From positions 1-64,000 of the forward strand of contig JADZFR010000050.1 of the NCBI GenBank assembly GCA_020849795.1: 64,000 nucleotides of DNA, given 5' to 3'. The stretch is from Planctomycetota bacterium. GTDB taxonomy: Bacteria > Planctomycetota > UBA8742 > UBA2392. Of the stretch, positions 1-64,000 are shown piece after piece; positions within the stretch are counted from its first letter, which is position 1, and every line of letters starts with the position of its first letter. The translations under genes were made by a program, and so were the position numbers. Under the pieces are notes generated by a model. The model saw nothing but the letters and a program-made list of their open reading frames with translations, was not told where the DNA came from and ran no database searches.

Positions 1-1
1 G

Positions 2-211
2 GTGTCGCCCGAGCGCCGCCGCGAAGCGATGGCGGTGCTGAACGCCGAGCCTGAGCCCGAGCCGATGTACAGCTCACCGCAGCAAAGGCCGCGGCGCGGG
101 CCCGACCCCGTGGTCACGCTGATGCGCGTCGGCATGCAAGCGGCAAGCCTGCTGCGCCGGATCATCAGCAAGACCAACCCGGGTTTGGGGCGGCTGCAAA
201 AAGCGGCGTAG
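2..211 (+). CDS. C-terminal end of an unknown protein (5' truncated)
   Basis: An open frame enters from the left edge and ends at TAG 209-211. The visible 69 residues are rich in Glu-Pro and Arg near the start (about residues 15-35), followed by a short amphipathic, possibly helical stretch (TLMRVGMQAASLLRRI) and a basic tail. No domain is recognisable. The GTG at position 2 could be a start, but the gene more probably begins outside the window. The low complexity of the first half makes it impossible to name a family. It is followed by 378 bases of non-coding sequence that is mostly heptanucleotide repeats. Confidence 0.45.
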   Translation: MSPERRREAMAVLNAEPEPEPMYSSPQQRPRRGPDPVVTLMRVGMQAASLLRRIISKTNPGLGRLQKAA

Positions 212-284
212 TGGGAAGGCGGGCGACATTGCGACCGGGCCGGAGGGCGCGGCGCGGCTGGCATTTGATTCCGCGGGGCTTGGG

Positions 285-333
285 TTCTGAGTTCCGGGTT
301 CTGAGTTCCGGGTTCTGTGTTCCGGGTTCGGCG
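285..333. repeat. Heptanucleotide array 1 (TTCTGAG/TTCCGGG)
   Basis: Seven consecutive 7-base units: TTCTGAG, TTCCGGG, TTCTGAG, TTCCGGG, TTCTGTG, TTCCGGG, TTCGGCG. The two main units alternate, so the array can also be read as a 14-base repeat. It lies between the truncated first gene and the larger array that follows, in sequence with no supportable gene. Confidence 0.9.
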
Positions 334-348
334 TTGAAAGATGCTTTC

Positions 349-572
349 CTGCCTGCTACCTCGCGCCTCCCGCCTCCCGCCTCCCGCCTCCTGCCTGCTA
401 CCTCGCGCCTCCCGCCTCCCGCCTCCTGCCTCCTACCTCGCGCCTCCCGCCTCGCGCCTCGCGCCTCCCGCCTCCTGCCTCCTGCCTCCTGCTTCCTGCC
501 TCCCGCCTCCCGCCTCCTGCCTCCTGCTTCCTGCTTCCTGCCTCCCGCCTCCTGCCTCCCGCCTCCTGCCTC
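349..572. repeat. Heptanucleotide array 2, 32 units of (C/G)(C/T)GCCTC
   Basis: Exactly 32 units of 7 bases with no gap (224 bases). The main units are CCGCCTC, CTGCCTC and GCGCCTC, with CTACCTC, CTGCTTC and CTGCCTG as minority variants. There is a higher-order order: CTACCTC-GCGCCTC-CCGCCTC occurs three times in the first half, while CTGCCTC dominates the second half. The array ends 17 bases before the stop codon of the XRE-TPR gene on the other strand. Its purine/pyrimidine asymmetry is extreme (one strand is nearly all C/T plus G). It resembles in design the short tandemly repeated heptamers (STRR) known from cyanobacteria. Long open frames through it are artefacts of a stop-free 7-mer. 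Confidence 0.95.
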
Positions 573-589
573 TCCGAGACCACGGTCAC

Positions 590-2056
590 TCAATGAAAAA
601 CGAGACCCCGATAGCCGCGTGCGGCGTACTCAGCGAGCAGAGAATTCGCCTGCGTCAGCATCGGCTTGTGTTTGTCGTCGCCGGGGTCCAGCGCCACGAC
701 GTTGCGGGCATGCAGGGCGCGCAGTTCAAGGCGGGGCAGTACGCCCGGCTCAAGACGGTGCAGCAGCTCTTGCGCGGCGGCCGTGTGCCGCAGCGCCTGC
801 TTGCGCTGCCCGCCCACGCGAAACAACTGGGCGACGTAGCACTCCGGGGCCAGGCGCGACTGCGGGTCATTCGGCTGCTTCGTGTTCTCGGCGTGCACGA
901 GCAGGCGCTGTGCCGGGTTCGCGCCGCCTTGGGCCAGCGCGTCAGCCAGGCAACGGGCGTGCACGACGGCAAGATGCTCGCGGGGCACATGGCCTTCGCT
1001 GTGCTTGAGCACCAGCGCCAGCGCGTCTGCGTTTTCAGACAGCGCCGCGAGTGCGAAAAGACGCGACCACTTGGCTTCGCTGTTGCCGCCAAACGCCAAT
1101 GCCTGCTGCATGCTCATCGAGCCCTCCAGCAGCTGCCCGCGGGCCAGCGTCTGCTCGATGTTCAGTCGATAGCGCTGCTCGGCGCGGGGCAGCACCCGGC
1201 GCGCGGTATCCAGGGCGCGCGCCAGGTCGCCCAACTCAATGTCGAGCGCGGCGCCTGCGGCTTCAAGCTGAACCTGCTGGCCGCCACACAGCTCAATGCT
1301 GGCGCGGGCGACGCGGCGGGCCTCTTCGAAGCGGCCGTTGGTCTCAAGGATTTTCACGAAGTTGTGGGCCTCAGGCTGGGTCCACTCATCCAGGGCACCC
1401 CGGTTCAGCAGCATCGACAGAAAGCTGCGGCGCTGGTGCGACAGCGCCTCGGGCGCGTTGCCGCCCGCGTGATGAAAATGCGACAGCGTGCCCTCAAGCT
1501 GCGCCTGCAGAAACAGGTCGTCGGCAAGGCGGCTGACCTGTTGCGCAGCCGCCAGCAACGTCTCGGCGCGGTTGAGGTCGCGCTTGAGCAGGGCGTCGCG
1601 GATTTCGTCAATCAGCTTCAACAGGATCGGGCGGCTGTGCTGGTTCAGTTTCGCGCGCAGTCCTTCATACTGGACGAGCGCCTCGTTCAGGTCGCGCAGG
1701 ACGCCCAGGTGGTGCTTGCCGGTGAGCGAGCCCAGGCGCATGCGGTTGACCGATGCCATGGCGCCCACCAGCGCCAGCAGGTCGCCCGCCATCTCGCGCG
1801 TGCCCGACGAGATATCCGAAAGATAGGGCGTGCCCTCGCCGGTAAGCAGCCACGCGGGGTTGATGCCCAGCGTCTCGACCAGTGCCGAGCCGAACTCAAG
1901 GGGCATGCGCGTTCCCGCAGAATAGCGGCTGACGTTGTTGGGCGAGAACTCGGTGCGGCGGGCAATCTCGGCCTGGGTGTGCGCGTCAACCAGGCTGGCG
2001 AGCCTTTCCTGAAGGGCTGTGGCGCGTTCGGCGTTGCGGTCCAGGGCAGCAGTCAT
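590..2056 (-). CDS. XRE-type HTH regulator with TPR-like C-terminal region
   Basis: A 488-residue protein. Residues about 12-75 form an XRE-like helix-turn-helix domain (QAEIARRTEFSPNNVSRYSAG followed by a LGINPAWLLTGEG tail, as in lambda-repressor-like proteins). The rest is all-helical with degenerate 34-residue TPR-like repeats rich in Ala, Leu and Arg. TPR regions in such regulators usually bind a peptide or partner protein. The ATG at 2056 is preceded by a good ribosome site (ACGGAGG). The gene is divergent from the FG-GAP protein gene, and the 18-base inverted repeat between them (2095-2112) is a plausible binding site. I infer autoregulation and control of the neighbour; the ligand is unknown. 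Confidence 0.8.
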   Translation of the reverse strand: MTAALDRNAERATALQERLASLVDAHTQAEIARRTEFSPNNVSRYSAGTRMPLEFGSALVETLGINPAWLLTGEGTPYLSDISSGTREMAGDLLALVGAMASVNRMRLGSLTGKHHLGVLRDLNEALVQYEGLRAKLNQHSRPILLKLIDEIRDALLKRDLNRAETLLAAAQQVSRLADDLFLQAQLEGTLSHFHHAGGNAPEALSHQRRSFLSMLLNRGALDEWTQPEAHNFVKILETNGRFEEARRVARASIELCGGQQVQLEAAGAALDIELGDLARALDTARRVLPRAEQRYRLNIEQTLARGQLLEGSMSMQQALAFGGNSEAKWSRLFALAALSENADALALVLKHSEGHVPREHLAVVHARCLADALAQGGANPAQRLLVHAENTKQPNDPQSRLAPECYVAQLFRVGGQRKQALRHTAAAQELLHRLEPGVLPRLELRALHARNVVALDPGDDKHKPMLTQANSLLAEYAARGYRGLVFH

Positions 2057-2094
2057 GTGACCTCCGTGGCGATTTCGTGGTGCACGCGGACTTG

Positions 2095-2112
2095 TATACC
2101 AGATTCGGTATA
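2095..2112. promoter_or_regulatory. Perfect inverted repeat, candidate operator of the XRE-TPR regulator
   Basis: TATACC - 6 bases - GGTATA, with perfect 6-base arms, lies 39 bases upstream of the regulator start and 82 bases upstream of the FG-GAP protein start. The right arm abuts TATGAT (2111-2116), a good -10 hexamer for the rightward gene. A protein bound here would cover that promoter. Confidence 0.55.
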
Positions 2113-2193
2113 TGATTTGCCACCCATGTTTCTTAGTTCATGTCATTTTGGGTAGGCTGGGGCGCATTGAACTGTCACTTACAGGAGCCTTCG

Positions 2194-5100
2194 ATGACTA
2201 CCCGATTCCTGCTGACGACTGCTGTCCTGCTGTTTGCCGCCGCCGCGACCGCGCAACCGGCGGTCAACTCTTTGTCGCCGACACGCCACGACACCGACGC
2301 CGCCCCCGGCACAAACGTGACCGCCGGGTTCAGCGCCAACATGGCAAACCCGGCCGCCGGCGCGTTTCGTGTGCGCAGCAGCATGCGCGGCACCTTGCCC
2401 GGCGCGTACTCTGGCGGCGGCACTTCGCAACTCACCTTCAACCCCACCGCCAACCTGCTGCCCGGCGAAGAAATCGAAGTCAGCCTGACCACGGCACTCA
2501 CCAGCAGCCAGAGCGTGCCACTGGCTGCACCCCACGTGTGGCGCTTTCGCGCAGCCGCGGGCCAGACCAACGCGCGCTTTGACTGTCGCGGCTGGGACAC
2601 CGGCTTGTCCAGCGCCTGGGACGCCGAGATGGGCGACCTGGACAATGACGGCGACCTTGACCTGGTGTGCGTGACGAACGGCCAGAGCTACGTCTACCTG
2701 AACAACGGCAGCGGAGCTTTCACGCCAAGCGCCCTGGGCACGCCGGACGGCAGCCAGGCGTGCGAGTTGGCCGACATCGACAACGATGGCGACCTGGACA
2801 TCATCGTTGCCAACGCGCGCTGGGGCACCACGTCGGGGCAATTCACCGGCCAGTCGCTGATCTACCTCAATAACGGAAGTGCCGTGTTCAGCAGCACGAT
2901 CAACCTCGGGCTGGTCGGGCAGTTCGCACTCGACGTTGCCGCCGGTGACATTGACGGCGACGGCGACATCGACATCGTGATCGGCCGGGGCAGCGTGCAG
3001 GTTGAGCCCAACGACGTCTACATCAACAACGGCGGCGGCAGCTTCGCCCGCAAGGGCGTGCTGGTCACACCCGGATACCCGGCTGAGTTCGGGGATAACA
3101 CGTGGGCCGTGCGCCTTGCCGACGCGGACAACGACGGTGATCTTGACCTGTTCACGGCAAACTTTGATTTCGGCCCGACACAGTCCTACCTCTTCCTTAA
3201 CAACGGCAACGGCGACTTTGACTATCTCCAGCACAGCGTCCCCATCGGTGCTCCGGCCATCGCGCTGGGCATGGAAGTTGCCGACTTCAATGGCGACGGG
3301 CGCGTGGACATCGCGTTCGGGCACCTCGGGCAGCCGGCCATGTCGACCCTTGACCGTGTCACTGTGTACTACAACAGCGGCGGCACGACTTACTCATCTC
3401 CGCAGGTGATCAGCGCAAGTGCCTATCCCTATGGTGTGGAAGCCGCAGACGTGGATGGCGACGGCGATCTTGACCTCGCTATCGGCCTGGAAGGCGGCCA
3501 GTGCACCGTGCTGGTGAACGGCGGCACGAACTTCAGCGGCGTACTTGCCCTGGGCAGCGGCTCTACCAACGCGCACAAGCTGGCGTTCGGCGACCTGGAC
3601 GGCGACGGCGACCTTGATTGTGCCGGCCCTGACCGCGTCTACTATAACGGCAGCAACGCGCCGCTGTTCAATGTCTGGACGGCGCAAGGCACCGTCACCA
3701 ACGGCGCCACCATCAACGTGAGTTATGGCCAGACACTTTCCTCGCTGAGCTTGAACATCCTCGCCAGTGATTCGGATGGCGACAACATCGTCGTCACCGG
3801 CACGGTCAGCAACGTGACCACCCAGGGCATCCTTAACAGCGAGTTCAGCAAGGCCAACGCCCCCGCGCCCACTATGCTCAGCCCGACCACCGGCACGTTC
3901 AACCAGGGCGGCGCAACCCACACCGTTTCGCTGACCTGCCACGACGGCACCGAGACCACCCTGTTCAGCTTCCAGATTGTCGTCGGCGCCGCCCCCAACG
4001 TTGCGCCGACGCTCACGGTCGCCGGCAGCAGCGGCAACATCCTCAACAACGCGACGCTGAATGTCGCGCACGGATCAAGCCTGGCTTCGCTGGGTCTGCA
4101 GATCAGCGTAAACGACGGCAACGGGCACAACGTCAGTGTCGTCGGCAGCGTCAGCGCCAGCGCCGGCACCGGGATCCTGAACAGCGAGTTCAGCAGCGCC
4201 TCGGCCCCGGTGGCCTATCAGCTCACGCCCACGACCGGCAGCTTCAGCCAGGGCTCCACCGTGCACGTCGTGAGTCTGCAAGCCAGCGACGGCAACGGCG
4301 GCAACGCAGCGTTCAGCTTCAGCATACAGGTCGGCGCACCGCAGATTCCCGCCATCGAGCTGCATGAAGGAACAGCCGCTGGCAACACGATCGTCCACGG
4401 CTCCGCCGCCGGCGGCGGCCGCGACTTCGGCAGCCAGGACATCACCCAGGGCCCGACCACGGCGCTGACCGTCGTCATCGTCAACACCGGCAACGCCGCA
4501 CTCAGCGTCAGCGGCATCGCGCTCAGCGGCACCCACGCCGGCGAGTTCATGTTGAACACCAGCGGCACAGCCGCCAGCGTCCAGCCGGGCAACGGCACGT
4601 CGTTCAGCCTCGCGTTCGACCCGACAAGCGCCGGCACCAAGTCGGCACAGGTCACGCTGACGCACAACGGCAGCGGGACCCCAAACCCGTTCACGTTTGC
4701 GATCGCCGGCGTCGGCACCAGCATCGTGACGGCGCCAGTCATGGTGGTGCGACAGGGAAGCACCGTAGGCCCGGTGCTCGGCAACGGCAGTGCGCTTGCC
4801 CTTGGCATCTACGACGTCGGGTTCGTATCCATGCCAGTTACCATCGTGGTACAGAACGCGGGCAACGCAGACCTGGTGCTCGGCGTGCCCGGGCTCAGCG
4901 GCAGCGCCCCCGGCCAGTTCACGACCGACAGCACCGGCATGCTGGCTGTGGTCCCGGCGGGCCAGAGCACCAGCTTCACAGTCCGGTACCTGACCGGCAC
5001 AGTCGGCAACCACGACGCCGTGCTGGCCTTTGCCCACAACGACACCAGCACCTCCACCCCGTTCACACTGGACCTGAGCGCCACGACCAACGGGACTTCC

Positions 5101-5226
5101 GGGCAGGGCGCTTCAAGTGGCAGCTCTGGCGGCGGCGGCGGTTGCGCCACGGCCCCCACGAGCGGCGTGTGGCTGCTGTGTCTGCTGCCGGCTGTGGCGC
5201 TGTTGCGCCGGCGCAGGCGCGCATAG
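2194..5226 (+). CDS. Large exported FG-GAP/VCBS repeat protein with C-terminal sorting tail
   Basis: A 1010-residue protein. The ATG at 2194 is chosen because it follows ACAGGAG and opens a clear Sec signal peptide (TTRFLLTTAVLLFAAAATA). A Big_5-like Ig domain comes next (about 25-125). Seven FG-GAP/VCBS units follow, with Ca-binding loops of the type DLDNDGDLDLV (about residues 148-475). Two cadherin- or Ig-like repeats share the pattern TINVSYGQTLSSL...ILNSEFS, and two choice-of-anchor-D-like domains follow (VxNTGNAxLxVxG...FDPTSAGTKSA). The tail is Ser/Gly-rich, then Cys, a hydrophobic segment and an Arg cluster (GGGGC...LLRRRRRA), like MYXO-CTERM or Synergist-CTERM sorting signals. It is probably a surface-anchored adhesive or scaffold protein. 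A strong terminator follows. Confidence 0.85.
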   Translation: MTTRFLLTTAVLLFAAAATAQPAVNSLSPTRHDTDAAPGTNVTAGFSANMANPAAGAFRVRSSMRGTLPGAYSGGGTSQLTFNPTANLLPGEEIEVSLTTALTSSQSVPLAAPHVWRFRAAAGQTNARFDCRGWDTGLSSAWDAEMGDLDNDGDLDLVCVTNGQSYVYLNNGSGAFTPSALGTPDGSQACELADIDNDGDLDIIVANARWGTTSGQFTGQSLIYLNNGSAVFSSTINLGLVGQFALDVAAGDIDGDGDIDIVIGRGSVQVEPNDVYINNGGGSFARKGVLVTPGYPAEFGDNTWAVRLADADNDGDLDLFTANFDFGPTQSYLFLNNGNGDFDYLQHSVPIGAPAIALGMEVADFNGDGRVDIAFGHLGQPAMSTLDRVTVYYNSGGTTYSSPQVISASAYPYGVEAADVDGDGDLDLAIGLEGGQCTVLVNGGTNFSGVLALGSGSTNAHKLAFGDLDGDGDLDCAGPDRVYYNGSNAPLFNVWTAQGTVTNGATINVSYGQTLSSLSLNILASDSDGDNIVVTGTVSNVTTQGILNSEFSKANAPAPTMLSPTTGTFNQGGATHTVSLTCHDGTETTLFSFQIVVGAAPNVAPTLTVAGSSGNILNNATLNVAHGSSLASLGLQISVNDGNGHNVSVVGSVSASAGTGILNSEFSSASAPVAYQLTPTTGSFSQGSTVHVVSLQASDGNGGNAAFSFSIQVGAPQIPAIELHEGTAAGNTIVHGSAAGGGRDFGSQDITQGPTTALTVVIVNTGNAALSVSGIALSGTHAGEFMLNTSGTAASVQPGNGTSFSLAFDPTSAGTKSAQVTLTHNGSGTPNPFTFAIAGVGTSIVTAPVMVVRQGSTVGPVLGNGSALALGIYDVGFVSMPVTIVVQNAGNADLVLGVPGLSGSAPGQFTTDSTGMLAVVPAGQSTSFTVRYLTGTVGNHDAVLAFAHNDTSTSTPFTLDLSATTNGTSGQGASSGSSGGGGGCATAPTSGVWLLCLLPAVALLRRRRRA

Positions 5227-5242
5227 AAAGCGGCCAAAGAAC

Positions 5243-5278
5243 GATCCCGCGGTCGGAGTCATCGCCGACCGCGGGATC
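5243..5278 (+). terminator. Rho-independent terminator after the FG-GAP gene
   Basis: A perfect 14-base stem (GATCCCGCGGTCGG with its complement) around an 8-base loop, followed by TTCGTTTC. It lies 17 bases after the stop codon. Confidence 0.85.
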
Positions 5279-5368
5279 TTCGTTTCACTTGGTCTCAACA
5301 GGCTGACAGCAACTGCTCGCCGCCCTTGCGCGAAATGATCTCGACGGCGGCGGAGTGCGGAAGCCGTG

Positions 5369-5827
5369 CTAGAACCCAGGCAAGCGGCCGCCTCGTACCG
5401 GTGGGTCCACTCCCCGGTCGCGGCCACGGGAATGGTGGTGTTTGGCCGACGGCACCGGGTGTTCGGGCGCGTCGGGCGTCTTGTGCGCGGGAACTTTTGC
5501 CTCGGGCAGCTTGCGCTCTATCCACTGCTTGATCGCGTCATTGCGCTCCATGCCCGGCGGACCAAGCCAAAGCTTGATGCCCGCGGCTTTCACGGCGTTG
5601 AACACGTTCTCTTCGATGTGTTCGGCCACCAGGTCCGTCACGCCCGCCTCGACCAGTTCGCCGGCCAGGCCCGCCGGGGTGGCTCGGGTGAGCTGCGCAC
5701 CCTCCGTCAGCTTGCCGTGCTCGTCGATCAACTCGATGCGGTCGTGGGTGAACTTCTCGTCGTTCAGCCACGCCACATGGTTGTGCAGCGTCAGCACCAG
5801 CGCCATTCTTCGGTGTTCGCGTTTCAT
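5369..5827 (-). CDS. NifX/NifB-like small protein (dinitrogenase FeMo cofactor domain fold)
   Basis: A 152-residue protein. The ATG at 5827 is preceded by AAGGAGA, which fixes the start. The segment around residues 28-100 resembles the PF02579 fold. It has an Asp/Glu-rich strand (RIELIDEHGKLTEG), then GLAGELVEAGVTDLVAEHI, then NVFNAVKAAGIKLWLG. This matches the usual pattern in which a variable region is followed by an 'Ala-Ala-Gly-Ile-Lys' strand. Members bind or carry metal clusters, but many relatives outside nitrogen fixers have no known role, and no nif genes are nearby. The last 30 residues are basic, His-rich and poor in features. The downstream 90 bases up to the terminator hold no gene. 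Confidence 0.55.
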   Translation of the reverse strand: MKREHRRMALVLTLHNHVAWLNDEKFTHDRIELIDEHGKLTEGAQLTRATPAGLAGELVEAGVTDLVAEHIEENVFNAVKAAGIKLWLGPPGMERNDAIKQWIERKLPEAKVPAHKTPDAPEHPVPSAKHHHSRGRDRGVDPPVRGGRLPGF

Positions 5828-5898
5828 GGCTTCTCCTTATTAAGCAAGAACCCCGCGCAAGCGCGCGTTCTTTCGTCGACAGACCCAACGCCACTGGC

Positions 5899-6810
5899 TC
5901 ACGCCCTCAATGTGCCAACCAGGTCGCTGATGCGCTGGATGCCGGCATCGAGTAGGCGCTGTTTGATGCCATTGTAGATCGTTTGGCCCGCATCGGGTTC
6001 AACAAACAGGATCGTGCCCAGTTGCACGGCGCTGGCACCCGCGACCATGAACTCAAGCACGTCGTCGGCGTTTGAGATTCCGCCGATCGCAATCACCGGG
6101 ATCTTCACCGCGCGCGCGGCCTGCCACACGCAACGCAGGGCCACGGGCTTGATCGCAGGGCCGCTGAGACCGCCGGTAAAGTTCGCGACCAGCGGCTCGC
6201 GCTTGCGCCAGTTGATCGCCATGCCGACCAGCGTGTTGATGGCGCACACCATGTCAGCGCCGCCGCGTTCTGCGGCTTTGGCAATGCCGGCGATGTCGGC
6301 CACGTTGGGCGAAAGTTTGGCAATGATCGGCAGCCTGGTCTTGGCGCGGCAGGCGGCGACCAGCCTCTCGCAGGTGCCCGGCTCGGTCGAGAATTGCAGG
6401 CCCTCGGCGACGTTGGGGCAACTCAGGTTCAACTCAAGCGCAGCCACACCCTCTTCATTGTCAAAGCGCTCGGTCAGCCAGACGTACTCTTCAAAATCGT
6501 GCCCGACGATGTTGACGATTGCCTTGGGTCCGAAGCTGCGCATCTTGGGCAGCGTGTTCTTCACGAACGCCTCATAGCCCTCGTTCTGCAGGCCAATGGC
6601 GTTGATCATGCCCGCCGCGGTTTCGGCTGTGCGCGGGTATGGGTTGCCCAGGCGCGGGTTGCGGCTGATGCTTTTGCCGACGAGTGCGCCATAAACGGAG
6701 AGGTCGTGGTAGCGGTCGAGCTCTTTGCCATACCCGCTGCACCCGCTGGCGGTCATCAGCGGCGACGACAGCTCCAGCGGCCCGAGCTTGACGGAAAGAT
6801 CAAGCGGCAT
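5899..6810 (-). CDS. pyrD: Dihydroorotate dehydrogenase, class 1B-like
   Basis: A 303-residue protein that oxidises dihydroorotate to orotate in pyrimidine synthesis. Landmarks are NAIGLQN, the active-site loop NLSCPNVAEG (Cys is the general base in class 1 enzymes), KLSPNV, the FMN-site segment ANFTGGLSGPAIKP, and IPVIAIGGISNADDVLEFMVAGASAVQLGT. The start ATG at 6810 gives the family N terminus (MPLDLSVKLGPLELSSPLMTASG). A longer in-frame extension lies inside lspA and is rejected. The start overlaps the lspA stop by 11 bases, so the two are probably translated from one message. Class 1B enzymes normally pair with an iron-sulfur subunit (PyrK); none is in this window. Confidence 0.93.
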   Translation of the reverse strand: MPLDLSVKLGPLELSSPLMTASGCSGYGKELDRYHDLSVYGALVGKSISRNPRLGNPYPRTAETAAGMINAIGLQNEGYEAFVKNTLPKMRSFGPKAIVNIVGHDFEEYVWLTERFDNEEGVAALELNLSCPNVAEGLQFSTEPGTCERLVAACRAKTRLPIIAKLSPNVADIAGIAKAAERGGADMVCAINTLVGMAINWRKREPLVANFTGGLSGPAIKPVALRCVWQAARAVKIPVIAIGGISNADDVLEFMVAGASAVQLGTILFVEPDAGQTIYNGIKQRLLDAGIQRISDLVGTLRA

Positions 6811-7426
6811 GCGGTGCCTCCGTCTGTGTTTCCGGCTTGGGCCCGGGTTTGGCTTCAGGTGTCGGCTCGGGTGCCCGCTTGGCGCGTTTGGGGTCTTTGC
6901 GAAAGCTGACCGCCAGCAGCATGCCGACACCCAGCATGATCCATGCGTCGGCCACGTTCCAGATCGGCCAGCGGCGCGGGATCTCGAAGAACAGGATCTT
7001 GGTGCCGTGGCCCGGCAGGTCGAAGTCGAAGTACACGAAGTCGCGCACGTGGCCCAGCAACAGCCGGTCGTAAAGGTTGCCGATCGCGCCCGCCGTCACC
7101 AGCGCCAGCGCCACCAGAAAGAAGCGGCGCGAAGGCGGCGCCTTGTACATGTACACAAGCAGCGCACTGAGCACGACCGCGGCGATCAACGCCAGCAAAC
7201 CGGGGTTACCGTGCAGAATGCTGAACGCCGCACCCTCATTCTCGGCCCACTTCCAGCTGATCCAGTGGCCGATCACGGGCGTGACCTCCGGGTCGGTCGG
7301 GCGCACAACGCTGTCAGCCCAGGCCTTGGAGGCGATGTCGGCCACCAGGCCCACCAGCAGCACGATCCAGAACAGGCCTTTGCGGGTGAACGCGCGCTGC
7401 AACGCTGTCAGGGTGGACTCGGCCAT
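6800..7426 (-). CDS. lspA: Lipoprotein signal peptidase (signal peptidase II)
   Basis: A 208-residue inner-membrane aspartic protease that removes signal peptides from prolipoproteins. It has four hydrophobic segments. The family motifs are DIASKAW near residue 25, the catalytic Asp in GNLYDRL, and the second catalytic Asp in NVADAWI. The C-terminal tail is unusually long and rich in Pro, Glu and Lys (about 35 residues). The ATG at 7426 is chosen because TACATT (7433-7438) lies six bases upstream, suggesting a leaderless message. The gene is divergent from hemW and overlaps pyrD by 11 bases. The window encodes many lipoproteins that would be its substrates. Confidence 0.95.
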   Translation of the reverse strand: MAESTLTALQRAFTRKGLFWIVLLVGLVADIASKAWADSVVRPTDPEVTPVIGHWISWKWAENEGAAFSILHGNPGLLALIAAVVLSALLVYMYKAPPSRRFFLVALALVTAGAIGNLYDRLLLGHVRDFVYFDFDLPGHGTKILFFEIPRRWPIWNVADAWIMLGVGMLLAVSFRKDPKRAKRAPEPTPEAKPGPKPETQTEAPHAA

Positions 7427-7432
7427 GGCGCG

Positions 7433-7461
7433 AATGTACGGGCAGGCCCGCGAGGCGGCAA
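7433..7461 (-). promoter_or_regulatory. Promoter of lspA-pyrD (leaderless type)
   Basis: On the minus strand, TTGCCG (7456-7461), a 17-base spacer and TACATT (7433-7438). The -10 is six bases before the lspA ATG, so transcription would begin at or next to the start codon. Confidence 0.5.
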
Positions 7462-7487
7462 GGCGTGGGCGGATGGCGCGGCGGAAG

Positions 7488-7493
7488 TATGCT
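7488..7493 (+). promoter_or_regulatory. -10 element of hemW (leaderless type)
   Basis: TATGCT lies six bases before the hemW ATG at 7500, and no ribosome site is visible. No convincing -35 is seen. Confidence 0.4.
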
Positions 7494-7499
7494 GGCCGC

Positions 7500-8660
7500 A
7501 TGGCATCGCTGTACCTCCACATTCCGTTCTGCGTGCGCAAGTGCGAATACTGTGACTTCGTCAGCGGCGTCGCCGGCGAAGCCGAGATTGACCGCTACCT
7601 GCGCGCCCTGGACCGTGAACTGGAGTTGCGCTTTCCGGGCGGGTTGGCGCCCGACACGGTCTTCATCGGCGGCGGCACGCCCACGCGCCTCAGCGCCACG
7701 CAGTGGCTGACGCTTGGGGGTATTCTGCGGCGGCGGCTTGACTTGTCGCGCTGCGCCGAGTTCACGAGCGAGATCAACCCCGGCACCCTGACACCCGAAA
7801 AGGCTGATGCCCTGCGCGCCGCGGGCGTCGACCGTGCCAGCTTCGGCGTACAGAGTTTCCACACCCGCTACTTGCAGGGGCTCGGCCGCGCCTACGAAGC
7901 CGGCACCGCAACCGCCGCCGTGCAGATGGCGCGCAACGCCGGCATTGCCCGCGTGAGCATGGACCTGATGTTCGCGCTGCCGGGCCAGACGCCGGCCGAA
8001 TTGCGCGAGGATGTGGATGCCGCGCTTGCGCACGACACCGAGCACCTGAGCCTGTACGCGCTGACCTATGAGGACGACACGCCATTGACGCGTCAATTAC
8101 AGTCCGGCGCTGTCACCCCGTGCCCCGAAGAGCTTGAGCGCGAGATGTTCGGGCTGGTCGGCGACATGCTGGCTGCGCGCGGGCTGCCGCGCTACGAGGT
8201 CAGCAACTTCGCGCGCGCGGGCGCAGCGTGTCGCCACAACCTTGTATACTGGACGCTGGGTGAGTGGCACGGCGTTGGCGCTGCCGCCCATGGGCTGATT
8301 GGCGGACAGGTGCACCGCAACCCGCCGGACTGGAAAGTCTACTGCGACGCGATCGAAGCCGGGCGTTTGGCACTGCAAACCGAGGCCGCAATGCCGCGCT
8401 TTGAGCGCGCCGAGACACTGCTGCTGATGGGCCTGAGGCTGACGCAGGGCGTTGAGTTGCGGCGCTTTCGCAACCTCGCGGGCGAGGGTTTTCACACGCT
8501 GTGTGCAGCACCCGCGGCAAGGCTGATCGAGCAGGGCCTGCTGGAACTGAATCAGACCCACGTGCGCTGTACCAACGAAGGCCTGTTCGTGCTGGATGAG
8601 ATCATCGTGCAACTCGCGGCAGGCATGAAGGCGATGCCGGGAACAGTGAATGACCAGTAA
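7500..8660 (+). CDS. hemW: HemW-like radical SAM heme chaperone
   Basis: A 386-residue protein. The N terminus MASLYLHIPFCVRKCEYCDF carries the CxxxCxxC cluster motif of radical SAM enzymes within the HemN/HemW signature. GGGTPT, SEINPGTL, the GVQSF strand and a HemN C-terminal domain follow. The start at the N terminus of the core, without the long extension typical of HemN, and the CDF sequence after the cluster favour HemW (heme delivery) over a true coproporphyrinogen dehydrogenase. The ATG at 7500 is chosen over upstream in-frame codons, which lie inside the divergent lspA. The gene overlaps the next by 11 bases. Confidence 0.88.
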   Translation: MASLYLHIPFCVRKCEYCDFVSGVAGEAEIDRYLRALDRELELRFPGGLAPDTVFIGGGTPTRLSATQWLTLGGILRRRLDLSRCAEFTSEINPGTLTPEKADALRAAGVDRASFGVQSFHTRYLQGLGRAYEAGTATAAVQMARNAGIARVSMDLMFALPGQTPAELREDVDAALAHDTEHLSLYALTYEDDTPLTRQLQSGAVTPCPEELEREMFGLVGDMLAARGLPRYEVSNFARAGAACRHNLVYWTLGEWHGVGAAAHGLIGGQVHRNPPDWKVYCDAIEAGRLALQTEAAMPRFERAETLLLMGLRLTQGVELRRFRNLAGEGFHTLCAAPAARLIEQGLLELNQTHVRCTNEGLFVLDEIIVQLAAGMKAMPGTVNDQ

Positions 8661-9726
8661 CCAGTTATCCGTTGCCAATCCAACAGGCCCTTTGCGGCGC
8701 ATTGGGCCTTGGTTGCTGGTTGTTGGATGTTTGCTGTTTCTCTTCGGGTGCAGCACCGCGCCGCGCAGCGTCGTTCCGCTGCCGGGCGACGACGGTGAAC
8801 TCACGGGCCTCGAGAAAGCACAACTCGCCGTGGTGGCGCTGGTCGTTGAGCAGGGCACCAGCGGCGACAGCTACGGCGCGGGCGTGGTGTTCGACACCAA
8901 GGGCCACATCCTGACCGTGCACCACGTGATCGACGGCGCCACGCGCATTCTTGTGCTGCTGTCGGGCGGCTACACCGTGCGGGCCGACGTCGTCGCGGTT
9001 GACCCGGTGTTCGACTTCGCCATTCTGCGCGCCGAGCTGTTTTTGCCCGAGCGCATGCGCCCCGCGGACCTGGCCACAGAGTTGCCCCGCCCCGGCGACA
9101 CAGTCTGGAACCTGGGCAACCCGTTTGGCACGTCGCGCTTCGGCGGCGAGCCCAGCGTGGGCCGCGGCGTGATCAGCGCCCTGCACCGCAGCTACCTGAA
9201 TGAAGAAACCGGCCGCCTTTACCTTGACGGCATCCAGCACGACGCGCCCACCAACCCCGGCAACAGCGGCGGCGGCATCTTCAATGAACGCGGCGAACTG
9301 CTGGGCCTGAACGCGTTGATCACCACCATGCGCGAAACGCCCGGCGACTCCGGCGTCGCGTTTGCATTGCCCGCGCCCGTGATTCGCAAGGTGGCGGAAC
9401 GCCTGCTGCGCGGCGAAACCGTGACCCACGGCTGGCTCGGCGCCGAGCGCTACAAGCAAGCGGCCGAGATCTTCCCGCAGGGCCACGGTCGCCTGCGCGC
9501 CGTGTTCGGGCCGCTTGCGCAGGGCGGACCCGCCAGCGCGGCTGGGTTCATGCCCGGCGATGTGATTATCAAGGTCGGCGGCCACGAAGTGTTTGGCCTG
9601 CACGAGATCCTGAGCCTCGAAGATTCGCTGATTCCGGGCCAGCCGGTCAAGCTGACGATCAACCGCGCGGGCCGCGAGTTCGACCTCGACCTGGTCGTCG
9701 GCGCGCGCCCGTGGCCGTGGGGATAA
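8650..9726 (+). CDS. Lipoprotein HtrA/DegP-like serine protease with PDZ domain
   Basis: A 358-residue predicted lipoprotein: basic N region, hydrophobic segment (WLLVVGCLLFLFGC) and a lipobox Cys near residue 34. The S1C protease domain has the catalytic triad His in LTVHHVIDG, Asp in FDFAIL and Ser in PTNPGNSGGGIFN. One PDZ domain follows (about 250-350; GGPASAAGFMPGDVIIKVGG). Such proteases degrade or refold damaged envelope proteins. The gene overlaps hemW by 11 bases, so co-translation is likely. The first 20 codons include a degenerate heptad pattern (AGTAACC, AGTTATC), so the true start could be slightly downstream, although the signal peptide must stay intact. Its stop is adjacent to that of the convergent cyclase gene. 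Confidence 0.88.
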   Translation: MTSNQLSVANPTGPLRRIGPWLLVVGCLLFLFGCSTAPRSVVPLPGDDGELTGLEKAQLAVVALVVEQGTSGDSYGAGVVFDTKGHILTVHHVIDGATRILVLLSGGYTVRADVVAVDPVFDFAILRAELFLPERMRPADLATELPRPGDTVWNLGNPFGTSRFGGEPSVGRGVISALHRSYLNEETGRLYLDGIQHDAPTNPGNSGGGIFNERGELLGLNALITTMRETPGDSGVAFALPAPVIRKVAERLLRGETVTHGWLGAERYKQAAEIFPQGHGRLRAVFGPLAQGGPASAAGFMPGDVIIKVGGHEVFGLHEILSLEDSLIPGQPVKLTINRAGREFDLDLVVGARPWPWG

Positions 9727-9727
9727 G

Positions 9728-11509
9728 CTACCCCAGCGGCTTCATCGGGTCGGCAGTGATTTCGTGGCGCGACTGCTTTTTGGTGAAGCCCTTCAGGTTC
9801 ACTTCGGTTTTGCCCTCTTTCAGGCCCGTCGCCGCCGCCGTTTCGCCGCTGACCACCACGCATCCGGGGTTGCCCGTGGCTTGCAGGCGGGCGGCCAGGT
9901 TCACGCTGGCGCCGATGCACAGGTACTCGAGCTTGTGCTGGGTGCCGAGCAACCCGACCAACACATCGCCGCTGGCCACACCGGCGCGGATGCGCATCCC
10001 CCACTCTTCGCCAAAGCCGCGGGTGCGAACCAGGTTCACGCGCTCGATGCGCGCCACCAGCGAGCGCGAAAAGTCCAGGGCGCGCTGCTCGTGGTTTGGC
10101 CCGCTGCACATGGCCACCAGCCCGTCGCCGTGGTGCTGCAGCGGCTGCACCGAGAAGCGGCTGAACAGCGGCACAGCTAATTCATACACGCTGCCGACGG
10201 TGTCGAGAATCTCTTCGGGCGGCAGCGAGTTAAACCGGTCGGTGAAGCTGACGAGGTCGCAGAAGATGCTGGTGATGTTTTCCTTTCGCGGCGCGAAGTC
10301 CTTGTCGCTGCTGTCGCCCAGAAAGCGCTCCAGAATACGCTTCTGGAACTCGTCGGGAGCGGCTTCGCGGTACGCGCGGTCCACGCGGGCCACCATCAGC
10401 GGGTTGTTCAGCTCCATGGCCACTTGCAGCGCCAGGTCAAGCTGCTCGATGCATCGCTTCACGTCGGTTTTGGCCAGTTGCTCAGCCACGTGCAGCCGTG
10501 TCAGCACTTCGGCTTCCAGCGGCACGCCCGCGTGATGGAACAGCTTTTCCATGTCGCCAAGCCAGTTGGTGCTGGTGCGCATGGCGGTGCTTGCGCTTGG
10601 GTCGCCGCCTGCAATGCGCCTGCGCCAGTACTCGAGCAACGCCTTGTCCTGCGGTTCTTTCAGCGTCTCGGCAGCTAGGCCCAGCCAGCGGCCGGCGTTG
10701 CGGGTGTGCACGCGGGCCAGGATCAGCGCGCAGAAGCCGGCGAGATAATGCTTGCTGTCGCCCAGTTCGTGCAGCTCGGCTTCGAGTTGTTCAGCCTCGA
10801 CCTCGGCTTCCTTGAGATGCACCAGCTCAAGCAGACCCTGCACCAAGTAGCTGCGGATGCGAATGCGGGTGAGCAGCGGCAGCTCGGGCAGTTTGAGCGT
10901 GCGGCGCGCGAACTCAACGGCGCCGGCGCTGTTGCCAAGGTTGAACTCAAGCTGCACCAGGTTGCCCAGCGTGATGGCCTGGCCGACCACGTCGTTACGC
11001 GCGGCCTTGAGCGCGGCGACGCGAACAAATGTGCGGCGCGCCTCGCGCCATGCTGATTGCCACATCAATGCCTGGCCCAGCGAATCCAGAATCCAGTCGC
11101 GCGAGGGCGAGTCGTCGATCATCGAAAGCGCCACGTATAGCGCGGCCTCAGCTTCAAGGTGCTTGCGCGCCCGAATGCGGATGACGCCCAGCGTGTGCAG
11201 CGCGCGGGCCGCGGTGGCGCTGTCGGAATCAAGCAGACGCGAAGCCAGCGCCTCGCAGCGGTCTTCGAGCGCGTCAAGGTCGACCATGCCGCCGCGGCGC
11301 AGTTCAAGACGCGTGGCGATCAGTTCGCGAACGGAGTGCCAGGGCGCTTCAAGGGTTGCCGGCAGCCTGGCAAGAAGCTGCCCGGCGCGATCCACGTCAA
11401 ACGAATCCAGGGCCAGCTGCGCGCGGGCCAGAAGCAAAGCCGGGCCTTCCCCAAACCGACCATCGTTGGATTCACAAGAGAACCACCACTGGGCTATCGA
11501 GCCGGCCAT
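9728..11509 (-). CDS. TPR-class III adenylate/guanylate cyclase-like protein
   Basis: A 593-residue protein. Residues 1-390 are helical TPR-like repeats. Residues about 400-575 are a class III cyclase catalytic domain. The two metal-binding Asp residues are present (SIFCDLVSFTDRF and HHGDGLVAM), as are the Asn and Arg that stabilise the transition state (VNLAARLQ). The purine-selecting Lys that usually precedes GD is replaced (LQHHGD), and the usual Asp/Thr before the Gly-x-x-Val-Asn motif is Cys (EYLCIGASVN). Nucleotide choice is therefore uncertain and activity may be low or altered. There is no membrane segment, so it is cytosolic. TAATCT six bases before the ATG suggests a leaderless message. 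Confidence 0.82.
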   Translation of the reverse strand: MAGSIAQWWFSCESNDGRFGEGPALLLARAQLALDSFDVDRAGQLLARLPATLEAPWHSVRELIATRLELRRGGMVDLDALEDRCEALASRLLDSDSATAARALHTLGVIRIRARKHLEAEAALYVALSMIDDSPSRDWILDSLGQALMWQSAWREARRTFVRVAALKAARNDVVGQAITLGNLVQLEFNLGNSAGAVEFARRTLKLPELPLLTRIRIRSYLVQGLLELVHLKEAEVEAEQLEAELHELGDSKHYLAGFCALILARVHTRNAGRWLGLAAETLKEPQDKALLEYWRRRIAGGDPSASTAMRTSTNWLGDMEKLFHHAGVPLEAEVLTRLHVAEQLAKTDVKRCIEQLDLALQVAMELNNPLMVARVDRAYREAAPDEFQKRILERFLGDSSDKDFAPRKENITSIFCDLVSFTDRFNSLPPEEILDTVGSVYELAVPLFSRFSVQPLQHHGDGLVAMCSGPNHEQRALDFSRSLVARIERVNLVRTRGFGEEWGMRIRAGVASGDVLVGLLGTQHKLEYLCIGASVNLAARLQATGNPGCVVVSGETAAATGLKEGKTEVNLKGFTKKQSRHEITADPMKPLG

Positions 11510-11515
11510 TCGTGA

Positions 11516-11521
11516 AGATTA
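11516..11521 (-). promoter_or_regulatory. -10 element of the TPR-cyclase gene (leaderless type)
   Basis: TAATCT on the minus strand is six bases (TCACGA) before the ATG at 11509. Confidence 0.4.
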
Positions 11522-12017
11522 GCACCGCACAGGCTGGAATGGCACTGCCTCGCCGCGTGGGCCAACATTCCGGTGGGCCCTCGGCGAAACCCAATGGCTC
11601 GCGCAGTCGTACTCTTGTGGCAACCAGGCTCACCTTGTCGGCAACGTAATGTCAGTGGCCTTTGCGTCCTCGACCTGAACGATCGCTTGCCAGTCTTCCC
11701 CCTCGATCACATACGGCACGCCACTCCCGTTCTCAAAACTCACGACGAAAAAGCGAACAGCCGGAAGATCGATTGCCCGGCATTGCACACTTGTCTTGCG
11801 GTCGGTGGCAACGGACCGCAATCGACCGATCGAGCGGTGGCCAAGCCTCAATCGTCGCATTCCCGATGCGCGATAAACTTCGCCCCCGCCCTCCAATCGG
11901 CAATGGCAAATGCGCAATACTGTTTCTGGCGCGTGCGGCGTGCTCTATCTTGACTTCCGTATCGTACGGCCCCCTGAACGCACGCCCGCCATAGACATCC
12001 ACCACCCGGAGTCTTCC
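11522..12017. other. Intergenic stretch with a hairpin and a doubtful small ORF
   Basis: About 500 bases between the cyclase and the first toroid gene. It contains a perfect 8-base inverted repeat (TTGCGGTC 11796-11803 with GACCGCAA 11814-11821, 10-base loop) next to the near-palindrome TCGACCGATCGA. The only candidate gene is the 95-codon minus-strand frame listed separately. The final 30 bases hold the ribosome site of the next gene. Nothing else is recognisable. Confidence 0.5.
11630..11917 (-). CDS. Possible small protein of unknown function
   Basis: A 95-codon frame. Its second half (LPAVRFFVVSFENGSG and VPYVIEGEDWQAIVQVEDA) looks like beta-strand protein sequence, but the first half is Arg- and Cys-rich and looks like random high-GC translation. 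No ribosome site or promoter decides a start. It may be the remnant of an older gene or a real short protein starting nearer residue 50. No family is recognised. Confidence 0.25.
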   Translation of the reverse strand: MRICHCRLEGGGEVYRASGMRRLRLGHRSIGRLRSVATDRKTSVQCRAIDLPAVRFFVVSFENGSGVPYVIEGEDWQAIVQVEDAKATDITLPTR

Positions 12018-12509
12018 ATGAACACCATGCTGCGATTCGTTCTGTGCCTGCTGCCCGTTGCCATGCTTGCGCCCGCGCCGGTCAGCCTTGCCAACGACAA
12101 AGACAGCGCACGGCCCCAACTAACGGAAGAGTCAGACCAGCCGCCCGTTCATCAATTCAGCGACGCAGAGCTCAGCGCAGCCCGCGAAACCCTGGCCGCC
12201 CTGACACCAGAACAACGCGCGCTGCTGAACCACATGCGCTATCTGCTGCAGCCACAGTATGAAGAAGAGCTGATGGCAGGCCGGGCCTTCGCCCCTTGCC
12301 CGCTGGCGCCGTTTGAGCAGCCCGGCGCTGTGCTGGAAAGCGCTGACGTGCTGCGCTTGTGGGCGGTGCTCGCATCAGGCATGCCGATTACGGACTCGAC
12401 CCGGGCATGGCTTCAATTGTTCGTGCAAACGCCCATACCCGCCGCCAGCGAGAGCATCAGCGAGATTGGCCTGCACATGGCTGTGCGCACACGGATTGCG
12501 GCGGGCTGA
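12018..12509 (+). CDS. Exported squalene-cyclase-like protein, N-terminal part (before a frame change)
   Basis: This 163-codon frame starts at ATG 12018 after a GGAG ribosome site. It opens with a signal peptide (NTMLRFVLCLLPVAMLAPAPVSLA), so the product is exported. A helical region follows (SAARETLAALTPEQRALLNHMRYLLQP and ADVLRLWAVLASGMPITDSTRAWLQLF). It stops at TGA 12507-12509. The next frame resumes at once with compatible helical sequence that has no signal peptide or ribosome site of its own. I therefore read the two as one gene split by a +1 frame change near 12490-12510. That could be a sequencing or assembly error, a real mutation, programmed frameshifting, or stop-restart at the TTG 12511. 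Confidence 0.65.
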   Translation: MNTMLRFVLCLLPVAMLAPAPVSLANDKDSARPQLTEESDQPPVHQFSDAELSAARETLAALTPEQRALLNHMRYLLQPQYEEELMAGRAFAPCPLAPFEQPGAVLESADVLRLWAVLASGMPITDSTRAWLQLFVQTPIPAASESISEIGLHMAVRTRIAAG

Positions 12510-12510
12510 G

Positions 12511-14544
12511 TTGGGACTTGCTGACAAGCTGACCAAGCGCGCCAAAGATCTGCTCGACGCCGCCCAGGATGCCAAGCGCGTCACAGCCAAGAATTCGCCA
12601 CTGATCGAGGGAAAGGTCATCGACCCCGAATGGTTTGCCAGCCAGCTGTGGCGCAGCTCGATCTACCGCTTTGCGCTGGAGATGAATCTGAAAGTCCAGG
12701 CACCGGCCTGGGAGAATGCGCTGCGCAACCTTTTGTCGGCCGGCGACAAAACGAACGGCTGGACAAGCAAATCCCGCGACAACAGTGAGGCGGAAGACCT
12801 TGACGCCAACCTTTTCTCCATCGCCGCACTCAGCCTTGCGGCGACTGCGCCTGAGGGAGTGCTGAACAAGGGGATCGTCCGCAACATTGAGCAACGGCTG
12901 CAGGACGTACCTGGCGTGCTGAAGCGGCTGGGCCGTGACTATGCGGGCGACGTGCAAGCGGGTACTCGTCTGGCGATGATGCTGAGCTTTGCGCCTGATC
13001 TGGCGCCCGAGGGTTCTACCGCAGAGACATGGCGCAAGTCGGTTGTGAAGCTTGCCACCGAGCAAGACCCGAGCGGCATGGTGCTTGATGGCGGCGACGG
13101 CGGGCGTGAACTTGGTCTGCCGAACGGCCGACGCTACCTGACGGTGAACGAAACCGCGCTGCAATGCGTCGCGCTGAGCGGCGGATTGACCGGCACCCAT
13201 GCACCGCTGGCGGACATGAGCCTCGCCGACATTGGGCGCGCCATGCATGCATGCTCTGTGCTTCATGCCAGCACGCTGCCCGAAGGCGCGCGCCGTACCA
13301 GCAGCGGCTGGGGCAGCGGCAAAGGGCACGAACTGCCCAAGCCCGGCGTCATCGAGAACTTCATGCTTGAGGGCATCGACTTTCTCATCAAGTCGCAGCA
13401 CAAAGATGGCGGTTGGGGTTCGTCGTACACTACGCGCGGCGCACAGCCGCCGGCGTCGTACGATCCCGGCAGCACCGCGTTTGTCGCCATGGCGCTGATG
13501 CGCGCCGGGCACACGCCGTTCAAGGGCAAGCACAAAGACGCAGTGCTGAAAGCAACGGACTACCTCGTGGACGTGGTCGAGAAAGCCACTGAAGATGGTC
13601 CGCGCATCACTGAAGTGACCGGCACGCAGCTTCAGGGCAAGCTGGGCCAGATTGTCGACACCGCCGTGGTCACGCAGTTCCTCGCCCGCGTCCTGCCCAC
13701 GGTCGAGTCGGACCGTAAGCTGCACAAGCGCGTCGAGGCTGCCCTCGATAAGTGCGTCCGAAAAGTCGAGGCGGCCCAGGCTGAAGACGGCGGCTGGATC
13801 ACCGCGGGCTGGGCACCCGTACTGCAGTCGGCAATGTTCAACCAGGCTCTTGAGTTGGCCGAGCTGGCAGGTCGCGAGGTTGACCCCGCGGTCCTGTCGC
13901 GTTCGCGCCATTACCTCAGCCATGACGTTGAACTCGAATCCGGAAAGAAGGGTGCGGCGAGCCGCCCGACATCGGCCGGGGTGGCTTTCTACGCCGGCTC
14001 GTCAGCCATGCGCGCCACCGCAGCCGAGAGCGCCGAGGTCACCCTTGCCGTCGAAAGGGCGATCAAGGACCGCGTGCTGCCGTCGCAGGCCGAGATCAGC
14101 GACAAGAACCTGCGCAAGATCGGCTACAGCGAAGAAGCAGCCGCCGCCAAGGCCAAAGCCCACCGCGCGCATGAAACCATGGTGGCGAAGCTGAAAGATG
14201 AGAACTACCTGAAGGGCTTCGGCAACAACGGCGGCGAAGAGTTCATCTGCTACATGCTGAGCAGCGAGTCGATCGTCATCACCGGCGACGACACCTGGAA
14301 CGACTGGAACAAGAAGATGCGCGACACGTTCGAGAAGATCCAGAACGCAGACGGAAGCTGGAGTGGCCACCACTGCATCAGCAGCCCGTTGCTCTGCACG
14401 GCGGCTGTGCTGCTGTGCCTGACGGCTGACCGCGAGGTCCACGCACTGGTGGAAACCGGCCCATCGACCAGAACCACAAGCAGCAAGAAGGCCGCCAAGA
14501 ACCCTGAGCCGAAATCCGACGGGCCGGTCACCGGCAAGAAGTAA
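12511..14544 (+). CDS. Squalene-cyclase/prenyltransferase-like repeat protein, main part
   Basis: A 677-codon frame, probably the continuation of the preceding one. A TTG at 12511, one base after the upstream stop, is the only nearby start in this frame. The longer extension leftwards is a shadow of the upstream frame. The product has alpha/alpha toroid repeats with QW-like motifs: SQHKDGGWGSSY, AQAEDGGWITAGW and NADGSWSGHH. Between them are helix pairs such as DPGSTAFVAMALMRAGHTPF. The DxDD motif of true squalene-hopene cyclases is not seen, so a cyclase reaction cannot be claimed. The last 400 residues are closely similar to the next gene. The extracytoplasmic location is inferred from the upstream signal peptide. 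Confidence 0.7.
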   Translation: MGLADKLTKRAKDLLDAAQDAKRVTAKNSPLIEGKVIDPEWFASQLWRSSIYRFALEMNLKVQAPAWENALRNLLSAGDKTNGWTSKSRDNSEAEDLDANLFSIAALSLAATAPEGVLNKGIVRNIEQRLQDVPGVLKRLGRDYAGDVQAGTRLAMMLSFAPDLAPEGSTAETWRKSVVKLATEQDPSGMVLDGGDGGRELGLPNGRRYLTVNETALQCVALSGGLTGTHAPLADMSLADIGRAMHACSVLHASTLPEGARRTSSGWGSGKGHELPKPGVIENFMLEGIDFLIKSQHKDGGWGSSYTTRGAQPPASYDPGSTAFVAMALMRAGHTPFKGKHKDAVLKATDYLVDVVEKATEDGPRITEVTGTQLQGKLGQIVDTAVVTQFLARVLPTVESDRKLHKRVEAALDKCVRKVEAAQAEDGGWITAGWAPVLQSAMFNQALELAELAGREVDPAVLSRSRHYLSHDVELESGKKGAASRPTSAGVAFYAGSSAMRATAAESAEVTLAVERAIKDRVLPSQAEISDKNLRKIGYSEEAAAAKAKAHRAHETMVAKLKDENYLKGFGNNGGEEFICYMLSSESIVITGDDTWNDWNKKMRDTFEKIQNADGSWSGHHCISSPLLCTAAVLLCLTADREVHALVETGPSTRTTSSKKAAKNPEPKSDGPVTGKK

Positions 14545-14572
14545 GACGCGCGGAACCGAGAGATTCTGAACA

Positions 14573-14601
14573 CCGGCGCCCGGCCAAATGCCGGGCGCTG
14601 G
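14573..14601 (+). terminator. Hairpin terminator after the first toroid gene
   Basis: A 12-base stem with one G-T pair (CCGGCGCCCGGC with GCCGGGCGCTGG) and loop CAAAT, followed by a short T-containing stretch (TCATTTCC). It lies 28 bases after the stop. Confidence 0.6.
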
Positions 14602-14737
14602 TCATTTCCGGGCGCCGTGCGCGTGCAGGTTCCTGTGTAAAGCCGCTGTAACAAATCCAGAACTCGGGAACCCACTTCGCCTGCCTGTCGTACTTAGGGG
14701 GTAGAGGTACGTCCCTGGCCCCCATACGAGAACGCCC

Positions 14738-16102
14738 ATGAAACCCAATTCACGATCCATGCTCCTGGTCGGCGCCGCGTTTGCCGGCGTCATGCTGTCC
14801 GCCTGTGTCAGCCGCACCCAGACGCCGCCGCCTGACGGCTGCAATGGCAAAGACACCACGGTCGAGAAGCCCGTTGAGAACAACGGCAACAGCACGTCCG
14901 GGGAGGGCACCCCGATCAGCCACAAACTGCCTGAACCTGGCCCGATTGATCCGTTCATGATCAAGGGCATCGACTATCTGGTCGCCGCGCAGCATGAAGA
15001 CGGCGGCTGGGGCGGCGGCTCACACGCGGCGCAGGATGTGCGCGACCCGCACGCGGTGAAGACTGACCCGGGCAGCACTTCATTCGCAGCCATGGCGTTG
15101 ATGCGCGCCGGCCACACACCGTTCTCGGGAAAACACAAGGCATCGGTGCTGAAGGCGACGACCTACGTGGTGGGAGCCGTCGAGGCATCCTCTGACAACG
15201 GCCCGCGCATCACCGACATTGAGGGCACGCAGTTGCAATCCAAGCTCGGCCAGATCATCGACACTGCGATGGCCTCTCAGTTCCTGGCACGCGTGCTGCC
15301 CCTGACAGAGCCAGACGCCGCGCTGCAGAAGCGCGTTGAGGCCGCGCTGGACAAGTGCATTCGCAAGATCGAAGCCTCACAGGGCGAAGACGGCGGCTGG
15401 ACCACACAGGGCTGGGCGCCGGTATTGCAGTCTTCGATGAGCAACCAGGCCCTTGAGTTGGCAGAAGTTGCCGGGCGCCCGGTCACGAACGCTGTGCTGG
15501 AGAAGTCGCGCGAGTACCAGCGCAAGGACATCAATGCTGACACCGGCGCAGTCGGGGGCGACAAGGGCCGCACATCGGCCGGGGTCGGTTTCTACGCAGG
15601 CGCCGCCACTCAGCGGGCCACGGCCAAAGACGCCGCCGAAGTCGACGCCAGAGTTGAACAGGCCAAGAAAGACGGCATCGTTGCCGCGGATGCTGACATC
15701 AACGAAGACACGCTGCAAAAGGCCGGCTACAGCGCCGACGAAGCCCAGAGCAAAGCAACCGCATACAAGCAGAACGGCACGCTGCTCAAGCGGCTCGATG
15801 ACGAGAACTATCTTTCCGGCTTCGGCAACAACGGCGGTGAAGAGTTCATCAGCTACATGCTGAGCAGTGAATCGATTGTGATCACCGGCGGCGAATCCTG
15901 GAGCAAGTGGAACGAGAAAATGCACACCATGTTCGAAAAGATCCAGAACGCCGACGGCAGTTGGAGCGGACACCACTGCATCACCAGCCCGGTGATCTGC
16001 ACCGCCGCCTCCATCCTGTGCCTGACGGCAGACCGTGACACGCACGTGCTGCTTGAAACCAGCGCGCTGGTACGGGCCAACAAGGGCAAAGGCGCCAAGT
16101 AA
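14738..16102 (+). CDS. Lipoprotein with squalene-cyclase-like repeats, paralog of the upstream protein
   Basis: A 454-residue predicted lipoprotein (hydrophobic LLVGAAFAGVMLSAC with lipobox Cys). A 50-residue polar linker leads into toroid repeats: AAQHEDGGWGGGSH, SQGEDGGWTTQGW and NADGSWSGHH. It matches the last two thirds of the preceding protein almost end to end. Shared blocks include DPGSTSFAAMALMRAGHTPF, the TQLQSKLGQIIDTA segment, GFGNNGGEEF and YMLSSESIVITG. This is therefore a tandem duplication in which one copy gained a lipoprotein anchor or the other gained extra N-terminal repeats. No catalytic DxDD is seen. A strong terminator follows. Confidence 0.8.
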   Translation: MKPNSRSMLLVGAAFAGVMLSACVSRTQTPPPDGCNGKDTTVEKPVENNGNSTSGEGTPISHKLPEPGPIDPFMIKGIDYLVAAQHEDGGWGGGSHAAQDVRDPHAVKTDPGSTSFAAMALMRAGHTPFSGKHKASVLKATTYVVGAVEASSDNGPRITDIEGTQLQSKLGQIIDTAMASQFLARVLPLTEPDAALQKRVEAALDKCIRKIEASQGEDGGWTTQGWAPVLQSSMSNQALELAEVAGRPVTNAVLEKSREYQRKDINADTGAVGGDKGRTSAGVGFYAGAATQRATAKDAAEVDARVEQAKKDGIVAADADINEDTLQKAGYSADEAQSKATAYKQNGTLLKRLDDENYLSGFGNNGGEEFISYMLSSESIVITGGESWSKWNEKMHTMFEKIQNADGSWSGHHCITSPVICTAASILCLTADRDTHVLLETSALVRANKGKGAK

Positions 16103-16117
16103 CTCGCAGCAAGACAG

Positions 16118-16146
16118 GCGGCCGGCAGGATAGACCTGTCGGCCGC
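16118..16146 (+). terminator. Rho-independent terminator after the second toroid gene
   Basis: A 12-base stem with one G-T pair (GCGGCCGGCAGG with CCTGTCGGCCGC), loop ATAGA, then TTTGCTTTGC. It ends ten bases before the -10 element of the next gene. Confidence 0.8.
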
Positions 16147-16156
16147 TTTGCTTTGC

Positions 16157-16162
16157 TAGAAT
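16157..16162 (+). promoter_or_regulatory. -10 element of the third toroid gene (leaderless type)
   Basis: TAGAAT lies six bases before the ATG at 16169, directly behind the upstream terminator. No ribosome site is present. Confidence 0.45.
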
Positions 16163-16168
16163 CCACAC

Positions 16169-17341
16169 ATGCGGCATACCCGGATCACTCTTGCACTGAT
16201 CACGCTTCTGGCCGCCGCTTCATGCGGCGGCGGCGACACCAACCCGCGCGACAATCCGGCAACTCCCCAGTCCACCCTGCAGCGCGCGTGCGCATGGCTT
16301 TGGAAGCAGCAGGCAGCAGATGGCGGCTGGCACAGCGAGACTTACGGCCTGATGCGCTCAGGACAGTCACTCACACCATTTGTGCTGCACGCGCTGCTTT
16401 CTGTACCCGAAGAGCAGGTGATCCGGCCTGACGGCGGCGTAGAGAAGGGACTTGCATTCATCCGCACGCACACCAACAGCGAGGGCTGCCTTGGAAGGTC
16501 GGACCGCGACATCGCGGACTACCCCAACCATTCCACAGCCTACGCCGTGCGATGCCTTGTCGCCGCGGGCAACAAAGCCGACGCCAAGTTGATTCGCCAG
16601 ATGTGCGATTACCTGCTCGCGCAGCAATTCAACGCCGCGAATGGGACCGACCCGCAATCCCATCGCTGGGGCGGCTGGGGGTTCGGCAGCGACGGCGGCG
16701 TCATGGACATCGGGCACACGCGCCACGTGCTTGAGGCATTGCACGATGCGGCTTCTCTCGATGCCGCGTGCGCCGAGCGTGCGCAATCATTCCTTCGGCT
16801 GCTCCAGCGCCATCCGGCTGAGTGGCGGGTTCAACCGGAAGTGCCCGGAGAAGCGCCCGGTGACGCGGGCAGCACCTATGACGGCGGCTTCTACTTCTCG
16901 CCGACCGACACAGCCATGAACAAGGGCAGGCACCAGCCCGCGGCGGGCGGTCGCGCAGCCTGGTACCGCAGCTACGCCACAGCCACTTGCGACGGGCTGC
17001 TGTCATTGCTTGCTGCGGGTGTCTCTGAAACCGACGAGCGGGTGAAGGCGGCCGCAAGCTGGCTGGACAAACATCCCGCGATCGATCATCCGGCCGGAAT
17101 TCCGCAAGACGATCCAACGCCTTGGTACGTGGCGGTTCATTACTACCACGTCGCTGTGCGTGCCGAGGCTTGGCGGGCACTCGGGCGGAAAGGCGACTGG
17201 AAGACTCAAATCGAGCGGCACCTGGCAGCTTCACAGCGCGCGAACGGCAGCTTTGTCAATGAAAACAGCCCGCTGATGAAAGAGAATGATCCCGTGCTGT
17301 GTACTGCGCTGGCGGTGGTGGCGTTGGCCCATTGCGCATGA
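16169..17341 (+). CDS. Lipoprotein with squalene-cyclase/prenyltransferase-like repeats
   Basis: A 390-residue predicted lipoprotein (RHTRITLALITLLAAASC). The mature part is made of toroid helix pairs with QW-like motifs: KQQAADGGWHSETYG, HRWGGWGFGSDGG, a GSTYDGGFYFSP block, and SQRANGSFVNENSP. It is more distant from the two upstream proteins than they are from each other. This class of exported repeat protein is common in planctomycetes and usually lacks an assigned reaction. Three such genes in a row suggest a shared surface or periplasmic role. The start ATG lies six bases after TAGAAT. The gene is convergent with the FHA gene, with 15 bases between the stops. Confidence 0.8.
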   Translation: MRHTRITLALITLLAAASCGGGDTNPRDNPATPQSTLQRACAWLWKQQAADGGWHSETYGLMRSGQSLTPFVLHALLSVPEEQVIRPDGGVEKGLAFIRTHTNSEGCLGRSDRDIADYPNHSTAYAVRCLVAAGNKADAKLIRQMCDYLLAQQFNAANGTDPQSHRWGGWGFGSDGGVMDIGHTRHVLEALHDAASLDAACAERAQSFLRLLQRHPAEWRVQPEVPGEAPGDAGSTYDGGFYFSPTDTAMNKGRHQPAAGGRAAWYRSYATATCDGLLSLLAAGVSETDERVKAAASWLDKHPAIDHPAGIPQDDPTPWYVAVHYYHVAVRAEAWRALGRKGDWKTQIERHLAASQRANGSFVNENSPLMKENDPVLCTALAVVALAHCA

Positions 17342-17356
17342 CCTGCCGGAAGGCAG

Positions 17357-17998
17357 TTACTTCTGCGAGTGGATCGCTTCCTGCTGCTGGTAGTACCAAA
17401 CGCCGATCGCGCCGATCGCAACCAACAGCATCAACAACGCGACGACCATCGTGACCAGGTTGGCCCGCCGCTTCTCAGAGCGGGCTTCAAGCCGGTCGGC
17501 TACCTCTTTGATCATGCGCTTGGTCTTGTCGCCCGCGCCAAGCTCGTTGCCGACGGTTTCGACCAGGCGCGTCATGGACTGCGGCTTGCCCGCCGGTGGC
17601 TTCATCGATGATGGCGCCGGCAGCTGTGAGGATGCGGGCGGGTTTTCGCCGGGGATAATCAGGCGCAGAACCGCGCCCTCTTGCCCCAGGCTGACCTCGC
17701 TGCCGTCCCACACCTGCGTGCCTTCGGCCGAGCAGCGGCTGCCGTTGACCCACAAGCCGTTGCTGGAGCCCTGGTCGCGGACGAAGATCCCGTCGCGGGT
17801 CTCAACGACAAGCGCATGGTGGCCCGAGACCTTGAGGTCTCGGTTGGCATCAAAGCGCAGGTTGCAGTCAGGCGCGCGACCGAACATGAGGCCGCGCCGC
17901 AGGTCTTTGACTGCAAAGGCAAATCGCCGCCCGGCCAGCGAGCTGGTTTGCACTTCGACAATCAGTCGCGGTTGTGCGGTGTCAGAAGCATCACCCAT
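17357..17998 (-). CDS. FHA-domain protein with C-terminal membrane anchor
   Basis: A 213-residue protein. Residues about 15-110 form an FHA domain with the usual phosphothreonine-binding signature: MFGRAPDCNLRF, then SGHHALV, then SSNGLWVNG. A Pro/Ser linker and a charged helical segment follow, and a single membrane helix (VTMVVALLMLLVAIGAIGVWYY) ends the protein. The domain therefore faces the cytosol and could recruit phosphorylated partners to the membrane. No protein kinase is encoded in the window. TAGAGT six bases before the ATG suggests a leaderless message. Confidence 0.88.
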   Translation of the reverse strand: MGDASDTAQPRLIVEVQTSSLAGRRFAFAVKDLRRGLMFGRAPDCNLRFDANRDLKVSGHHALVVETRDGIFVRDQGSSNGLWVNGSRCSAEGTQVWDGSEVSLGQEGAVLRLIIPGENPPASSQLPAPSSMKPPAGKPQSMTRLVETVGNELGAGDKTKRMIKEVADRLEARSEKRRANLVTMVVALLMLLVAIGAIGVWYYQQQEAIHSQK

Positions 17999-18004
17999 GC
18001 CGGG

Positions 18005-18010
18005 ACTCTA
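18005..18010 (-). promoter_or_regulatory. -10 element of the FHA gene (leaderless type)
   Basis: TAGAGT on the minus strand is six bases (CCCGGC) before the ATG at 17998. Confidence 0.4.
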
Positions 18011-18069
18011 CTGCAAAGGACTGGGGTATGGGAAGAAGCCGCCTGCTGCCCAGACTGGCAGTCGGCAAA

Positions 18070-18942
18070 CTACAAGCCGCGGGCCCATTCGGGGCGCAGC
18101 GGAATCTTGCCTGACAGGGCACCGTCCAGCACCTCGACGATGCGCTTTCGGTCGCGCGGCAGACGGCCTTCCAGGGGCAAGTAGTTGCTGGCGTGGTTGC
18201 TTCTGAAAATCGCGTCGTGGGGTGCTGCCAAGTCCACGAACGTGCGCATCTCGCCCAGCAAGCCGCGAATATCCGGCAGCGTGAAGCGCCCGCTTTCCTC
18301 AAGTTTCGCCAGCGGCGTGCCGGGCACCACCGTCAGTGTCAGGCACGACACAAAGCGCGGGTTCATCTCGGTGGCAAGACGCGCGCTGGCATGCGCGTGT
18401 TCGCGGCTTCGCTCTGTGCCGCCCGCGCCCAGCAGAAAGATCGCGCTCAGCTTGATGTCGGCGGCGTGGGCCTTGTGGGCGGCGCTGACGTGTTCGTCAA
18501 ATGTCGCGCCCTTGGCAATGCGCTTGAGGGTCGCGTCGTCGCCCGACTCGGGCCCTATGTACAGCAGGCTCAGCCCCCATTGCCGCAACTGCTGCAACTC
18601 GGCAGCGGTCTTCTCGTTCAGGTTGCGCGCGGTGGCATACGCGCTGATGCGGCGAAGGCGCGGGAACGTCTGGCGCAGGCTTTGCAGCACTGGCTGCCAC
18701 TGGTCCAGGTTCATGGCCAGCGCGTCACCGTCGGCAACGAAGACTTTGTCAACCTCGTCGCCATAGGCCGCGCCCGCCAGCGTGATGTCTTCGAGCGTTT
18801 GGGCAAGCTCGCGCACCCGAAACTGCTTGTCGCGGTACATGTCGCAGTAGGTGCAATGGTTCCACGAGCAGCCGATGGTCGCCTGCAAAATGTAACTGTT
18901 ACCTTCGCTGGGTGGCCTGAACACGCGGCCTTCGTAGCGCAT
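18070..18942 (-). CDS. Radical SAM protein of unknown substrate
   Basis: A 290-residue protein. The cluster motif is CSWNHCTYCDMY (CxxxCxxC), preceded by SYILQATIG. It has the GD/ALAMN and ISAYATARNL strands of the SAM barrel, then LYIGPESGDDATLKRIAKG, which is also seen in Elp3-like and YgiQ-like radical SAM proteins. The start ATG at 18942 gives MRYEGRVFRPPSEGNS, the likely natural N terminus; a longer in-frame version is less plausible. The gene is divergent from the ClpB-like operon, with 136 bases between the starts. The substrate cannot be deduced, and the tail has no extra cluster motif. Confidence 0.82.
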   Translation of the reverse strand: MRYEGRVFRPPSEGNSYILQATIGCSWNHCTYCDMYRDKQFRVRELAQTLEDITLAGAAYGDEVDKVFVADGDALAMNLDQWQPVLQSLRQTFPRLRRISAYATARNLNEKTAAELQQLRQWGLSLLYIGPESGDDATLKRIAKGATFDEHVSAAHKAHAADIKLSAIFLLGAGGTERSREHAHASARLATEMNPRFVSCLTLTVVPGTPLAKLEESGRFTLPDIRGLLGEMRTFVDLAAPHDAIFRSNHASNYLPLEGRLPRDRKRIVEVLDGALSGKIPLRPEWARGL

Positions 18943-19031
18943 GGCCCTGTGTTGCCATGAACGCGGCGCGGCGTGAAGGGGTGGGCCATGCACAAGCGGC
19001 TTGCAGGCTCTTCCAACTGGCTGGATTCCCG

Positions 19032-19037
19032 TATGAT
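19032..19037 (+). promoter_or_regulatory. -10 element of the ClpB-like operon
   Basis: TATGAT is a good match to the consensus, 41 bases before the GTG start, in the only gap upstream of the operon. The -35 is unclear: TTCCAA at 19011-19016 is 15 bases away. The start codon has only a weak ribosome site. Confidence 0.4.
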
Positions 19038-19078
19038 CCGCCCGCGGAATCTCCTGTTCGTTAGGCAGCTGAACACTC

Positions 19079-22000
19079 GTGGCGAACCTGCCGTTCCAAC
19101 TTCACGCGCTGGTGCAGCGCCTTGAGAACGACCAATACATTGGCGAAGCGCTGTTCGTGCCCGAGATTTCGCGCTTTGGCCAATCGGCGTTGCGGGTCAG
19201 GCGAGCCTTGGCAGGCAACGCGCGCCGCGTACTTGAGCGGGATGCCCCGGGCGAACTCTACCGCCGCGCATCTGCGGGTGCGCCGGAGGTTCGCGAGTTC
19301 ACTGTCGAGTTGCCGCCCGCCCGCGAGCTCACGCTGTGGCGGGGGCCACTGACCCTCACCTTTCATGCCGCGTGCTGGTCTCACGGCACCACCGAGCTGG
19401 CGTTTCTGCCGGCCTTGGGCATTGAGGTCATTGCCGACAATCGCACTGAGCTTGAGGCCCGCGTGCCGCGCGAGATTCTGCTGCACATCCAGCGCACGCA
19501 CCTGAATGAATCCTGGGGCCGCCTGCTTCTCGTGCAGCGCTGTCTTGAGCTGCAGACGTTTCCGCTGCCCCTTGAGCCCGAGATCCAGTCACCCAAGGAA
19601 CGCGAAGTGCAGTCTGCCCAAGGCAGCCCGAAGAGTTCCGTGCTGCGCGAGATCGGCATTGAGCTTGCCAGTGCACGCCTTGACCCGGCCTTTGAACGTG
19701 ACGAAGACGTGCGCCGCCTCGCGGGTGCGCTGGCCGAGCCCGCGCCGGAAAGCGTTCTGCTGGTCGGCCCCAGCGGCGTTGGCAAGACAGCCGTGTTTCA
19801 CGAACTGGTGCGCCGCCGCGCCGAGCTGCACTTTCCGGTCACGCCGTTCTGGGCGACCAGCGGCTCGCGCCTGGTGGCGGGCATGAGCGGCTTCGGCATG
19901 TGGCAGCAGCGCTGCGATGACCTGCGGCGCGAAGCCGCCCGCACCCGTGCGATCATCCACCTCGGAAACCTGGTCGAGCTGATGGAAGTCGGCAAGGGCA
20001 TGATGATCCAGCAGGGCGTGGCCGGTTTTCTGCGCCCATTTATCGCACGCGGCGAGCTGCAATGCGTCGTGGAGTGCACGCCTGAGCAGTTGCCGCATAT
20101 TGAGCGCCGCGATCCCCACCTGCTGGGGGCATTCAAGCGCATAGTGATTGATGAGCCGACACCGCAGGCCGCGCTGTCCATCCTGCTCTCTGTGGCGCAC
20201 GAGTTGTCGCCCGACGGCCGCGACCAGATATCGATGGAATCCTTGGAGACGCTCGACCGGCTGCACCGGCGCTATGCCACCTATAGCGCCTACCCGGGTC
20301 GACCGCTGCGGTTCTTGAAGAACCTGCTGACCGACCGCGCCGCAGATGCCCATACCCCCACCGACGAAGCCGCAGTGTATGAGGCATTCTCTCGCGAAAC
20401 GGGCATGCCGCGCGTGTTGCTGGATACCGCCATCGCTCTTGAACCGACGCAGACGCAGCGCTTTTTTGCAGAGCGGGTGATGGGCCAGGACGGCGCACTG
20501 GCGCTCGTGACCGACCTGCTGGCGACGATCAAGGCCGGCATGGCGCGCCCGCGCCGGCCCCTGGCAAGCTACCTGTTTGCAGGCCCCACCGGCGTCGGAA
20601 AAACCGAAACCGCCAAGGCGCTCGCGGAGTACATGTTCCATGACCCGCGCCGCATCACCCGCTTTGACATGAGCGAGTACGCGAGCGCGGGCGCCGTTGC
20701 ACGCCTGATCGGCGGTGACTTTGGCGAAGAAGGGCTGCTGACCGCGCGCCTTCGCGAACAGCCGTTCTGCGTGCTGCTGTTCGATGAATTCGAGAAGGCG
20801 CACCCGGCGTTCTTTGACCTGCTGTTGCAGGTGCTGGGCGAGGCGCGCCTGACCGACGCAGCGGGACGGCTGGCGGATTTCCGCAACGCAGTAGTAATCA
20901 TGACCAGTAACCTGGGTGCGGAGAGCTTCATGCAGGGCGGCTTGGGCTTTGCACCAGGCAACGTGGATGCCCGCGAGCATTTTACACGCGCACTGGAAAA
21001 GTTCGTGCGCCCCGAGTTGATCAACCGCATCGACCGCGTCGTTCCGTTCCTGCCGTTGCCGCCTGAGGTTGTGCTGCGCATTGTCGGGCGTGAACTGGAA
21101 CAGATCCGGCGGCGCCCCGGTTTGCTGGCCACCGGCACTGCATTGAGCGTTGATGGCGCCGTGGCCGCACACATCGCGCAGGTCGCGTACCAGCCCGCGA
21201 TGGGTGCTCGCCCCCTGAAGCGCGAAGTCGCGCGCAGCCTGCTGGCACCGCTTGCAGAAGCCTTAAACACGCAAAGCACTGTCTACGCGCTTGATACCCA
21301 TGCCGTCATGGACGGCGCCGTGCGCGTGCTGGCCAAGCCGCTGGACGAAGGCGACGGCCCGCGGGCTCGCCGCAGCCACGATCATGCGCTGGGGGCGCTT
21401 GCCAGCGAGGTCGGGGCGCTGCGACGCAAGGCCCAGAAGGCGAACAAGTCGCCCGCACTGCTGGCTGTGCGCAATGCGATACTCCGGCTTGAGCGCGCGC
21501 TTGATCTTGAGGCGCGGCGTATGCGCAAGAAGGACTACAAGCCGGCGGCCGACAAGAGTCTCTCGGAACTTCCGGGTCTGCAGGCGATTGACCAGGCGTT
21601 TGCCGAAGCGCTGGAGCAGCTGAACACTCTTGAGGACCGCCTGTTGCTTGGCGCATTCGGCCGCGAGCCCAGCGACGAAGCAGCGCTTCGCGCGCGTGCC
21701 AGAGAAGTTGCCACACTGTGGGAGGCGGCACTGCGGGCACTGATGCGTCTGGGCCTGCGCACAGCCGATGCGGCGACGATGTGGGTGTACTCGCACAACA
21801 ACGACCTGATGTTCGACCTTGCCCGCGCGTACTTGGCGTGGGCGCAGGGCAGCGACATCAAGTGCGTCGCATACTGGGCTGCAAAGGCACACACAGAGCA
21901 GGACTTCAGCGATCTGCGCAACCGCGAACAACACAACGAGGTCGCGCGTGACTGCCTGCTGCGAGAGCTGAAGCGCAACCGCGAGACTCTGCCATCGTTA

Positions 22001-22387
22001 TACGCGCCCCGCGACTCCGAAACGTTCCTGGCCGAGCCGCGCGAAGACCGGGGTGCGATTGTGCTTTCATTTTCGGGGCCCGACGTGCTGTTGTCGCTGC
22101 GTGGCGAGCAGGGTCTGCATCGCTTTCGCCACGACGCCGAAAGTGAGCCCGTCAACGTGGATGTGCGAGTGTTCAGCGAAGACCCATTCCAGGCCGAGTT
22201 GCCGCTGCCGCGCGGCGCGACCGAGGAAGGCGACGTGCGCCGCCGCTATGAACTTGCGCAACGCCAGGCCCACGACACGGTGCTTGACATCATCGCGCCC
22301 TGGACTGGCCGCGCGCTTGAGCTTGCGCTTGGGCGGTGCATGGACGCCACGTTTCTGCGCGCGCTGGAAAGGCAGGTGGGACTGTGA
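19079..22387 (+). CDS. ClpB-like double AAA+ ATPase 1, degenerate D1, PCRF-like C terminus
   Basis: A 1102-residue protein with a GTG start. Residues 1-200 show no Clp-N repeats. D1 has Walker A GPSGVGKT (230-237), but the Walker B position reads AIIHLGNL (291-298) without Asp-Glu, so D1 probably binds but does not hydrolyse ATP. The D1 pore position is GMSGFGMW (268-275). D2 has Walker A GPTGVGKT (502-509), Walker B VLLFDEFEKAH (from 565), the box VII Arg region RPELINRID and sensor 2 GARPLKR. After DMSEY (530-534) the loop is short (LIGGDFGEEG) and lacks GYVG. There is no coiled-coil M domain and no ClpP-binding loop. Residues about 770-1102 are extra; about 895-1060 resemble a release-factor PCRF domain. 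It overlaps the next gene by 4 bases. Confidence 0.85.
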   Translation: MANLPFQLHALVQRLENDQYIGEALFVPEISRFGQSALRVRRALAGNARRVLERDAPGELYRRASAGAPEVREFTVELPPARELTLWRGPLTLTFHAACWSHGTTELAFLPALGIEVIADNRTELEARVPREILLHIQRTHLNESWGRLLLVQRCLELQTFPLPLEPEIQSPKEREVQSAQGSPKSSVLREIGIELASARLDPAFERDEDVRRLAGALAEPAPESVLLVGPSGVGKTAVFHELVRRRAELHFPVTPFWATSGSRLVAGMSGFGMWQQRCDDLRREAARTRAIIHLGNLVELMEVGKGMMIQQGVAGFLRPFIARGELQCVVECTPEQLPHIERRDPHLLGAFKRIVIDEPTPQAALSILLSVAHELSPDGRDQISMESLETLDRLHRRYATYSAYPGRPLRFLKNLLTDRAADAHTPTDEAAVYEAFSRETGMPRVLLDTAIALEPTQTQRFFAERVMGQDGALALVTDLLATIKAGMARPRRPLASYLFAGPTGVGKTETAKALAEYMFHDPRRITRFDMSEYASAGAVARLIGGDFGEEGLLTARLREQPFCVLLFDEFEKAHPAFFDLLLQVLGEARLTDAAGRLADFRNAVVIMTSNLGAESFMQGGLGFAPGNVDAREHFTRALEKFVRPELINRIDRVVPFLPLPPEVVLRIVGRELEQIRRRPGLLATGTALSVDGAVAAHIAQVAYQPAMGARPLKREVARSLLAPLAEALNTQSTVYALDTHAVMDGAVRVLAKPLDEGDGPRARRSHDHALGALASEVGALRRKAQKANKSPALLAVRNAILRLERALDLEARRMRKKDYKPAADKSLSELPGLQAIDQAFAEALEQLNTLEDRLLLGAFGREPSDEAALRARAREVATLWEAALRALMRLGLRTADAATMWVYSHNNDLMFDLARAYLAWAQGSDIKCVAYWAAKAHTEQDFSDLRNREQHNEVARDCLLRELKRNRETLPSLYAPRDSETFLAEPREDRGAIVLSFSGPDVLLSLRGEQGLHRFRHDAESEPVNVDVRVFSEDPFQAELPLPRGATEEGDVRRRYELAQRQAHDTVLDIIAPWTGRALELALGRCMDATFLRALERQVGL

Positions 22388-25300
22388 AGTTCAACCTGCC
22401 GGTGTATTGCGAGAAGCAATCAGGTGAAAAGGGCGACGTCTTTTACGTGCGCACCCTGTTCGCGACCGAGATGGAAGCGTCGCGCCCCGAGCTGAAGCGC
22501 GCCACGGACTCGCTGACCTCGGTCGTTCAGAAAAGTCTGAGGCGCTGCGTCTCCGAGGCCCGCCACGAAGACGTCGCGAACCTTGCATTCTCGCCAGAGT
22601 TGCAGGAGCAAGCCGTCACGGTGCATCTTGAACTGCGCCGCCGCACCTTCGACGTGCGGTTCCTGTTCGCCATCTTTGAGGCACGAGGCCGCCGCATTGC
22701 ATACACGCCGCGTTTGCCTGCGCTGGCCTTCGAGCTTGGCCGCAAGGAAGACCTGGCAAGCCGCGCCGCCGAGGTGTTCACGGCGTACTACCGCAAGCTT
22801 GAGCGCGAGGACAAACCGTTCGACGCCGCAAACGACGGCATCAAGGGCAGCGCCTGGTTAAGCACGCTGGACTTCAATCTGGATGTCGACGCCAGCTGGA
22901 ACCCCGCCCCCGAAGAACGTCGCGCCGAGATTGGCGGGTTCGCCAACATGAACGGCGCAGCCGAGCTGCAGCGCGTGGGGCGCCTGGTGAATGCGCTGTA
23001 CCCTGACGATCTGGGCCGCGCGATCCGGCGCGACGACGAGGTCAGTGAGCTTGCGCGCCTGCTGGGCGAGAAGGCCTCGCGCCCGGTGCTGGTGCGCGGC
23101 CGGTCCGGTGTGGGCAAGACCGCCGTGATCCACGAGACCGTGCGCCGCATGATTGAAGCGCGCGGCAAGGGCAGCGAGCGCAACCAGGTGTGGCTGGTTT
23201 CACCGCAGCGGCTGATCTCGGGCATGATGTTCGTGGGTCAATGGGAGAACCGGCTTCACGCGATTCTCGCAGAGTGCCGCCGACGCAGCCATGTGCTCTA
23301 CTTTGACGACCTCGTCGGCCTGTTTCGCGCCGGCCTGTCCGCCAACAGCAAGGTCAGCGTCGCCGCAGTGTTGAAGCCGCACCTTGAACGCCGGGAAGTA
23401 AAGGTACTGGCCGAGTGCACGCCCGAAGCATTCCGAGTGCTGACCGAGCTTGACCGCAGCTTTGCTGACCTGTTTCACGTGCTACCGCTGGAGCAACCCA
23501 ACGAAGCGGAAACGTTGCGCATCCTGATTCACCAGCAGCGCGAGCTTGAGTCGCGCCTTGAATGCCGTTTTGACCTGGAAGCACTGCCGACGGCCCTTGA
23601 CCTCTCCACCCGCTACCGGCGCGAACAGGCGTTTCCCGGCAAGGCGGCGGGCTTTCTGTCGCAGCTTGCGGTCAAGCATCGCAAAGAGCCGGTCACGCGC
23701 CGCGACGTGCTGGCAGAGTTCCAGGCCCGCAGCGGCCTTTCAGTGACGTTTCTTGACGAACACGCTCGCCTTTCTCGCGACGACATTCGGCAAGGCCTGC
23801 GCACGCGCATTGTCGGCCAGGACGGCGCCATCGAGTCCCTGTGCGACGTCGTCAGCATTGCCAAGGCGCGCCTGAACGACCCCGATAAGCCGCTGGGCAG
23901 CCTGCTGTTTCTCGGCCCAACTGGCGTGGGCAAGACCGAGTGTGCCAAGGCACTGGCCGAGTTCTTGTACGGCAGCGCTGACCGTCTGCTGCGCTTTGAC
24001 ATGAACGAGTATCCCGAGGCACACAGCGTCTCACGCCTTGCCGGCACGATCAGCGAACCGGAAGGCCTGCTGACCGGTGCCGTGAGACGCAACCCATTTT
24101 CGGTCATCCTGCTGGACGAAATCGAAAAGGCCCACCCCGCGGCATTTGACCTGCTGTTACAGGTGCTCGGCGAAGGTCGCCTGACCGACGCGCTGGGCCG
24201 AACCGCAGACTTCAGTAACTGTATCGTTGTGCTCACGAGCAACCTGGGTGCACGCGAAGCCGAAGGCGGCATGGGGTTGGCGGGCCACGACAGCCGCGGC
24301 GATGACGCCTATGTGCAGGCTGCGCGTCGCTTTTTCCGGCCTGAGTTTTTCAACCGGCTTGACCACATCGTGCCGTTCTCGCGCCTCAGCCGCGAACAGG
24401 TCGGCGAGATCTCGCGCCACCTGTTGCACGACGTTCTTGCACGCGAGGGATTGCAGCGCCGGCGCTGCATTTTACAGGTTGACCCGCTGGCGATGGAGCG
24501 TGTGGTGGACCGCGGCTTTCACCCCACGCTGGGCGCCCGCGCGATCCGGCGCGAGATTGAACGACAACTGACGCTGCCGCTGGCTGCGCGCCTGGCTGAG
24601 TTGACGCCGGATGTGCCCGTGCTGGTCTCGCTGATGGCGCGTGGCGACGAGATCGCCGTCGCGACTTCGCCGCTGCATGCGGACGCATATGCCGGAAACG
24701 CCGCCGCGCGCCTGGCGGACCTGCCACCCGACGACGCCATTGCAGTGATCGACAAGCTGTTAAACGCCGCCGAGACGCAACTGGAAGCGCAGAAGCCGCA
24801 AGGCGCAATTTCGGGAGGCGACGTAAACCCAGCCTTGCAGCGCTACTACGCGATCAAAGGGCAGGTTGAGGCAATCGACCGCGCTGTCGAGAGTTATCTG
24901 GACTGGCGCGAGCGTGGCAGCGGGCGCCCACAGCCGCAACAGGAATTCGTGCCGGTCGACGCGGCCGCGTGGCTTGAGTTGCACACACCCGCCGACGCAC
25001 GCGCTCTGCTGGCCGGTGCCCCCGAGGTGCCCGGACTGGAAGGGCACGCGCGAATGCTGCGACTGGCTGCCGCCGCCGCCTTGTTGACGATGATGCTCAA
25101 GACCGAGGCCCGCGACGACGAACGCGCGCTGCTGCTGGTGGACGCAATGGGCGGCGTCTCGTCGCGCGGCGCATTGCTGGGATCATTGATGGCAATGCTG
25201 CGTATGCGCTTTGAGCTTGGCGCAGATTTCACGGTGCCGGAGGGCAGCGACGAGGTCGTTGTCTCGGGCTATCTCGCACAACCGCTGACGCACGCCTTGG

Positions 25301-25617
25301 CCGGCACCTACCTGCACGTAAGCGACCAGGGGCTGACCCCACTGCGGGTGCTGGCCGCGGATGTGCCTAAGGGCGACGATGCAAAACTGCATGCGGCACG
25401 GCTGCAGTCTGAGCGCCGGGCGTGGGCACAGGCCGTGGCGCGGGGCGAGGCCGCGCCGGATCACGACCCTGTGCCCGCGCGCCCCGTGCGGCAGGTGTTG
25501 GTCGCAAACGGCCCGACGCTTGATGTTCGCGGCGGCATGCTTTCTCGTGAGCGGCCAACGCTGGCGCTCCTGGCGCAATGGCTGCTGTGCGGATTGCCGC
25601 TGGGGGAGGCGCCATGA
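22384..25617 (+). CDS. ClpB-like double AAA+ ATPase 2, PCRF-like C terminus
   Basis: A 1077-residue protein. The GTG at 22384 overlaps the previous stop (GTGA), which sets the start; a longer in-frame ATG lies inside gene 1. The N-terminal 200 residues are of the same unknown type as in the neighbours. D1 has Walker A GRSGVGKT (239-246), pore position GMMFVGQW (280-287) and Walker B VLYFDDL (304-310), where Asp replaces the catalytic Glu. D2 has Walker A GPTGVGKT (511-518), Walker B VILLDEIEKAH (from 574), RPEFFNRLD and GARAIRR. The loop after DMNEY (539-543) is LAGTISEPEG, again without GYVG. The extra C terminus (about 800-1077) has a PCRF-like pattern (LLLVDAMGGVSSRGALLG, then GYLAQPL...AGTYLH). 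Its stop overlaps the next start by 4 bases. Confidence 0.85.
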   Translation: MKFNLPVYCEKQSGEKGDVFYVRTLFATEMEASRPELKRATDSLTSVVQKSLRRCVSEARHEDVANLAFSPELQEQAVTVHLELRRRTFDVRFLFAIFEARGRRIAYTPRLPALAFELGRKEDLASRAAEVFTAYYRKLEREDKPFDAANDGIKGSAWLSTLDFNLDVDASWNPAPEERRAEIGGFANMNGAAELQRVGRLVNALYPDDLGRAIRRDDEVSELARLLGEKASRPVLVRGRSGVGKTAVIHETVRRMIEARGKGSERNQVWLVSPQRLISGMMFVGQWENRLHAILAECRRRSHVLYFDDLVGLFRAGLSANSKVSVAAVLKPHLERREVKVLAECTPEAFRVLTELDRSFADLFHVLPLEQPNEAETLRILIHQQRELESRLECRFDLEALPTALDLSTRYRREQAFPGKAAGFLSQLAVKHRKEPVTRRDVLAEFQARSGLSVTFLDEHARLSRDDIRQGLRTRIVGQDGAIESLCDVVSIAKARLNDPDKPLGSLLFLGPTGVGKTECAKALAEFLYGSADRLLRFDMNEYPEAHSVSRLAGTISEPEGLLTGAVRRNPFSVILLDEIEKAHPAAFDLLLQVLGEGRLTDALGRTADFSNCIVVLTSNLGAREAEGGMGLAGHDSRGDDAYVQAARRFFRPEFFNRLDHIVPFSRLSREQVGEISRHLLHDVLAREGLQRRRCILQVDPLAMERVVDRGFHPTLGARAIRREIERQLTLPLAARLAELTPDVPVLVSLMARGDEIAVATSPLHADAYAGNAAARLADLPPDDAIAVIDKLLNAAETQLEAQKPQGAISGGDVNPALQRYYAIKGQVEAIDRAVESYLDWRERGSGRPQPQQEFVPVDAAAWLELHTPADARALLAGAPEVPGLEGHARMLRLAAAAALLTMMLKTEARDDERALLLVDAMGGVSSRGALLGSLMAMLRMRFELGADFTVPEGSDEVVVSGYLAQPLTHALAGTYLHVSDQGLTPLRVLAADVPKGDDAKLHAARLQSERRAWAQAVARGEAAPDHDPVPARPVRQVLVANGPTLDVRGGMLSRERPTLALLAQWLLCGLPLGEAP

Positions 25618-27863
25618 GCGTGTCGCGCATCCCTGTTCTGTTGTGGCGCGACCTTTCGGGCCTGTGGACCGGCGCGGTGGTCGAGTCGCCACACCTGGCA
25701 GCCATCGACCGAAACCCGCAGGGCTGCCTGGACCAGTTGCGCGCGCACCTGCACTGGCTGCAACGCAACCAGCCGTGGAACGTGCCGGAGCCCGAGATCC
25801 TGGAGGGCAGCCTGCTGCGTGTGCAAGTCAGCGTGCGGCCCGAAGTCGTGGCCAAGCAGCGCCGCATGCCTGCCGAATACGAGGTACGCATCGTTGTTCC
25901 GTGCATCTACGGCCGCACGGCCAGCGGCATGTTCGCCTGCTCGATCCCCACAATCGGCGTGTGGTTCATGTATCACGATGCCGAGCAGTTGCGCGAAATG
26001 GCCAGCCACTATGTGCGCGATGCGCTGCGCGGATTGAGCGCGCAGCGTCTGAGCCGGCACCTGCCACCAGCAGAGTTCGAACTGGAACAGGTGCTATTGA
26101 ACGACCCGGGCGAACGCCGAAGACAGGCCAAACCTGCGCTGCCCGCCCTGGAAGCCGTTGCAGAGCCGATTGGCGAGCGCAGCGTGCGCAAGCAGTTTCC
26201 GCGGCCATACGAGCGCGACACCGAAATCAGCGACCTGGTCACGCGCGTGCATACCGACCGCGCGTCGGTACTGCTGGTCGGCGAGCCCGGCAGCGGCAAG
26301 ACTTCGGTGCTGGTCGCCGCAAGCCGCGAGATCGAACGCAAGCGCGAGTCCGGCGATGACCGCCGGCTGTTCTGGCAGACCTCGGGCTCAAGGCTGATCG
26401 CCGGCACTCCATACCTGGGGCAATGGGAGGAGCGCCTGGAGGAAGCGCTTGAGCAACTGGCGGCCATTGACGGCGTGCTTTGTGTAGAAAACCTGCTTGA
26501 GCTTGTGCGCATGGGTGGCTACGACGCCGGCGACAGCGTGGGCGCTTTCCTTGTGCCGTACCTGCGCATGGGTGAGTTGCGTATGATCGCCGAAGCCACT
26601 CCGGCCGAGCTTGATGCCTGCCGGCGCCTGCTGCCGCCACTGGCCGAGGCCATGCAAGTGCTGCCGGTGGCGCCGATGCCCCACGCCAGCGCGCTGCGCG
26701 TGCTGGACAGGCTGGCCGCCAGCGCCGAGCGCAACCAGCGACTTACGATAGGCGGCGAGGCCGTGTCGGCCGTCGGGCAACTGTTCCGGCGTTTCCGGCC
26801 GTATGATTCCATGCCGGGTAAAGCGGCGCAGTTCCTGACTTCGCTGGCGCAGGCAGCGGCAAACACCCAGGGCCGGACAGTTAACTCTTCCACTGTGATG
26901 GAACAGTTCCGATCCGACACCGGCCTGCCCGAGAAATTCTTGCGTGATGAGTTGCCGCTGCAGCGCTCCGAGGTGCTGACCTTTCTTTCCGCGCGCGTGA
27001 TGGGCCAGGCAGCCGCCTGCGAAAGCGCCGCTGGCGTAATCCTGGCGTTCAAAGCCGGGTTGAATGACCCGCACCGTCCGTTGGGCGCCATGCTGTTCGC
27101 CGGCCCGACCGGTGTCGGCAAAACGGAACTGGCACGCGCCATGGCCGACTACCTGTTCGGGGCGGGGGCCGAGAAAGACCGCTTGGTACGCCTGGACATG
27201 AGCGAGTACGCGGGCGCAAGCGGCGCCGAGCGCTTGATCAGCGACAGCAACGGCGAGCCCAGCGAGTTCCTGCGCAAGGTGCGCTCGCAGCCATTCTGCG
27301 TCGTGTTGCTGGACGAAATCGAGAAAGCCGACGTCGGCGTGTTCGATGTGCTGCTTGGACTGCTGGATGAAGGCCGCTTGACGGACCGTTATGGCCGCGT
27401 CACCAGCTTCCAGAGTTGCGTGATCGTGCTGACCAGCAACCTGGGCTCAGGCAGCGGCGGTGCACTGGGTTTTGGCGCGCAACGCGGACCCGACTTTGAT
27501 GGGGCGGTGGCGCGCTTCTTTCGCCCGGAGTTTTACAACCGGCTTGACGCAGTGGTGGCATTCAAGGCGCTGGACGAAGCAACGGTGCGCCGCATCGCCG
27601 ACAAGGAACTGGCCGAGCTTGCGGCGCGCGAGGGCATCGTTGCCATGGGCATCAAATTGGAATGGACACCGGAAGTTGCGACGCTGGTTGCACAGGCCGG
27701 GTTCGACCACCGCTATGGCGCCCGGCCTTTGCAGCGCGCGCTGGATGAGCTTGTCGCGACACCACTGGCCAGGCTGCTTGCCGCAGACCCTGCACTGCGC
27801 AACTGCACGCTTATGGCCACAGCACAGGACGGCAAAGTCCAGTTTGCGCACCAGCGTGCCTAG
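25614..27863 (+). CDS. ClpB-like double AAA+ ATPase 3
   Basis: A 749-residue protein whose ATG overlaps the previous stop (ATGA). The N-terminal 200 residues again lack Clp-N repeats and follow the shared strand-helix pattern of the neighbours. D1 has Walker A GEPGSGKT (223-230), pore position GTPYLGQW (264-271, keeping the aromatic Tyr) and Walker B VLCVENL (288-294), so the Asp-Glu pair is lost. D2 has Walker A GPTGVGKT (497-504), Walker B VVLLDEIEKAD (from 563), RPEFYNRLD and GARPLQR. The loop after DMSEY (528-532) is LISDSNGEPS, with no GYVG. It ends just after the D2 small domain and has no PCRF-like tail. It is convergent with the DUF192 gene, with five bases between the stops. Confidence 0.86.
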   Translation: MSVSRIPVLLWRDLSGLWTGAVVESPHLAAIDRNPQGCLDQLRAHLHWLQRNQPWNVPEPEILEGSLLRVQVSVRPEVVAKQRRMPAEYEVRIVVPCIYGRTASGMFACSIPTIGVWFMYHDAEQLREMASHYVRDALRGLSAQRLSRHLPPAEFELEQVLLNDPGERRRQAKPALPALEAVAEPIGERSVRKQFPRPYERDTEISDLVTRVHTDRASVLLVGEPGSGKTSVLVAASREIERKRESGDDRRLFWQTSGSRLIAGTPYLGQWEERLEEALEQLAAIDGVLCVENLLELVRMGGYDAGDSVGAFLVPYLRMGELRMIAEATPAELDACRRLLPPLAEAMQVLPVAPMPHASALRVLDRLAASAERNQRLTIGGEAVSAVGQLFRRFRPYDSMPGKAAQFLTSLAQAAANTQGRTVNSSTVMEQFRSDTGLPEKFLRDELPLQRSEVLTFLSARVMGQAAACESAAGVILAFKAGLNDPHRPLGAMLFAGPTGVGKTELARAMADYLFGAGAEKDRLVRLDMSEYAGASGAERLISDSNGEPSEFLRKVRSQPFCVVLLDEIEKADVGVFDVLLGLLDEGRLTDRYGRVTSFQSCVIVLTSNLGSGSGGALGFGAQRGPDFDGAVARFFRPEFYNRLDAVVAFKALDEATVRRIADKELAELAAREGIVAMGIKLEWTPEVATLVAQAGFDHRYGARPLQRALDELVATPLARLLAADPALRNCTLMATAQDGKVQFAHQRA

Positions 27864-27868
27864 GCCAC

Positions 27869-29614
27869 TTACTTTGCCTCAGTCAGCGCAGCGGGAATAA
27901 AGATGCGGTCGCCCTCGGCAATGCCGTTGTCTTTGTACCAGTTCTCGCGCATTTCCACGGCAAAGCGCACGGGTGCCCCGGCTGGATACAGTTCAAGCTC
28001 GTGGTCAGGCGTGCCCGCGGCGGGCGCCTTCATCACGTTGTGAATCTTGACAATCACCCCGCGCTCGTCGGCAAACGCGATGCTGAGGTTCATTTTGCAG
28101 TTCTTCATCCAGTAGCTGACGTCGCTTTCCTCGGCGGGATAGATGAACAGCATGCCGTGATTTTCTTTCAGGCTCTCGCGGAACATCAAGCCGCGGCGCT
28201 GCTCGGCTGGCGTAATTGCCAGCTCAACGCGGGCGCGGCCCTTGAGGTTGTTGTCTTTGCCCGGCCAGCGGTCGGTGACCACGTCCTTCTGCTTGGCGTT
28301 GTAGAACACCACCGCGGGAAGGCTGGGCGGTAGGTCCTGCAAGAGATAAGGAAACTTCAACTCGCCCTTGGGTGCAAAGCCGGCGGGCACCGCAATCACA
28401 AAGCGCGTCTGCGCCTTGAAGTCTACTTTGCCACCCTTGGCTGCTTCCTTATGCACGATGCTGTAGCCGCCATCGCCCTTGCCGACAAACCACAGGTTCG
28501 CGCCGGCTGGCGCGTCAATCGTGACGTGGCTGGGGTCGTCCCATGCAAGCACGATCGCCTTGCCGGTCTCAATGGTGTTGGATTTCTTGAGTGCAGCCAA
28601 TCGGGCGTCTTCAGTCATGGCCAGGCTGGCTTCAAGCCGGTCGTCACCGAACTTGATGTCGATCTTGTCGTAGCTCGGCGCCTGGTTGTCGTATGCATCC
28701 ACGCCCGCAATCGTAACGGCGCTGCGGCGCTCAATCTTGTTTTTCGTGAAGTAGTCGCTGCCCTTCCAGATCGCGAGATAGCTTGCCTTGGTCGGGCTGA
28801 AGTACACGGGCTCGTCGAGGTCGCTGCCGCCAGCCGCCTCAATGCCCTCATACAACGCGCTGATGATCTTGGTACGACCCGCCGTCTCAATCCATGCGGC
28901 GCAGACCTTGCCCTTGACGCCCTTGAGCCAGAACTGCCCCTGCTTGCCGCCGAACGGGACGATCACGCCCTGCCCTTCAGTGAGTTCGTCGCGATCCTTC
29001 ATGAGCTGCGCGACTTCTTCGGCCTTTTCAAGCACTTTCAGGCTGACACTCGGCGCGTCAGTCGGTTTGTCCTCGGGGCGTTCGTTGCGGATGAAGAACA
29101 TCTTGGCGAGTTCAGGTTCGGCACCCTTGCTCTTGTCCAGCAGGTCGGGCGAAGTCTTGACCGCGGTGCCCGCCGCGATGCCCAGCTCTTTTGCGGCGCC
29201 CGCAGGCAGTTGCAGCACGACGCGCGCTTTCTTGCCGCCATAGATGCGGGGGAAGGCAGCTTCATTGAATGCGGGCACATTGGCGACCAGCACCGCGTTG
29301 CCGTCTGCGCCGACGAACACGAGGTCCAACGGGTCGGGCACGGTCTTGAACTCGATTTCGACGGGCTCTTTCAGTTCGGGGTACAACATTGCGATCGCCT
29401 GGCCGGCTTTGACTGCCAAGCCGTTAATGGCGCGGCGGCGGTGCATTTCACTCGTCGCGACGAAGGCTTTGAACTCTTTGCCGTTGATCGTCAGCGCCTC
29501 GGTGGACTCCATGTACGGCCACGCCACGGGCTCGACGACTTCTGAGTCGGGGCCGCATGCGGCAAGCAACAGGCTGATGGCGGCCAATGTGAAAAGGCAA
29601 AGTCGCGTACGCAT
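27869..29614 (-). CDS. Lipoprotein with repeated DUF192-like domains
   Basis: A 581-residue predicted lipoprotein; the ATG at 29614 follows GGAGAC and opens a signal peptide with lipobox (LAAISLLLAAC). A DUF192-like unit is visible near the N terminus (ALTINGKEFKAFVATS, then DPLDLVFVGADGNAV). A clear unit lies at the C terminus (RARVELAITPAEQRRGLMFR, GMLFIYP, VSYWMKNCKMNLSIAFADERG). The middle (about 350-460) has a weaker third copy (LEASLAMTEDARLAALKKS then WFVGKGDGG). DUF192 proteins are small, mostly single-domain exported proteins of unknown biochemical role. A three-unit arrangement is unusual. The stop lies five bases from that of the ClpB-like operon on the other strand. Confidence 0.78.
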   Translation of the reverse strand: MRTRLCLFTLAAISLLLAACGPDSEVVEPVAWPYMESTEALTINGKEFKAFVATSEMHRRRAINGLAVKAGQAIAMLYPELKEPVEIEFKTVPDPLDLVFVGADGNAVLVANVPAFNEAAFPRIYGGKKARVVLQLPAGAAKELGIAAGTAVKTSPDLLDKSKGAEPELAKMFFIRNERPEDKPTDAPSVSLKVLEKAEEVAQLMKDRDELTEGQGVIVPFGGKQGQFWLKGVKGKVCAAWIETAGRTKIISALYEGIEAAGGSDLDEPVYFSPTKASYLAIWKGSDYFTKNKIERRSAVTIAGVDAYDNQAPSYDKIDIKFGDDRLEASLAMTEDARLAALKKSNTIETGKAIVLAWDDPSHVTIDAPAGANLWFVGKGDGGYSIVHKEAAKGGKVDFKAQTRFVIAVPAGFAPKGELKFPYLLQDLPPSLPAVVFYNAKQKDVVTDRWPGKDNNLKGRARVELAITPAEQRRGLMFRESLKENHGMLFIYPAEESDVSYWMKNCKMNLSIAFADERGVIVKIHNVMKAPAAGTPDHELELYPAGAPVRFAVEMRENWYKDNGIAEGDRIFIPAALTEAK

Positions 29615-29723
29615 CAAAGTCTCCAAAGTCGCACCACCCCGGGCAACCGGGGCGGGGTGGGCAGGATAGGGCGACCCGACCCCCGGGGCAAGTAGCGGGC
29701 GTTGCCACAGACCGCTGCTGCCA

Positions 29724-32363
<2,640 letters not shown>

Positions 32364-32475
32364 AGGTCATGTCCCTCTGCCGGCTTCGCCGACAGCCCCC
32401 GGCCTGCCAACCGGGGTTGCATCGCCGCGCCACGATAGCGGCCAAAGTTGCTTCCTCAACTGCCCAAAAACAAAA

Positions 32476-32499
32476 CGCCCCGCCGATTTGGGCGGGGCG
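32476..32499 (-). terminator. Rho-independent terminator after the GxxExxY gene
   Basis: A 9-base G/C stem (CGCCCCGCC with GGCGGGGCG), 6-base loop, then TTTTGTTTTT on the minus strand. It separates the GxxExxY gene from leuS. Confidence 0.88.
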
Positions 32500-32515
32500 A
32501 TCCTTGCTGTCCGAC

Positions 32516-32908
32516 TTAAGCCGTGGCTTCCGTCTTCTTGCTTGGCACCGCTTCCACCCGACGCACATCGAGTCGGCCGCCGTTGAACTTCAACAGCAGG
32601 CCAACATCGAGCTCAAGGTTCTTCAGAAGAGTGCGCATGCGGCCGTATTCGTCAGGAGAAATCTCTTCGTCGTCCACCAGAACGCACAGGATCGCATCGT
32701 TGACGCAGAAATCGATCGCCATTTCACCCAGCGTGTGGCCCTTGTACTGGACCTTTACGGGCTTATCGACCTCGGCAGCAACGCCCAGTTCGCGCAACTC
32801 CAGTTCCATGGCTTCGCGGTAGAAGTTGTGGGGCAAGCCGGGGCCCAGTTCAGCATGCACCGTCTTTGCGGCGTTGATCACAACTTGTGTCAGGTCTTTG
32901 TGCAGCAT
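32516..32908 (-). CDS. GxxExxY family protein
   Basis: A 130-residue protein. The region LGPGLPHNFYREAMELEL near residues 22-39 matches the GxxExxY signature region, although the central Glu is replaced (GLPHNFY). It ends with LDVGLLLKFNGGRLDVRRV, close to the family tail (LLLNFG...KRI). The fold is related to small nuclease-like PD-(D/E)xK proteins and the family is very common in planctomycetes, but its function is unknown. The ATG at 32908 (MLHKDLTQVVINAAKTVH) is preferred to a longer frame. Confidence 0.85.
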   Translation of the reverse strand: MLHKDLTQVVINAAKTVHAELGPGLPHNFYREAMELELRELGVAAEVDKPVKVQYKGHTLGEMAIDFCVNDAILCVLVDDEEISPDEYGRMRTLLKNLELDVGLLLKFNGGRLDVRRVEAVPSKKTEATA

Positions 32909-32972
32909 GACAGCCCCACGTAAAGCCTGTGTAAATGTAGCGCAACAGCCGGCTTCACGCCAGACCAGCGAA

Positions 32973-33404
32973 TCAGGGTTGCTGATCCGGCGCCTTGGGC
33001 TCTTTGCGGAGTTGGCGAATCGACCGATACACCCCGACCAAGCCAAGGCCGGTCAAGCCGACTGTCGCCGCCACCGCCAACGCGCCGACGATTCGACCCT
33101 CCCAGGCGCTACCCTCAGGGGCCGGTCCGGCCAGCATCACCGCAACTGCAACGACTGCAAACCCGGCCAGAATCAGCGTGCCCGCGGATGCCTGCACCAG
33201 GCTGCGCCAGCGCCGTTCAGGAAGCAGTTGGGCTGCGACGGCAACGCCTGCGAAAAAGAAGGCGCAGCCGGCTGCAAAGACGGGCGCGCGGCCGACGTTG
33301 AAGGCATCGTCGCGCGTGTCAAAGATTGAAATGCCCATCAGCGCCAATCCGGCCAAGGCAGGAATCAGCATGGGCACAATCTCGCGCCAGCGTTTGCGGG
33401 CCAT
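32973..33404 (-). CDS. Small membrane protein of unknown function
   Basis: A 143-residue protein with four hydrophobic segments: MLIPALAGLALMGISIF, APVFAAGCAFFFAGVAVAA, a LILAGFAVVAVAVMLAG stretch, and VGALAVAATVGLTGLGLVGV. Its ends are basic. No family is recognised. The ATG at 33404 is favoured because TATCAT lies seven bases upstream. It is downstream of murA on the same strand, but with its own likely promoter. Confidence 0.65.
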   Translation of the reverse strand: MARKRWREIVPMLIPALAGLALMGISIFDTRDDAFNVGRAPVFAAGCAFFFAGVAVAAQLLPERRWRSLVQASAGTLILAGFAVVAVAVMLAGPAPEGSAWEGRIVGALAVAATVGLTGLGLVGVYRSIRQLRKEPKAPDQQP

Positions 33405-33411
33405 GGCACGA

Positions 33412-33417
33412 ATGATA
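33412..33417 (-). promoter_or_regulatory. -10 element of the small membrane protein gene (leaderless type)
   Basis: TATCAT on the minus strand is seven bases (TCGTGCC) before the ATG at 33404. Confidence 0.4.
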
Positions 33418-33449
33418 GCCGGCAGGCGCAAATCCGAAGCATGAATCCG

Positions 33450-34769
33450 TTAGGCCGCGCGGTTGCGTTGGCTTCTTTCGCCGGCTCGGCGTCTTGGCTG
33501 GTACTCCACGCGCTTGATGCCGGCGCCAAGCGCGGTCAGCTTGGCCTCGAGGCGGTCGTAGCCGCGGTCCACGTGCTGGATTTTCAGTACGTCGGTTTCG
33601 CCCTCGGCCGCGAGGCCCAGCAGGATCAGGCCCGCGCCCGCGCGCAGGTCGGTGGCTGCCACGGGCGCGCCATGCAGCTTGTCTACGCCGGTCACGATGC
33701 AGGTGTTGAACTGCTTGCGAATGTCCGCCCCAAGCCGCCGGTACTCGGGCACGTGCATGAAGCGCTCGGGATAGATCTTCTCTTCGACCAGTGCATAGCC
33801 CTCGCTGACGCACATCAACGCCATCAACGGGCTTTGAAGGTCGGTGGGAAAGCCGGGATAGGGCAACGTGGTCAGGTCGGCTGCGTGCGCGCGGTTGGGG
33901 CAATTCACGCGTACAGTTGACGCGTCCAGACGCTCAAAGGGCACGCGCATCTCGGTAAATTTGTCAAACAGCGCCAACATCACGTCGGGGTCGCACTTTT
34001 CCAGAGTCACGTCGCCGCGCGTGATTGCGCTTGCGATCATCAATGTGCCCGCCTCAATGCGGTCCGGGATCACGTCAAACGTTGCCGCGTGCAACTCGTC
34101 CACGCCCTGAATCACGAGGCGGCTTGTGCCCGCGCCGCGGATCTTCGCGCCCATGGCAATCAACATTTCGGCCAGGTTCGTGATCTCGGGTTCGCAGGCG
34201 GCCTGGTCAATCACGGTCACACCGCTGCCCATCACGGCCGCGCACATCACATTGGCTGTGCCGGTGACACTGGGACCCATCGCGCCGCCCAGGTACACGC
34301 GGCCGCCCGTGGGCCGGCCCTTCGCGATCACGTTGCCGCGATGAAACGAGACTTCGCAGCCGATGGCCTGGATGCCCTTGATGTGCAGGTCCACTGGCCG
34401 TTCTCCCAGCGTACAGCCGCCGGGCTGGCTGACGTGCGCCTCGCCGCGCCGTGCCAGCAGCGGCCCGAGCACGCAGAAGCTGGCGCGCATCTCGCTGACC
34501 AGCTCGTAGGGCGCAGAGATGTTGGATTCGTCGACGACATCGATGACGACCACGCCCGGCTGCGGGAACAGGGTGACGTCGCAGCCGAGAGTGTCGAGAA
34601 TGTCGGCCATCAGCCGCACATCCGACAGGTCAGGCACGTTGCGCAGAATGGTGGTGCCTTTGGCGAGCAAGGCCGCGGCCATCATCGGCAACGCCGCGTT
34701 CTTGCTGCCGGAGACGCTCACATTGCCGGTAAGGCGGGCACCGCCCGAGACGACGAATTTGTGGGGCAT
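33450..34769 (-). CDS. murA: UDP-N-acetylglucosamine 1-carboxyvinyltransferase
   Basis: A 439-residue cytosolic enzyme that transfers enolpyruvate from PEP to UDP-GlcNAc, the first committed step of peptidoglycan synthesis. The N terminus reads VSGGARLTGNVSVSGSKNA. RASFCVLGPLLAR and the active-site loop PGGCTLGERPVDLH are present. The loop keeps the Cys that fosfomycin modifies. The ATG at 34769 gives MPHKFVVSGG, the family start. The extra upstream codons are rejected. Its presence shows that the organism has the entry step for peptidoglycan, a point of interest in planctomycetes. Confidence 0.96.
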   Translation of the reverse strand: MPHKFVVSGGARLTGNVSVSGSKNAALPMMAAALLAKGTTILRNVPDLSDVRLMADILDTLGCDVTLFPQPGVVVIDVVDESNISAPYELVSEMRASFCVLGPLLARRGEAHVSQPGGCTLGERPVDLHIKGIQAIGCEVSFHRGNVIAKGRPTGGRVYLGGAMGPSVTGTANVMCAAVMGSGVTVIDQAACEPEITNLAEMLIAMGAKIRGAGTSRLVIQGVDELHAATFDVIPDRIEAGTLMIASAITRGDVTLEKCDPDVMLALFDKFTEMRVPFERLDASTVRVNCPNRAHAADLTTLPYPGFPTDLQSPLMALMCVSEGYALVEEKIYPERFMHVPEYRRLGADIRKQFNTCIVTGVDKLHGAPVAATDLRAGAGLILLGLAAEGETDVLKIQHVDRGYDRLEAKLTALGAGIKRVEYQPRRRAGERSQRNRAA

Positions 34770-34865
34770 GGCGATCCTGGGGTCAAAGCCGCAACGCCGG
34801 GACACCCCGGCTGTTGAGCTATCGGCAGAATCACCACCTTGAATACAGCGAATCAGGGTTCGGCT

Positions 34866-35138
34866 TTACACCATGATGGGCGCGTCGGGGCCGAGGTGGA
34901 GCACGGCTTTGACGTGGTCGCGACGAATGCGGGCACCCTGCAGAGCCAACTGAAGCATGTTGCGGGTGCTGCCGAGCGCTGACTCGCGCGACGAGCGCTC
35001 GAACTCAATCGCCCAGGCGCTGGTCATGCCTCCTGGTTTGAGCCACCCGTAAGCCGCGAACTTCTCGTCGAACATGGCGCGACTGATGCGGTCCACCGCC
35101 ACGTCGAACTCGATCATCAGCATCGCTGTGAATTCCAT
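34866..35138 (-). CDS. Conserved-looking 90-residue protein of unknown function
   Basis: The ATG at 35138 follows AGGATGG, eight bases from the prmC stop, so it is probably in one operon with prmC. The sequence starts with a hydrophobic and acidic strand (EFTAMLMIEFDVAVDR) and ends with RRDHVKAVLHLGPDAPIMV. It is too short for clear domain assignment; a ferredoxin-like or ribosome-associated small fold is possible. No family is recognised. Confidence 0.6.
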   Translation of the reverse strand: MEFTAMLMIEFDVAVDRISRAMFDEKFAAYGWLKPGGMTSAWAIEFERSSRESALGSTRNMLQLALQGARIRRDHVKAVLHLGPDAPIMV

Positions 35139-35146
35139 GTTCCATC

Positions 35147-35980
35147 CTACTTGTGTGCAACCAGCACCCGGTCCAGCCCTGCCATGTCATGCACCGTGCG
35201 TGCATCACGCAGGCCCGCCTGCCCGGCAAGCGCGCGCATTTCCTCACCCTGGTTGAAGCCGTGCTCGAACAGGCACAGGCCCCCCGGCTTCAGTTTCTCT
35301 GACGCCTGCACCAACAGTCGCTCTGCGGTCTCAACGCCGCCCTTGCCGCCGAACAAGGCTTCGGGTGGTTCGTGGTCTCGCACTTCGGGGTGCAAGCCGT
35401 CGGCGTCAGCGGGATCAATGTACGGCGGGTTGCTGACAACCAGGTCGAATGGCCCGCGCGCGGCACTCAGGCCATCCATACGCGCGCACCGGACTTGAGC
35501 GCCCAGGCGAGCAGCGTTCTCCCGCGTTACCAGCAGCGCGACCTGACTGATGTCAGTCGCCAGTACGCACAATCGCGGGAACTCCAGCGCCAGTGTCACC
35601 GCCAGCGCGCCGCTGCCACAGCCGATGTCGGCGGCGAAACCCGCAGCGTGGGGCCATTCCTTCTTCAATGTGTCAACGATGGTTTCTGTTTCCGGGCGCG
35701 GGACCAGCACGCCCTTGCTGACGAAAAACGTGCGGCTGTAAAACTCGCGCTCGCCCAGAATGTAGTCGATGGGCTCGCGCGCTTCGCGGCGGGCAGCGAG
35801 CGCGTCAAACTTGGCCAAGTGGGCCGGGGCAAGTTCGCGGTCGCCGGCGCCGAGCAGTTCACCGCGCGTCAGATCCAGTGCATGGGCAAGCAGCAGCTCC
35901 GCGTTCAGGCGCGGAGAATCCACGCCGGCACGCGTGAAGCGCGCAATTGTCTTCTCCAGAACATCCCGCACCGAGAGCAT
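35147..35980 (-). CDS. prmC: Peptide chain release factor N5-glutamine methyltransferase
   Basis: A 277-residue enzyme that methylates the Gln of the GGQ motif in release factors RF1 and RF2. The N-terminal helical domain (LNAELLLAHAL) leads into a Rossmann methyltransferase with motif I ADIGCGSGALAVTLA. The diagnostic DLVVSNPPYI motif binds the glutamine side chain. RPETE precedes motif I, as in the family. Its stop overlaps the ribosome site region of the 90-residue protein gene. Confidence 0.94.
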   Translation of the reverse strand: MLSVRDVLEKTIARFTRAGVDSPRLNAELLLAHALDLTRGELLGAGDRELAPAHLAKFDALAARREAREPIDYILGEREFYSRTFFVSKGVLVPRPETETIVDTLKKEWPHAAGFAADIGCGSGALAVTLALEFPRLCVLATDISQVALLVTRENAARLGAQVRCARMDGLSAARGPFDLVVSNPPYIDPADADGLHPEVRDHEPPEALFGGKGGVETAERLLVQASEKLKPGGLCLFEHGFNQGEEMRALAGQAGLRDARTVHDMAGLDRVLVAHK

Positions 35981-36030
35981 TGTGCCATCAAACTACAGGC
36001 AGGAAGCCATGAGTGTAAGCTCGGGGCTCC

Positions 36031-37452
36031 CTACACCTCCCTTTTCCGCCAAGCGCCGCTCTTCCATCGATACAGCAGAAAGGTGCCCAGCAGCGTGATG
36101 TGCACGAAGGCCGCAATCCAACCACCGCGCGCACCCATGCCATACTGGGGCAGGAAGTCCACCCAGCCCTCGCCCTCGGCAAAAATCAGGCTGTGCGACA
36201 GCGGCACGAAGATGAGCCATGCCAGCACCAGCAGGGCAATCGTCGGCACGACCACATCGCCTGCGCCGCGCAGGCAGCCCAGGCAACCCAGGTTCAGCGC
36301 GTCGAACAACTGATAGCCCGCAGCGATAAACAGCAGCGCTGCCCCCAGTTCTATGACCGCCTGGGCATCCGGGTCGCCGGCGCTGACGAAGACACTGCTC
36401 AGGGGCCCGCCCAATGTCGCGAACAGCACCGCCCACATGACCATCCACAGGAACGCGATTTTCACTGCCGCTGTGCCAACCTTGTCAGCCCAGGCCTTGT
36501 CGCCGGCGCCAATGCTCTGGCCGACCAGTGTGGCCGCCGCGAAGTTCAAGCCAGCCACAGGGAGAAAGCCGAGCGACGTAAGGATCATCGCAATCTGTGT
36601 GGCAGCGCCAGACACAGTGCCGAGTTTGCCGACCATGAGCTGAAACGCCGCGAACGAACCAACGTCAAACATGGCATGCACGCCGATCGGAATGCCGAGT
36701 CCCAGCACCGAGCCCAGGATTGCCGGGCGCAGGCGCCAGGTGCGCGTAGTCGCGAACTCGCGGCGGAAGTAGCGGCTGAAGAAAAGTATGAGGTAGAACA
36801 GCACGCCGCCTGCCACGGAAAGCGACGTGGCAAGGCCCGCGCCGTACATGCCCCAGCCAAGCTCAAGGATGAAAGACCAGTTGAGCACGATGTTGAACGC
36901 AGCCGTGACCACCGCGCCCATCAGCGAAATGCGGGTACGGCCCACTCCGTTGAAGAAATTGCCCAGCGCGAACGAGATCACCACCAGTCCGCCGCCGGCC
37001 ATGCGCGGCAGCCAGTAGTCAGACGCCGCCGCGACGACATTTGCGGGCAAACCGAAAAACGAGAAGATGTCCTGCCCCGCGATTGCCACGCCAACACACA
37101 GCGGCGCGACCAGCATTGCCGCGTACATGCCGTGCCATGCGGCCTGCGAGGCTCGGCCTTTGCGACGCTGCCCGTAGCGCTGCGCGACAATCGTCTGCAC
37201 GGCAATGCCGCTGCCGCCGAACAGCAGCAGCAGCGTGAAGCTTGAGAAGTTCACGGCGTTCATGCCGGCAATGGACTCAGAACCCAGCCGGCCGACAAAC
37301 CAGGTGTCGATCACGTTCAGAAAGGCCTGTACGCCGAACTGCACGAATAGCGGCCATGCCATCTTGACCACCGCGCGGTAGTCCACGCGGCGCGTGCCGT
37401 CCAGGGCGTAGAGCACTGCAGGCAGGCGGGAGTTGGCGGCAGGAGCATTCAT
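36031..37452 (-). CDS. MATE-family efflux transporter
   Basis: A 473-residue integral membrane protein with about 12 hydrophobic segments in two homologous halves. The first half has WPLFVQFGVQAFLNVIDTWFVG and the second has LGIPIGVHAMFDVGSFAAFQL. GNFFNGVGRTRISL and LNFAAATLVGQSIGAG are the two matching MATE loops. Such proteins export drugs, dyes or lipid-linked molecules using Na+ or H+ gradients; the substrate cannot be predicted. TACAGT six bases before the ATG suggests a leaderless message. Confidence 0.92.
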   Translation of the reverse strand: MNAPAANSRLPAVLYALDGTRRVDYRAVVKMAWPLFVQFGVQAFLNVIDTWFVGRLGSESIAGMNAVNFSSFTLLLLFGGSGIAVQTIVAQRYGQRRKGRASQAAWHGMYAAMLVAPLCVGVAIAGQDIFSFFGLPANVVAAASDYWLPRMAGGGLVVISFALGNFFNGVGRTRISLMGAVVTAAFNIVLNWSFILELGWGMYGAGLATSLSVAGGVLFYLILFFSRYFRREFATTRTWRLRPAILGSVLGLGIPIGVHAMFDVGSFAAFQLMVGKLGTVSGAATQIAMILTSLGFLPVAGLNFAAATLVGQSIGAGDKAWADKVGTAAVKIAFLWMVMWAVLFATLGGPLSSVFVSAGDPDAQAVIELGAALLFIAAGYQLFDALNLGCLGCLRGAGDVVVPTIALLVLAWLIFVPLSHSLIFAEGEGWVDFLPQYGMGARGGWIAAFVHITLLGTFLLYRWKSGAWRKREV

Positions 37453-37458
37453 GGCGCG

Positions 37459-37464
37459 ACTGTA
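37459..37464 (-). promoter_or_regulatory. -10 element of the MATE gene (leaderless type)
   Basis: TACAGT on the minus strand is six bases (CGCGCC) before the ATG at 37452. Confidence 0.4.
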
Positions 37465-37518
37465 ACGATTCGCCGTTGCAGTTTGTGCCTGAAATGCGGG
37501 TACGACGCGCCCACTCCG

Positions 37519-38013
37519 TTACTTGTAGTTGCCGAAGCTGATGGGCAGCGGCAGGTCCAGCTCGCGCACCGCCTGCTGCACGGCTTGCAACTCGTCGCGG
37601 CTCTTGCTGGTCACACGCACGACGTCGCCCTGGATGCTGGCCTGTGCCTTGAACTTTTTTTCCTTGATCAGCTTGGTGATGATCTTGGCTTTGTCCGACG
37701 GGATGCCGTCCACGATGTTGTAGATGTGGCGGATACCCTGGCCGCTGGCGACTTCTTCGGTTTTCAACTCGAGCGCCCTGGCGTTGATGCCGCGCTTGCT
37801 GAGTTTGGTCGTGAAGATGTCCAGCATCGCGTCCATGACCGCCTTGTCGCTGGCCGTGATGGTGACCTTCTTTTCGCCCTTTTCCCACACGATCAGCGCG
37901 GTCTTGCCCTTGAAGTCCCAGCGCTGGGCAATTTCTTTCTGTGCCTGCTGCCATGCGTTGTCGATTTCGTGTACATCGACGCTGGCCATGATGTCCATGC
38001 TGCTGTCAGCCAT
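37519..38013 (-). CDS. YajQ-family nucleotide-binding protein
   Basis: A 164-residue protein with the two-domain ferredoxin-like YajQ fold. Signature segments are ASVDVHEIDNAWQQAQKEI, a RWDFKGK block, KVTITASDKAVMDAMLDI, and the C-terminal SKSRDELQAVQQAVRELDLP plus FGNYK. Some members bind c-di-GMP and others bind tRNA or GTP; which applies here is unknown. The ATG at 38013 follows CGGAGG. Confidence 0.93.
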   Translation of the reverse strand: MADSSMDIMASVDVHEIDNAWQQAQKEIAQRWDFKGKTALIVWEKGEKKVTITASDKAVMDAMLDIFTTKLSKRGINARALELKTEEVASGQGIRHIYNIVDGIPSDKAKIITKLIKEKKFKAQASIQGDVVRVTSKSRDELQAVQQAVRELDLPLPISFGNYK

Positions 38014-38088
38014 GACTGCCTCCGGGGCAATGCTCTATCACGGGCATGCGCCGTTGTGAACGGGCGAGTGAGCTTGCTTTTTGCATGC

Positions 38089-38625
38089 TCAGGCCCGGGT
38101 GATTTCAATCGTGCAGGCGTTGTCGTCGCTGTGGTTCGTGCCGCGAATCAGGTTTACCTCGAACTGCAGGCGACCGCGGTAACGCTCGACCAGCGACTCG
38201 ATGATCCCAAGGTCGAACACGTTGGGGTACGGGTTGTCGCACTGGATCTGGTAGTGGTCCATTCCCACTTCTACATAGCGGTACACGCCGATTTCGCCGC
38301 CGCGGTGCGCCGTGTGGTACGCAACGTCGATCGCAGCCAGGGCAGACGGCACGTCGAACATCTGATCGTCCGGAAACTCCGCCGAATACGGAATGCGCCG
38401 GCCGATCGAGTACAGCGTATCGGGGCCAAGATTGTCATGAATCGCGCGGTAGGCGTTCAACCAGGCTTGTTGCGAGTACCAGCCGCTTGGTTGAACATGC
38501 TCCAGCCCCGCCGATGCCAGCAGTTCGCGCGCCACGGCGCCCACCAGAATGCCGCTGCTGACCGCGACAACGGTGCGGCCATCAACTTCAACGGATGGCG
38601 AACTGGCTTGGAATGCCTTGAACAT
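38089..38625 (-). CDS. Unknown 178-residue protein paired with a TetR regulator
   Basis: The gene starts eight bases after the stop of the upstream TetR gene, so the two form one operon. Features are VSSGILVGAVARELLASAG, WYSQQAWLNAYRAIHDNLGPDTLY, a IGRRIPYSAEFP segment, AYHTAHRGGEIG and QCDNPYPNVFDLGIIESLVERY. The organisation (helical first half, then strand-rich His-rich second half) recalls H-NOX or V4R-like sensor domains, but the match is only by pattern and no heme ligand is certain. A cytosolic small-molecule-binding role is possible. No confident family name. Confidence 0.65.
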   Translation of the reverse strand: MFKAFQASSPSVEVDGRTVVAVSSGILVGAVARELLASAGLEHVQPSGWYSQQAWLNAYRAIHDNLGPDTLYSIGRRIPYSAEFPDDQMFDVPSALAAIDVAYHTAHRGGEIGVYRYVEVGMDHYQIQCDNPYPNVFDLGIIESLVERYRGRLQFEVNLIRGTNHSDDNACTIEITRA

Positions 38626-38633
38626 GCCCCACC

Positions 38634-39245
38634 CTACCGCTCGTAACCCAATCCCCGCAGCACAAGAAACACCGCCTCGCGGACGCTGAGCCCGCCCTCG
38701 GGATTCACCGCCTTCATGGTCATCTGCTGGTGAATGGTGCCGTAGGTGCTGGCGAGAATGGACGCTGCCGCGCGCTGACTGTCGGTGTCTGCCGGCAACT
38801 GTCCCCGGCTTCGCGCGTTTTCAAGCAACACCCTGACCTTGAAGCGCGACTCGGCAATGATCTGCCGGATGCCGCGGCCCAACAGGTCGTTCTTGGACTT
38901 GCCGATATGCCCGAACATGTGAAGGACAATCGTGGAGTCATCACCCAGCGCGTTGACCCGGGCCTCTTGCTCGTCACAGAACCGGAGCAACCGCTCGATC
39001 GGCTGCGGATCTTCCGACAGCCGCATTTCGCCCTCATCGGTGTACGTAAACAGGTGGCGCACAAGGTCACCGGCGAGCGCCTCTTTGCTGTCAAAGTAAA
39101 GATACACACTGCCCTTGGCCACGCCGGCGGCTTCAGCGATGTCTGCCACGGAAGCGCCATCGATGCCATCGCGAGCAAAAACTCTTAGCGCCGCCTTCAG
39201 CAGCTGGCTGTACCTTGCTTCTCGTTTGGGCGAGGTGATGCGCAT
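38634..39245 (-). CDS. TetR-family transcriptional regulator
   Basis: A 203-residue protein. Residues 8-55 are the TetR DNA-binding domain: LLKAALRVFARDGIDGASVADIAEAAGVAKGSVYLYFDSKEAL. The remainder is a helical ligand-binding and dimerisation domain with no recognisable specificity. The ATG at 39245 is chosen; a TTG three codons earlier (39254) is possible. It leads a two-gene operon with the 178-residue protein. The upstream region contains a perfect inverted repeat (39291-39303) that may be its operator, which would mean autoregulation. Confidence 0.9.
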   Translation of the reverse strand: MRITSPKREARYSQLLKAALRVFARDGIDGASVADIAEAAGVAKGSVYLYFDSKEALAGDLVRHLFTYTDEGEMRLSEDPQPIERLLRFCDEQEARVNALGDDSTIVLHMFGHIGKSKNDLLGRGIRQIIAESRFKVRVLLENARSRGQLPADTDSQRAAASILASTYGTIHQQMTMKAVNPEGGLSVREAVFLVLRGLGYER

Positions 39246-39290
39246 GCTGACCAACCAGTCATTAGGCCAAATCTGTGCGATTGCATAAGA

Positions 39291-39303
39291 TTACACCATG
39301 TAA
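39291..39303. promoter_or_regulatory. Inverted repeat, candidate TetR operator
   Basis: TTACA-CCA-TGTAA, with perfect 5-base arms, 46 bases upstream of the TetR start. A second inverted repeat, CACACC-AAGTC-GGTGTG, lies at 39352-39368 in the same intergenic region. Confidence 0.4.
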
Positions 39304-39441
39304 GCTCGGTGTACGCGAATTCGTTCGAAATTGTTCTAAATTCCTGACCTGCACACCAAGTCGGTGTGTAACCACAACAAATGAAAGGCTTTACGATCGA
39401 CCGTCTGGGGTGCTCGACGCAAAATGCATGCCCGACATCCA

Positions 39442-40362
39442 CTAGACTTTCGTGATGAAGCCCCACTTATCTTCGCTGCGGCCCTGCACCAGGTCGAGGT
39501 AGGATTTCTGGATGCGTTCGGTGATTGGGCCTCTGGCTCCGATGCCGATCTTGATCTTGTCAATGCTTCGGATCGGTGTGACCTCCGCCGCAGTACCCAC
39601 GGCGAATACTTCGTCAGCGATGTACAGCTCTTCCCGCGTGACGGAAGCTTCCGCTACCGGGATCTTCAACTCGCCGCACAGCTTCATGATGGTGTCGCGC
39701 GTGATACCGCGCAAAATACTGTTGCCCGTTGCCGGCGTGACGATGCGCCCGTCGCGCACGACGAATATGTTTTCGCCGCTGCCCTCGCTCAAGATGCCGT
39801 TCACGTCAAGCGCCAGGCCCTCAACGTAGCCGTTGGCGATAGCTTCCATCTTGATCAGGGCGCCGCTGGCATAGTTGGCCGCGGCCTTGGCCTGCGCCGG
39901 TGTTGTGTTCGGCGCGTTGCGCGACCATGAGCTGATCTGCATGTCGACGCCCTTCTCCAGGGCCTCATCGCCGAGATACTTGCCCCAGTCCCACGTCATG
40001 ATGTCGAGTGTGATGGGGTTCTTCAGCGGGTTGACGCCCATCGGGCCGGCGTCGCGATACATGATCGGCCGGATGTAGCAGGCCTTGAAGGCATTTTCTT
40101 TCACTGCAGCGACGCACGCGGCGCTGATCTCTTCGACGTTCCAGCGCACTTCCATGCGGTAGATCTTGGCACTGTCGACCAGTCGCCGGATGTGATCCTT
40201 CAGGCGAAAGATGCCGGGCTGTCCACCGCAGTCGTATGCTCGGATGCCTTCAAACACAGCACTGGCGTAGTGAATGACGTGGGCGCTGATGTGTACAGTC
40301 GCCTTGTCCCAGTCAATGAACTCGCCGTTGCGCCAGACCTTGTTGCAGAGCTTGTTTGCCAT
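39442..40362 (-). CDS. ilvE: Branched-chain amino acid aminotransferase
   Basis: A 306-residue PLP enzyme of fold type IV that interconverts branched-chain amino acids and their 2-keto acids. ASAVFEGIRAY, the active-site segment PAQAKAAANYASGALIK (Lys near residue 158 binds PLP) and ALDVNGILSEGSGENIFVV match the family. The ATG at 40362 follows CGGAGA, and an upstream extension is rejected. The gene stands alone. Its product could feed 2-ketoisovalerate toward isobutyryl-CoA, the substrate of the mutase encoded at 51-54 kb. Confidence 0.95.
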   Translation of the reverse strand: MANKLCNKVWRNGEFIDWDKATVHISAHVIHYASAVFEGIRAYDCGGQPGIFRLKDHIRRLVDSAKIYRMEVRWNVEEISAACVAAVKENAFKACYIRPIMYRDAGPMGVNPLKNPITLDIMTWDWGKYLGDEALEKGVDMQISSWSRNAPNTTPAQAKAAANYASGALIKMEAIANGYVEGLALDVNGILSEGSGENIFVVRDGRIVTPATGNSILRGITRDTIMKLCGELKIPVAEASVTREELYIADEVFAVGTAAEVTPIRSIDKIKIGIGARGPITERIQKSYLDLVQGRSEDKWGFITKV

Positions 40363-40381
40363 GTTTGGTCTCCGAGTTAAC

Positions 40382-40402
40382 GATTGCGGATTGCGGACTG
40401 TT
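40382..40402. repeat. Short heptad repeat GATTGCG
   Basis: GATTGCG, GATTGCG, then GACTGTT, in the gap upstream of ilvE. The same unit recurs at 43464-43477. Confidence 0.6.
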
Positions 40403-40465
40403 CTGCAAGTGCCGGAGAGCCCAAACCGCAAATTCTTGAACCTAGGCGGCGCCTGAGCCGCATCA

Positions 40466-41248
40466 CTAACGACCCTTCAGCAAATTCTCAAGCGCCAGCC
40501 GGAACTTTGCAAGAGCATTGCTGCGGTGGCTGACCTTGTTCTTGTCCTCTTGCGACATCTCGCCAAACGTCTTGCCCGCCGGCGGGTACAGGAAGAGCGG
40601 ATCATATCCGAAACCGCCTTTGCCGCGCGGTTCGTCTATGATCAAACCTTCAAGCGAGCCGCGAACCGTGAACAGGATGCCTTCCGGGCTTGCCAGTGCG
40701 ATCTCGCACACAAAGCGCGCCTTGCGTTTTTCTACCGGCACGCCCTTCAGGTTCTTCAGCAGCAACTGGTTGTTTGCCGCATCGTCGCCGTGCTTGCCTG
40801 CATAACGAGCGCTATGCACGCCCGGCGCGCCGCCCAGGGCGTCCACTTCCAACCCGCTGTCGTCTGCCATGACCAGCAGCTCAAGGCTTTGGGGTGCATC
40901 GACTTTGGGCATGCGCTCTGGCGTAAGGCTAACCTTGCGCTGCCGACCACTGGCGCTGCGGTGACGCTGCGCTGACAGGGCCTCGAAATCGGTTTCGTCT
41001 TCGTCCTCGTCCTCAATGGCCGTGCTGCGACTCGCAAAACTCACGCGGTTAACCAAAGCCAGAAACTGAGCCAATTCAAACGCCTTCTTCTGGGCGTTGC
41101 CGGCAAAGGTGTCCGCGGTTTCGGCAATGGACGGCACGCCTGTAAATGCGGTCAGCCCAACCAGTTCAATGGCTTTGATGTCACCAAGAATCTGGCTGAT
41201 CTCGCGGAACTTGTGGCGGTTGTTGGTGCCTACAACAATCTGGACCAC
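40466..41248 (-). CDS. rdgB: RdgB/HAM1-like dITP/XTP pyrophosphatase with an internal insertion
   Basis: A 260-residue protein that removes non-canonical purine nucleotides. The core motifs are intact: VVGTNNRHKFREI at the N terminus, ADTFAGNAQKKA, MADDSGLEVDALGGAPGVHSARYAG, GYDPLF, and SHRSNALAK near the end. About 60 extra residues (about 63-122), including an acidic run EDEDEDETDFE and a basic segment, separate the first helix from the ADDSG strand; ordinary family members are about 200 residues long. The start is GTG at 41248. It is convergent with nothing; the VWA gene lies upstream on the same strand. Confidence 0.9.
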   Translation of the reverse strand: MVQIVVGTNNRHKFREISQILGDIKAIELVGLTAFTGVPSIAETADTFAGNAQKKAFELAQFLALVNRVSFASRSTAIEDEDEDETDFEALSAQRHRSASGRQRKVSLTPERMPKVDAPQSLELLVMADDSGLEVDALGGAPGVHSARYAGKHGDDAANNQLLLKNLKGVPVEKRKARFVCEIALASPEGILFTVRGSLEGLIIDEPRGKGGFGYDPLFLYPPAGKTFGEMSQEDKNKVSHRSNALAKFRLALENLLKGR

Positions 41249-41338
41249 GGCATGACCCTGTGCAGTTTGTGGGGCAGTCTATGTTCTGGTGGCGTCGCTT
41301 CCAGACTGGCCCAAGCCGTACCGCTACCCGGCAGCCCG

Positions 41339-43405
41339 TTACTTTTCCGCGTCGATGATTTTGCCGTATTCGCGGGTGGCCAGCGCCTGCTGGTAGTGAC
41401 GGTAATACTCGTCTTTGTGAATGCTGACCACGTGGATGTTCAAGCGCTTGAAAGCGTTGGCGCGGTGCACCTCTTCCAGGATGCCGATACTTGTGGGCTC
41501 GCCATCGCTTAGCAGAACGATCGTGTCCGCCTCAGCCTTCTCGATAATGGCCAACAGTGCCGACTTGATGTCGGTGCCGCCTTGCGCGTCGGTGCTCAGC
41601 ATCCAGTTGATCAGCTTGCGACGTTCTTCCAGCCCGTTGGTGATGCGGTCACTATGCATCTGCTCGGTATTGAACAGCGTGATGCCGACACGGGCAGACT
41701 GGCTCATGGCATCGACACAGGCGTGCAGTTCAGCAGCGGCCACATAGAAGCGCGGCAGAAAGCCATCGCGCACCAGCTTGTTCACCTCGGGCCGGCGTTT
41801 GAGAATGTCGGCTTTGCGGTCGGGAAAGTCCTGCCGTTGCGGCTCGCGCGCCACGGGCAGCACCATGCTCACGCTGCGGTCCACGGCAAACTGCACGTTC
41901 GCGCTGTCAATCTCCAGGCCATAGAACGTCGCTGCTGTCTTCTGCTTCAAGTGCTGATACGACACGCCTCGCAGGCTTTCGAGCTTGCGAGGCTGAATTG
42001 TGGCTTCGCCGCCGATCACTTCTTCCCACTTCGCGATCAGGTCGCCATGGTCGACGCCGGTCAGATCGACTAACAGCGCAATCGCCTCGGCAAAGATGCG
42101 CCCTTCTGCGCTGCGGCGGGCGAGTTCAAGCACCGGCTTCAGGCAACCGCTGGGCCGCAGGCGCAGCAGGCAATCCAGCGCCGCGCTGACGACCCACCAG
42201 TGAATGTCCTCCAGCAGTTCAATTGCACGGGGTGCGTGTTCGTTGAGGCCCACCTGACCAGCCGCCAGCAGCGCCGCAGCACGCTGCAACGGGGTTTCAC
42301 TCTTAAGCCAGGCGGAAATCCGGGCCTTGGCGACGTCGGGGCAGGCACCTGTCGAAGCACAGGCCAGCAAGGCATGGGCTGCCGTGTTTTCGTCCTCTGA
42401 CGCCAGCTTTAGCGTCAGCTTGTCCGATGCTGCCTTCAGCTCGTCGCCCTCATACTTTGCGGGCAGTCGCTGGATGGTGCGCAAGCCGTGAATCACCTTC
42501 TGGTTGTCGTCGTCGTCAAGCCATCGGGCCGCGCCACTGAACGGGGCACCGCCACGGTTGACCGACACGATCCACCACCCGACCTCAACGTCAAACACGC
42601 GGTTCAAGGCGGCGGCATCGGCAAGCACGGCCTTGTGCGACTCGATCGTCGTCAGGCGCGCCAGCAGGCTGCCGAAAAAGTGCGGGCGCGAACTCACGCT
42701 GCGTGTGTTGCGCGCATGCTCAAGAACCGCCTTCAGGGCCTCCGTCTCAAGCGCCGTTCCAACGGCAGAGTGCGCAGCTCGGGCCGCGTCTTCTACGCCC
42801 GCTGTCGCGGCAAGCCCGGCAATTCCCCGTCTGTCGCCCGCTGCCAGCAGGCGCGCGCACGCAGCCGCCCGGGCACCCGGAAACTTGGCTTTCTGCGAAG
42901 CCATTTCCAGTACGGCCCATCCGGCATCTGTCGCGGCGTCGGCGCAGGCATGCACGGCGGCTTCGGCGCTGGCATCGTCTTCGAGCGCCAGTTTCTCGAG
43001 CGACTTGAATGGTGTCTGCGCGCCGTACCCGCCCATCCATCGCACACAGGCGGCACGACGCGCGGGAGTCTTTGCCTTGTTGAAGGCCTTCACCAGCTCC
43101 TTGTGATCGTCGGGATCGCCGTGCTGGACCACGGCCTTGGCAGCCCAACTTGCGACATCGTCGTCAGCTTCATCGTTTACAGCATCGACGAGAAATTTGG
43201 TCACGCTGTTCTCAGGCCACTTCGACAGCGCAAGAATCAGCCGGTACTTGTCTGCTTTGGTGGCGGTCTTCCAATCCTTCTTAACCTCGCGCAGCTTATC
43301 TTTGGCGGGTTTGGCGTCGTCGCCCTTGAGCTTTTGCGCATCTGCAGGGATACCCAGGCCGAGCACGGCCAATCCCAACAGAACGCACATCGTTAGCGAA
43401 CGCAT
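41339..43405 (-). CDS. Exported HEAT-repeat protein with C-terminal VWA domain
   Basis: A 688-residue protein with a signal peptide (RSLTMCVLLGLAVLGLGIPADA). Residues about 50-470 are Ala- and Leu-rich helical HEAT-like repeats. Residues about 500-688 form a von Willebrand factor A domain with a complete MIDAS: DRSVSM (DxSxS), the Thr in GGTDIKSAL and the Asp in LLSDGEP. Metal-dependent protein binding outside the cytosol is expected. The type is frequent in planctomycetes. The ATG at 43405 is preferred to a longer frame. The gene is divergent from the DUF1549 gene. Confidence 0.85.
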   Translation of the reverse strand: MRSLTMCVLLGLAVLGLGIPADAQKLKGDDAKPAKDKLREVKKDWKTATKADKYRLILALSKWPENSVTKFLVDAVNDEADDDVASWAAKAVVQHGDPDDHKELVKAFNKAKTPARRAACVRWMGGYGAQTPFKSLEKLALEDDASAEAAVHACADAATDAGWAVLEMASQKAKFPGARAAACARLLAAGDRRGIAGLAATAGVEDAARAAHSAVGTALETEALKAVLEHARNTRSVSSRPHFFGSLLARLTTIESHKAVLADAAALNRVFDVEVGWWIVSVNRGGAPFSGAARWLDDDDNQKVIHGLRTIQRLPAKYEGDELKAASDKLTLKLASEDENTAAHALLACASTGACPDVAKARISAWLKSETPLQRAAALLAAGQVGLNEHAPRAIELLEDIHWWVVSAALDCLLRLRPSGCLKPVLELARRSAEGRIFAEAIALLVDLTGVDHGDLIAKWEEVIGGEATIQPRKLESLRGVSYQHLKQKTAATFYGLEIDSANVQFAVDRSVSMVLPVAREPQRQDFPDRKADILKRRPEVNKLVRDGFLPRFYVAAAELHACVDAMSQSARVGITLFNTEQMHSDRITNGLEERRKLINWMLSTDAQGGTDIKSALLAIIEKAEADTIVLLSDGEPTSIGILEEVHRANAFKRLNIHVVSIHKDEYYRHYQQALATREYGKIIDAEK

Positions 43406-43463
43406 ACCTGACCTCGGCCCTTGAGTGGAACGGATTTGGGGCGGATTACCAGTCAATTAAGCG

Positions 43464-43477
43464 GATTGCGGATTCGG
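43464..43477. repeat. Short heptad repeat GATTGCG/GATTCGG
   Basis: GATTGCG followed by GATTCGG, and a GCGGATT at 43441-43447, in the divergent gap between the VWA and DUF1549 genes. Confidence 0.5.
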
Positions 43478-43514
43478 GATGGCCGACAGGGGCCCTCTCA
43501 TTTTCGGGTGAATG

Positions 43515-43567
43515 ATTGAAGGTTCAATGAAGCTACCTGCATCGGCCATAGCTACACTACTCAGTGT
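43515..43567. promoter_or_regulatory. Promoter region of the DUF1549 gene with two inverted repeats
   Basis: ATTGAA-GG-TTCAAT at 43515-43528 and ACACT-ACTC-AGTGT at 43554-43567. The latter overlaps a possible -10, TACACT (43553-43558). A ribosome site GGAGG precedes the ATG at 43592. Confidence 0.35.
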
Positions 43568-43591
43568 GGTCCCAATGCATCGGAGGACGCC

Positions 43592-45280
43592 ATGCTGCGC
43601 CGAACTCCTGTTCTGCTAGTGCTTGCTGCCCTGACCGTGGCTTGCCTGATTGCCGCCGCCTATGGCGTCAAGGCTGACGAGCCCGCCGAGCGCAACACTA
43701 CACCACAGCTTGGCAAAGACTGGCGCCAGCTGCGTGACTCGATGGACGCAGCCTACGAAGCCCTGCAAGCCGACGCCGGCGTCAAACCCAACCCCATTGT
43801 TGACGACCACGTCTTCCTGCGCCGCATCTACCTTGACCTGACCGGCGCCCCGCCATCGATCGCTGAAATCAACGACTTCGCCCCGGGCCGGCGCGGTGCC
43901 AATGGCCTCAAGGGCCAGGAAAAACGCGAAGCGATCGTCGACAAGCTGCTCGCAAGCCCGGAGTTCGCTGAGCACATGGCCACCTGGTGGCGCGTGGTCC
44001 TTACAGAGCGCGAAGGCGATGGCATTTACCAGACGTACCTTCAGACCTACCTGAACCAGGCATTCACCGCCAATAAGCCCTGGAACCAGATGGCACACGA
44101 GATGTTGGCGGCAACGGGCAAGACTCCTGACAACCCCGCCCTGGGCTTTCTGCTGACCTTTGAAAACGACAAACCTGCCATGGCCGGCCAAGTCAGCAAG
44201 GTGTTCCTCGGGCGCCAGATCCAGTGCGCGGAGTGCCACGATCACCCGTATGAGGCCTGGTCGATGGACGACTTCGAAAGCTACGCCGCATTCTTCCGGC
44301 TGTTCAGCACCGGTGCCAAAGGTGATGGGGCAGACCGCTACTGGTTCAGCAACGACCAGGCGATCAAGAATGATGTGGATGTCCGCAACCGGCTGCGCCT
44401 GAAGGGCAAGTACAAGCTGCCGCGCTTCCTGGGTGACAAGGATTGGCAGTACGACGCGGGCAAGAGCATCCGCGAATCGCTGGCGGACTGGATTACCAAC
44501 CCCGAAAACCCATGGTTCCGCGAGATGACGGTAAACCGCTACCTCGACTACTTCATGGGCGTCGGGTTCGTGAATCCCGTCGACGACTTCAACAGCATGA
44601 ACGAGCCAACGCTGCCGATCGTAATGGAAGTCATGGGCAAAGATTTTGCTGCAAGTGGTTTCGACACCCGCTACCTGATTCGCGCCGTCGTCACCAGCAA
44701 GATGTACCAGCGGGCCGTTGACCCCAACCGCACCAACCGACAGGACCGCGTCTATTACAGCCGCAACTTCGTGCGCTCGCTCACGCCTGAAATGGTGGAA
44801 CGCAGCATCCTGAAGGTTACCGGCATCGACCGTTTGAACCCGCACCTGCCGGTGCCGAACGTCGCTGACGACAAGTTGAGCGCCGACGAAAAGAAGGCCA
44901 AGCAAGTGCGCGACTGGATCAATGGATACAAAGGCAACCTGCGCATGCTGATTCGTAATGCTTGGGGTGGCGACCCCGTGGTCAAGGATGTGGACGACCA
45001 CGACGGCAACATCTTGCAGGCGCTGATGTTCATGAACGCCGACTTGCTGCCGGGGCACCTGAACAACGCACTGAAAGAGATTCTCGCGCAGTACCCGCAT
45101 CCCAAGGACAAAATCAAGCGTGCCACGGCAATCTTCATGACTGTGCTGGGGCGCGAGCCGGACACTCGTGACAAGCAGATTCTCAACAGCACTTTCGCGA
45201 ACTGGAAGGGCGGCGACGAGGTCTATGAAGACCTGTTCATCGCCCTGATGAACACTACCGAGTTCGTGAACCGGCACTGA
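43592..45280 (+). CDS. Exported DUF1549/DUF1553 planctomycete protein
   Basis: A 562-residue exported protein (signal peptide LRRTPVLLVLAALTVACLIAAAYG). The first part is DUF1549: VDDHVFLRRIYLDLTGAPPS, a KLLASPEFAEHMATWW block, and QCAECHDHPYEAWSMDDF, which carries a CxxCH motif. The second part is DUF1553: NPWFREMTVNRYLDYFMGVG, PVDDFNSMNEP, and EMVERSILKVTG. The pair DUF1549-DUF1501 is one of the most expanded gene modules in planctomycetes; the catalytic role is not established, though a link to polysaccharide or sulfatase-type degradation has been suggested by context. The CAECH motif could bind heme c or a metal. Confidence 0.92.
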   Translation: MLRRTPVLLVLAALTVACLIAAAYGVKADEPAERNTTPQLGKDWRQLRDSMDAAYEALQADAGVKPNPIVDDHVFLRRIYLDLTGAPPSIAEINDFAPGRRGANGLKGQEKREAIVDKLLASPEFAEHMATWWRVVLTEREGDGIYQTYLQTYLNQAFTANKPWNQMAHEMLAATGKTPDNPALGFLLTFENDKPAMAGQVSKVFLGRQIQCAECHDHPYEAWSMDDFESYAAFFRLFSTGAKGDGADRYWFSNDQAIKNDVDVRNRLRLKGKYKLPRFLGDKDWQYDAGKSIRESLADWITNPENPWFREMTVNRYLDYFMGVGFVNPVDDFNSMNEPTLPIVMEVMGKDFAASGFDTRYLIRAVVTSKMYQRAVDPNRTNRQDRVYYSRNFVRSLTPEMVERSILKVTGIDRLNPHLPVPNVADDKLSADEKKAKQVRDWINGYKGNLRMLIRNAWGGDPVVKDVDDHDGNILQALMFMNADLLPGHLNNALKEILAQYPHPKDKIKRATAIFMTVLGREPDTRDKQILNSTFANWKGGDEVYEDLFIALMNTTEFVNRH

Positions 45281-45387
45281 AGCCGGGCAAATTCGCGATA
45301 CCAAAGCTGCAACGCAGGGTTTGATGAAACTGAAACCGTCAATGCTGCAACAATGCTTCACTGGCAATGCACTAACCGGAGCGACAC

Positions 45388-46677
45388 ATGACCGAGTTTC
45401 ACGTTAATCGACGCGACTTCCTGCGCACCAGCGCCGCCGCGGGCGGCATCATCGCCACCAGCAGTTTTCTCGGCAGCACGCTGTCCGCACAGGAAGCCAC
45501 CCGCGCCCGCAACAGCAAGATCAAGGGCGTGATCCTGATGTACATGGAAGGCGGGCCAAGCCAGCTTGAAACCTTCGACCCAAAACCGGGCTCGAAAAAC
45601 GGCGGCCCCACCAAGGCGATAGAGACTGAAGTGCCCGGCTTCACGCCTGCCGAAAGCCTGCCGTTTCTGGCCAAGAAGGCCAAGGACCTGCTGCTGATCA
45701 AGAGCATGGCCACTCGCGAGGGCAACCACTCGCGCGGTGCGTACCTGATGCGCACCGGCTTTGCACCCAACCCGACGATCAAGCACCCCAGCCTGGGCAG
45801 CATGGTCGCGCACCAGCTGGGCAACCCGAGCTTTGAACTGCCCAACTTCGTCAAGCTGCGCGGCTCGCCGTTTCCGGCCGGCTACCTCGGTGTGGACTAC
45901 AACCCGTTCGTGATCAGCCGTCCCGGCGCAAAGATCGAAAACCTTGACTATGCCAAGGGCGTCGACAAAGAGCGCATGGAACGCCGCATGAAGCTGGTCA
46001 AGGAGATGGAGAAAGACTTCGCCAAGCAACGCGGCGAAGACGCGGTCGAAGCCCACAAAGCCATGTACGAAAAGGCCCGCCGCCTGATGGACAGCCCGCT
46101 GCGCAAGAAGTTCTACCTGGATGACGAACCCGCCGAGGTTCGCAAGGCCTATGGCGAAGGCGCGTTCGCGGATTCCCTGATTATCGCCCGCCGCCTGATC
46201 GAGACCGGCGTGCCCGCCGTGGAAGTAGTGCTCGGCGGATGGGACACCCACGACGACAACTTCAAGCGCGTCGCCGACCTGTGCAAGACGATGGACCAGC
46301 CGTGGGCTGCGCTGATCGACGACCTGAAGAAGCGCGGCATGTACGACAGCACGCTGCTGGTATGGATGGGCGAGTTCGGCCGCACGCCGCGCATCAGCCC
46401 CACCGACGGCCGCGACCATTGGCCCAGCAACTTCTGCGTCGTGCTGGGCGGCGGTGGAGTGAAGTCGGGCCAGGTGATCGGCGAAACGCCCGAAGACGGC
46501 ATGACCCGCGGCGCCAAGGGTGAAGTGCTGCTCAAGGACCCAATCGCGCCGGACCAACTCTATCGCACGTTTGGCACGATGATGGATTGGGACATGACCC
46601 GCGAATTCCAAGCCGGCAACCGGCCGATGTGGCTGACCGACAAGGCCGTCCAACCGGTCGAAAAGATCTACAAGTAG
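45388..46677 (+). CDS. DUF1501 family protein with Tat signal
   Basis: A 429-residue protein. The N terminus has a twin-arginine signal (NRRDFLRTSAAAGG), so it is exported folded. The DUF1501 core is related to the alkaline phosphatase superfamily: VILMYMEGGPSQLETFDPKP, LMRTGF, ETGVPAVEVVLGGWDTHDDN, and VWMGEFGRTPRISPTDGRDHWP with the C-terminal His/Asp cluster. It follows the DUF1549 gene after 107 bases, after a GGAG ribosome site, as in many planctomycete genomes. The two are probably co-transcribed and act together. Confidence 0.94.
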   Translation: MTEFHVNRRDFLRTSAAAGGIIATSSFLGSTLSAQEATRARNSKIKGVILMYMEGGPSQLETFDPKPGSKNGGPTKAIETEVPGFTPAESLPFLAKKAKDLLLIKSMATREGNHSRGAYLMRTGFAPNPTIKHPSLGSMVAHQLGNPSFELPNFVKLRGSPFPAGYLGVDYNPFVISRPGAKIENLDYAKGVDKERMERRMKLVKEMEKDFAKQRGEDAVEAHKAMYEKARRLMDSPLRKKFYLDDEPAEVRKAYGEGAFADSLIIARRLIETGVPAVEVVLGGWDTHDDNFKRVADLCKTMDQPWAALIDDLKKRGMYDSTLLVWMGEFGRTPRISPTDGRDHWPSNFCVVLGGGGVKSGQVIGETPEDGMTRGAKGEVLLKDPIAPDQLYRTFGTMMDWDMTREFQAGNRPMWLTDKAVQPVEKIYK

Positions 46678-46690
46678 CGCGCAGCCCGGC

Positions 46691-46720
46691 AGCGGGACCG
46701 ACAATCCTGTCGGTCCCGCT
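46691..46720 (+). terminator. Rho-independent terminator after the DUF1501 gene
   Basis: A perfect 13-base stem (AGCGGGACCGACA with its complement), loop ATCC, then TCGTTTTTT. Confidence 0.92.
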
Positions 46721-46758
46721 TCGTTTTTTCCCGACGCGACTTGAACGAAGTCAGCCGA

Positions 46759-47181
46759 TCAAGGGCGCTCCCAACTCTCAACGGGCCCGACGATGACCCG
46801 AAACAACGGGTGGGCCGCCGCCGTCGCCGGCAGCGTCTTCAGCCAGGCCGGATCGCGCTGTCGCAGCTTGCGCTTCAAGTGCAGCCACTCGTGCTCGATC
46901 TGTCCCCGCGTCACGCGCAACCGAGCGCGAGACCGCGGGCGCTCAATCTTGCCGGCATCAAACCGATAGCCGCGCCTTCGAGCCTCTGCCGCGACGCCCG
47001 CCAGAAATGCCCCCACGGCAGCGACTGGGTCGCGCGCCCGCCGAAATCTGTCCAGCTGAGGATGGTTGCGATAACCTCGAGTTCGGCCCAGCAGCACGGC
47101 CTGTGCGAGCAGAGCCTCACGCCAGCAGGCAACGAGTCCCTTGGCGTCGAGGAAACGCGGATGAATCGACCACAGGCGCAC
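46759..47181 (-). CDS. Pyrimidine dimer DNA glycosylase/endonuclease V-like protein
   Basis: A 140-residue protein of the Pyr_excise (PF03013) type, related to T4 endonuclease V. It starts MRLWSIHPRFLDAKGLVACW, and REALLAQAVLLGRTRGYRNHPQL follows, as in the bacterial branch of the family. GQIEHEWLHLKRKLRQRDP forms the later helices. The GTG at 47181 is chosen because it gives exactly the family N terminus; ATGs at 47208 and 47211 would add about ten residues. The role expected is repair of UV-induced cyclobutane dimers, but some family members have no proven activity. It directly follows recQ on the same strand. Confidence 0.8.
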   Translation of the reverse strand: MRLWSIHPRFLDAKGLVACWREALLAQAVLLGRTRGYRNHPQLDRFRRARDPVAAVGAFLAGVAAEARRRGYRFDAGKIERPRSRARLRVTRGQIEHEWLHLKRKLRQRDPAWLKTLPATAAAHPLFRVIVGPVESWERP

Positions 47182-47226
47182 ACGCGGACTATGCGGCGCA
47201 ATGGCCATCATGCAACGGGAAAGCAG

Positions 47227-49254
47227 CTACGCGCCCGGGCGGCCGCGCACCGTCTCTAGAATCCCCGTGCCGTAGGCTTCGAGCTTGGCGGGTCCGATGC
47301 CGGGGACTTTCATCAGTTGCGCTTCCGTTTTCGGCTTGTCGCGCGCGATTGCATTGAGCGCCTTGTTGCTCAGTATGCGAAATGCCTGCACACCCTCTGA
47401 CTTTGCCTGCGCCAACCGCCACTCTTTCAACGCTCTCACGACTTCAGCGTCCGGCTCTTCCAGTGATTCGGCTTGCGTGATCGCCTGCTTGGCCGACTTC
47501 TGGCGCGCCTTTCGGCCCGGCCTTTCAGCGGGCACGGCGGGCTCATCGTCCGGCAGGTTCACCCAGTTGGCGGCGTTGATGCCATCTGCTTTCGCTTCGC
47601 GGGTCAGAAACGCGCGCTCGAAGTTGATCAGCTTGCCGTCTTTCTCAAAGGCATCCGGCTGCATGTGGACTGCGCCCGCGGCAGCCAACCCGCCCAGCAA
47701 GTCGCGAAAGCGCCGGATGTCAAGTTCGCCTTCGCGCAACGCAGTTTCATGAAGCTGCTTGGGCGTGCGCCCGTCGCGCTCTTGCAGCGCGCCGATGATG
47801 CGGCACAGCAGGTCGTGTTCGCGCGGTGTCGGCTTGCGAAAGCGCTTGATCACGCACTCTTGCGGCGCACACACGTCGCAGATACCGCACGGCCGCGTGT
47901 CCTGCTCGCCAAAGTGCGTAACCAGCGCGGCCATGCGGCAGCCGCGGCCATCGGCAAACGCGTACACGGCATCCAGCTGCTCGCGCCGGTGCGAAACCCG
48001 TGCGGCATACCCGGGGCGCCAGTCCGCATCTCCGCGGATCACGCGACCATCCGCGTCAACGCCCGCGCCACCCAGCGCCACCAGTCGTTCAAGATGCTTT
48101 GACGCGTCCTGCTCGTTCAAGTCCAGGTCCGCGGCGATTTCTTCAATGCTGCCGCTGCGACCGCCCAGCGCGCGCCAGACACGCTCTAGTTCCGCAGCCG
48201 GCGGGTAGTCCCTGTCCAGAAAGAACTCGTGAAGCCGCCGGTCGGCCCACCCGTACAACAGTATGGCGCGCGATGGCTGGCCGTCACGGCCCGCGCGGCC
48301 GATTTCCTGGTAGTAGCCCTCGACGGTGGCGGGCAATGCGGTGTGAACCACTGTGCGCACGTCTGCTTTATCGATGCCCATGCCGAACGCGATAGTGGCG
48401 ACGATGACCTGCACCTTGCCGGATTGAAAGGCCGCCTGCGCCCGCTCGCGCGTTGACGCGTCAAGACCAGCATGGTACGGCAGGCATGCGACGCAGTCGG
48501 CAAGCTTGGCGGCAAGCGCGTCGCACTCTTTGCGCGAAGGCACATACACGATGGCCGGCAACCGCTTCGCGGCCTTTTCGCCAAGCAGCCGCAGCACGGT
48601 CTCGGCCCGGCGGCTTGGCTTCATGTCCACGCACTCGACGGCAAGGTTCTGGCGACGGAAGCCATGAATCAGGCGTTTGGCACCCTGCAGTCCAAGCTGC
48701 TCGCAGATGTCGCGCTGCACCGCCGGCGTGGCGGTCGCGGTCATGGCAATCACCGGCGCAGGCATCAGTGCCGGAATCCGCTCGCCCAGCAGCCGGTAGT
48801 CCGGCCGAAAGTCGTGGCCCCATTCGCTGATGCAGTGGGCTTCGTCAACGGCGATCAGGCCGGGCTTTCGGCGCGCAAGCCATTCGACAAATCCGGGCAC
48901 GCGCAGGCGTTCCGGGGCGATGAACAGAAAGTCCAGCTTGCCGGCTTCCCAGTCGTAACAGACGTCACGCGACTCAGGCTTGGGGCGACCGGAATGGATG
49001 CGCGCGGCACGGAAGCCTTGGGCGCAAAGTTTGCCCACCTGGTCTTCCATCAGCGAGATCAGCGGCGAAATGACCAGCGCGGACCCGCCCCGCGCAATCG
49101 CGGGCAGTTGATAGCAAAGCGATTTGCCGGCCCCGGTTGGCATCACCAGCAGCGCTGATGCACCGGAAGCCAGCAAGGAGCAAGCCTCAGCCTGATGCGG
49201 CCGAAACTCGGGAAACCCGAACCGCGAATGAAGAATGAAAATCGGTTCCTGCAT
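47227..49254 (-). CDS. recQ: ATP-dependent DNA helicase RecQ
   Basis: A 675-residue SF2 helicase. Motifs are MPTGAGKSLCYQLPA (Walker A), DEAHCISEWGHDFRP (motif II plus aromatic loop), TATATP, a FGMGIDKADVR segment and QEIGRAGRDG. The zinc-binding RecQ-Ct region has Cys in GRGCRM and RPCGICDVC. An HRDC domain ends the protein (LKEWRLAQAKSEGVQAFRIL...LMKVPGIGPAKLEAYG). It unwinds recombination and fork intermediates. The ATG at 49254 has a TATCAT seven bases upstream, suggesting a leaderless message. Confidence 0.96.
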   Translation of the reverse strand: MQEPIFILHSRFGFPEFRPHQAEACSLLASGASALLVMPTGAGKSLCYQLPAIARGGSALVISPLISLMEDQVGKLCAQGFRAARIHSGRPKPESRDVCYDWEAGKLDFLFIAPERLRVPGFVEWLARRKPGLIAVDEAHCISEWGHDFRPDYRLLGERIPALMPAPVIAMTATATPAVQRDICEQLGLQGAKRLIHGFRRQNLAVECVDMKPSRRAETVLRLLGEKAAKRLPAIVYVPSRKECDALAAKLADCVACLPYHAGLDASTRERAQAAFQSGKVQVIVATIAFGMGIDKADVRTVVHTALPATVEGYYQEIGRAGRDGQPSRAILLYGWADRRLHEFFLDRDYPPAAELERVWRALGGRSGSIEEIAADLDLNEQDASKHLERLVALGGAGVDADGRVIRGDADWRPGYAARVSHRREQLDAVYAFADGRGCRMAALVTHFGEQDTRPCGICDVCAPQECVIKRFRKPTPREHDLLCRIIGALQERDGRTPKQLHETALREGELDIRRFRDLLGGLAAAGAVHMQPDAFEKDGKLINFERAFLTREAKADGINAANWVNLPDDEPAVPAERPGRKARQKSAKQAITQAESLEEPDAEVVRALKEWRLAQAKSEGVQAFRILSNKALNAIARDKPKTEAQLMKVPGIGPAKLEAYGTGILETVRGRPGA

Positions 49255-49261
49255 GTGGAAG

Positions 49262-49289
49262 ATGATAGCGGGCGCAACGACACCCTCAA
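49262..49289 (-). promoter_or_regulatory. Promoter of recQ (leaderless type)
   Basis: On the minus strand: TTGAGG (49284-49289), 16-base spacer, TATCAT (49262-49267), then CTTCCAC and the ATG. This is the best -35/-10 pair among the leaderless-type promoters seen here. Confidence 0.55.
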
Positions 49290-49301
49290 CGCTGCGAGGC
49301 T

Positions 49302-50807
49302 CTAGTTGTCAGGCGTTGACCGATATAGCGCGCCATCGGCAAAGTCAGCAACCTTGACCAGTCTCAGCTCGCGGGCGATGACTTGCTCGGGCGCGTGCCA
49401 ACGCCAGGTCTGTTTGAACAGGAGCACGTAGCATACTTGCCCGGCGCGCGCCTTCTGAAAAACCGCTACGCGCTCAGCATCAAGGCCTGCGTGGTCGCGG
49501 CCGCGATCTGCCGCTGTGGGCAAGGACAGGCATGGTCGTTGCAGGTGCCATTGGACGGCTTCGGCCTGGTTGCTGGCGAAGGCAGCGCCTGCCGGCAGCC
49601 GTCGCGCGGTGTCGAGCAAGGGCGACTGGTGCCAACTTTGCGACCCGAATGCAAAACCGGACTCGTGGAGCTCTTGAGCCTGCGTGGCTGTGCGCATTAC
49701 GCCGACAACACAGAGAAAGATCGCTAGAGCGCCGGTGCCGAACACTTTCCAGTGCCGCCCCGAGGGAATTGCCAGCCCCAGCACGCAAACAACCGGCAGC
49801 ATGACCGGAAGCAGCATGCGCACATCCAGGTCCTGGTCCCGCGGGGTCAGGAAATCCGTGGCAAACATCAGGCACAGATATCCGGTGATCCACCAGCCCA
49901 CGACACATGCGACGGCGCGGGCTCTGGATGCGGACGCGGAAGCTGTTCTCTTTCTGAGCGCGGCCATTCCGGCCACCAAGACGAAGAGAGTTGCTGGATG
50001 CCTGATCCAGCGCGACCACCCCTCTGGCCAGAACCAGAGGGTCGCGACGCGCCAAACGTTAAGGAACCAGTCAAATTCAATGGGCTGCGGCGCCATCGAC
50101 CGGCTTGCAACGGTCTGCGCCACAAGCAGATTTCGGGCAAGCCATGCAATCAGCATCAACTGACTCGCGACGAGAAGGATGATGACCGGCCGCAGACGAG
50201 AGCGACCCGATTGCCAAGCCGTCACGACCACGAGCAGCATGATGGACAGCGCGGCACCCTGCCCCACATATCGTGTCATGGTCGCGGCACCCAACAGCCC
50301 GCCCCCCAGCCACAGCAGGGTTTCCCGCCTGTTGTTCATCCACGCGCAGATCGCCCAGATGCCACCCAACTGAAGCGGAAGGAAAAGTGCTTCACTCGAC
50401 ACCACGGCGAATTGAAGTGCCATCCCCCCGCCACAACACGTAAGGGCAGCGGCCCAGGCCGCGCCAAAGCGCGAGCCGTCGGCCCATCGCACAATTGCAT
50501 ACGCCAACAAGGCGCAGCAACCAAACAACAGTGCCTGTGCCCATCGCGCCCAGCTGGCTCCTGCGGCCGGGGCCAACAAAAGCGGAAATCCCGGAGGCCA
50601 TACCGTCAGGGGCCGCCTAACGCCATCCGGTACGCCTGTGACAAGTCCTTCGCCCTTGGCCAAGTGCGCCGCAGAGTCGATGTACTGCATTGAGTCGGTC
50701 GACAGTCCGGGGCCCCACTGTGCGGTCGCGTACAACGTCAAAGCCGTAGCAAAGCAGGCCAACAGCACTGACAGCAGAAAGTCAGTACGCGTAAGCGAAG
50801 ACTCCAA
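49302..50807 (-). CDS. GT-C type membrane glycosyltransferase (PMT/GT39-like)
   Basis: A 501-residue protein with ten or more hydrophobic segments. The first loop after TM1 holds STDSMQYIDSAAHLAKGEG, the acidic Asp-rich loop usual for lipid-phosphate-dependent GT-C enzymes, and PPGFPLLLAP follows. A C-terminal 150-residue soluble part faces the periplasm. These enzymes transfer sugars from polyprenyl-phosphate donors onto lipids or proteins; the acceptor is unknown. The start is TTG at 50807 with a strong ribosome site (GGGAGAC) six bases upstream. Confidence 0.75.
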   Translation of the reverse strand: MESSLTRTDFLLSVLLACFATALTLYATAQWGPGLSTDSMQYIDSAAHLAKGEGLVTGVPDGVRRPLTVWPPGFPLLLAPAAGASWARWAQALLFGCCALLAYAIVRWADGSRFGAAWAAALTCCGGGMALQFAVVSSEALFLPLQLGGIWAICAWMNNRRETLLWLGGGLLGAATMTRYVGQGAALSIMLLVVVTAWQSGRSRLRPVIILLVASQLMLIAWLARNLLVAQTVASRSMAPQPIEFDWFLNVWRVATLWFWPEGWSRWIRHPATLFVLVAGMAALRKRTASASASRARAVACVVGWWITGYLCLMFATDFLTPRDQDLDVRMLLPVMLPVVCVLGLAIPSGRHWKVFGTGALAIFLCVVGVMRTATQAQELHESGFAFGSQSWHQSPLLDTARRLPAGAAFASNQAEAVQWHLQRPCLSLPTAADRGRDHAGLDAERVAVFQKARAGQVCYVLLFKQTWRWHAPEQVIARELRLVKVADFADGALYRSTPDN

Positions 50808-50861
50808 GGCGTCTCCCTTGTTGGGTGCCGAATGCCTGAAACCAGTTTGGAGCAGTTCGAG

Positions 50862-53800
50862 TTACATACTGCGGCGGTACTGGCCGCCTACTTCGTACAG
50901 TGCCTGGCTGATCTGGCCCAGTGAGCAGTGCTTTACTGTGTGCATCAGTTCATCGAAGATGTTCTGGCCGCCCAGTGCCGCTCGCTTCAGTCGCTCCAGC
51001 GCTTTCGCCGCGCCCGGTTCGTGCTGCTTCTGGAACTTGCGCAGCCTTTCGATGCATGCCTCTTTCTCGGCTTGCGTTGCCCTGGCCAGCTCGACCTTCG
51101 CCTCATGCTCGAGCGGGTGCGGATTCAGGTAGCTGTTCACGCCTACGATCGGCAGCTCGCCGCTGTGCTTGAGCTGTTCGTAGTACATGCTCTCTTCCTG
51201 AATCTTTCCGCGCTGGTACTGCGTTTCCATGGCGCCCAGTACGCCGCCGCGTTCGGTGATGCGGTCGAACTCGGTCAGGACGGCTTCTTCGACCAGGTTG
51301 GTCAATTCCTCGATTACGAAACTGCCCTGGATCGGGTTCTCGTTCTTCGTCAGGCCCAGCTCTTTGTTGATGATCAACTGGATCGCCAGCGCGCGGCGCA
51401 CGCTGTTGTCCGTGGGCGTGGTAATCGCCTCGTCGAACGCGTTGGTGTGCAGGCTGTTGCAGTTGTCGCATATCGCGTACAGGGCCTGCAGCGTGGTGCG
51501 AATGTCGTTGAAGTCGATTTCCATGGCGTGCAGCGAGCGCCCGCTGGTCTGGATGTGGTACTTGAGCATCTGGCTGCGCTCGTTGGCGCCGTACATGCGC
51601 TTCATCGCCACGGCCCATATGCGGCGGGCGACACGGCCGATCACGCTGTACTCGGCGTCAACGCCATTGCTGAAGAAGAAGCTCAGGTTGGGCGCGAAGT
51701 CGTTCACATCCATGCCGCGCGCGCGGTACGCCTCGACATAGGTGAACCCGTTGGCCAGCGTGAACGCTAGCTGCGTAATCGGGTTGGCGCCGGCTTCGGC
51801 AATGTGATATCCGCTGATGCTGACCGAATAGTAGTTCCGCACGTTGTGCTCAATGAACCACTGCTGCACGTCGCCCATCATTTTCAGCGCAAATTCGATG
51901 CTGAAGATGCACGTGTTCTGGGCCTGGTCTTCCTTGAGGATGTCGGCCTGCACGGTGCCGCGCACCGTGCTGACGGTCTCGGCGGCGATGCGGTCGAATT
52001 CAGCGTCCGTGAGCAGCGCGCGGATCTGCGACCAGTCCTGGTCAAAGCAGCGCGGGTCCTGCCACGCCGACTCCAGCGGGTCACGCGCGCCGACACTCTT
52101 TGGAACAAACAGCCGGGCGGGCGGACGCTTTGCGGTCAGTTTGCCCGTCTCCATCAGGTGTTTGCGGGCCTGCTGTCGGATCGCTGCGTTAAAGAAAAAC
52201 GCGAGAATGATTGGCGCCGGGCCGTTGATCGTCATGCTGACACTGTTGCTGGCTGCACACAGGTCAAAGCCGGCGTACAGCATTTCAATCTCTTCAACCG
52301 TAAAGATCGCGACGCCGCTTTCGCCGACCTTGCCATAGATGTCGGGGCGTTCATGCGGGTCCTCGCCGTACAGCGTTACGCTGTCAAACGCCGTGCTCAA
52401 GCGCGCCGCGGGCTGGCCCTCGCTGACAAGATGAAAGCGCCGGTTGGTGCGCTCGGCGGGGCCTTCGCCGGCGAACATGCGCGTCGGGTCTTCGCCGCTG
52501 CGCTTGTACGGGTAGACGCCCGCCGTGTAGGGAAAGCCGCCGGGCACGTTTTCTTCCAGCAACCAGAAGAGCCGGTCTCCCCAGTCACTGAACTTCGGAA
52601 GGGCGACCTTGGGCAGTTTCGTGCCGCTGAGCGTGGTGGTGAAGTTGGCAACGCGGATTTCGCGGCCGCGCACCTCGTAAACGTTTTCGTCGTCGGTGTA
52701 GGAGTGAACCAGCGCCGGCCAAGCCTTGAGCTCGCGCACGCAGGCAGGGTCAAGCTCTGCCAGCAGGTCGCTGTAACGCTCACGCAGGGCGCGCGTCACC
52801 GGGTCTTTGCCCTCTTCGGCATTCAGCGGCTCCAGCGGCGCAATCGCCTTGTCGCCAAGCTCGTGGAGCGCGTGGTAGCAAGCGCCCAGCTTGCCGGCGA
52901 TGGCGCGTTGCGCCTCAGACCAGCGATGATGGCCGCGCACCGTTTCGGCAACCTCACTGAGGTACCGAGTGCGCTTGCCGGGTACCACGGTCTGCTGGGT
53001 CGGCCCGTCGGCATCACAGACCTGGGTGAAGTAGCGCGTCTCAAGTGTTTCACCGGTGATTTCAGAAAGGCGTTTGAGCAGATCGCCATAGAGCCGGTTC
53101 ACACCCAAGTCGTTAAACTGTGCCGCGATGGTCGGGTAAACCGGCATCTGCTCCGGCTTCAGGTTGCTGGGCGCGCCCCGATTGCGCCACGCCTGTTTGC
53201 GTATGTCGCGCAGCGCGTCTTTGGCACCGCGACGCTCAAACTTGTTCAGCACGACGAAATCGGCGTAGTCCAGCATCTCGATCTTCTCGAGCTGTGTCGC
53301 CGCTCCGTACTCGCTGGTCATTACGTACAAGCTGCAGTCGACAAATCCGGTGATGACACCGTCGGCCTGACCGATGCCGCTGGTTTCGACAATGACAAGG
53401 TCGTAGCCGGCGGCTTTGCAGATGTCGATCGCCTCGTCAAGCGCTGCGCTGACTTCGGTGTTGGACTCGCGGGTGGCAAGGCTGCGCATATACACGCGGT
53501 CATTGTTCAGCGCGTTCATGCGGATGCGGTCGCCCAGCAATGCCCCACCGGTGCGCTTTCGAGTGGGGTCGATGCTGATCACGGCGACGTGCTTATCGAC
53601 GAAATCCAGCAGATAACGGCGCAGCAGTTCGTCGGTGAGGCTGGACTTGCCCGCGCCTCCGGTGCCGGTCACACCAATGACCGGGATGGCATGCTTCAGC
53701 GCGTCTTTGCGCTTGCGGATGGCCTGCTTGACGCGCTCGGCCTGGCCGGGCGGTGACTGGCCGTTGAGTTCGGCCAGCGTGATGAGGCGAGCTACGCTGC

Positions 53801-54284
53801 CCTTGTGGGCGACGTCAAAGTTCGTGACTTCGCCGTTCAGCGCATGCACGGTCGAGAAGTCACACTCGGCCAGCATGTACCGGATCATGCCCTCCAGGCC
53901 CATTTCACGGCCGTCGTGGGGGCTGAAAATGCGGGTGATGCCGTAGTCGTGAAGTTCGCGTATTTCGTCAGCAACGATCACGCCGCCGCCGCCGCCAAAC
54001 ACCTTGATGTGACCAGCGCCCTTTTCGTGCAGCAGATCGTACATGTACTTGAAGAACTCCATGTGGCCGCCCTGGTAGCTTGAGACTGCGATGCCCTGGG
54101 CGTCTTCTTCAATGGCGGCGTTGACGATTTCTTCGGCGCTGCGGTTGTGGCCAAGGTGGATGACCTCGGCACCATGGGCCTGCAGCAGACGGCGCATGAT
54201 GTTAATGCTGACATCGTGCCCATCGAAAAGGGCAGCGGCGGTCACGAACCGGACCTTGTGCTTGACCTGGAAGACTTGCTTCAT
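50862..54284 (-). CDS. icmF: Fused isobutyryl-CoA mutase (B12-binding, G3E GTPase and mutase domains)
   Basis: A 1140-residue enzyme that interconverts isobutyryl-CoA and n-butyryl-CoA with adenosylcobalamin. Order: B12-binding domain with DGHD (D21-x-H23, the lower ligand) and the SSYQGGH and GGGGGVI strands; MeaI-type G3E GTPase chaperone with GVTGTGGAGKSS (204-215), VISIDPTRKRTGGALLGDR and ETSGIGQADG; then the mutase barrel from about residue 560 (FPYTAGVYPYKRS, a SMTINGPAP stretch, and NALHTNAFDEA-like NSLHTNAFDEA). The ATG at 54284 (MKQVFQVKHKV) is chosen. It stands alone, without a separate methylmalonyl-CoA pathway gene here. No cobalamin riboswitch is recognisable in the 187 bases upstream. 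Confidence 0.94.
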   Translation of the reverse strand: MKQVFQVKHKVRFVTAAALFDGHDVSINIMRRLLQAHGAEVIHLGHNRSAEEIVNAAIEEDAQGIAVSSYQGGHMEFFKYMYDLLHEKGAGHIKVFGGGGGVIVADEIRELHDYGITRIFSPHDGREMGLEGMIRYMLAECDFSTVHALNGEVTNFDVAHKGSVARLITLAELNGQSPPGQAERVKQAIRKRKDALKHAIPVIGVTGTGGAGKSSLTDELLRRYLLDFVDKHVAVISIDPTRKRTGGALLGDRIRMNALNNDRVYMRSLATRESNTEVSAALDEAIDICKAAGYDLVIVETSGIGQADGVITGFVDCSLYVMTSEYGAATQLEKIEMLDYADFVVLNKFERRGAKDALRDIRKQAWRNRGAPSNLKPEQMPVYPTIAAQFNDLGVNRLYGDLLKRLSEITGETLETRYFTQVCDADGPTQQTVVPGKRTRYLSEVAETVRGHHRWSEAQRAIAGKLGACYHALHELGDKAIAPLEPLNAEEGKDPVTRALRERYSDLLAELDPACVRELKAWPALVHSYTDDENVYEVRGREIRVANFTTTLSGTKLPKVALPKFSDWGDRLFWLLEENVPGGFPYTAGVYPYKRSGEDPTRMFAGEGPAERTNRRFHLVSEGQPAARLSTAFDSVTLYGEDPHERPDIYGKVGESGVAIFTVEEIEMLYAGFDLCAASNSVSMTINGPAPIILAFFFNAAIRQQARKHLMETGKLTAKRPPARLFVPKSVGARDPLESAWQDPRCFDQDWSQIRALLTDAEFDRIAAETVSTVRGTVQADILKEDQAQNTCIFSIEFALKMMGDVQQWFIEHNVRNYYSVSISGYHIAEAGANPITQLAFTLANGFTYVEAYRARGMDVNDFAPNLSFFFSNGVDAEYSVIGRVARRIWAVAMKRMYGANERSQMLKYHIQTSGRSLHAMEIDFNDIRTTLQALYAICDNCNSLHTNAFDEAITTPTDNSVRRALAIQLIINKELGLTKNENPIQGSFVIEELTNLVEEAVLTEFDRITERGGVLGAMETQYQRGKIQEESMYYEQLKHSGELPIVGVNSYLNPHPLEHEAKVELARATQAEKEACIERLRKFQKQHEPGAAKALERLKRAALGGQNIFDELMHTVKHCSLGQISQALYEVGGQYRRSM

Positions 54285-54428
54285 GGGCTGAACTCGTGCC
54301 CCAAGGGGTTCAAGGGGCCCCCCGCCCCTGTCATTCCGAAACAACGCTATGGTCAGTTATAGAACAGCGGCGCCGGAAGGTGTAGCCCTGAAGCAACGGT
54401 CAGGTTAGTCGCCGCTAGTCCTAACGAG

Positions 54429-54456
54429 CAACGGCTGGCCTCAAGGCCAGCCGTTG
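54429..54456 (-). terminator. Hairpin terminator after the zinc-ribbon/HExxH gene
   Basis: A perfect 12-base stem (CAACGGCTGGCC with GGCCAGCCGTTG) and a 4-base loop, 15 bases after the stop on the minus strand. The following bases are not T-rich, so it may instead be a mRNA end-protecting hairpin. Confidence 0.55.
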
Positions 54457-54471
54457 TTCGAACTGGCTGGT

Positions 54472-57177
54472 TTAGCGCAGCGCGGGGACTTCTTCCTCGC
54501 GCCGGTTTGCGTTCTGCTCGGTGCCGTGTGCATTGTTGGCACCCGGGTGGCGATCGCCGGGCAGTACTTCTGACGGCAGTACAGACTTGGGCAACTCGCC
54601 CTCATCGGCGCCCTTGCCGACGTTTTCAGCCTTCAGGTTCTTGGTGTAGTCTTCAAACTTCTTGTTAATGGTGTCCCAGTCTGCGTCGGACTTGATGCCA
54701 AACACCTGTTTGAACGCGTTCACGCCTGGTGTTGTGTCGTAACTGGTGAGCTTGATTTCACCCTTGTAGTCCTTGCCCAGGAACTCCCACCACTGGTCAC
54801 GGTAAGGGTACTTCGAGCCCTCTTTATAGTACTGGAAGAAGTAGCTCATCTGGCACGCCGTGGCGTAGTACAGGCCCATCAACGGGCCCTGGAACCTGCC
54901 CTCACCACCCTGCGGCACCGGGACGCCAAGCTCGCGCAGGCGGTCACACCCCAAGTACACCAGGGCCGAATAGCTGCCACATTTCAGCAGGTCTTGCAGC
55001 CGGAAAATGCTGCGGTTGGACATGCTTTCAAAGTTCCGCTGCCAGCCTTGCAGGCGCAGGTGGTTCAGCTGCAGGAACTCATACTTCGCGTCGCGGCCCT
55101 TGCCGCCGCTGCGCACGAAGCCCGAAACGGAGTCAGTGATGCCTTCCTGCACCAGAATGCTTGAGTAGCTGGGTCGGTCCGGTCCTTCGCCCTTGCCCAG
55201 CTTCTTCCAGTCAATCGGGTTGGCGCCGTAGTGGTCGGAGAGCAGGTGGAACGTCTCGTGGATCAGCACGGACTCGTTGAACCATGCGGTATCCGGGTTG
55301 GCATCGTTGCGGTCGTCATAGGTGATGACGATTTCGTTGCGCGGCGAGTAAAACGCGCGGGCGCCGGGCATCGGCTGGCCAATCTCGTCTTCACAGTACT
55401 GCTCAAACGTGTGGCTGTCTTTGAGCACGATCACTGAAAGCGGCCAGCCCTCTTTTTCTGCCAGTTCGCCCTGACCCATGGGCTTCACGCGCTGCAGGCT
55501 GTACCGCGTCACGAAGTTCACAGCGAACCAGTCATACAGGTGCTGCAACAGTGCCGACTTGCTGGCCAGCGATTCCTCAAACTCCGGGCTGATGCCCTCA
55601 GTGCCTGGCGGCTTCTCGACGTACACCATGAACGGCTTCCAGTAGGTGTAGGTCCAGACTTTGTCAAACTCTTCGTTGTCGCGGCGCATGGCAAGCTGGC
55701 AGAACGAACGCTGCTGCTTTGCGCGGTTCCACTTGAGCGTGGTCGAACCCTTGGTGTCGTTGGCCTGCTTGAATCGAATCCAGGCGCGCCGGGCGTTACG
55801 GGCAAACCCGTCTTTCTCGTGCGAGGCAAAGAACTCGTCGCCCTTTTCGACGGCTACCTTCTCAAGCTTTTTCAGTTCGGCAACGACATCCGGCGGGAAC
55901 AACTTCGCGTCCGCGTACACCGGGTCGAGCGCCACGTAGTACTTGTTGTACTCCTCGCTGCCCTCGGTCTCGTGCAGCAGGTAGTCGTCCATCTTGGCGG
56001 GGCGGGTGTATTCCATCCAACCCAGCCGCTTCACCACGTCTTCGAACGTCTTGTTCGCCACGACAATCTGGCGCTGGCCGTCCTTCTGCCTTTTGACGGC
56101 AATGCCCTCGCGCTGCATCGCCGAAGCGGCTTTGCGCAACAGGTTATTGGCAAAAGAATAGCCGTCGTTGTCCAGCATCAAGGCGATCTGCGCCATCGGC
56201 AGGGCCTTGTCGCTCTCAGCCTTGGAAAGCAGCTGGTTAGCCCATGCGTCCTGCTGTGTGCGCCACTCGGGCTTGGCTTTGCGTGCCTTGGCCTCTTCAT
56301 AGAACGTCTTGACCTGGTCCAACGTCAGGGTCATGACGTTGTTGATGTTTTTCTGGTGGTGGACCAGCAGGCTCTTGTCCGGGTCAGCGGCCGGGCCGCC
56401 CGTATCGCTCGATGCTGTACCGCCGTCTCCGCCCGTACCGCCACTTCCGGTACCGCCGCCGCCACCCGACGAAGCAATGATGATCACCACAACCAGGATG
56501 ACTGCGACCGCGCCGCCGCCAATGCCGGCGAACAGGGGCATGTTGTTCTTCTTTTTGGGCGCACCATGCATATGCGGCGGCATTGACCGCCCGGTCGGTG
56601 CCGGCTGCGGGGCGTGCCCAGTACGCGTCGGCACGCGCGTTGCCGCGCGACCGCGGGCGCTGGTATCGGCGGCTGCCATCGGGGGCGCCCCGATGACGGT
56701 TTCTTCTTTGCGCATCACAGACGCGCCGCCGGTCATGTCAACCGAAGACTCGTGCTGCGAAACGCCCGTCGCTTCTTCGCGCGTGCTGGAGCTTGCGTCA
56801 ATATCAGCGCGGCGAATGGTACGAGTGCCGCCCACGATGGTGGGGTTCGCCACCTGTGGCGAAGGCACCGTTACGGATGCACCGCACTTTTTGCAGGTGG
56901 TTTTCTTGCCGGCGTGAGAGGGCGAAACGCTGTACTTCGTTCCGCACGCGGGACATGGAAAAACGATAGCATCTGACATCGCGGACTCCCTGCGGTTCTC
57001 GGCTTGCTGGTTGGCAGAGCCGGGTGGACTACTGTATGACATTTCCGCCTTGTTCGAAAGTCTGCCGCCTGCCAGTTCGGCGGCTTTGGCATCAGCAGCG
57101 GATAGCACGGCACGGTCCAGCGCCGGTGGTGGCGTCGGGCCGCGGAAACGCTGATTATACGGGTCTTGCGAACTCAT
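54472..57177 (-). CDS. Membrane protein with N-terminal zinc ribbon and C-terminal HExxH domain
   Basis: A 901-residue protein. A MJ0042-like zinc ribbon lies at about 72-104 (FPCPACGTKYSV and TCKKCGASVTVP, four Cys). A Ser/Thr/Pro-rich linker leads to one membrane helix (FAGIGGGAVAVILVVVIIIASS, about 218-240) and a Gly-rich spacer. The outer domain has HETFH at 640-644 with ILVQEGITDSVSG downstream, matching an HExxH plus Glu gluzincin-type metalloprotease (peptidase MA-like). Two starts are plausible: ATG 57177 (AAGGA ribosome site) and ATG 56979 (GGGAG), which begins at MSDAIVFPCP. The gene lies downstream of the ECF sigma factor gene on the same strand and may be its target or partner. 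Confidence 0.8.
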   Translation of the reverse strand: MSSQDPYNQRFRGPTPPPALDRAVLSAADAKAAELAGGRLSNKAEMSYSSPPGSANQQAENRRESAMSDAIVFPCPACGTKYSVSPSHAGKKTTCKKCGASVTVPSPQVANPTIVGGTRTIRRADIDASSSTREEATGVSQHESSVDMTGGASVMRKEETVIGAPPMAAADTSARGRAATRVPTRTGHAPQPAPTGRSMPPHMHGAPKKKNNMPLFAGIGGGAVAVILVVVIIIASSGGGGGTGSGGTGGDGGTASSDTGGPAADPDKSLLVHHQKNINNVMTLTLDQVKTFYEEAKARKAKPEWRTQQDAWANQLLSKAESDKALPMAQIALMLDNDGYSFANNLLRKAASAMQREGIAVKRQKDGQRQIVVANKTFEDVVKRLGWMEYTRPAKMDDYLLHETEGSEEYNKYYVALDPVYADAKLFPPDVVAELKKLEKVAVEKGDEFFASHEKDGFARNARRAWIRFKQANDTKGSTTLKWNRAKQQRSFCQLAMRRDNEEFDKVWTYTYWKPFMVYVEKPPGTEGISPEFEESLASKSALLQHLYDWFAVNFVTRYSLQRVKPMGQGELAEKEGWPLSVIVLKDSHTFEQYCEDEIGQPMPGARAFYSPRNEIVITYDDRNDANPDTAWFNESVLIHETFHLLSDHYGANPIDWKKLGKGEGPDRPSYSSILVQEGITDSVSGFVRSGGKGRDAKYEFLQLNHLRLQGWQRNFESMSNRSIFRLQDLLKCGSYSALVYLGCDRLRELGVPVPQGGEGRFQGPLMGLYYATACQMSYFFQYYKEGSKYPYRDQWWEFLGKDYKGEIKLTSYDTTPGVNAFKQVFGIKSDADWDTINKKFEDYTKNLKAENVGKGADEGELPKSVLPSEVLPGDRHPGANNAHGTEQNANRREEEVPALR

Positions 57178-57229
57178 ACTGGCTGTCCTTCGGAACGCGA
57201 GCCTTGCCCGCCTGCGCGGGAACCGGCGT

Positions 57230-57775
57230 TCACGCCATTTCCCCCGAAAGCCACTCGCGCAACTTTTCCAGCGCCAGCCGGTGACGCGATTCCACCGTCT
57301 TGGCGTTTTCCTTCAGGACGTCGGCAACTTCTGCAAACGTCATTTCCCCGTAAATCTTCAAAAGCACCACTTCGCGCTGTTCCTCGGGCAGCCGGCGCAG
57401 CGCGCGATCCAGCTGGTCAGCTTCTTCGCCCGACGTCATGGTGTCGCGCGGCTTGACCAGCATGGTTGCCGGCTGACCCTGCTCGATTGCCTTTCGCTCG
57501 CGACTTCGGCGCCGAAACTCATCCAGCACCGAGTTGCGAAGCCCGCCGTACAGGTAGGCGCGCACGTTGCGGGCCGATTGCAGGCGCGCCGGGTCTTCGA
57601 TCAGGCGCAGCCACAGGTCCTGGGTTGCGTCGGCGGCGTGAGCTTCGTCGGCACACATGCTTAGCGCATAGCCGTACAGGCCGTGTCGATGTCGACGGTA
57701 CAGCTCGGCAAAAGCGTCACGGTCGCCCGCACAGAAACGGGCGACCAGGTCTTGATCCGAATCAGTCTTCGTCAC
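57230..57775 (-). CDS. ECF-type RNA polymerase sigma factor
   Basis: A 181-residue sigma-70 family protein. Region 2 contains DQDLVARFCAGDRDAFAELYRRH and DATQDLWLRLIED; region 4 has LRRLPEEQREVVLLKIYGEM and TFAEVADVLKENAKTVESRHR. There is no region 3. The GTG at 57775 is the likely start; a TTG at 57802 would add nine residues. No anti-sigma factor with a recognisable zinc-anti-sigma domain follows. The adjacent zinc-ribbon membrane protein may take this role, although this is an inference from position only. Confidence 0.92.
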   Translation of the reverse strand: MTKTDSDQDLVARFCAGDRDAFAELYRRHRHGLYGYALSMCADEAHAADATQDLWLRLIEDPARLQSARNVRAYLYGGLRNSVLDEFRRRSRERKAIEQGQPATMLVKPRDTMTSGEEADQLDRALRRLPEEQREVVLLKIYGEMTFAEVADVLKENAKTVESRHRLALEKLREWLSGEMA

Positions 57776-57945
57776 CAGCGGCACTATCCATAGACGCGGC
57801 AAGGACGGCGATTCCTCAAAGGAAATCAGAATTCCCGCGGCGCCTGGGCCAGAACACTCACCAGACCGCCACTATAGCTTCGCCCGCAATGCGCAGGGCG
57901 AGCAATGAACGATTGCCGAAAAGGCATGCGCTGAGCCGGGCCGAC

Positions 57946-58482
57946 CTATTCCTGCTTCCACCAGCTCAGGCCGCGGTAGGTGTTCAGGCGTCGCCAGATC
58001 TTGGTCAGGTCGCGACGGGCCGCCAGCACCTGTTCGGTGCTGTGCTTGGCCTTGCCATCGTGGCGGGGATGCAGTTCAAAGGCCATCTGGAAGTCATACG
58101 TAAACTCAAGCGACCACTCACACTCAAGCTCGGCTCGCATCAGGCGCAGGGCCTGGCCCAGATTCTCAAGCTGCCATGTGCGATGGTCCGCCAGCTCAAA
58201 TGCCACAAAAGGCATCGTCCCCTGGCGCTTGTCGCCGCCCGAGTCGCCGATGATGCGCACACCCGGTAGTCCTTCGATGAACTGGGCCAACGGGAAGCTG
58301 TCAATGCTGACGCCCAGGCCGTCGGCTTCGCGCTGCAACTCAAGCAGTTCGATCAGGTCGGCGGGGCCCTCCAGGTTGCCGCAGACTTCGCATTCGCGAA
58401 TCGCATCGCCCTCAATCGCTCGCACGACCACGGCATGGTTGCCGCAGGAATCGCACGTGTCGGTTTCGGTCTCAAAGTCCAT
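57946..58482 (-). CDS. Zinc-ribbon protein of unknown function
   Basis: A 178-residue protein that opens with a two-CxxC zinc ribbon (CDSCGNHAVVVR and ECEVCGNLEGP). The rest is a helix-strand region (LIELLELQREADGLGVSID, MPFVAFELADHRTWQLENLG, SLEFTYDFQMAFELHP) and a basic C terminus. The ATG at 58482 is preferred to a longer frame; TATACT lies 13 bases upstream. A small cytosolic regulatory or nucleic-acid-binding protein is possible. No family is recognised. Confidence 0.65.
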   Translation of the reverse strand: MDFETETDTCDSCGNHAVVVRAIEGDAIRECEVCGNLEGPADLIELLELQREADGLGVSIDSFPLAQFIEGLPGVRIIGDSGGDKRQGTMPFVAFELADHRTWQLENLGQALRLMRAELECEWSLEFTYDFQMAFELHPRHDGKAKHSTEQVLAARRDLTKIWRRLNTYRGLSWWKQE

Positions 58483-58554
58483 ATTGAAGCCGCGGAGTAT
58501 AGAGCGGCTGGCGGCAAGTGAAACGGTGTTGGTAGTCGGACCCCACAAAAGGCA

Positions 58555-58582
58555 AACCGGCGCGGATTGCTCCGCGCCGGTT
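58555..58582 (-). terminator. Hairpin terminator after the lipoprotein gene
   Basis: A perfect 12-base stem (AACCGGCGCGGA with its complement) with a GCAA tetraloop of the GNRA class, then TGCCTTTTG on the minus strand. Confidence 0.8.
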
Positions 58583-58607
58583 GGTGTCTCAAGCAAGAGG
58601 GTGTGAC

Positions 58608-59300
58608 TTACTCCCATGAAAGCAGAGGCTTGGCGTCGTCGCCGAACGCGCTCAGCGCGGTGACCATGCCGCTGACTTCGTTCTTGATCATGCCGCCGAA
58701 CCAGCCGTTGTCCGCCATCCAGGTCTTGGATTCCCAGCCGTCGCCCTTCATGGTGATGATCTTGCCGCTCCACTTGCCGCCGGCCAACTCAAGGTCAGCG
58801 AACGGCTCTTCGGTGGTCGTCGGCGGGGTGCCGCCGCAAACCGGGGCGGGCTTGGCCATCACGCCGATTTCCTTGCCCTTCTCGCCCGGCTTACCGATCC
58901 AGGCCTTCTGGACGTTGACTTCGCCCATCGCGACGCTGGTGTCAACCTGGTACGCGGTGACGTAGTCGTAGCTGCTGTACTCGCCCTTGCTCTTCATTTC
59001 CATTTCGACAATCGCGATGCTGCCGTCAACCTTGGCAATCTGCCAACGGGTGGTGTTCTTGCTGCCGTAAGCCTCGCTGCTGGTTTCCCAGTACTGGCCG
59101 GCCTTGGGGTCAGCGTGCACGGTGACCCAGTAGGTGGTCTCTTTGATGTTGTCGATCATCATCTGCGTCATGTCGGTACCGCCGCCGCTGCAACCACCGC
59201 TGCAACCGCCCGACTCGCCGCCGTCGCCGCCACCGGTGCCGCCACAAGCCGCCAGTGCCAGGACGCCCATAAACGCAACCAATGCAAGAAGCTTCTTCAT
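58608..59300 (-). CDS. Lipoprotein of unknown function
   Basis: A 230-residue predicted lipoprotein; the ATG at 59300 follows GGAG and the signal peptide is LLALVAFMGVLALAAC. A Gly- and Cys-rich linker (GGCSGGCSGGGTD) follows the anchor and its two extra Cys residues could bind a metal or form disulfides. The domain from about 45 contains WVTVHADPKAGQYWETSS, an IAIVEMEMKS strand and GWESKTWMADNGWFGGMIK, which suggests a beta-rich outer-face domain. No family is recognised. Confidence 0.7.
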   Translation of the reverse strand: MKKLLALVAFMGVLALAACGGTGGGDGGESGGCSGGCSGGGTDMTQMMIDNIKETTYWVTVHADPKAGQYWETSSEAYGSKNTTRWQIAKVDGSIAIVEMEMKSKGEYSSYDYVTAYQVDTSVAMGEVNVQKAWIGKPGEKGKEIGVMAKPAPVCGGTPPTTTEEPFADLELAGGKWSGKIITMKGDGWESKTWMADNGWFGGMIKNEVSGMVTALSAFGDDAKPLLSWE

Positions 59301-59535
59301 AGTGTGAACTCCAAAAAGGAAGTTGAGTGAACTCGAGCGAACCGTTTTCGTGCGTTTCCCCGACCAATCCCTGCTTAGGTGGGTACGGGCCAACCCGCAA
59401 GTGCGGATTTGCCTATTCCCATCCAAGCAAGGGGCGTGGAGTCTATGCATCCCCTCACTGCCATTCAATAGACTTTGTAAAAGAAACTGACACCCGCTTC
59501 GCCTCACTGTGGAAATCATTAGCGCGCACTAACAT

Positions 59536-60558
59536 ATGGCCAGCATTGAGCTTACAACTTCCGGCTACTGCTGGCTTACACCGCCCGCCGCTTCCGCGCT
59601 GTCTTTGCTGTTCCTTTACGTGCCTGCGCTGCCGTCAGTTTTTGACGGCGAACTTGCTGTTGCTGACGATGTTCCCCGCGTGACATGGCTCTACTTCCGC
59701 GGGCGCAAACTGGACCAAGTCGTCTATGCCCGCCTTGGTCCGGGGGTGCTGGTCAGTTGCCATGGCGGACCGGCGGTCCGGTCGGCAATGGAGGCTGCCC
59801 TGGTCGGCGCCGGGGCAACCCGAACGCGCCCCCCCGACCTCTGGAACGGGCGGACGCCATTGGCAGCCGAAGTCGCCCGTCTCTTGCCCGACCTGCACGG
59901 GCAGACCGGGGTAACCCTTGGCTTGCGAACGCTCGCCGATGGCGAGCGCGGACTGCGCGAAATGCTGGCGGAGCCGCAACCGGCAGGGGTGGACGCACTC
60001 TCCCAAGCCCGCTGGCTGTTCTCGCCGCCGCGCATTCAACTTTGGGGGCCGGTGAACGCAGGCAAGTCCAGCCTGCTGAACGCGTTGTGTGGGGGCGAGC
60101 TGGTGGCCGTGGCCGACGAGCCCGGCTTGACCCGCGACGTGATTGAAGGCGGCTTTGAACATGCGGGCGTGGTTTTCCGCGTGTTCGACGCCCCGGGCGA
60201 ATGGCCCCAAGCCACAGGTGTGAGTGCAGCCGCACTCGAGCTTGCACGCCAATGGAAGGCGCAGGCTGACCTGGTGCTCACGCTGGTGCCCCCGGGTGCT
60301 GCCGGGTCGGGCGAGTGGACGTTGTTCAGCCGCAGCGATGAAGACCGCGAATCACGGCATCCGGGCGTCAGCATTCGCAGCCCTGCCACGGTCGTAGCCC
60401 TCAAAGCACGCCTGGTGAATCATTTCTATGGCAAGCTGCTGGCACTGCCGACCGAGCGACAGTTTGCCTTCCCGCCCGCGCTGCTGACGGAATTGCAGGA
60501 ACTTGCCGGGGGACGCACCGACGCTAAGGCAATCGCAACCCGCTGGCTGGATGCGTGA
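59536..60558 (+). CDS. MnmE-like GTPase lacking the usual G4 motif
   Basis: A 340-residue protein related to the tRNA-modification GTPase MnmE (TrmE). The N-terminal 110 residues resemble its GcvT-like folate domain (LYFRGRKLDQVVYARLGPG). The G domain starts with GPVNAGKSSLLNAL (G1), then PGLTRDVIEGG (G2 Thr), and FDAPGEW (G3, DAPG). The G4 NKxD motif is not visible, and the C-terminal CxGK motif that MnmE uses for methylene transfer is missing. The protein is shorter than MnmE (about 450 residues). It may be a divergent derivative with a different role. It has no close operon neighbour; pyrR starts 78 bases later. Confidence 0.7.
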   Translation: MASIELTTSGYCWLTPPAASALSLLFLYVPALPSVFDGELAVADDVPRVTWLYFRGRKLDQVVYARLGPGVLVSCHGGPAVRSAMEAALVGAGATRTRPPDLWNGRTPLAAEVARLLPDLHGQTGVTLGLRTLADGERGLREMLAEPQPAGVDALSQARWLFSPPRIQLWGPVNAGKSSLLNALCGGELVAVADEPGLTRDVIEGGFEHAGVVFRVFDAPGEWPQATGVSAAALELARQWKAQADLVLTLVPPGAAGSGEWTLFSRSDEDRESRHPGVSIRSPATVVALKARLVNHFYGKLLALPTERQFAFPPALLTELQELAGGRTDAKAIATRWLDA

Positions 60559-60612
60559 TCGGCAGGAATTCGCCAATGGGTCTGGCGTCGGGAGCGCAGT
60601 CAATCCAGAATT

Positions 60613-60631
60613 GCCCGCCTTCATTGCGGGC
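60613..60631 (+). promoter_or_regulatory. Hairpin immediately before the pyrR start
   Basis: GCCCGC-CTTCATT-GCGGGC, with 6-base arms, ends five bases before the ATG at 60637, so it could occlude the ribosome site. No full Bacillus-type pyr attenuator is seen. Confidence 0.35.
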
Positions 60632-60636
60632 GAAAC

Positions 60637-61164
60637 ATGACCACAGCCGTTTTCGTTGACGCAGCCGGCGTCACAGAGGGCGTATCCCGGCTGGCCAAAG
60701 CCATTCAGCAGCGGCATGCGCAAGCGCCGGTACTGGTCGGCATACGCACGAACGGTGTGCCGCTGGCGCAGCGAATTGCAGCAGCCTTTGCGGCGCTTGG
60801 CCTTCCGACGCCGCAATTGGGCGCAATTGATATCACACTTTACCGGGACGACTTGGGGGCGCGTGGGCTGCCCCAGGTGCTGGGTAGTGACATCCCTGCA
60901 GACCTCGAGGGTAAGCGCGTGGTGCTGGTCGATGACGTGCTGTACACCGGGCGCACAGTACGGGCAGCACTGACCGAACTTGCGGATTACGGGCGCCCCG
61001 AACGTATTGAATTGTGCGTGCTGGTAGACCGCGGCCTGCGCGAGTTGCCGATTTGTGCCGACTATGTCGGGTTTGAATGCAAGACCGAACCGGGCGACCA
61101 TGTGAAGGTAGAACTGTCAGAAAGCGGAGCGGACACGGACTGTGTGCTACTGCGACGGGGGTGA
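60637..61164 (+). CDS. pyrR: PyrR-like regulator/uracil phosphoribosyltransferase
   Basis: A 175-residue phosphoribosyltransferase. The PRPP-binding loop is VVLVDDVLYTGRTVRAAL, with LVGIRTNGVPLAQRI and ITLYRDDL upstream and LVDRGLRELP after it, all typical of PyrR. Family members bind pyr mRNA and also make UMP from uracil in some species. The only pyrimidine-pathway target in this window is pyrD at 5.9-6.8 kb, which is distant. The hairpin just upstream may be relevant for its own expression. Confidence 0.88.
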   Translation: MTTAVFVDAAGVTEGVSRLAKAIQQRHAQAPVLVGIRTNGVPLAQRIAAAFAALGLPTPQLGAIDITLYRDDLGARGLPQVLGSDIPADLEGKRVVLVDDVLYTGRTVRAALTELADYGRPERIELCVLVDRGLRELPICADYVGFECKTEPGDHVKVELSESGADTDCVLLRRG

Positions 61165-61232
61165 CCAACCGTCCGTTGCATTGAGACACAGTCGCAGTTA
61201 GAACCGGGGCAGCCACTATCGAGGAACGAGCC

Positions 61233-62192
61233 ATGAAACGCATCTTCTGCCTTGCCACTTTCAGCGCGGCCCTTTGCGCCGGCGCCCTTGCCGTTGCTTT
61301 CACGACCTTTGACACTTCAGCCCAGCAAGGCCCCAATCCCCAAGAGTTGGTGGCCGCCGCGGTCAAAAACGTTGACTTCAAGGCTGAACTGACCGACGGC
61401 TGGAAAGCAGCCGCTATGATCGAACTGGCCAGCGCCCATGCGCGGGGCAAGCCTGGCCCGAGCGTTGAACTGCGGGCCCAGCACGACGGCGAGTACGTCT
61501 ACATCATGGCGCAGTGGAAAGACGCCACCAAGAGCGACACCAAACAGGCGTGGGATTACAAAGACGGCGCCTGGTCAAAGGCCGAAGGCGATGAAGACCG
61601 CATCGCCTTCGCATTTGGCGGCAATGCCGCAAATTTCGACACCAAGGGCTGCGGCGCGCTGTGCCATGACGGCGAGATGCGCACAACCGGCAAAGACGAA
61701 ATCGGCGACCTGTGGCACTGGAAAGCTGCCCGGGGCGGCCAGAACGGCGAGTGCGACGACCAGCACTTCGCAGGCGGCGACAAGGGTCGCCCCGATGACG
61801 CCGGCAAGTCAGCCTACGAGACGAATGCCGACAAGGACGGCAAGTCCCCCAAGTGGGTGTGGAAAGAAGGCGCAGACACCGGCACGGCGTTCACTGCCGA
61901 CACTGCCCGCGACTTGCCCGCCGACTTCAAGCCCGAGAACGGATACCGCGTGCCCAGCATCCGGCTGCGCGCTCCAGATGGCAGCCGCGCCGACCTGAAG
62001 TCAGCTGCAGCCTGGGCCGACGGGGTTTGGACCGTGGTGATCAAGCGCAAGCTCGACACGGGCAACAAAGACGACGTGCAGTTCAAAGTCGGCGAAAGCG
62101 CGAGCTTCGCCGTCGCGCTGCTGGACAACAAGGGCGTCAAGGATGGCCACGACCACTCCAAGACCCCGCTCGTCAAGCTGGTTATCAAGTAG
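61233..62192 (+). CDS. Exported ethylbenzene dehydrogenase-like heme-binding protein
   Basis: A 319-residue exported protein with a signal peptide (IFCLATFSAALCAGALA) and a GAGGAA ribosome site. It is related to the EB_dh (PF09459) heme-binding subunit of DMSO-reductase-type enzymes: VYIMAQWKDATKSD, AFAFGGNAA, GDLWHWKAARGG, and VVIKRKLDTGNKDDVQF with the C-terminal SFAVALLDNKG strand. A CGALCH sequence (CxxxCH) is present, longer by one residue than canonical CxxCH. No catalytic molybdenum subunit is nearby, so it probably serves as a free heme carrier or sensor. Confidence 0.78.
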   Translation: MKRIFCLATFSAALCAGALAVAFTTFDTSAQQGPNPQELVAAAVKNVDFKAELTDGWKAAAMIELASAHARGKPGPSVELRAQHDGEYVYIMAQWKDATKSDTKQAWDYKDGAWSKAEGDEDRIAFAFGGNAANFDTKGCGALCHDGEMRTTGKDEIGDLWHWKAARGGQNGECDDQHFAGGDKGRPDDAGKSAYETNADKDGKSPKWVWKEGADTGTAFTADTARDLPADFKPENGYRVPSIRLRAPDGSRADLKSAAAWADGVWTVVIKRKLDTGNKDDVQFKVGESASFAVALLDNKGVKDGHDHSKTPLVKLVIK

Positions 62193-62211
62193 AGGCAGAC
62201 GACGATACTCG

Positions 62212-62233
62212 CGGGGGCGCGCAAGCGCCCCCG
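62212..62233 (+). terminator. Rho-independent terminator between the convergent genes
   Basis: A 9-base stem (CGGGGGCGC with GCGCCCCCG) and a GCAA tetraloop, followed by TTTCATT. It lies three bases from the stop of the minus-strand gene at 62236. Confidence 0.75.
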
Positions 62234-62235
62234 TT

Positions 62236-62721
62236 TCATTGCGAGGCTGGTGGTCCCGGCGGGCGATCAAACTTCATCGGGAAAAGGCGCCGCAACGGGG
62301 CCGACATGCGCGGGAGGTCGCCCGCGGGGGCGGCTGTGTTGGGCCGCCACGACGCCGTGAACAAAAGGTTGTCGGCGTCCTCCTGCAAAAACGTCACGAA
62401 GACCCGGTTGCCGCCGCGAGTCGCGCCGGTGAGCGCCATTACGCCCTCGTCGTCCGGGGTCAGCTCAATCAGGAACCCGCGATGGATGGTCGAGTGAGCA
62501 ATGCCACGTAATTCGCCGGTAGGCGACTGCGAAAGAATCGCGCGCACGCCGTGGTACAGAATGCGATACCCCGGATCGCATGCCTCAAAGTGTATGCTGA
62601 GCGCTGTTCCGCCCTGTGCCAGGCTGAACTCGGTGCGCACGATGGTGGGGTCGCCTGTCTGGGCCTCGCCTTCGCCGCCCCAGACCCCGATCCACCCCAA
62701 GTAAGGTGCCAGCGGGTTCAT
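62236..62721 (-). CDS. Beta-barrel-like protein, second of a pair
   Basis: A 161-residue protein. It opens with PYLGWIGVWGGEGEAQTGDPTI, then strand-rich sequence (IVRTEFSLAQGGTALSIHFEA, YRILYHGVRAILSQ, RGFLIELTPDD), a pattern like the nitrobindin/THAP4 or lipocalin-type barrels that begin W-x-G-x-W-x-G. A heme role is only possible; the conserved C-terminal heme His is not clear. The ATG at 62721 overlaps the stop of the upstream gene by 4 bases (ATGA), so the two are translated together. Confidence 0.65.
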   Translation of the reverse strand: MNPLAPYLGWIGVWGGEGEAQTGDPTIVRTEFSLAQGGTALSIHFEACDPGYRILYHGVRAILSQSPTGELRGIAHSTIHRGFLIELTPDDEGVMALTGATRGGNRVFVTFLQEDADNLLFTASWRPNTAAPAGDLPRMSAPLRRLFPMKFDRPPGPPASQ

Positions 62722-63179
62722 ACGGGCGGAATCTCCGTGGCTACGCGGCGCCGCAACTGGGTTACGTTGCGCACGCTGACGCTGCCTTGGTATCCCTCGG
62801 TCGTTGAGGATGTCAGCTGCATCCCACCGTCGTTCTGCGAGTACAACACGGTCAATATCCGCCCGTCGCCCAACGGCCCAATCAACGCCAGTGCATCCGG
62901 ATCGTCGGGCGCCTCCAGCAACTCCGTAAAGCCGACACTGCCGCCGTACATCACACAGCACACCCGGCCGTCACGTTCGAGCGACCAGAACCCGATTCCT
63001 CGCCCGATCAGGACTTGACCGGTCTGATCAGTCATGACGGCGCCGACTTCGAGGGCATCGCCTTCGAAGATCGGCGTGATCTCAAGCTGCATGACCCCTT
63101 CGCGACCCTCGGGCAGTTGCACGGGGCCACTCCAGGAGCCGATCCAGCGCTCGAAACGCTTCAGCAGTGCGCCTCTCAT
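62718..63179 (-). CDS. Beta-barrel-like protein, first of a pair
   Basis: A 153-residue protein. It starts with FERWIGSWSGPVQLPEG, like the second member of the pair, and goes on with alternating strands (EGVMQLEITPIFEGDALEVG, QVLIGRGIGFWSLERDG, GGMQLTSSTTEGYQGSVSV). A DUF1579/DUF1794-like small barrel is likely by pattern. The ATG at 63179 is chosen over one at 63200 because TAACGT lies seven bases upstream. It is the leading gene of the two-gene operon. Confidence 0.65.
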   Translation of the reverse strand: MRGALLKRFERWIGSWSGPVQLPEGREGVMQLEITPIFEGDALEVGAVMTDQTGQVLIGRGIGFWSLERDGRVCCVMYGGSVGFTELLEAPDDPDALALIGPLGDGRILTVLYSQNDGGMQLTSSTTEGYQGSVSVRNVTQLRRRVATEIPPV

Positions 63180-63186
63180 GCATCCC

Positions 63187-63192
63187 ACGTTA
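63187..63192 (-). promoter_or_regulatory. -10 element of the barrel-protein pair (leaderless type)
   Basis: TAACGT on the minus strand is seven bases (GGGATGC) before the ATG at 63179. Confidence 0.4.
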
Positions 63193-63267
63193 GCACACAT
63201 CCAGTCCGTTGCGACAAGCTGTCAACATCTCGCGCCCCGCAGAGCACGCCGCTATCATCCCGCCGCA

Positions 63268-64000
63268 ATGGCACGCCGTCTGAACGCGAAGCGCAAGCTA
63301 AAGCCCCCGCCGGGGTTGCACGCGGCTTCGGGCCGGCGCCCAGCCCGCACATCCGCCCGCCAGACCAAATCCCCCGGAATGACGTATGCCGACGCGGGCG
63401 TACACTTTGAGACCCACAACAAGCTGGTCACAGAAATTTTCAAGCGCGTACGCAGCACCTACAGCCCGCGCGTGATGCCCGTCGATGATGGCTTCGGTGG
63501 GCTGTTCAGCCTCGATTACGACACCGGACTGTTCAAGCGCAACTATCGCAGACCCGTGCTGGTGGCCTGCACGGACGGCGTCGGAACCAAATTGAAGCTC
63601 GCTTTTGAAATGGGCAAGCACGACACAGTCGGCATTGACTGCGTCGCCATGAGCGTCAATGACATGCTGTGCATGGGCGCTGAACCGCTGTTCTTCCTCG
63701 ATTACATCGCCACGGGACGCAAAGACCTGGACGTGCTGTTGCCCCTCGTTGGTGGCGTCGTCGAGGGCTGCAAGCAGAGCGCGTGTGCGCTGCTGGGCGG
63801 CGAAACCGCCGAGATGCCGGACTTTTACCCGGATGGCGAGTACGACATTGCCGGCTTCGGCATTGGCGTGGTCGAAAAACAGCGGGTGATTCGTGGCGAT
63901 GGTATCAAACCGGGTGACGTCGTTCTGGGAATCGAAAGCAGCGGCTTGCACAGCAACGGGTTCAGCCTTGTGCGCCGGATCATCAAGAAGAAGAAGTGGA
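63268..64000 (+). CDS. purM: Phosphoribosylformylglycinamidine cyclo-ligase (3' truncated by the window)
   Basis: The frame runs off the right edge (244 codons visible). It is AIR synthetase, the fifth step of purine synthesis. MTYADAGVHFETHNKLV is the family N terminus. DDGFGG, TDGVGTKLKLAFEMGKHDTVGIDCVAMSVNDM, EPLFFLDYIATG, and LGGETAEMPDFYPDGEYDIAGFGIGVVEK are diagnostic. Two starts are possible: the ATG at 63268, nine bases after TATCAT (63253-63258), gives a basic 37-residue extension, and the ATG at 63379 gives the usual N terminus. Confidence 0.93.
   Translation, partial: MARRLNAKRKLKPPPGLHAASGRRPARTSARQTKSPGMTYADAGVHFETHNKLVTEIFKRVRSTYSPRVMPVDDGFGGLFSLDYDTGLFKRNYRRPVLVACTDGVGTKLKLAFEMGKHDTVGIDCVAMSVNDMLCMGAEPLFFLDYIATGRKDLDVLLPLVGGVVEGCKQSACALLGGETAEMPDFYPDGEYDIAGFGIGVVEKQRVIRGDGIKPGDVVLGIESSGLHSNGFSLVRRIIKKKKW

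Follow-up and report, generated by a model that had tools for sequence, protein, structure and literature searches.

Few bacterial protein families have been studied as closely as release factors and Clp unfoldases. In the class-I release factor RF2, domain 1 (d1) contacts the L11 stalk, domains 2 and 4 form the codon-recognition superdomain (d2/d4), and domain 3 carries the GGQ motif (PMC5378476, PMC6881298). The d2/d4 superdomain is positioned at the decoding centre (PMC5378476), and the SPF tripeptide is dispensable when RF2 acts in dependence on ArfA or BrfA (PMC5378476, PMC6881298). A review of release-factor evolution mentions neither Clp nor PCRF (PMC6514570), and no description of a Clp motor joined to a release factor was found in the open PMC subset.

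The locus described here lies in the window, i.e., the whole 64,000-nucleotide stretch of DNA that was analysed, and belongs to a 3.97-Mb planctomycete genome with three further Clp-type loci. The operon is predicted to encode a three-component ring ATPase of Clp/Hsp100-like type.

Organization of the three-gene operon

The first-pass annotation had read three open reading frames joined by four-base overlaps (GTGA and ATGA), and their positions, lengths and overlaps are all borne out by ORF calls and direct reading (Table 1). The gene 2 product is laid out as N-domain, D1, D2 and C-terminal tail. A scan for promoters and terminators gave nothing exceeding shuffled sequences. In Pfam, AAA_2 and ClpB_D2-small lie well above cut-off in all three proteins, which in the broad sense (two AAA+ domains, ClpB_D2-small and complete D2 catalytic motifs) are of Clp/Hsp100 class I. 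Their nearest NCBIfam families are ClpB and ClpA, matched at 261-354 bits where the cut-offs are 993-1232, and therefore none of them belongs to a named Clp equivalog; for the ClpB equivalog the scores are 282-354 bits against 1232, and the curated ClpA and ClpC cut-offs are likewise not reached.

Table 1. Features of the three-gene operon (positions in the window) and of single-gene Clp-RF2 fusions (positions in their own loci)
Feature	Position	Strand	Description or basis
Gene 1	19079..22387	+	1102 aa; N-domain, D1, D2, RF2-like tail; ORF call
Gene 1 N-domain	19079..19672	+	hhalign
Gene 1 D1 pore loop, AGMSGFGMWQQR	19877..19912	+	motif survey
Gene 1 degenerate D1 Walker B, AIIHLGNLVEL	19949..19981	+	motif survey
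Gene 1 D2 pore-loop region without GYVG	20663..20767	+	motif survey
Gene 1 LGF tripeptide, ClpP-loop position	20942..20950	+	orthologue comparison
Gene 1 RF2-like tail, residues 735-1102	21281..22384	+	PCRF, hhalign, AlphaFold, PDB matches
EQGLHRF, release-factor signature E-x-G-x-H	22106..22126	+	37/37 orthologues
GTGA overlap, gene 1 stop / gene 2 start	22384..22387	+	read directly
Gene 2	22384..25617	+	1077 aa from GTG at 22384; ORF call
Gene 2 N-domain	22384..23019	+	AlphaFold model
Gene 2 D1 pore loop, SGMMFVGQWENR	23218..23253	+	[YF]VG in 33/35
Gene 2 D2 pore-loop region without GYVG	23995..24099	+	motif survey
Gene 2 C-terminal tail	24607..25614	+	hhalign
ATGA overlap, gene 2 stop / gene 3 start	25614..25617	+	read directly
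Gene 3	25614..27863	+	749 aa from ATG at 25614; N-domain, D1, D2, no tail
Gene 3 N-domain	25614..26201	+	hhalign
Gene 3 D1 pore loop, AGTPYLGQWEER	26400..26435	+	[YF]LG in 31/31
Gene 3 D2 pore-loop region without GYVG	27192..27296	+	motif survey
Gene 3 LGF tripeptide, ClpP-loop position	27465..27473	+	orthologue comparison
Clp-RF2 fusion, Myxococcota	L159:6284-9103	+	PCRF search
Clp-RF2 fusion, Myxococcota	L160:8261-11077	-	PCRF search
Clp-RF2 fusion, Myxococcota	L161:7142-9961	+	PCRF search
Clp-RF2 fusion, Planctomycetota	L162:9503-13057	-	PCRF search
Clp-RF2 fusion, Planctomycetota	L163:6554-10732	+	PCRF search
Clp-RF2 fusion, Planctomycetota	L049:10288-14124	-	PCRF search

All three proteins begin with a common N-domain that is absent from the first-pass annotation. 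The domains are homologous by hhalign (gene 1 with gene 2, 97.6%; gene 1 with gene 3, 96.4%) and match no Pfam family; in particular there is no Clp-N match, in keeping with the original reading that Clp-N repeats are missing. The AlphaFold model of the gene 2 N-domain consists of two beta-beta-beta-alpha units (mean pLDDT 86.4, about 95 over residues 1-160), and Foldseek returned no PDB match to it at E<=1e-3. The best leads, HicB (prob 0.95, under 60 residues) and PUR-alpha repeats, are non-significant and are not claimed as its fold.

Motor domains

The motif survey covered 37 orthologues of gene 1, 35 of gene 2 and 31 of gene 3. In D2, Walker A (GPTGVGKT), Walker B (DE), sensor 1 (TSN), the arginine finger (RPE..NR) and sensor 2 (GAR..[KQR]R) are near-invariant in all three sets, and the GYVG pore loop was found in none of the listed orthologues of any trio gene. 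Two features first reported for the window, a D2 with intact Walker A, Walker B, arginine finger and sensor 2 and the missing GYVG loop, thereby extend across the orthologues. In gene 1 the D2 loop reads RLIGGDFGEEGLLTARLREQPF, five residues fewer than in the same genome's canonical protein; of the three further Clp-type loci of this genome, the one on contig 3 encodes a 901-aa protein with a normal GYVG loop.

D1 keeps its Walker A and has lost the acidic pair of Walker B, the position reading LG in gene 1, DD in gene 2 and variably in gene 3. The first-pass description of this site as degenerate is right overall, except that gene 2 (hhhDD) is less degenerate than genes 1 and 3. The RRF arginine-finger pair, known from D1 of ClpB, is present in D1 of none of the trio proteins among the 37, 35 and 31 orthologues. 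The D1 pore loop retains an aromatic residue, in the form aromatic-x-G in gene 2 ([YF]VG, 33 of 35) and gene 3 ([YF]LG, all 31) and mostly as [FYW]G among the 37 orthologues of gene 1, and a polypeptide could therefore still be threaded. The proposal that the machine is not a standard unfoldase is supported for D2, which has no GYVG, and less so for D1, with its aromatic loop. The lack of an M domain, also proposed at first, is seen in profile alignments: the ClpA profile, which has no M domain, aligns in one stretch and the ClpB profile in two.

A ClpP loop had been declared absent as well. This is not supported, for most orthologues of genes 1 and 3 have a [VLMI]GF tripeptide at the equivalent site, between sensor 1 and the arginine finger. 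The same position is occupied by [VLM]GF in the single-gene Clp-RF2 fusions described below and by IGF, its ClpP loop, in the ClpA-like protein L173; the ClpB-like protein of the window's own genome has no such tripeptide there. The aromatic D1 loop of the trio, and the tripeptide of most gene 1 and gene 3 proteins and of the fusions, are what a divergent yet ordinary Clp disaggregase or unfoldase might display, one that would thread substrates by its D1 loops, possibly hand them to ClpP through [VLM]GF and use the gene 1 tail as an adaptor-binding domain. Such a role is judged unlikely, given that GYVG is missing from D2 of all members, that D1 cannot hydrolyse normally with its Walker B and arginine fingers lost, and that the 370-residue C-terminal tail would occupy the ClpP-facing side, which makes ClpP binding by gene 1 doubtful.

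A release-factor fold at the C-terminus of gene 1

Beyond its motor domains gene 1 encodes a 370-residue tail, overlooked in the first-pass annotation, whose predicted fold is that of a class-I release factor of the RF2-like type; its presence alters the probable target of the machine. The window's own tail matches nothing significant in Pfam. PCRF matches 18 of the 37 orthologous gene 1 tails (best E 2.6e-8), and one orthologue, L094, a genuine trio gene 1, is alone in passing the curated Pfam cut-off for PCRF (24.6 against 24 bits). When the gene 1 tail was aligned by hhalign with a set of 36 release factors drawn from the same phyla, the probability was 87.7% (E=3.4e-6); the three N-domains, run as controls against release factors, gave 0.1%. 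The AlphaFold model of the window's tail has a pLDDT of 90.3, and its Foldseek matches in the PDB at E<=1e-3 are RF1 or RF2 in 27 of 27 cases; the top match is the pre-accommodated state of RF2 with ArfA.

The tail comprises the helical d1 and the d2/d4 superdomain, with the GGQ domain missing. The release-factor signature E-x-G-x-H is found in every orthologue, its E, G and H accounting for three of the five invariant columns of the tail. GGQ occurs in 0 of 37 gene 1 tails, and neither SPF nor PxT is seen in them at the equivalent place after G-x-H-R; the combination of GGQ with SPF/PxT that marks a functional class-I release factor is lacking. In view of the known RF2 contacts, the tail therefore keeps those parts that in RF2 touch the ribosome outside the catalytic centre, without the catalytic part itself. 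Tail identity between the two phyla is about 20%, and the motors are better conserved; contacts with the ribosome may therefore have drifted. A stretch resembling the C-terminal domain of ribosomal protein L7/L12 was noted in the gene 1 tails of two members (in L097:2853-6455, minus strand, at residues 1034-1063; E=4e-5, below the Pfam cut-off), and was dismissed as a general tail feature.

A release-factor-like fold that keeps both d1 and d2/d4 might also serve as a mimic that binds RF3, PrmC or ArfA-like factors, so that the ring would dismantle termination complexes. PrmC modifies the glutamine of GGQ, a motif present in 0 of 37 tails, and no termination gene is linked to the trio; a mimic of this kind is accordingly considered improbable.

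The gene 2 tail and single-gene Clp-RF2 fusions

The C-terminal tail of gene 2 gives no direct release-factor match by hhalign. Against the tail of gene 1 it reaches P=72% (E=3.5e-5) and against the fusions P=26%, and it is probably a further eroded, release-factor-like relative.

A PCRF search of Planctomycetota and Myxococcota uncovered Clp ATPases in which a C-terminal RF2 domain is encoded within a single gene (Table 1). These fusions likewise lack GYVG. The NCBIfam prfB profile matches L159 at E=5.2e-24 and L162 at E=6.9e-25, the latter over prfB positions 20-348, and since the fusions score better with prfB than with prfA the donor would have been RF2-like. Alignment by eye shows GGR in L162 at the GGQ position of release factors. 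The gene 1 tail aligns with the fusions by hhalign at P=97% (E=7.5e-11). HEAT repeats were seen near the N-terminus of the L162 fusion (9503-13057, minus strand; residues 111-190), and Pyxidicoccus fallax carries both the trio and a Clp-RF2 fusion.

In a tree of D2 domains the gene 2 proteins form one clade (98/91) and five fusions another (100/99); the branching of genes 1 and 3 is unresolved, and no order of duplication is claimed. One planctomycete gene 2 (L036:8308-11879, plus strand) is split into two ORFs by a frameshift, real or of the assembly, which accounts for its long branch in the tree. Probably a Clp ATPase captured an RF2 domain and then underwent triplication and erosion of the tail, the direction and rooting of this series being inferred.

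Conservation and genomic neighbourhood

Planctomycetota and Myxococcota were the phyla sampled in depth, and only the best 5 or 10 candidates were scored per genome, so that genome counts are lower bounds. When GTDB species genomes were scanned with a gene 2 pattern, two planctomycetes of the same genus came up together with P. fallax, which has all three trio genes head to tail. With the gene 1 tail as marker, a search of 392 genomes gave matches in at least 15 of the 16 genomes sampled from the family to which the window belongs, in one distant planctomycete (G081) and, marginally (E about 1e-3), in two more. In the family member without a tail match (G047, a genome 88% complete), a gene 2 search gave only canonical-looking Clp proteins. 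Among Myxococcota at least 41 of 195 genomes have the gene 1 tail, and 21 of these loci were read.

Genes 1, 2 and 3 are adjacent or overlapping in the same order at 31 of the 37 loci read, from two phyla and including the locus with the split gene 2; the remaining six gene 1 loci are interrupted by contig ends. At most planctomycete loci each gene overlaps the preceding one, and in Myxococcota the genes lie a few bases apart. The shared order in two phyla rules out a lineage-specific oddity. This search of genome collections lends good support to the coupled set of three paralogues proposed from the window, and the kept order fits a machine of fixed stoichiometry, possibly a heteromeric one.

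Genes flanking the trio are not conserved between lineages. An upstream radical SAM gene and a SpoIIE-TPR protein are found in planctomycete loci only, and a laminin-G protein and a TPR-containing Ser/Thr kinase in some Myxococcota loci only; as they differ between lineages, they are taken as ordinary synteny and not as operon partners. Several planctomycete loci encode, near the trio, a fusion of SpoIIE-type phosphatase, AAA domain and TPRs (L010:3366-6626, minus strand). In the window itself three consecutive squalene-hopene-cyclase-like repeat proteins, two with lipoprotein-like N-termini, occupy 12457-17341 (plus strand); an FHA-domain protein, whose C-terminus carries a hydrophobic segment, lies with a radical SAM protein at 17357-18993 (minus strand), divergent from the trio; and a large putative lipoprotein with two DUF192-matching stretches is at 27869-29764 (minus strand). 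An anti-phage defence system was also considered and rejected, in that PADLOC aligns only the AAA+ stretches of PDC-M37B, DolB and mad8.

Proposed function

The explanation that best accommodates these features, held tentatively and with somewhat less than even confidence, is a mixed, D2-powered ring that a dead RF2 domain docks on ribosomes while D1 loops grip the substrate. The three proteins would form the ring, ATP hydrolysis by D2 would power it, and the motor would remodel either a translation complex or the nascent chain in it, with no termination of translation. Docking by the tail, which is suggested by its fold, is proposed in view of the RF2 contacts given above, d1 with the L11 stalk and d2/d4 at the decoding centre. 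Against a ribosome-docked ring, the neighbouring genes contain no pointer to translation, the gene 2 tail is uncertain and gene 3 has none. A more specific form, in which the dead RF2 body brings a heteromeric AAA+ ring to the ribosomal A site, would amount to a new type of ribosome quality-control machine, using ATP to extract or dismantle stalled, idle or hibernating translation complexes with no hydrolysis of peptidyl-tRNA; this is offered as a rather speculative possibility.

The main rival holds that the fold taken over from RF2 now serves as a scaffold or adaptor-binding platform with no role at the ribosome, the ring remodelling some other assembly and its three subunits providing asymmetry. 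Loss of both the decoding tripeptide and GGQ would agree with this, as would a tail that diverges faster than the motors, is eroded in gene 2 and has disappeared from gene 3. Yet within the tail the release-factor signature E-x-G-x-H alone is near-invariant, and d1 plus d2/d4 are retained as a unit; scaffolding is thus regarded as possible rather than probable.

The ribosome-docked ring is a prediction that can be put to the test in culturable myxobacteria, the trio being present in many Myxococcota as well as in a planctomycete family. The natural series that runs from near-complete RF2 fusions to tail-less subunits bears on the role of a release factor body without its catalytic domain, and the trio is also material for asking what a Clp D2 ring does without a pore loop.

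Comparison with known systems

With ClpA, ClpB and ClpC the trio shares the D1 and D2 AAA+ architecture, the D2-small domain and the D2 catalytic motifs. It differs from them in having no D2 GYVG, Clp-N or M domain, in its degenerate D1 site, and in the possession of a new N-domain, an RF2-like tail and three coupled paralogues. The gene 1 tail resembles RF2 (prfB) in predicted fold, in d1 and d2/d4 and in E-x-G-x-H; unlike RF2 it has neither the GGQ domain nor SPF/PxT, and it is fused to an ATPase. The single-gene Clp-RF2 fusions also place an RF2-like C-terminus after Clp D1 and D2 and have a shortened D2 loop, but each is one gene, with a tail much closer to RF2 and without the shared N-domain. 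To the ArfA-RF2 and BrfA-RF2 rescue systems the likeness is that of a release-factor-type body working on ribosomes with no need for SPF recognition (PMC5378476, PMC6881298). Those systems require an active GGQ, whereas the trio would have no hydrolase and an ATP motor attached in its place.
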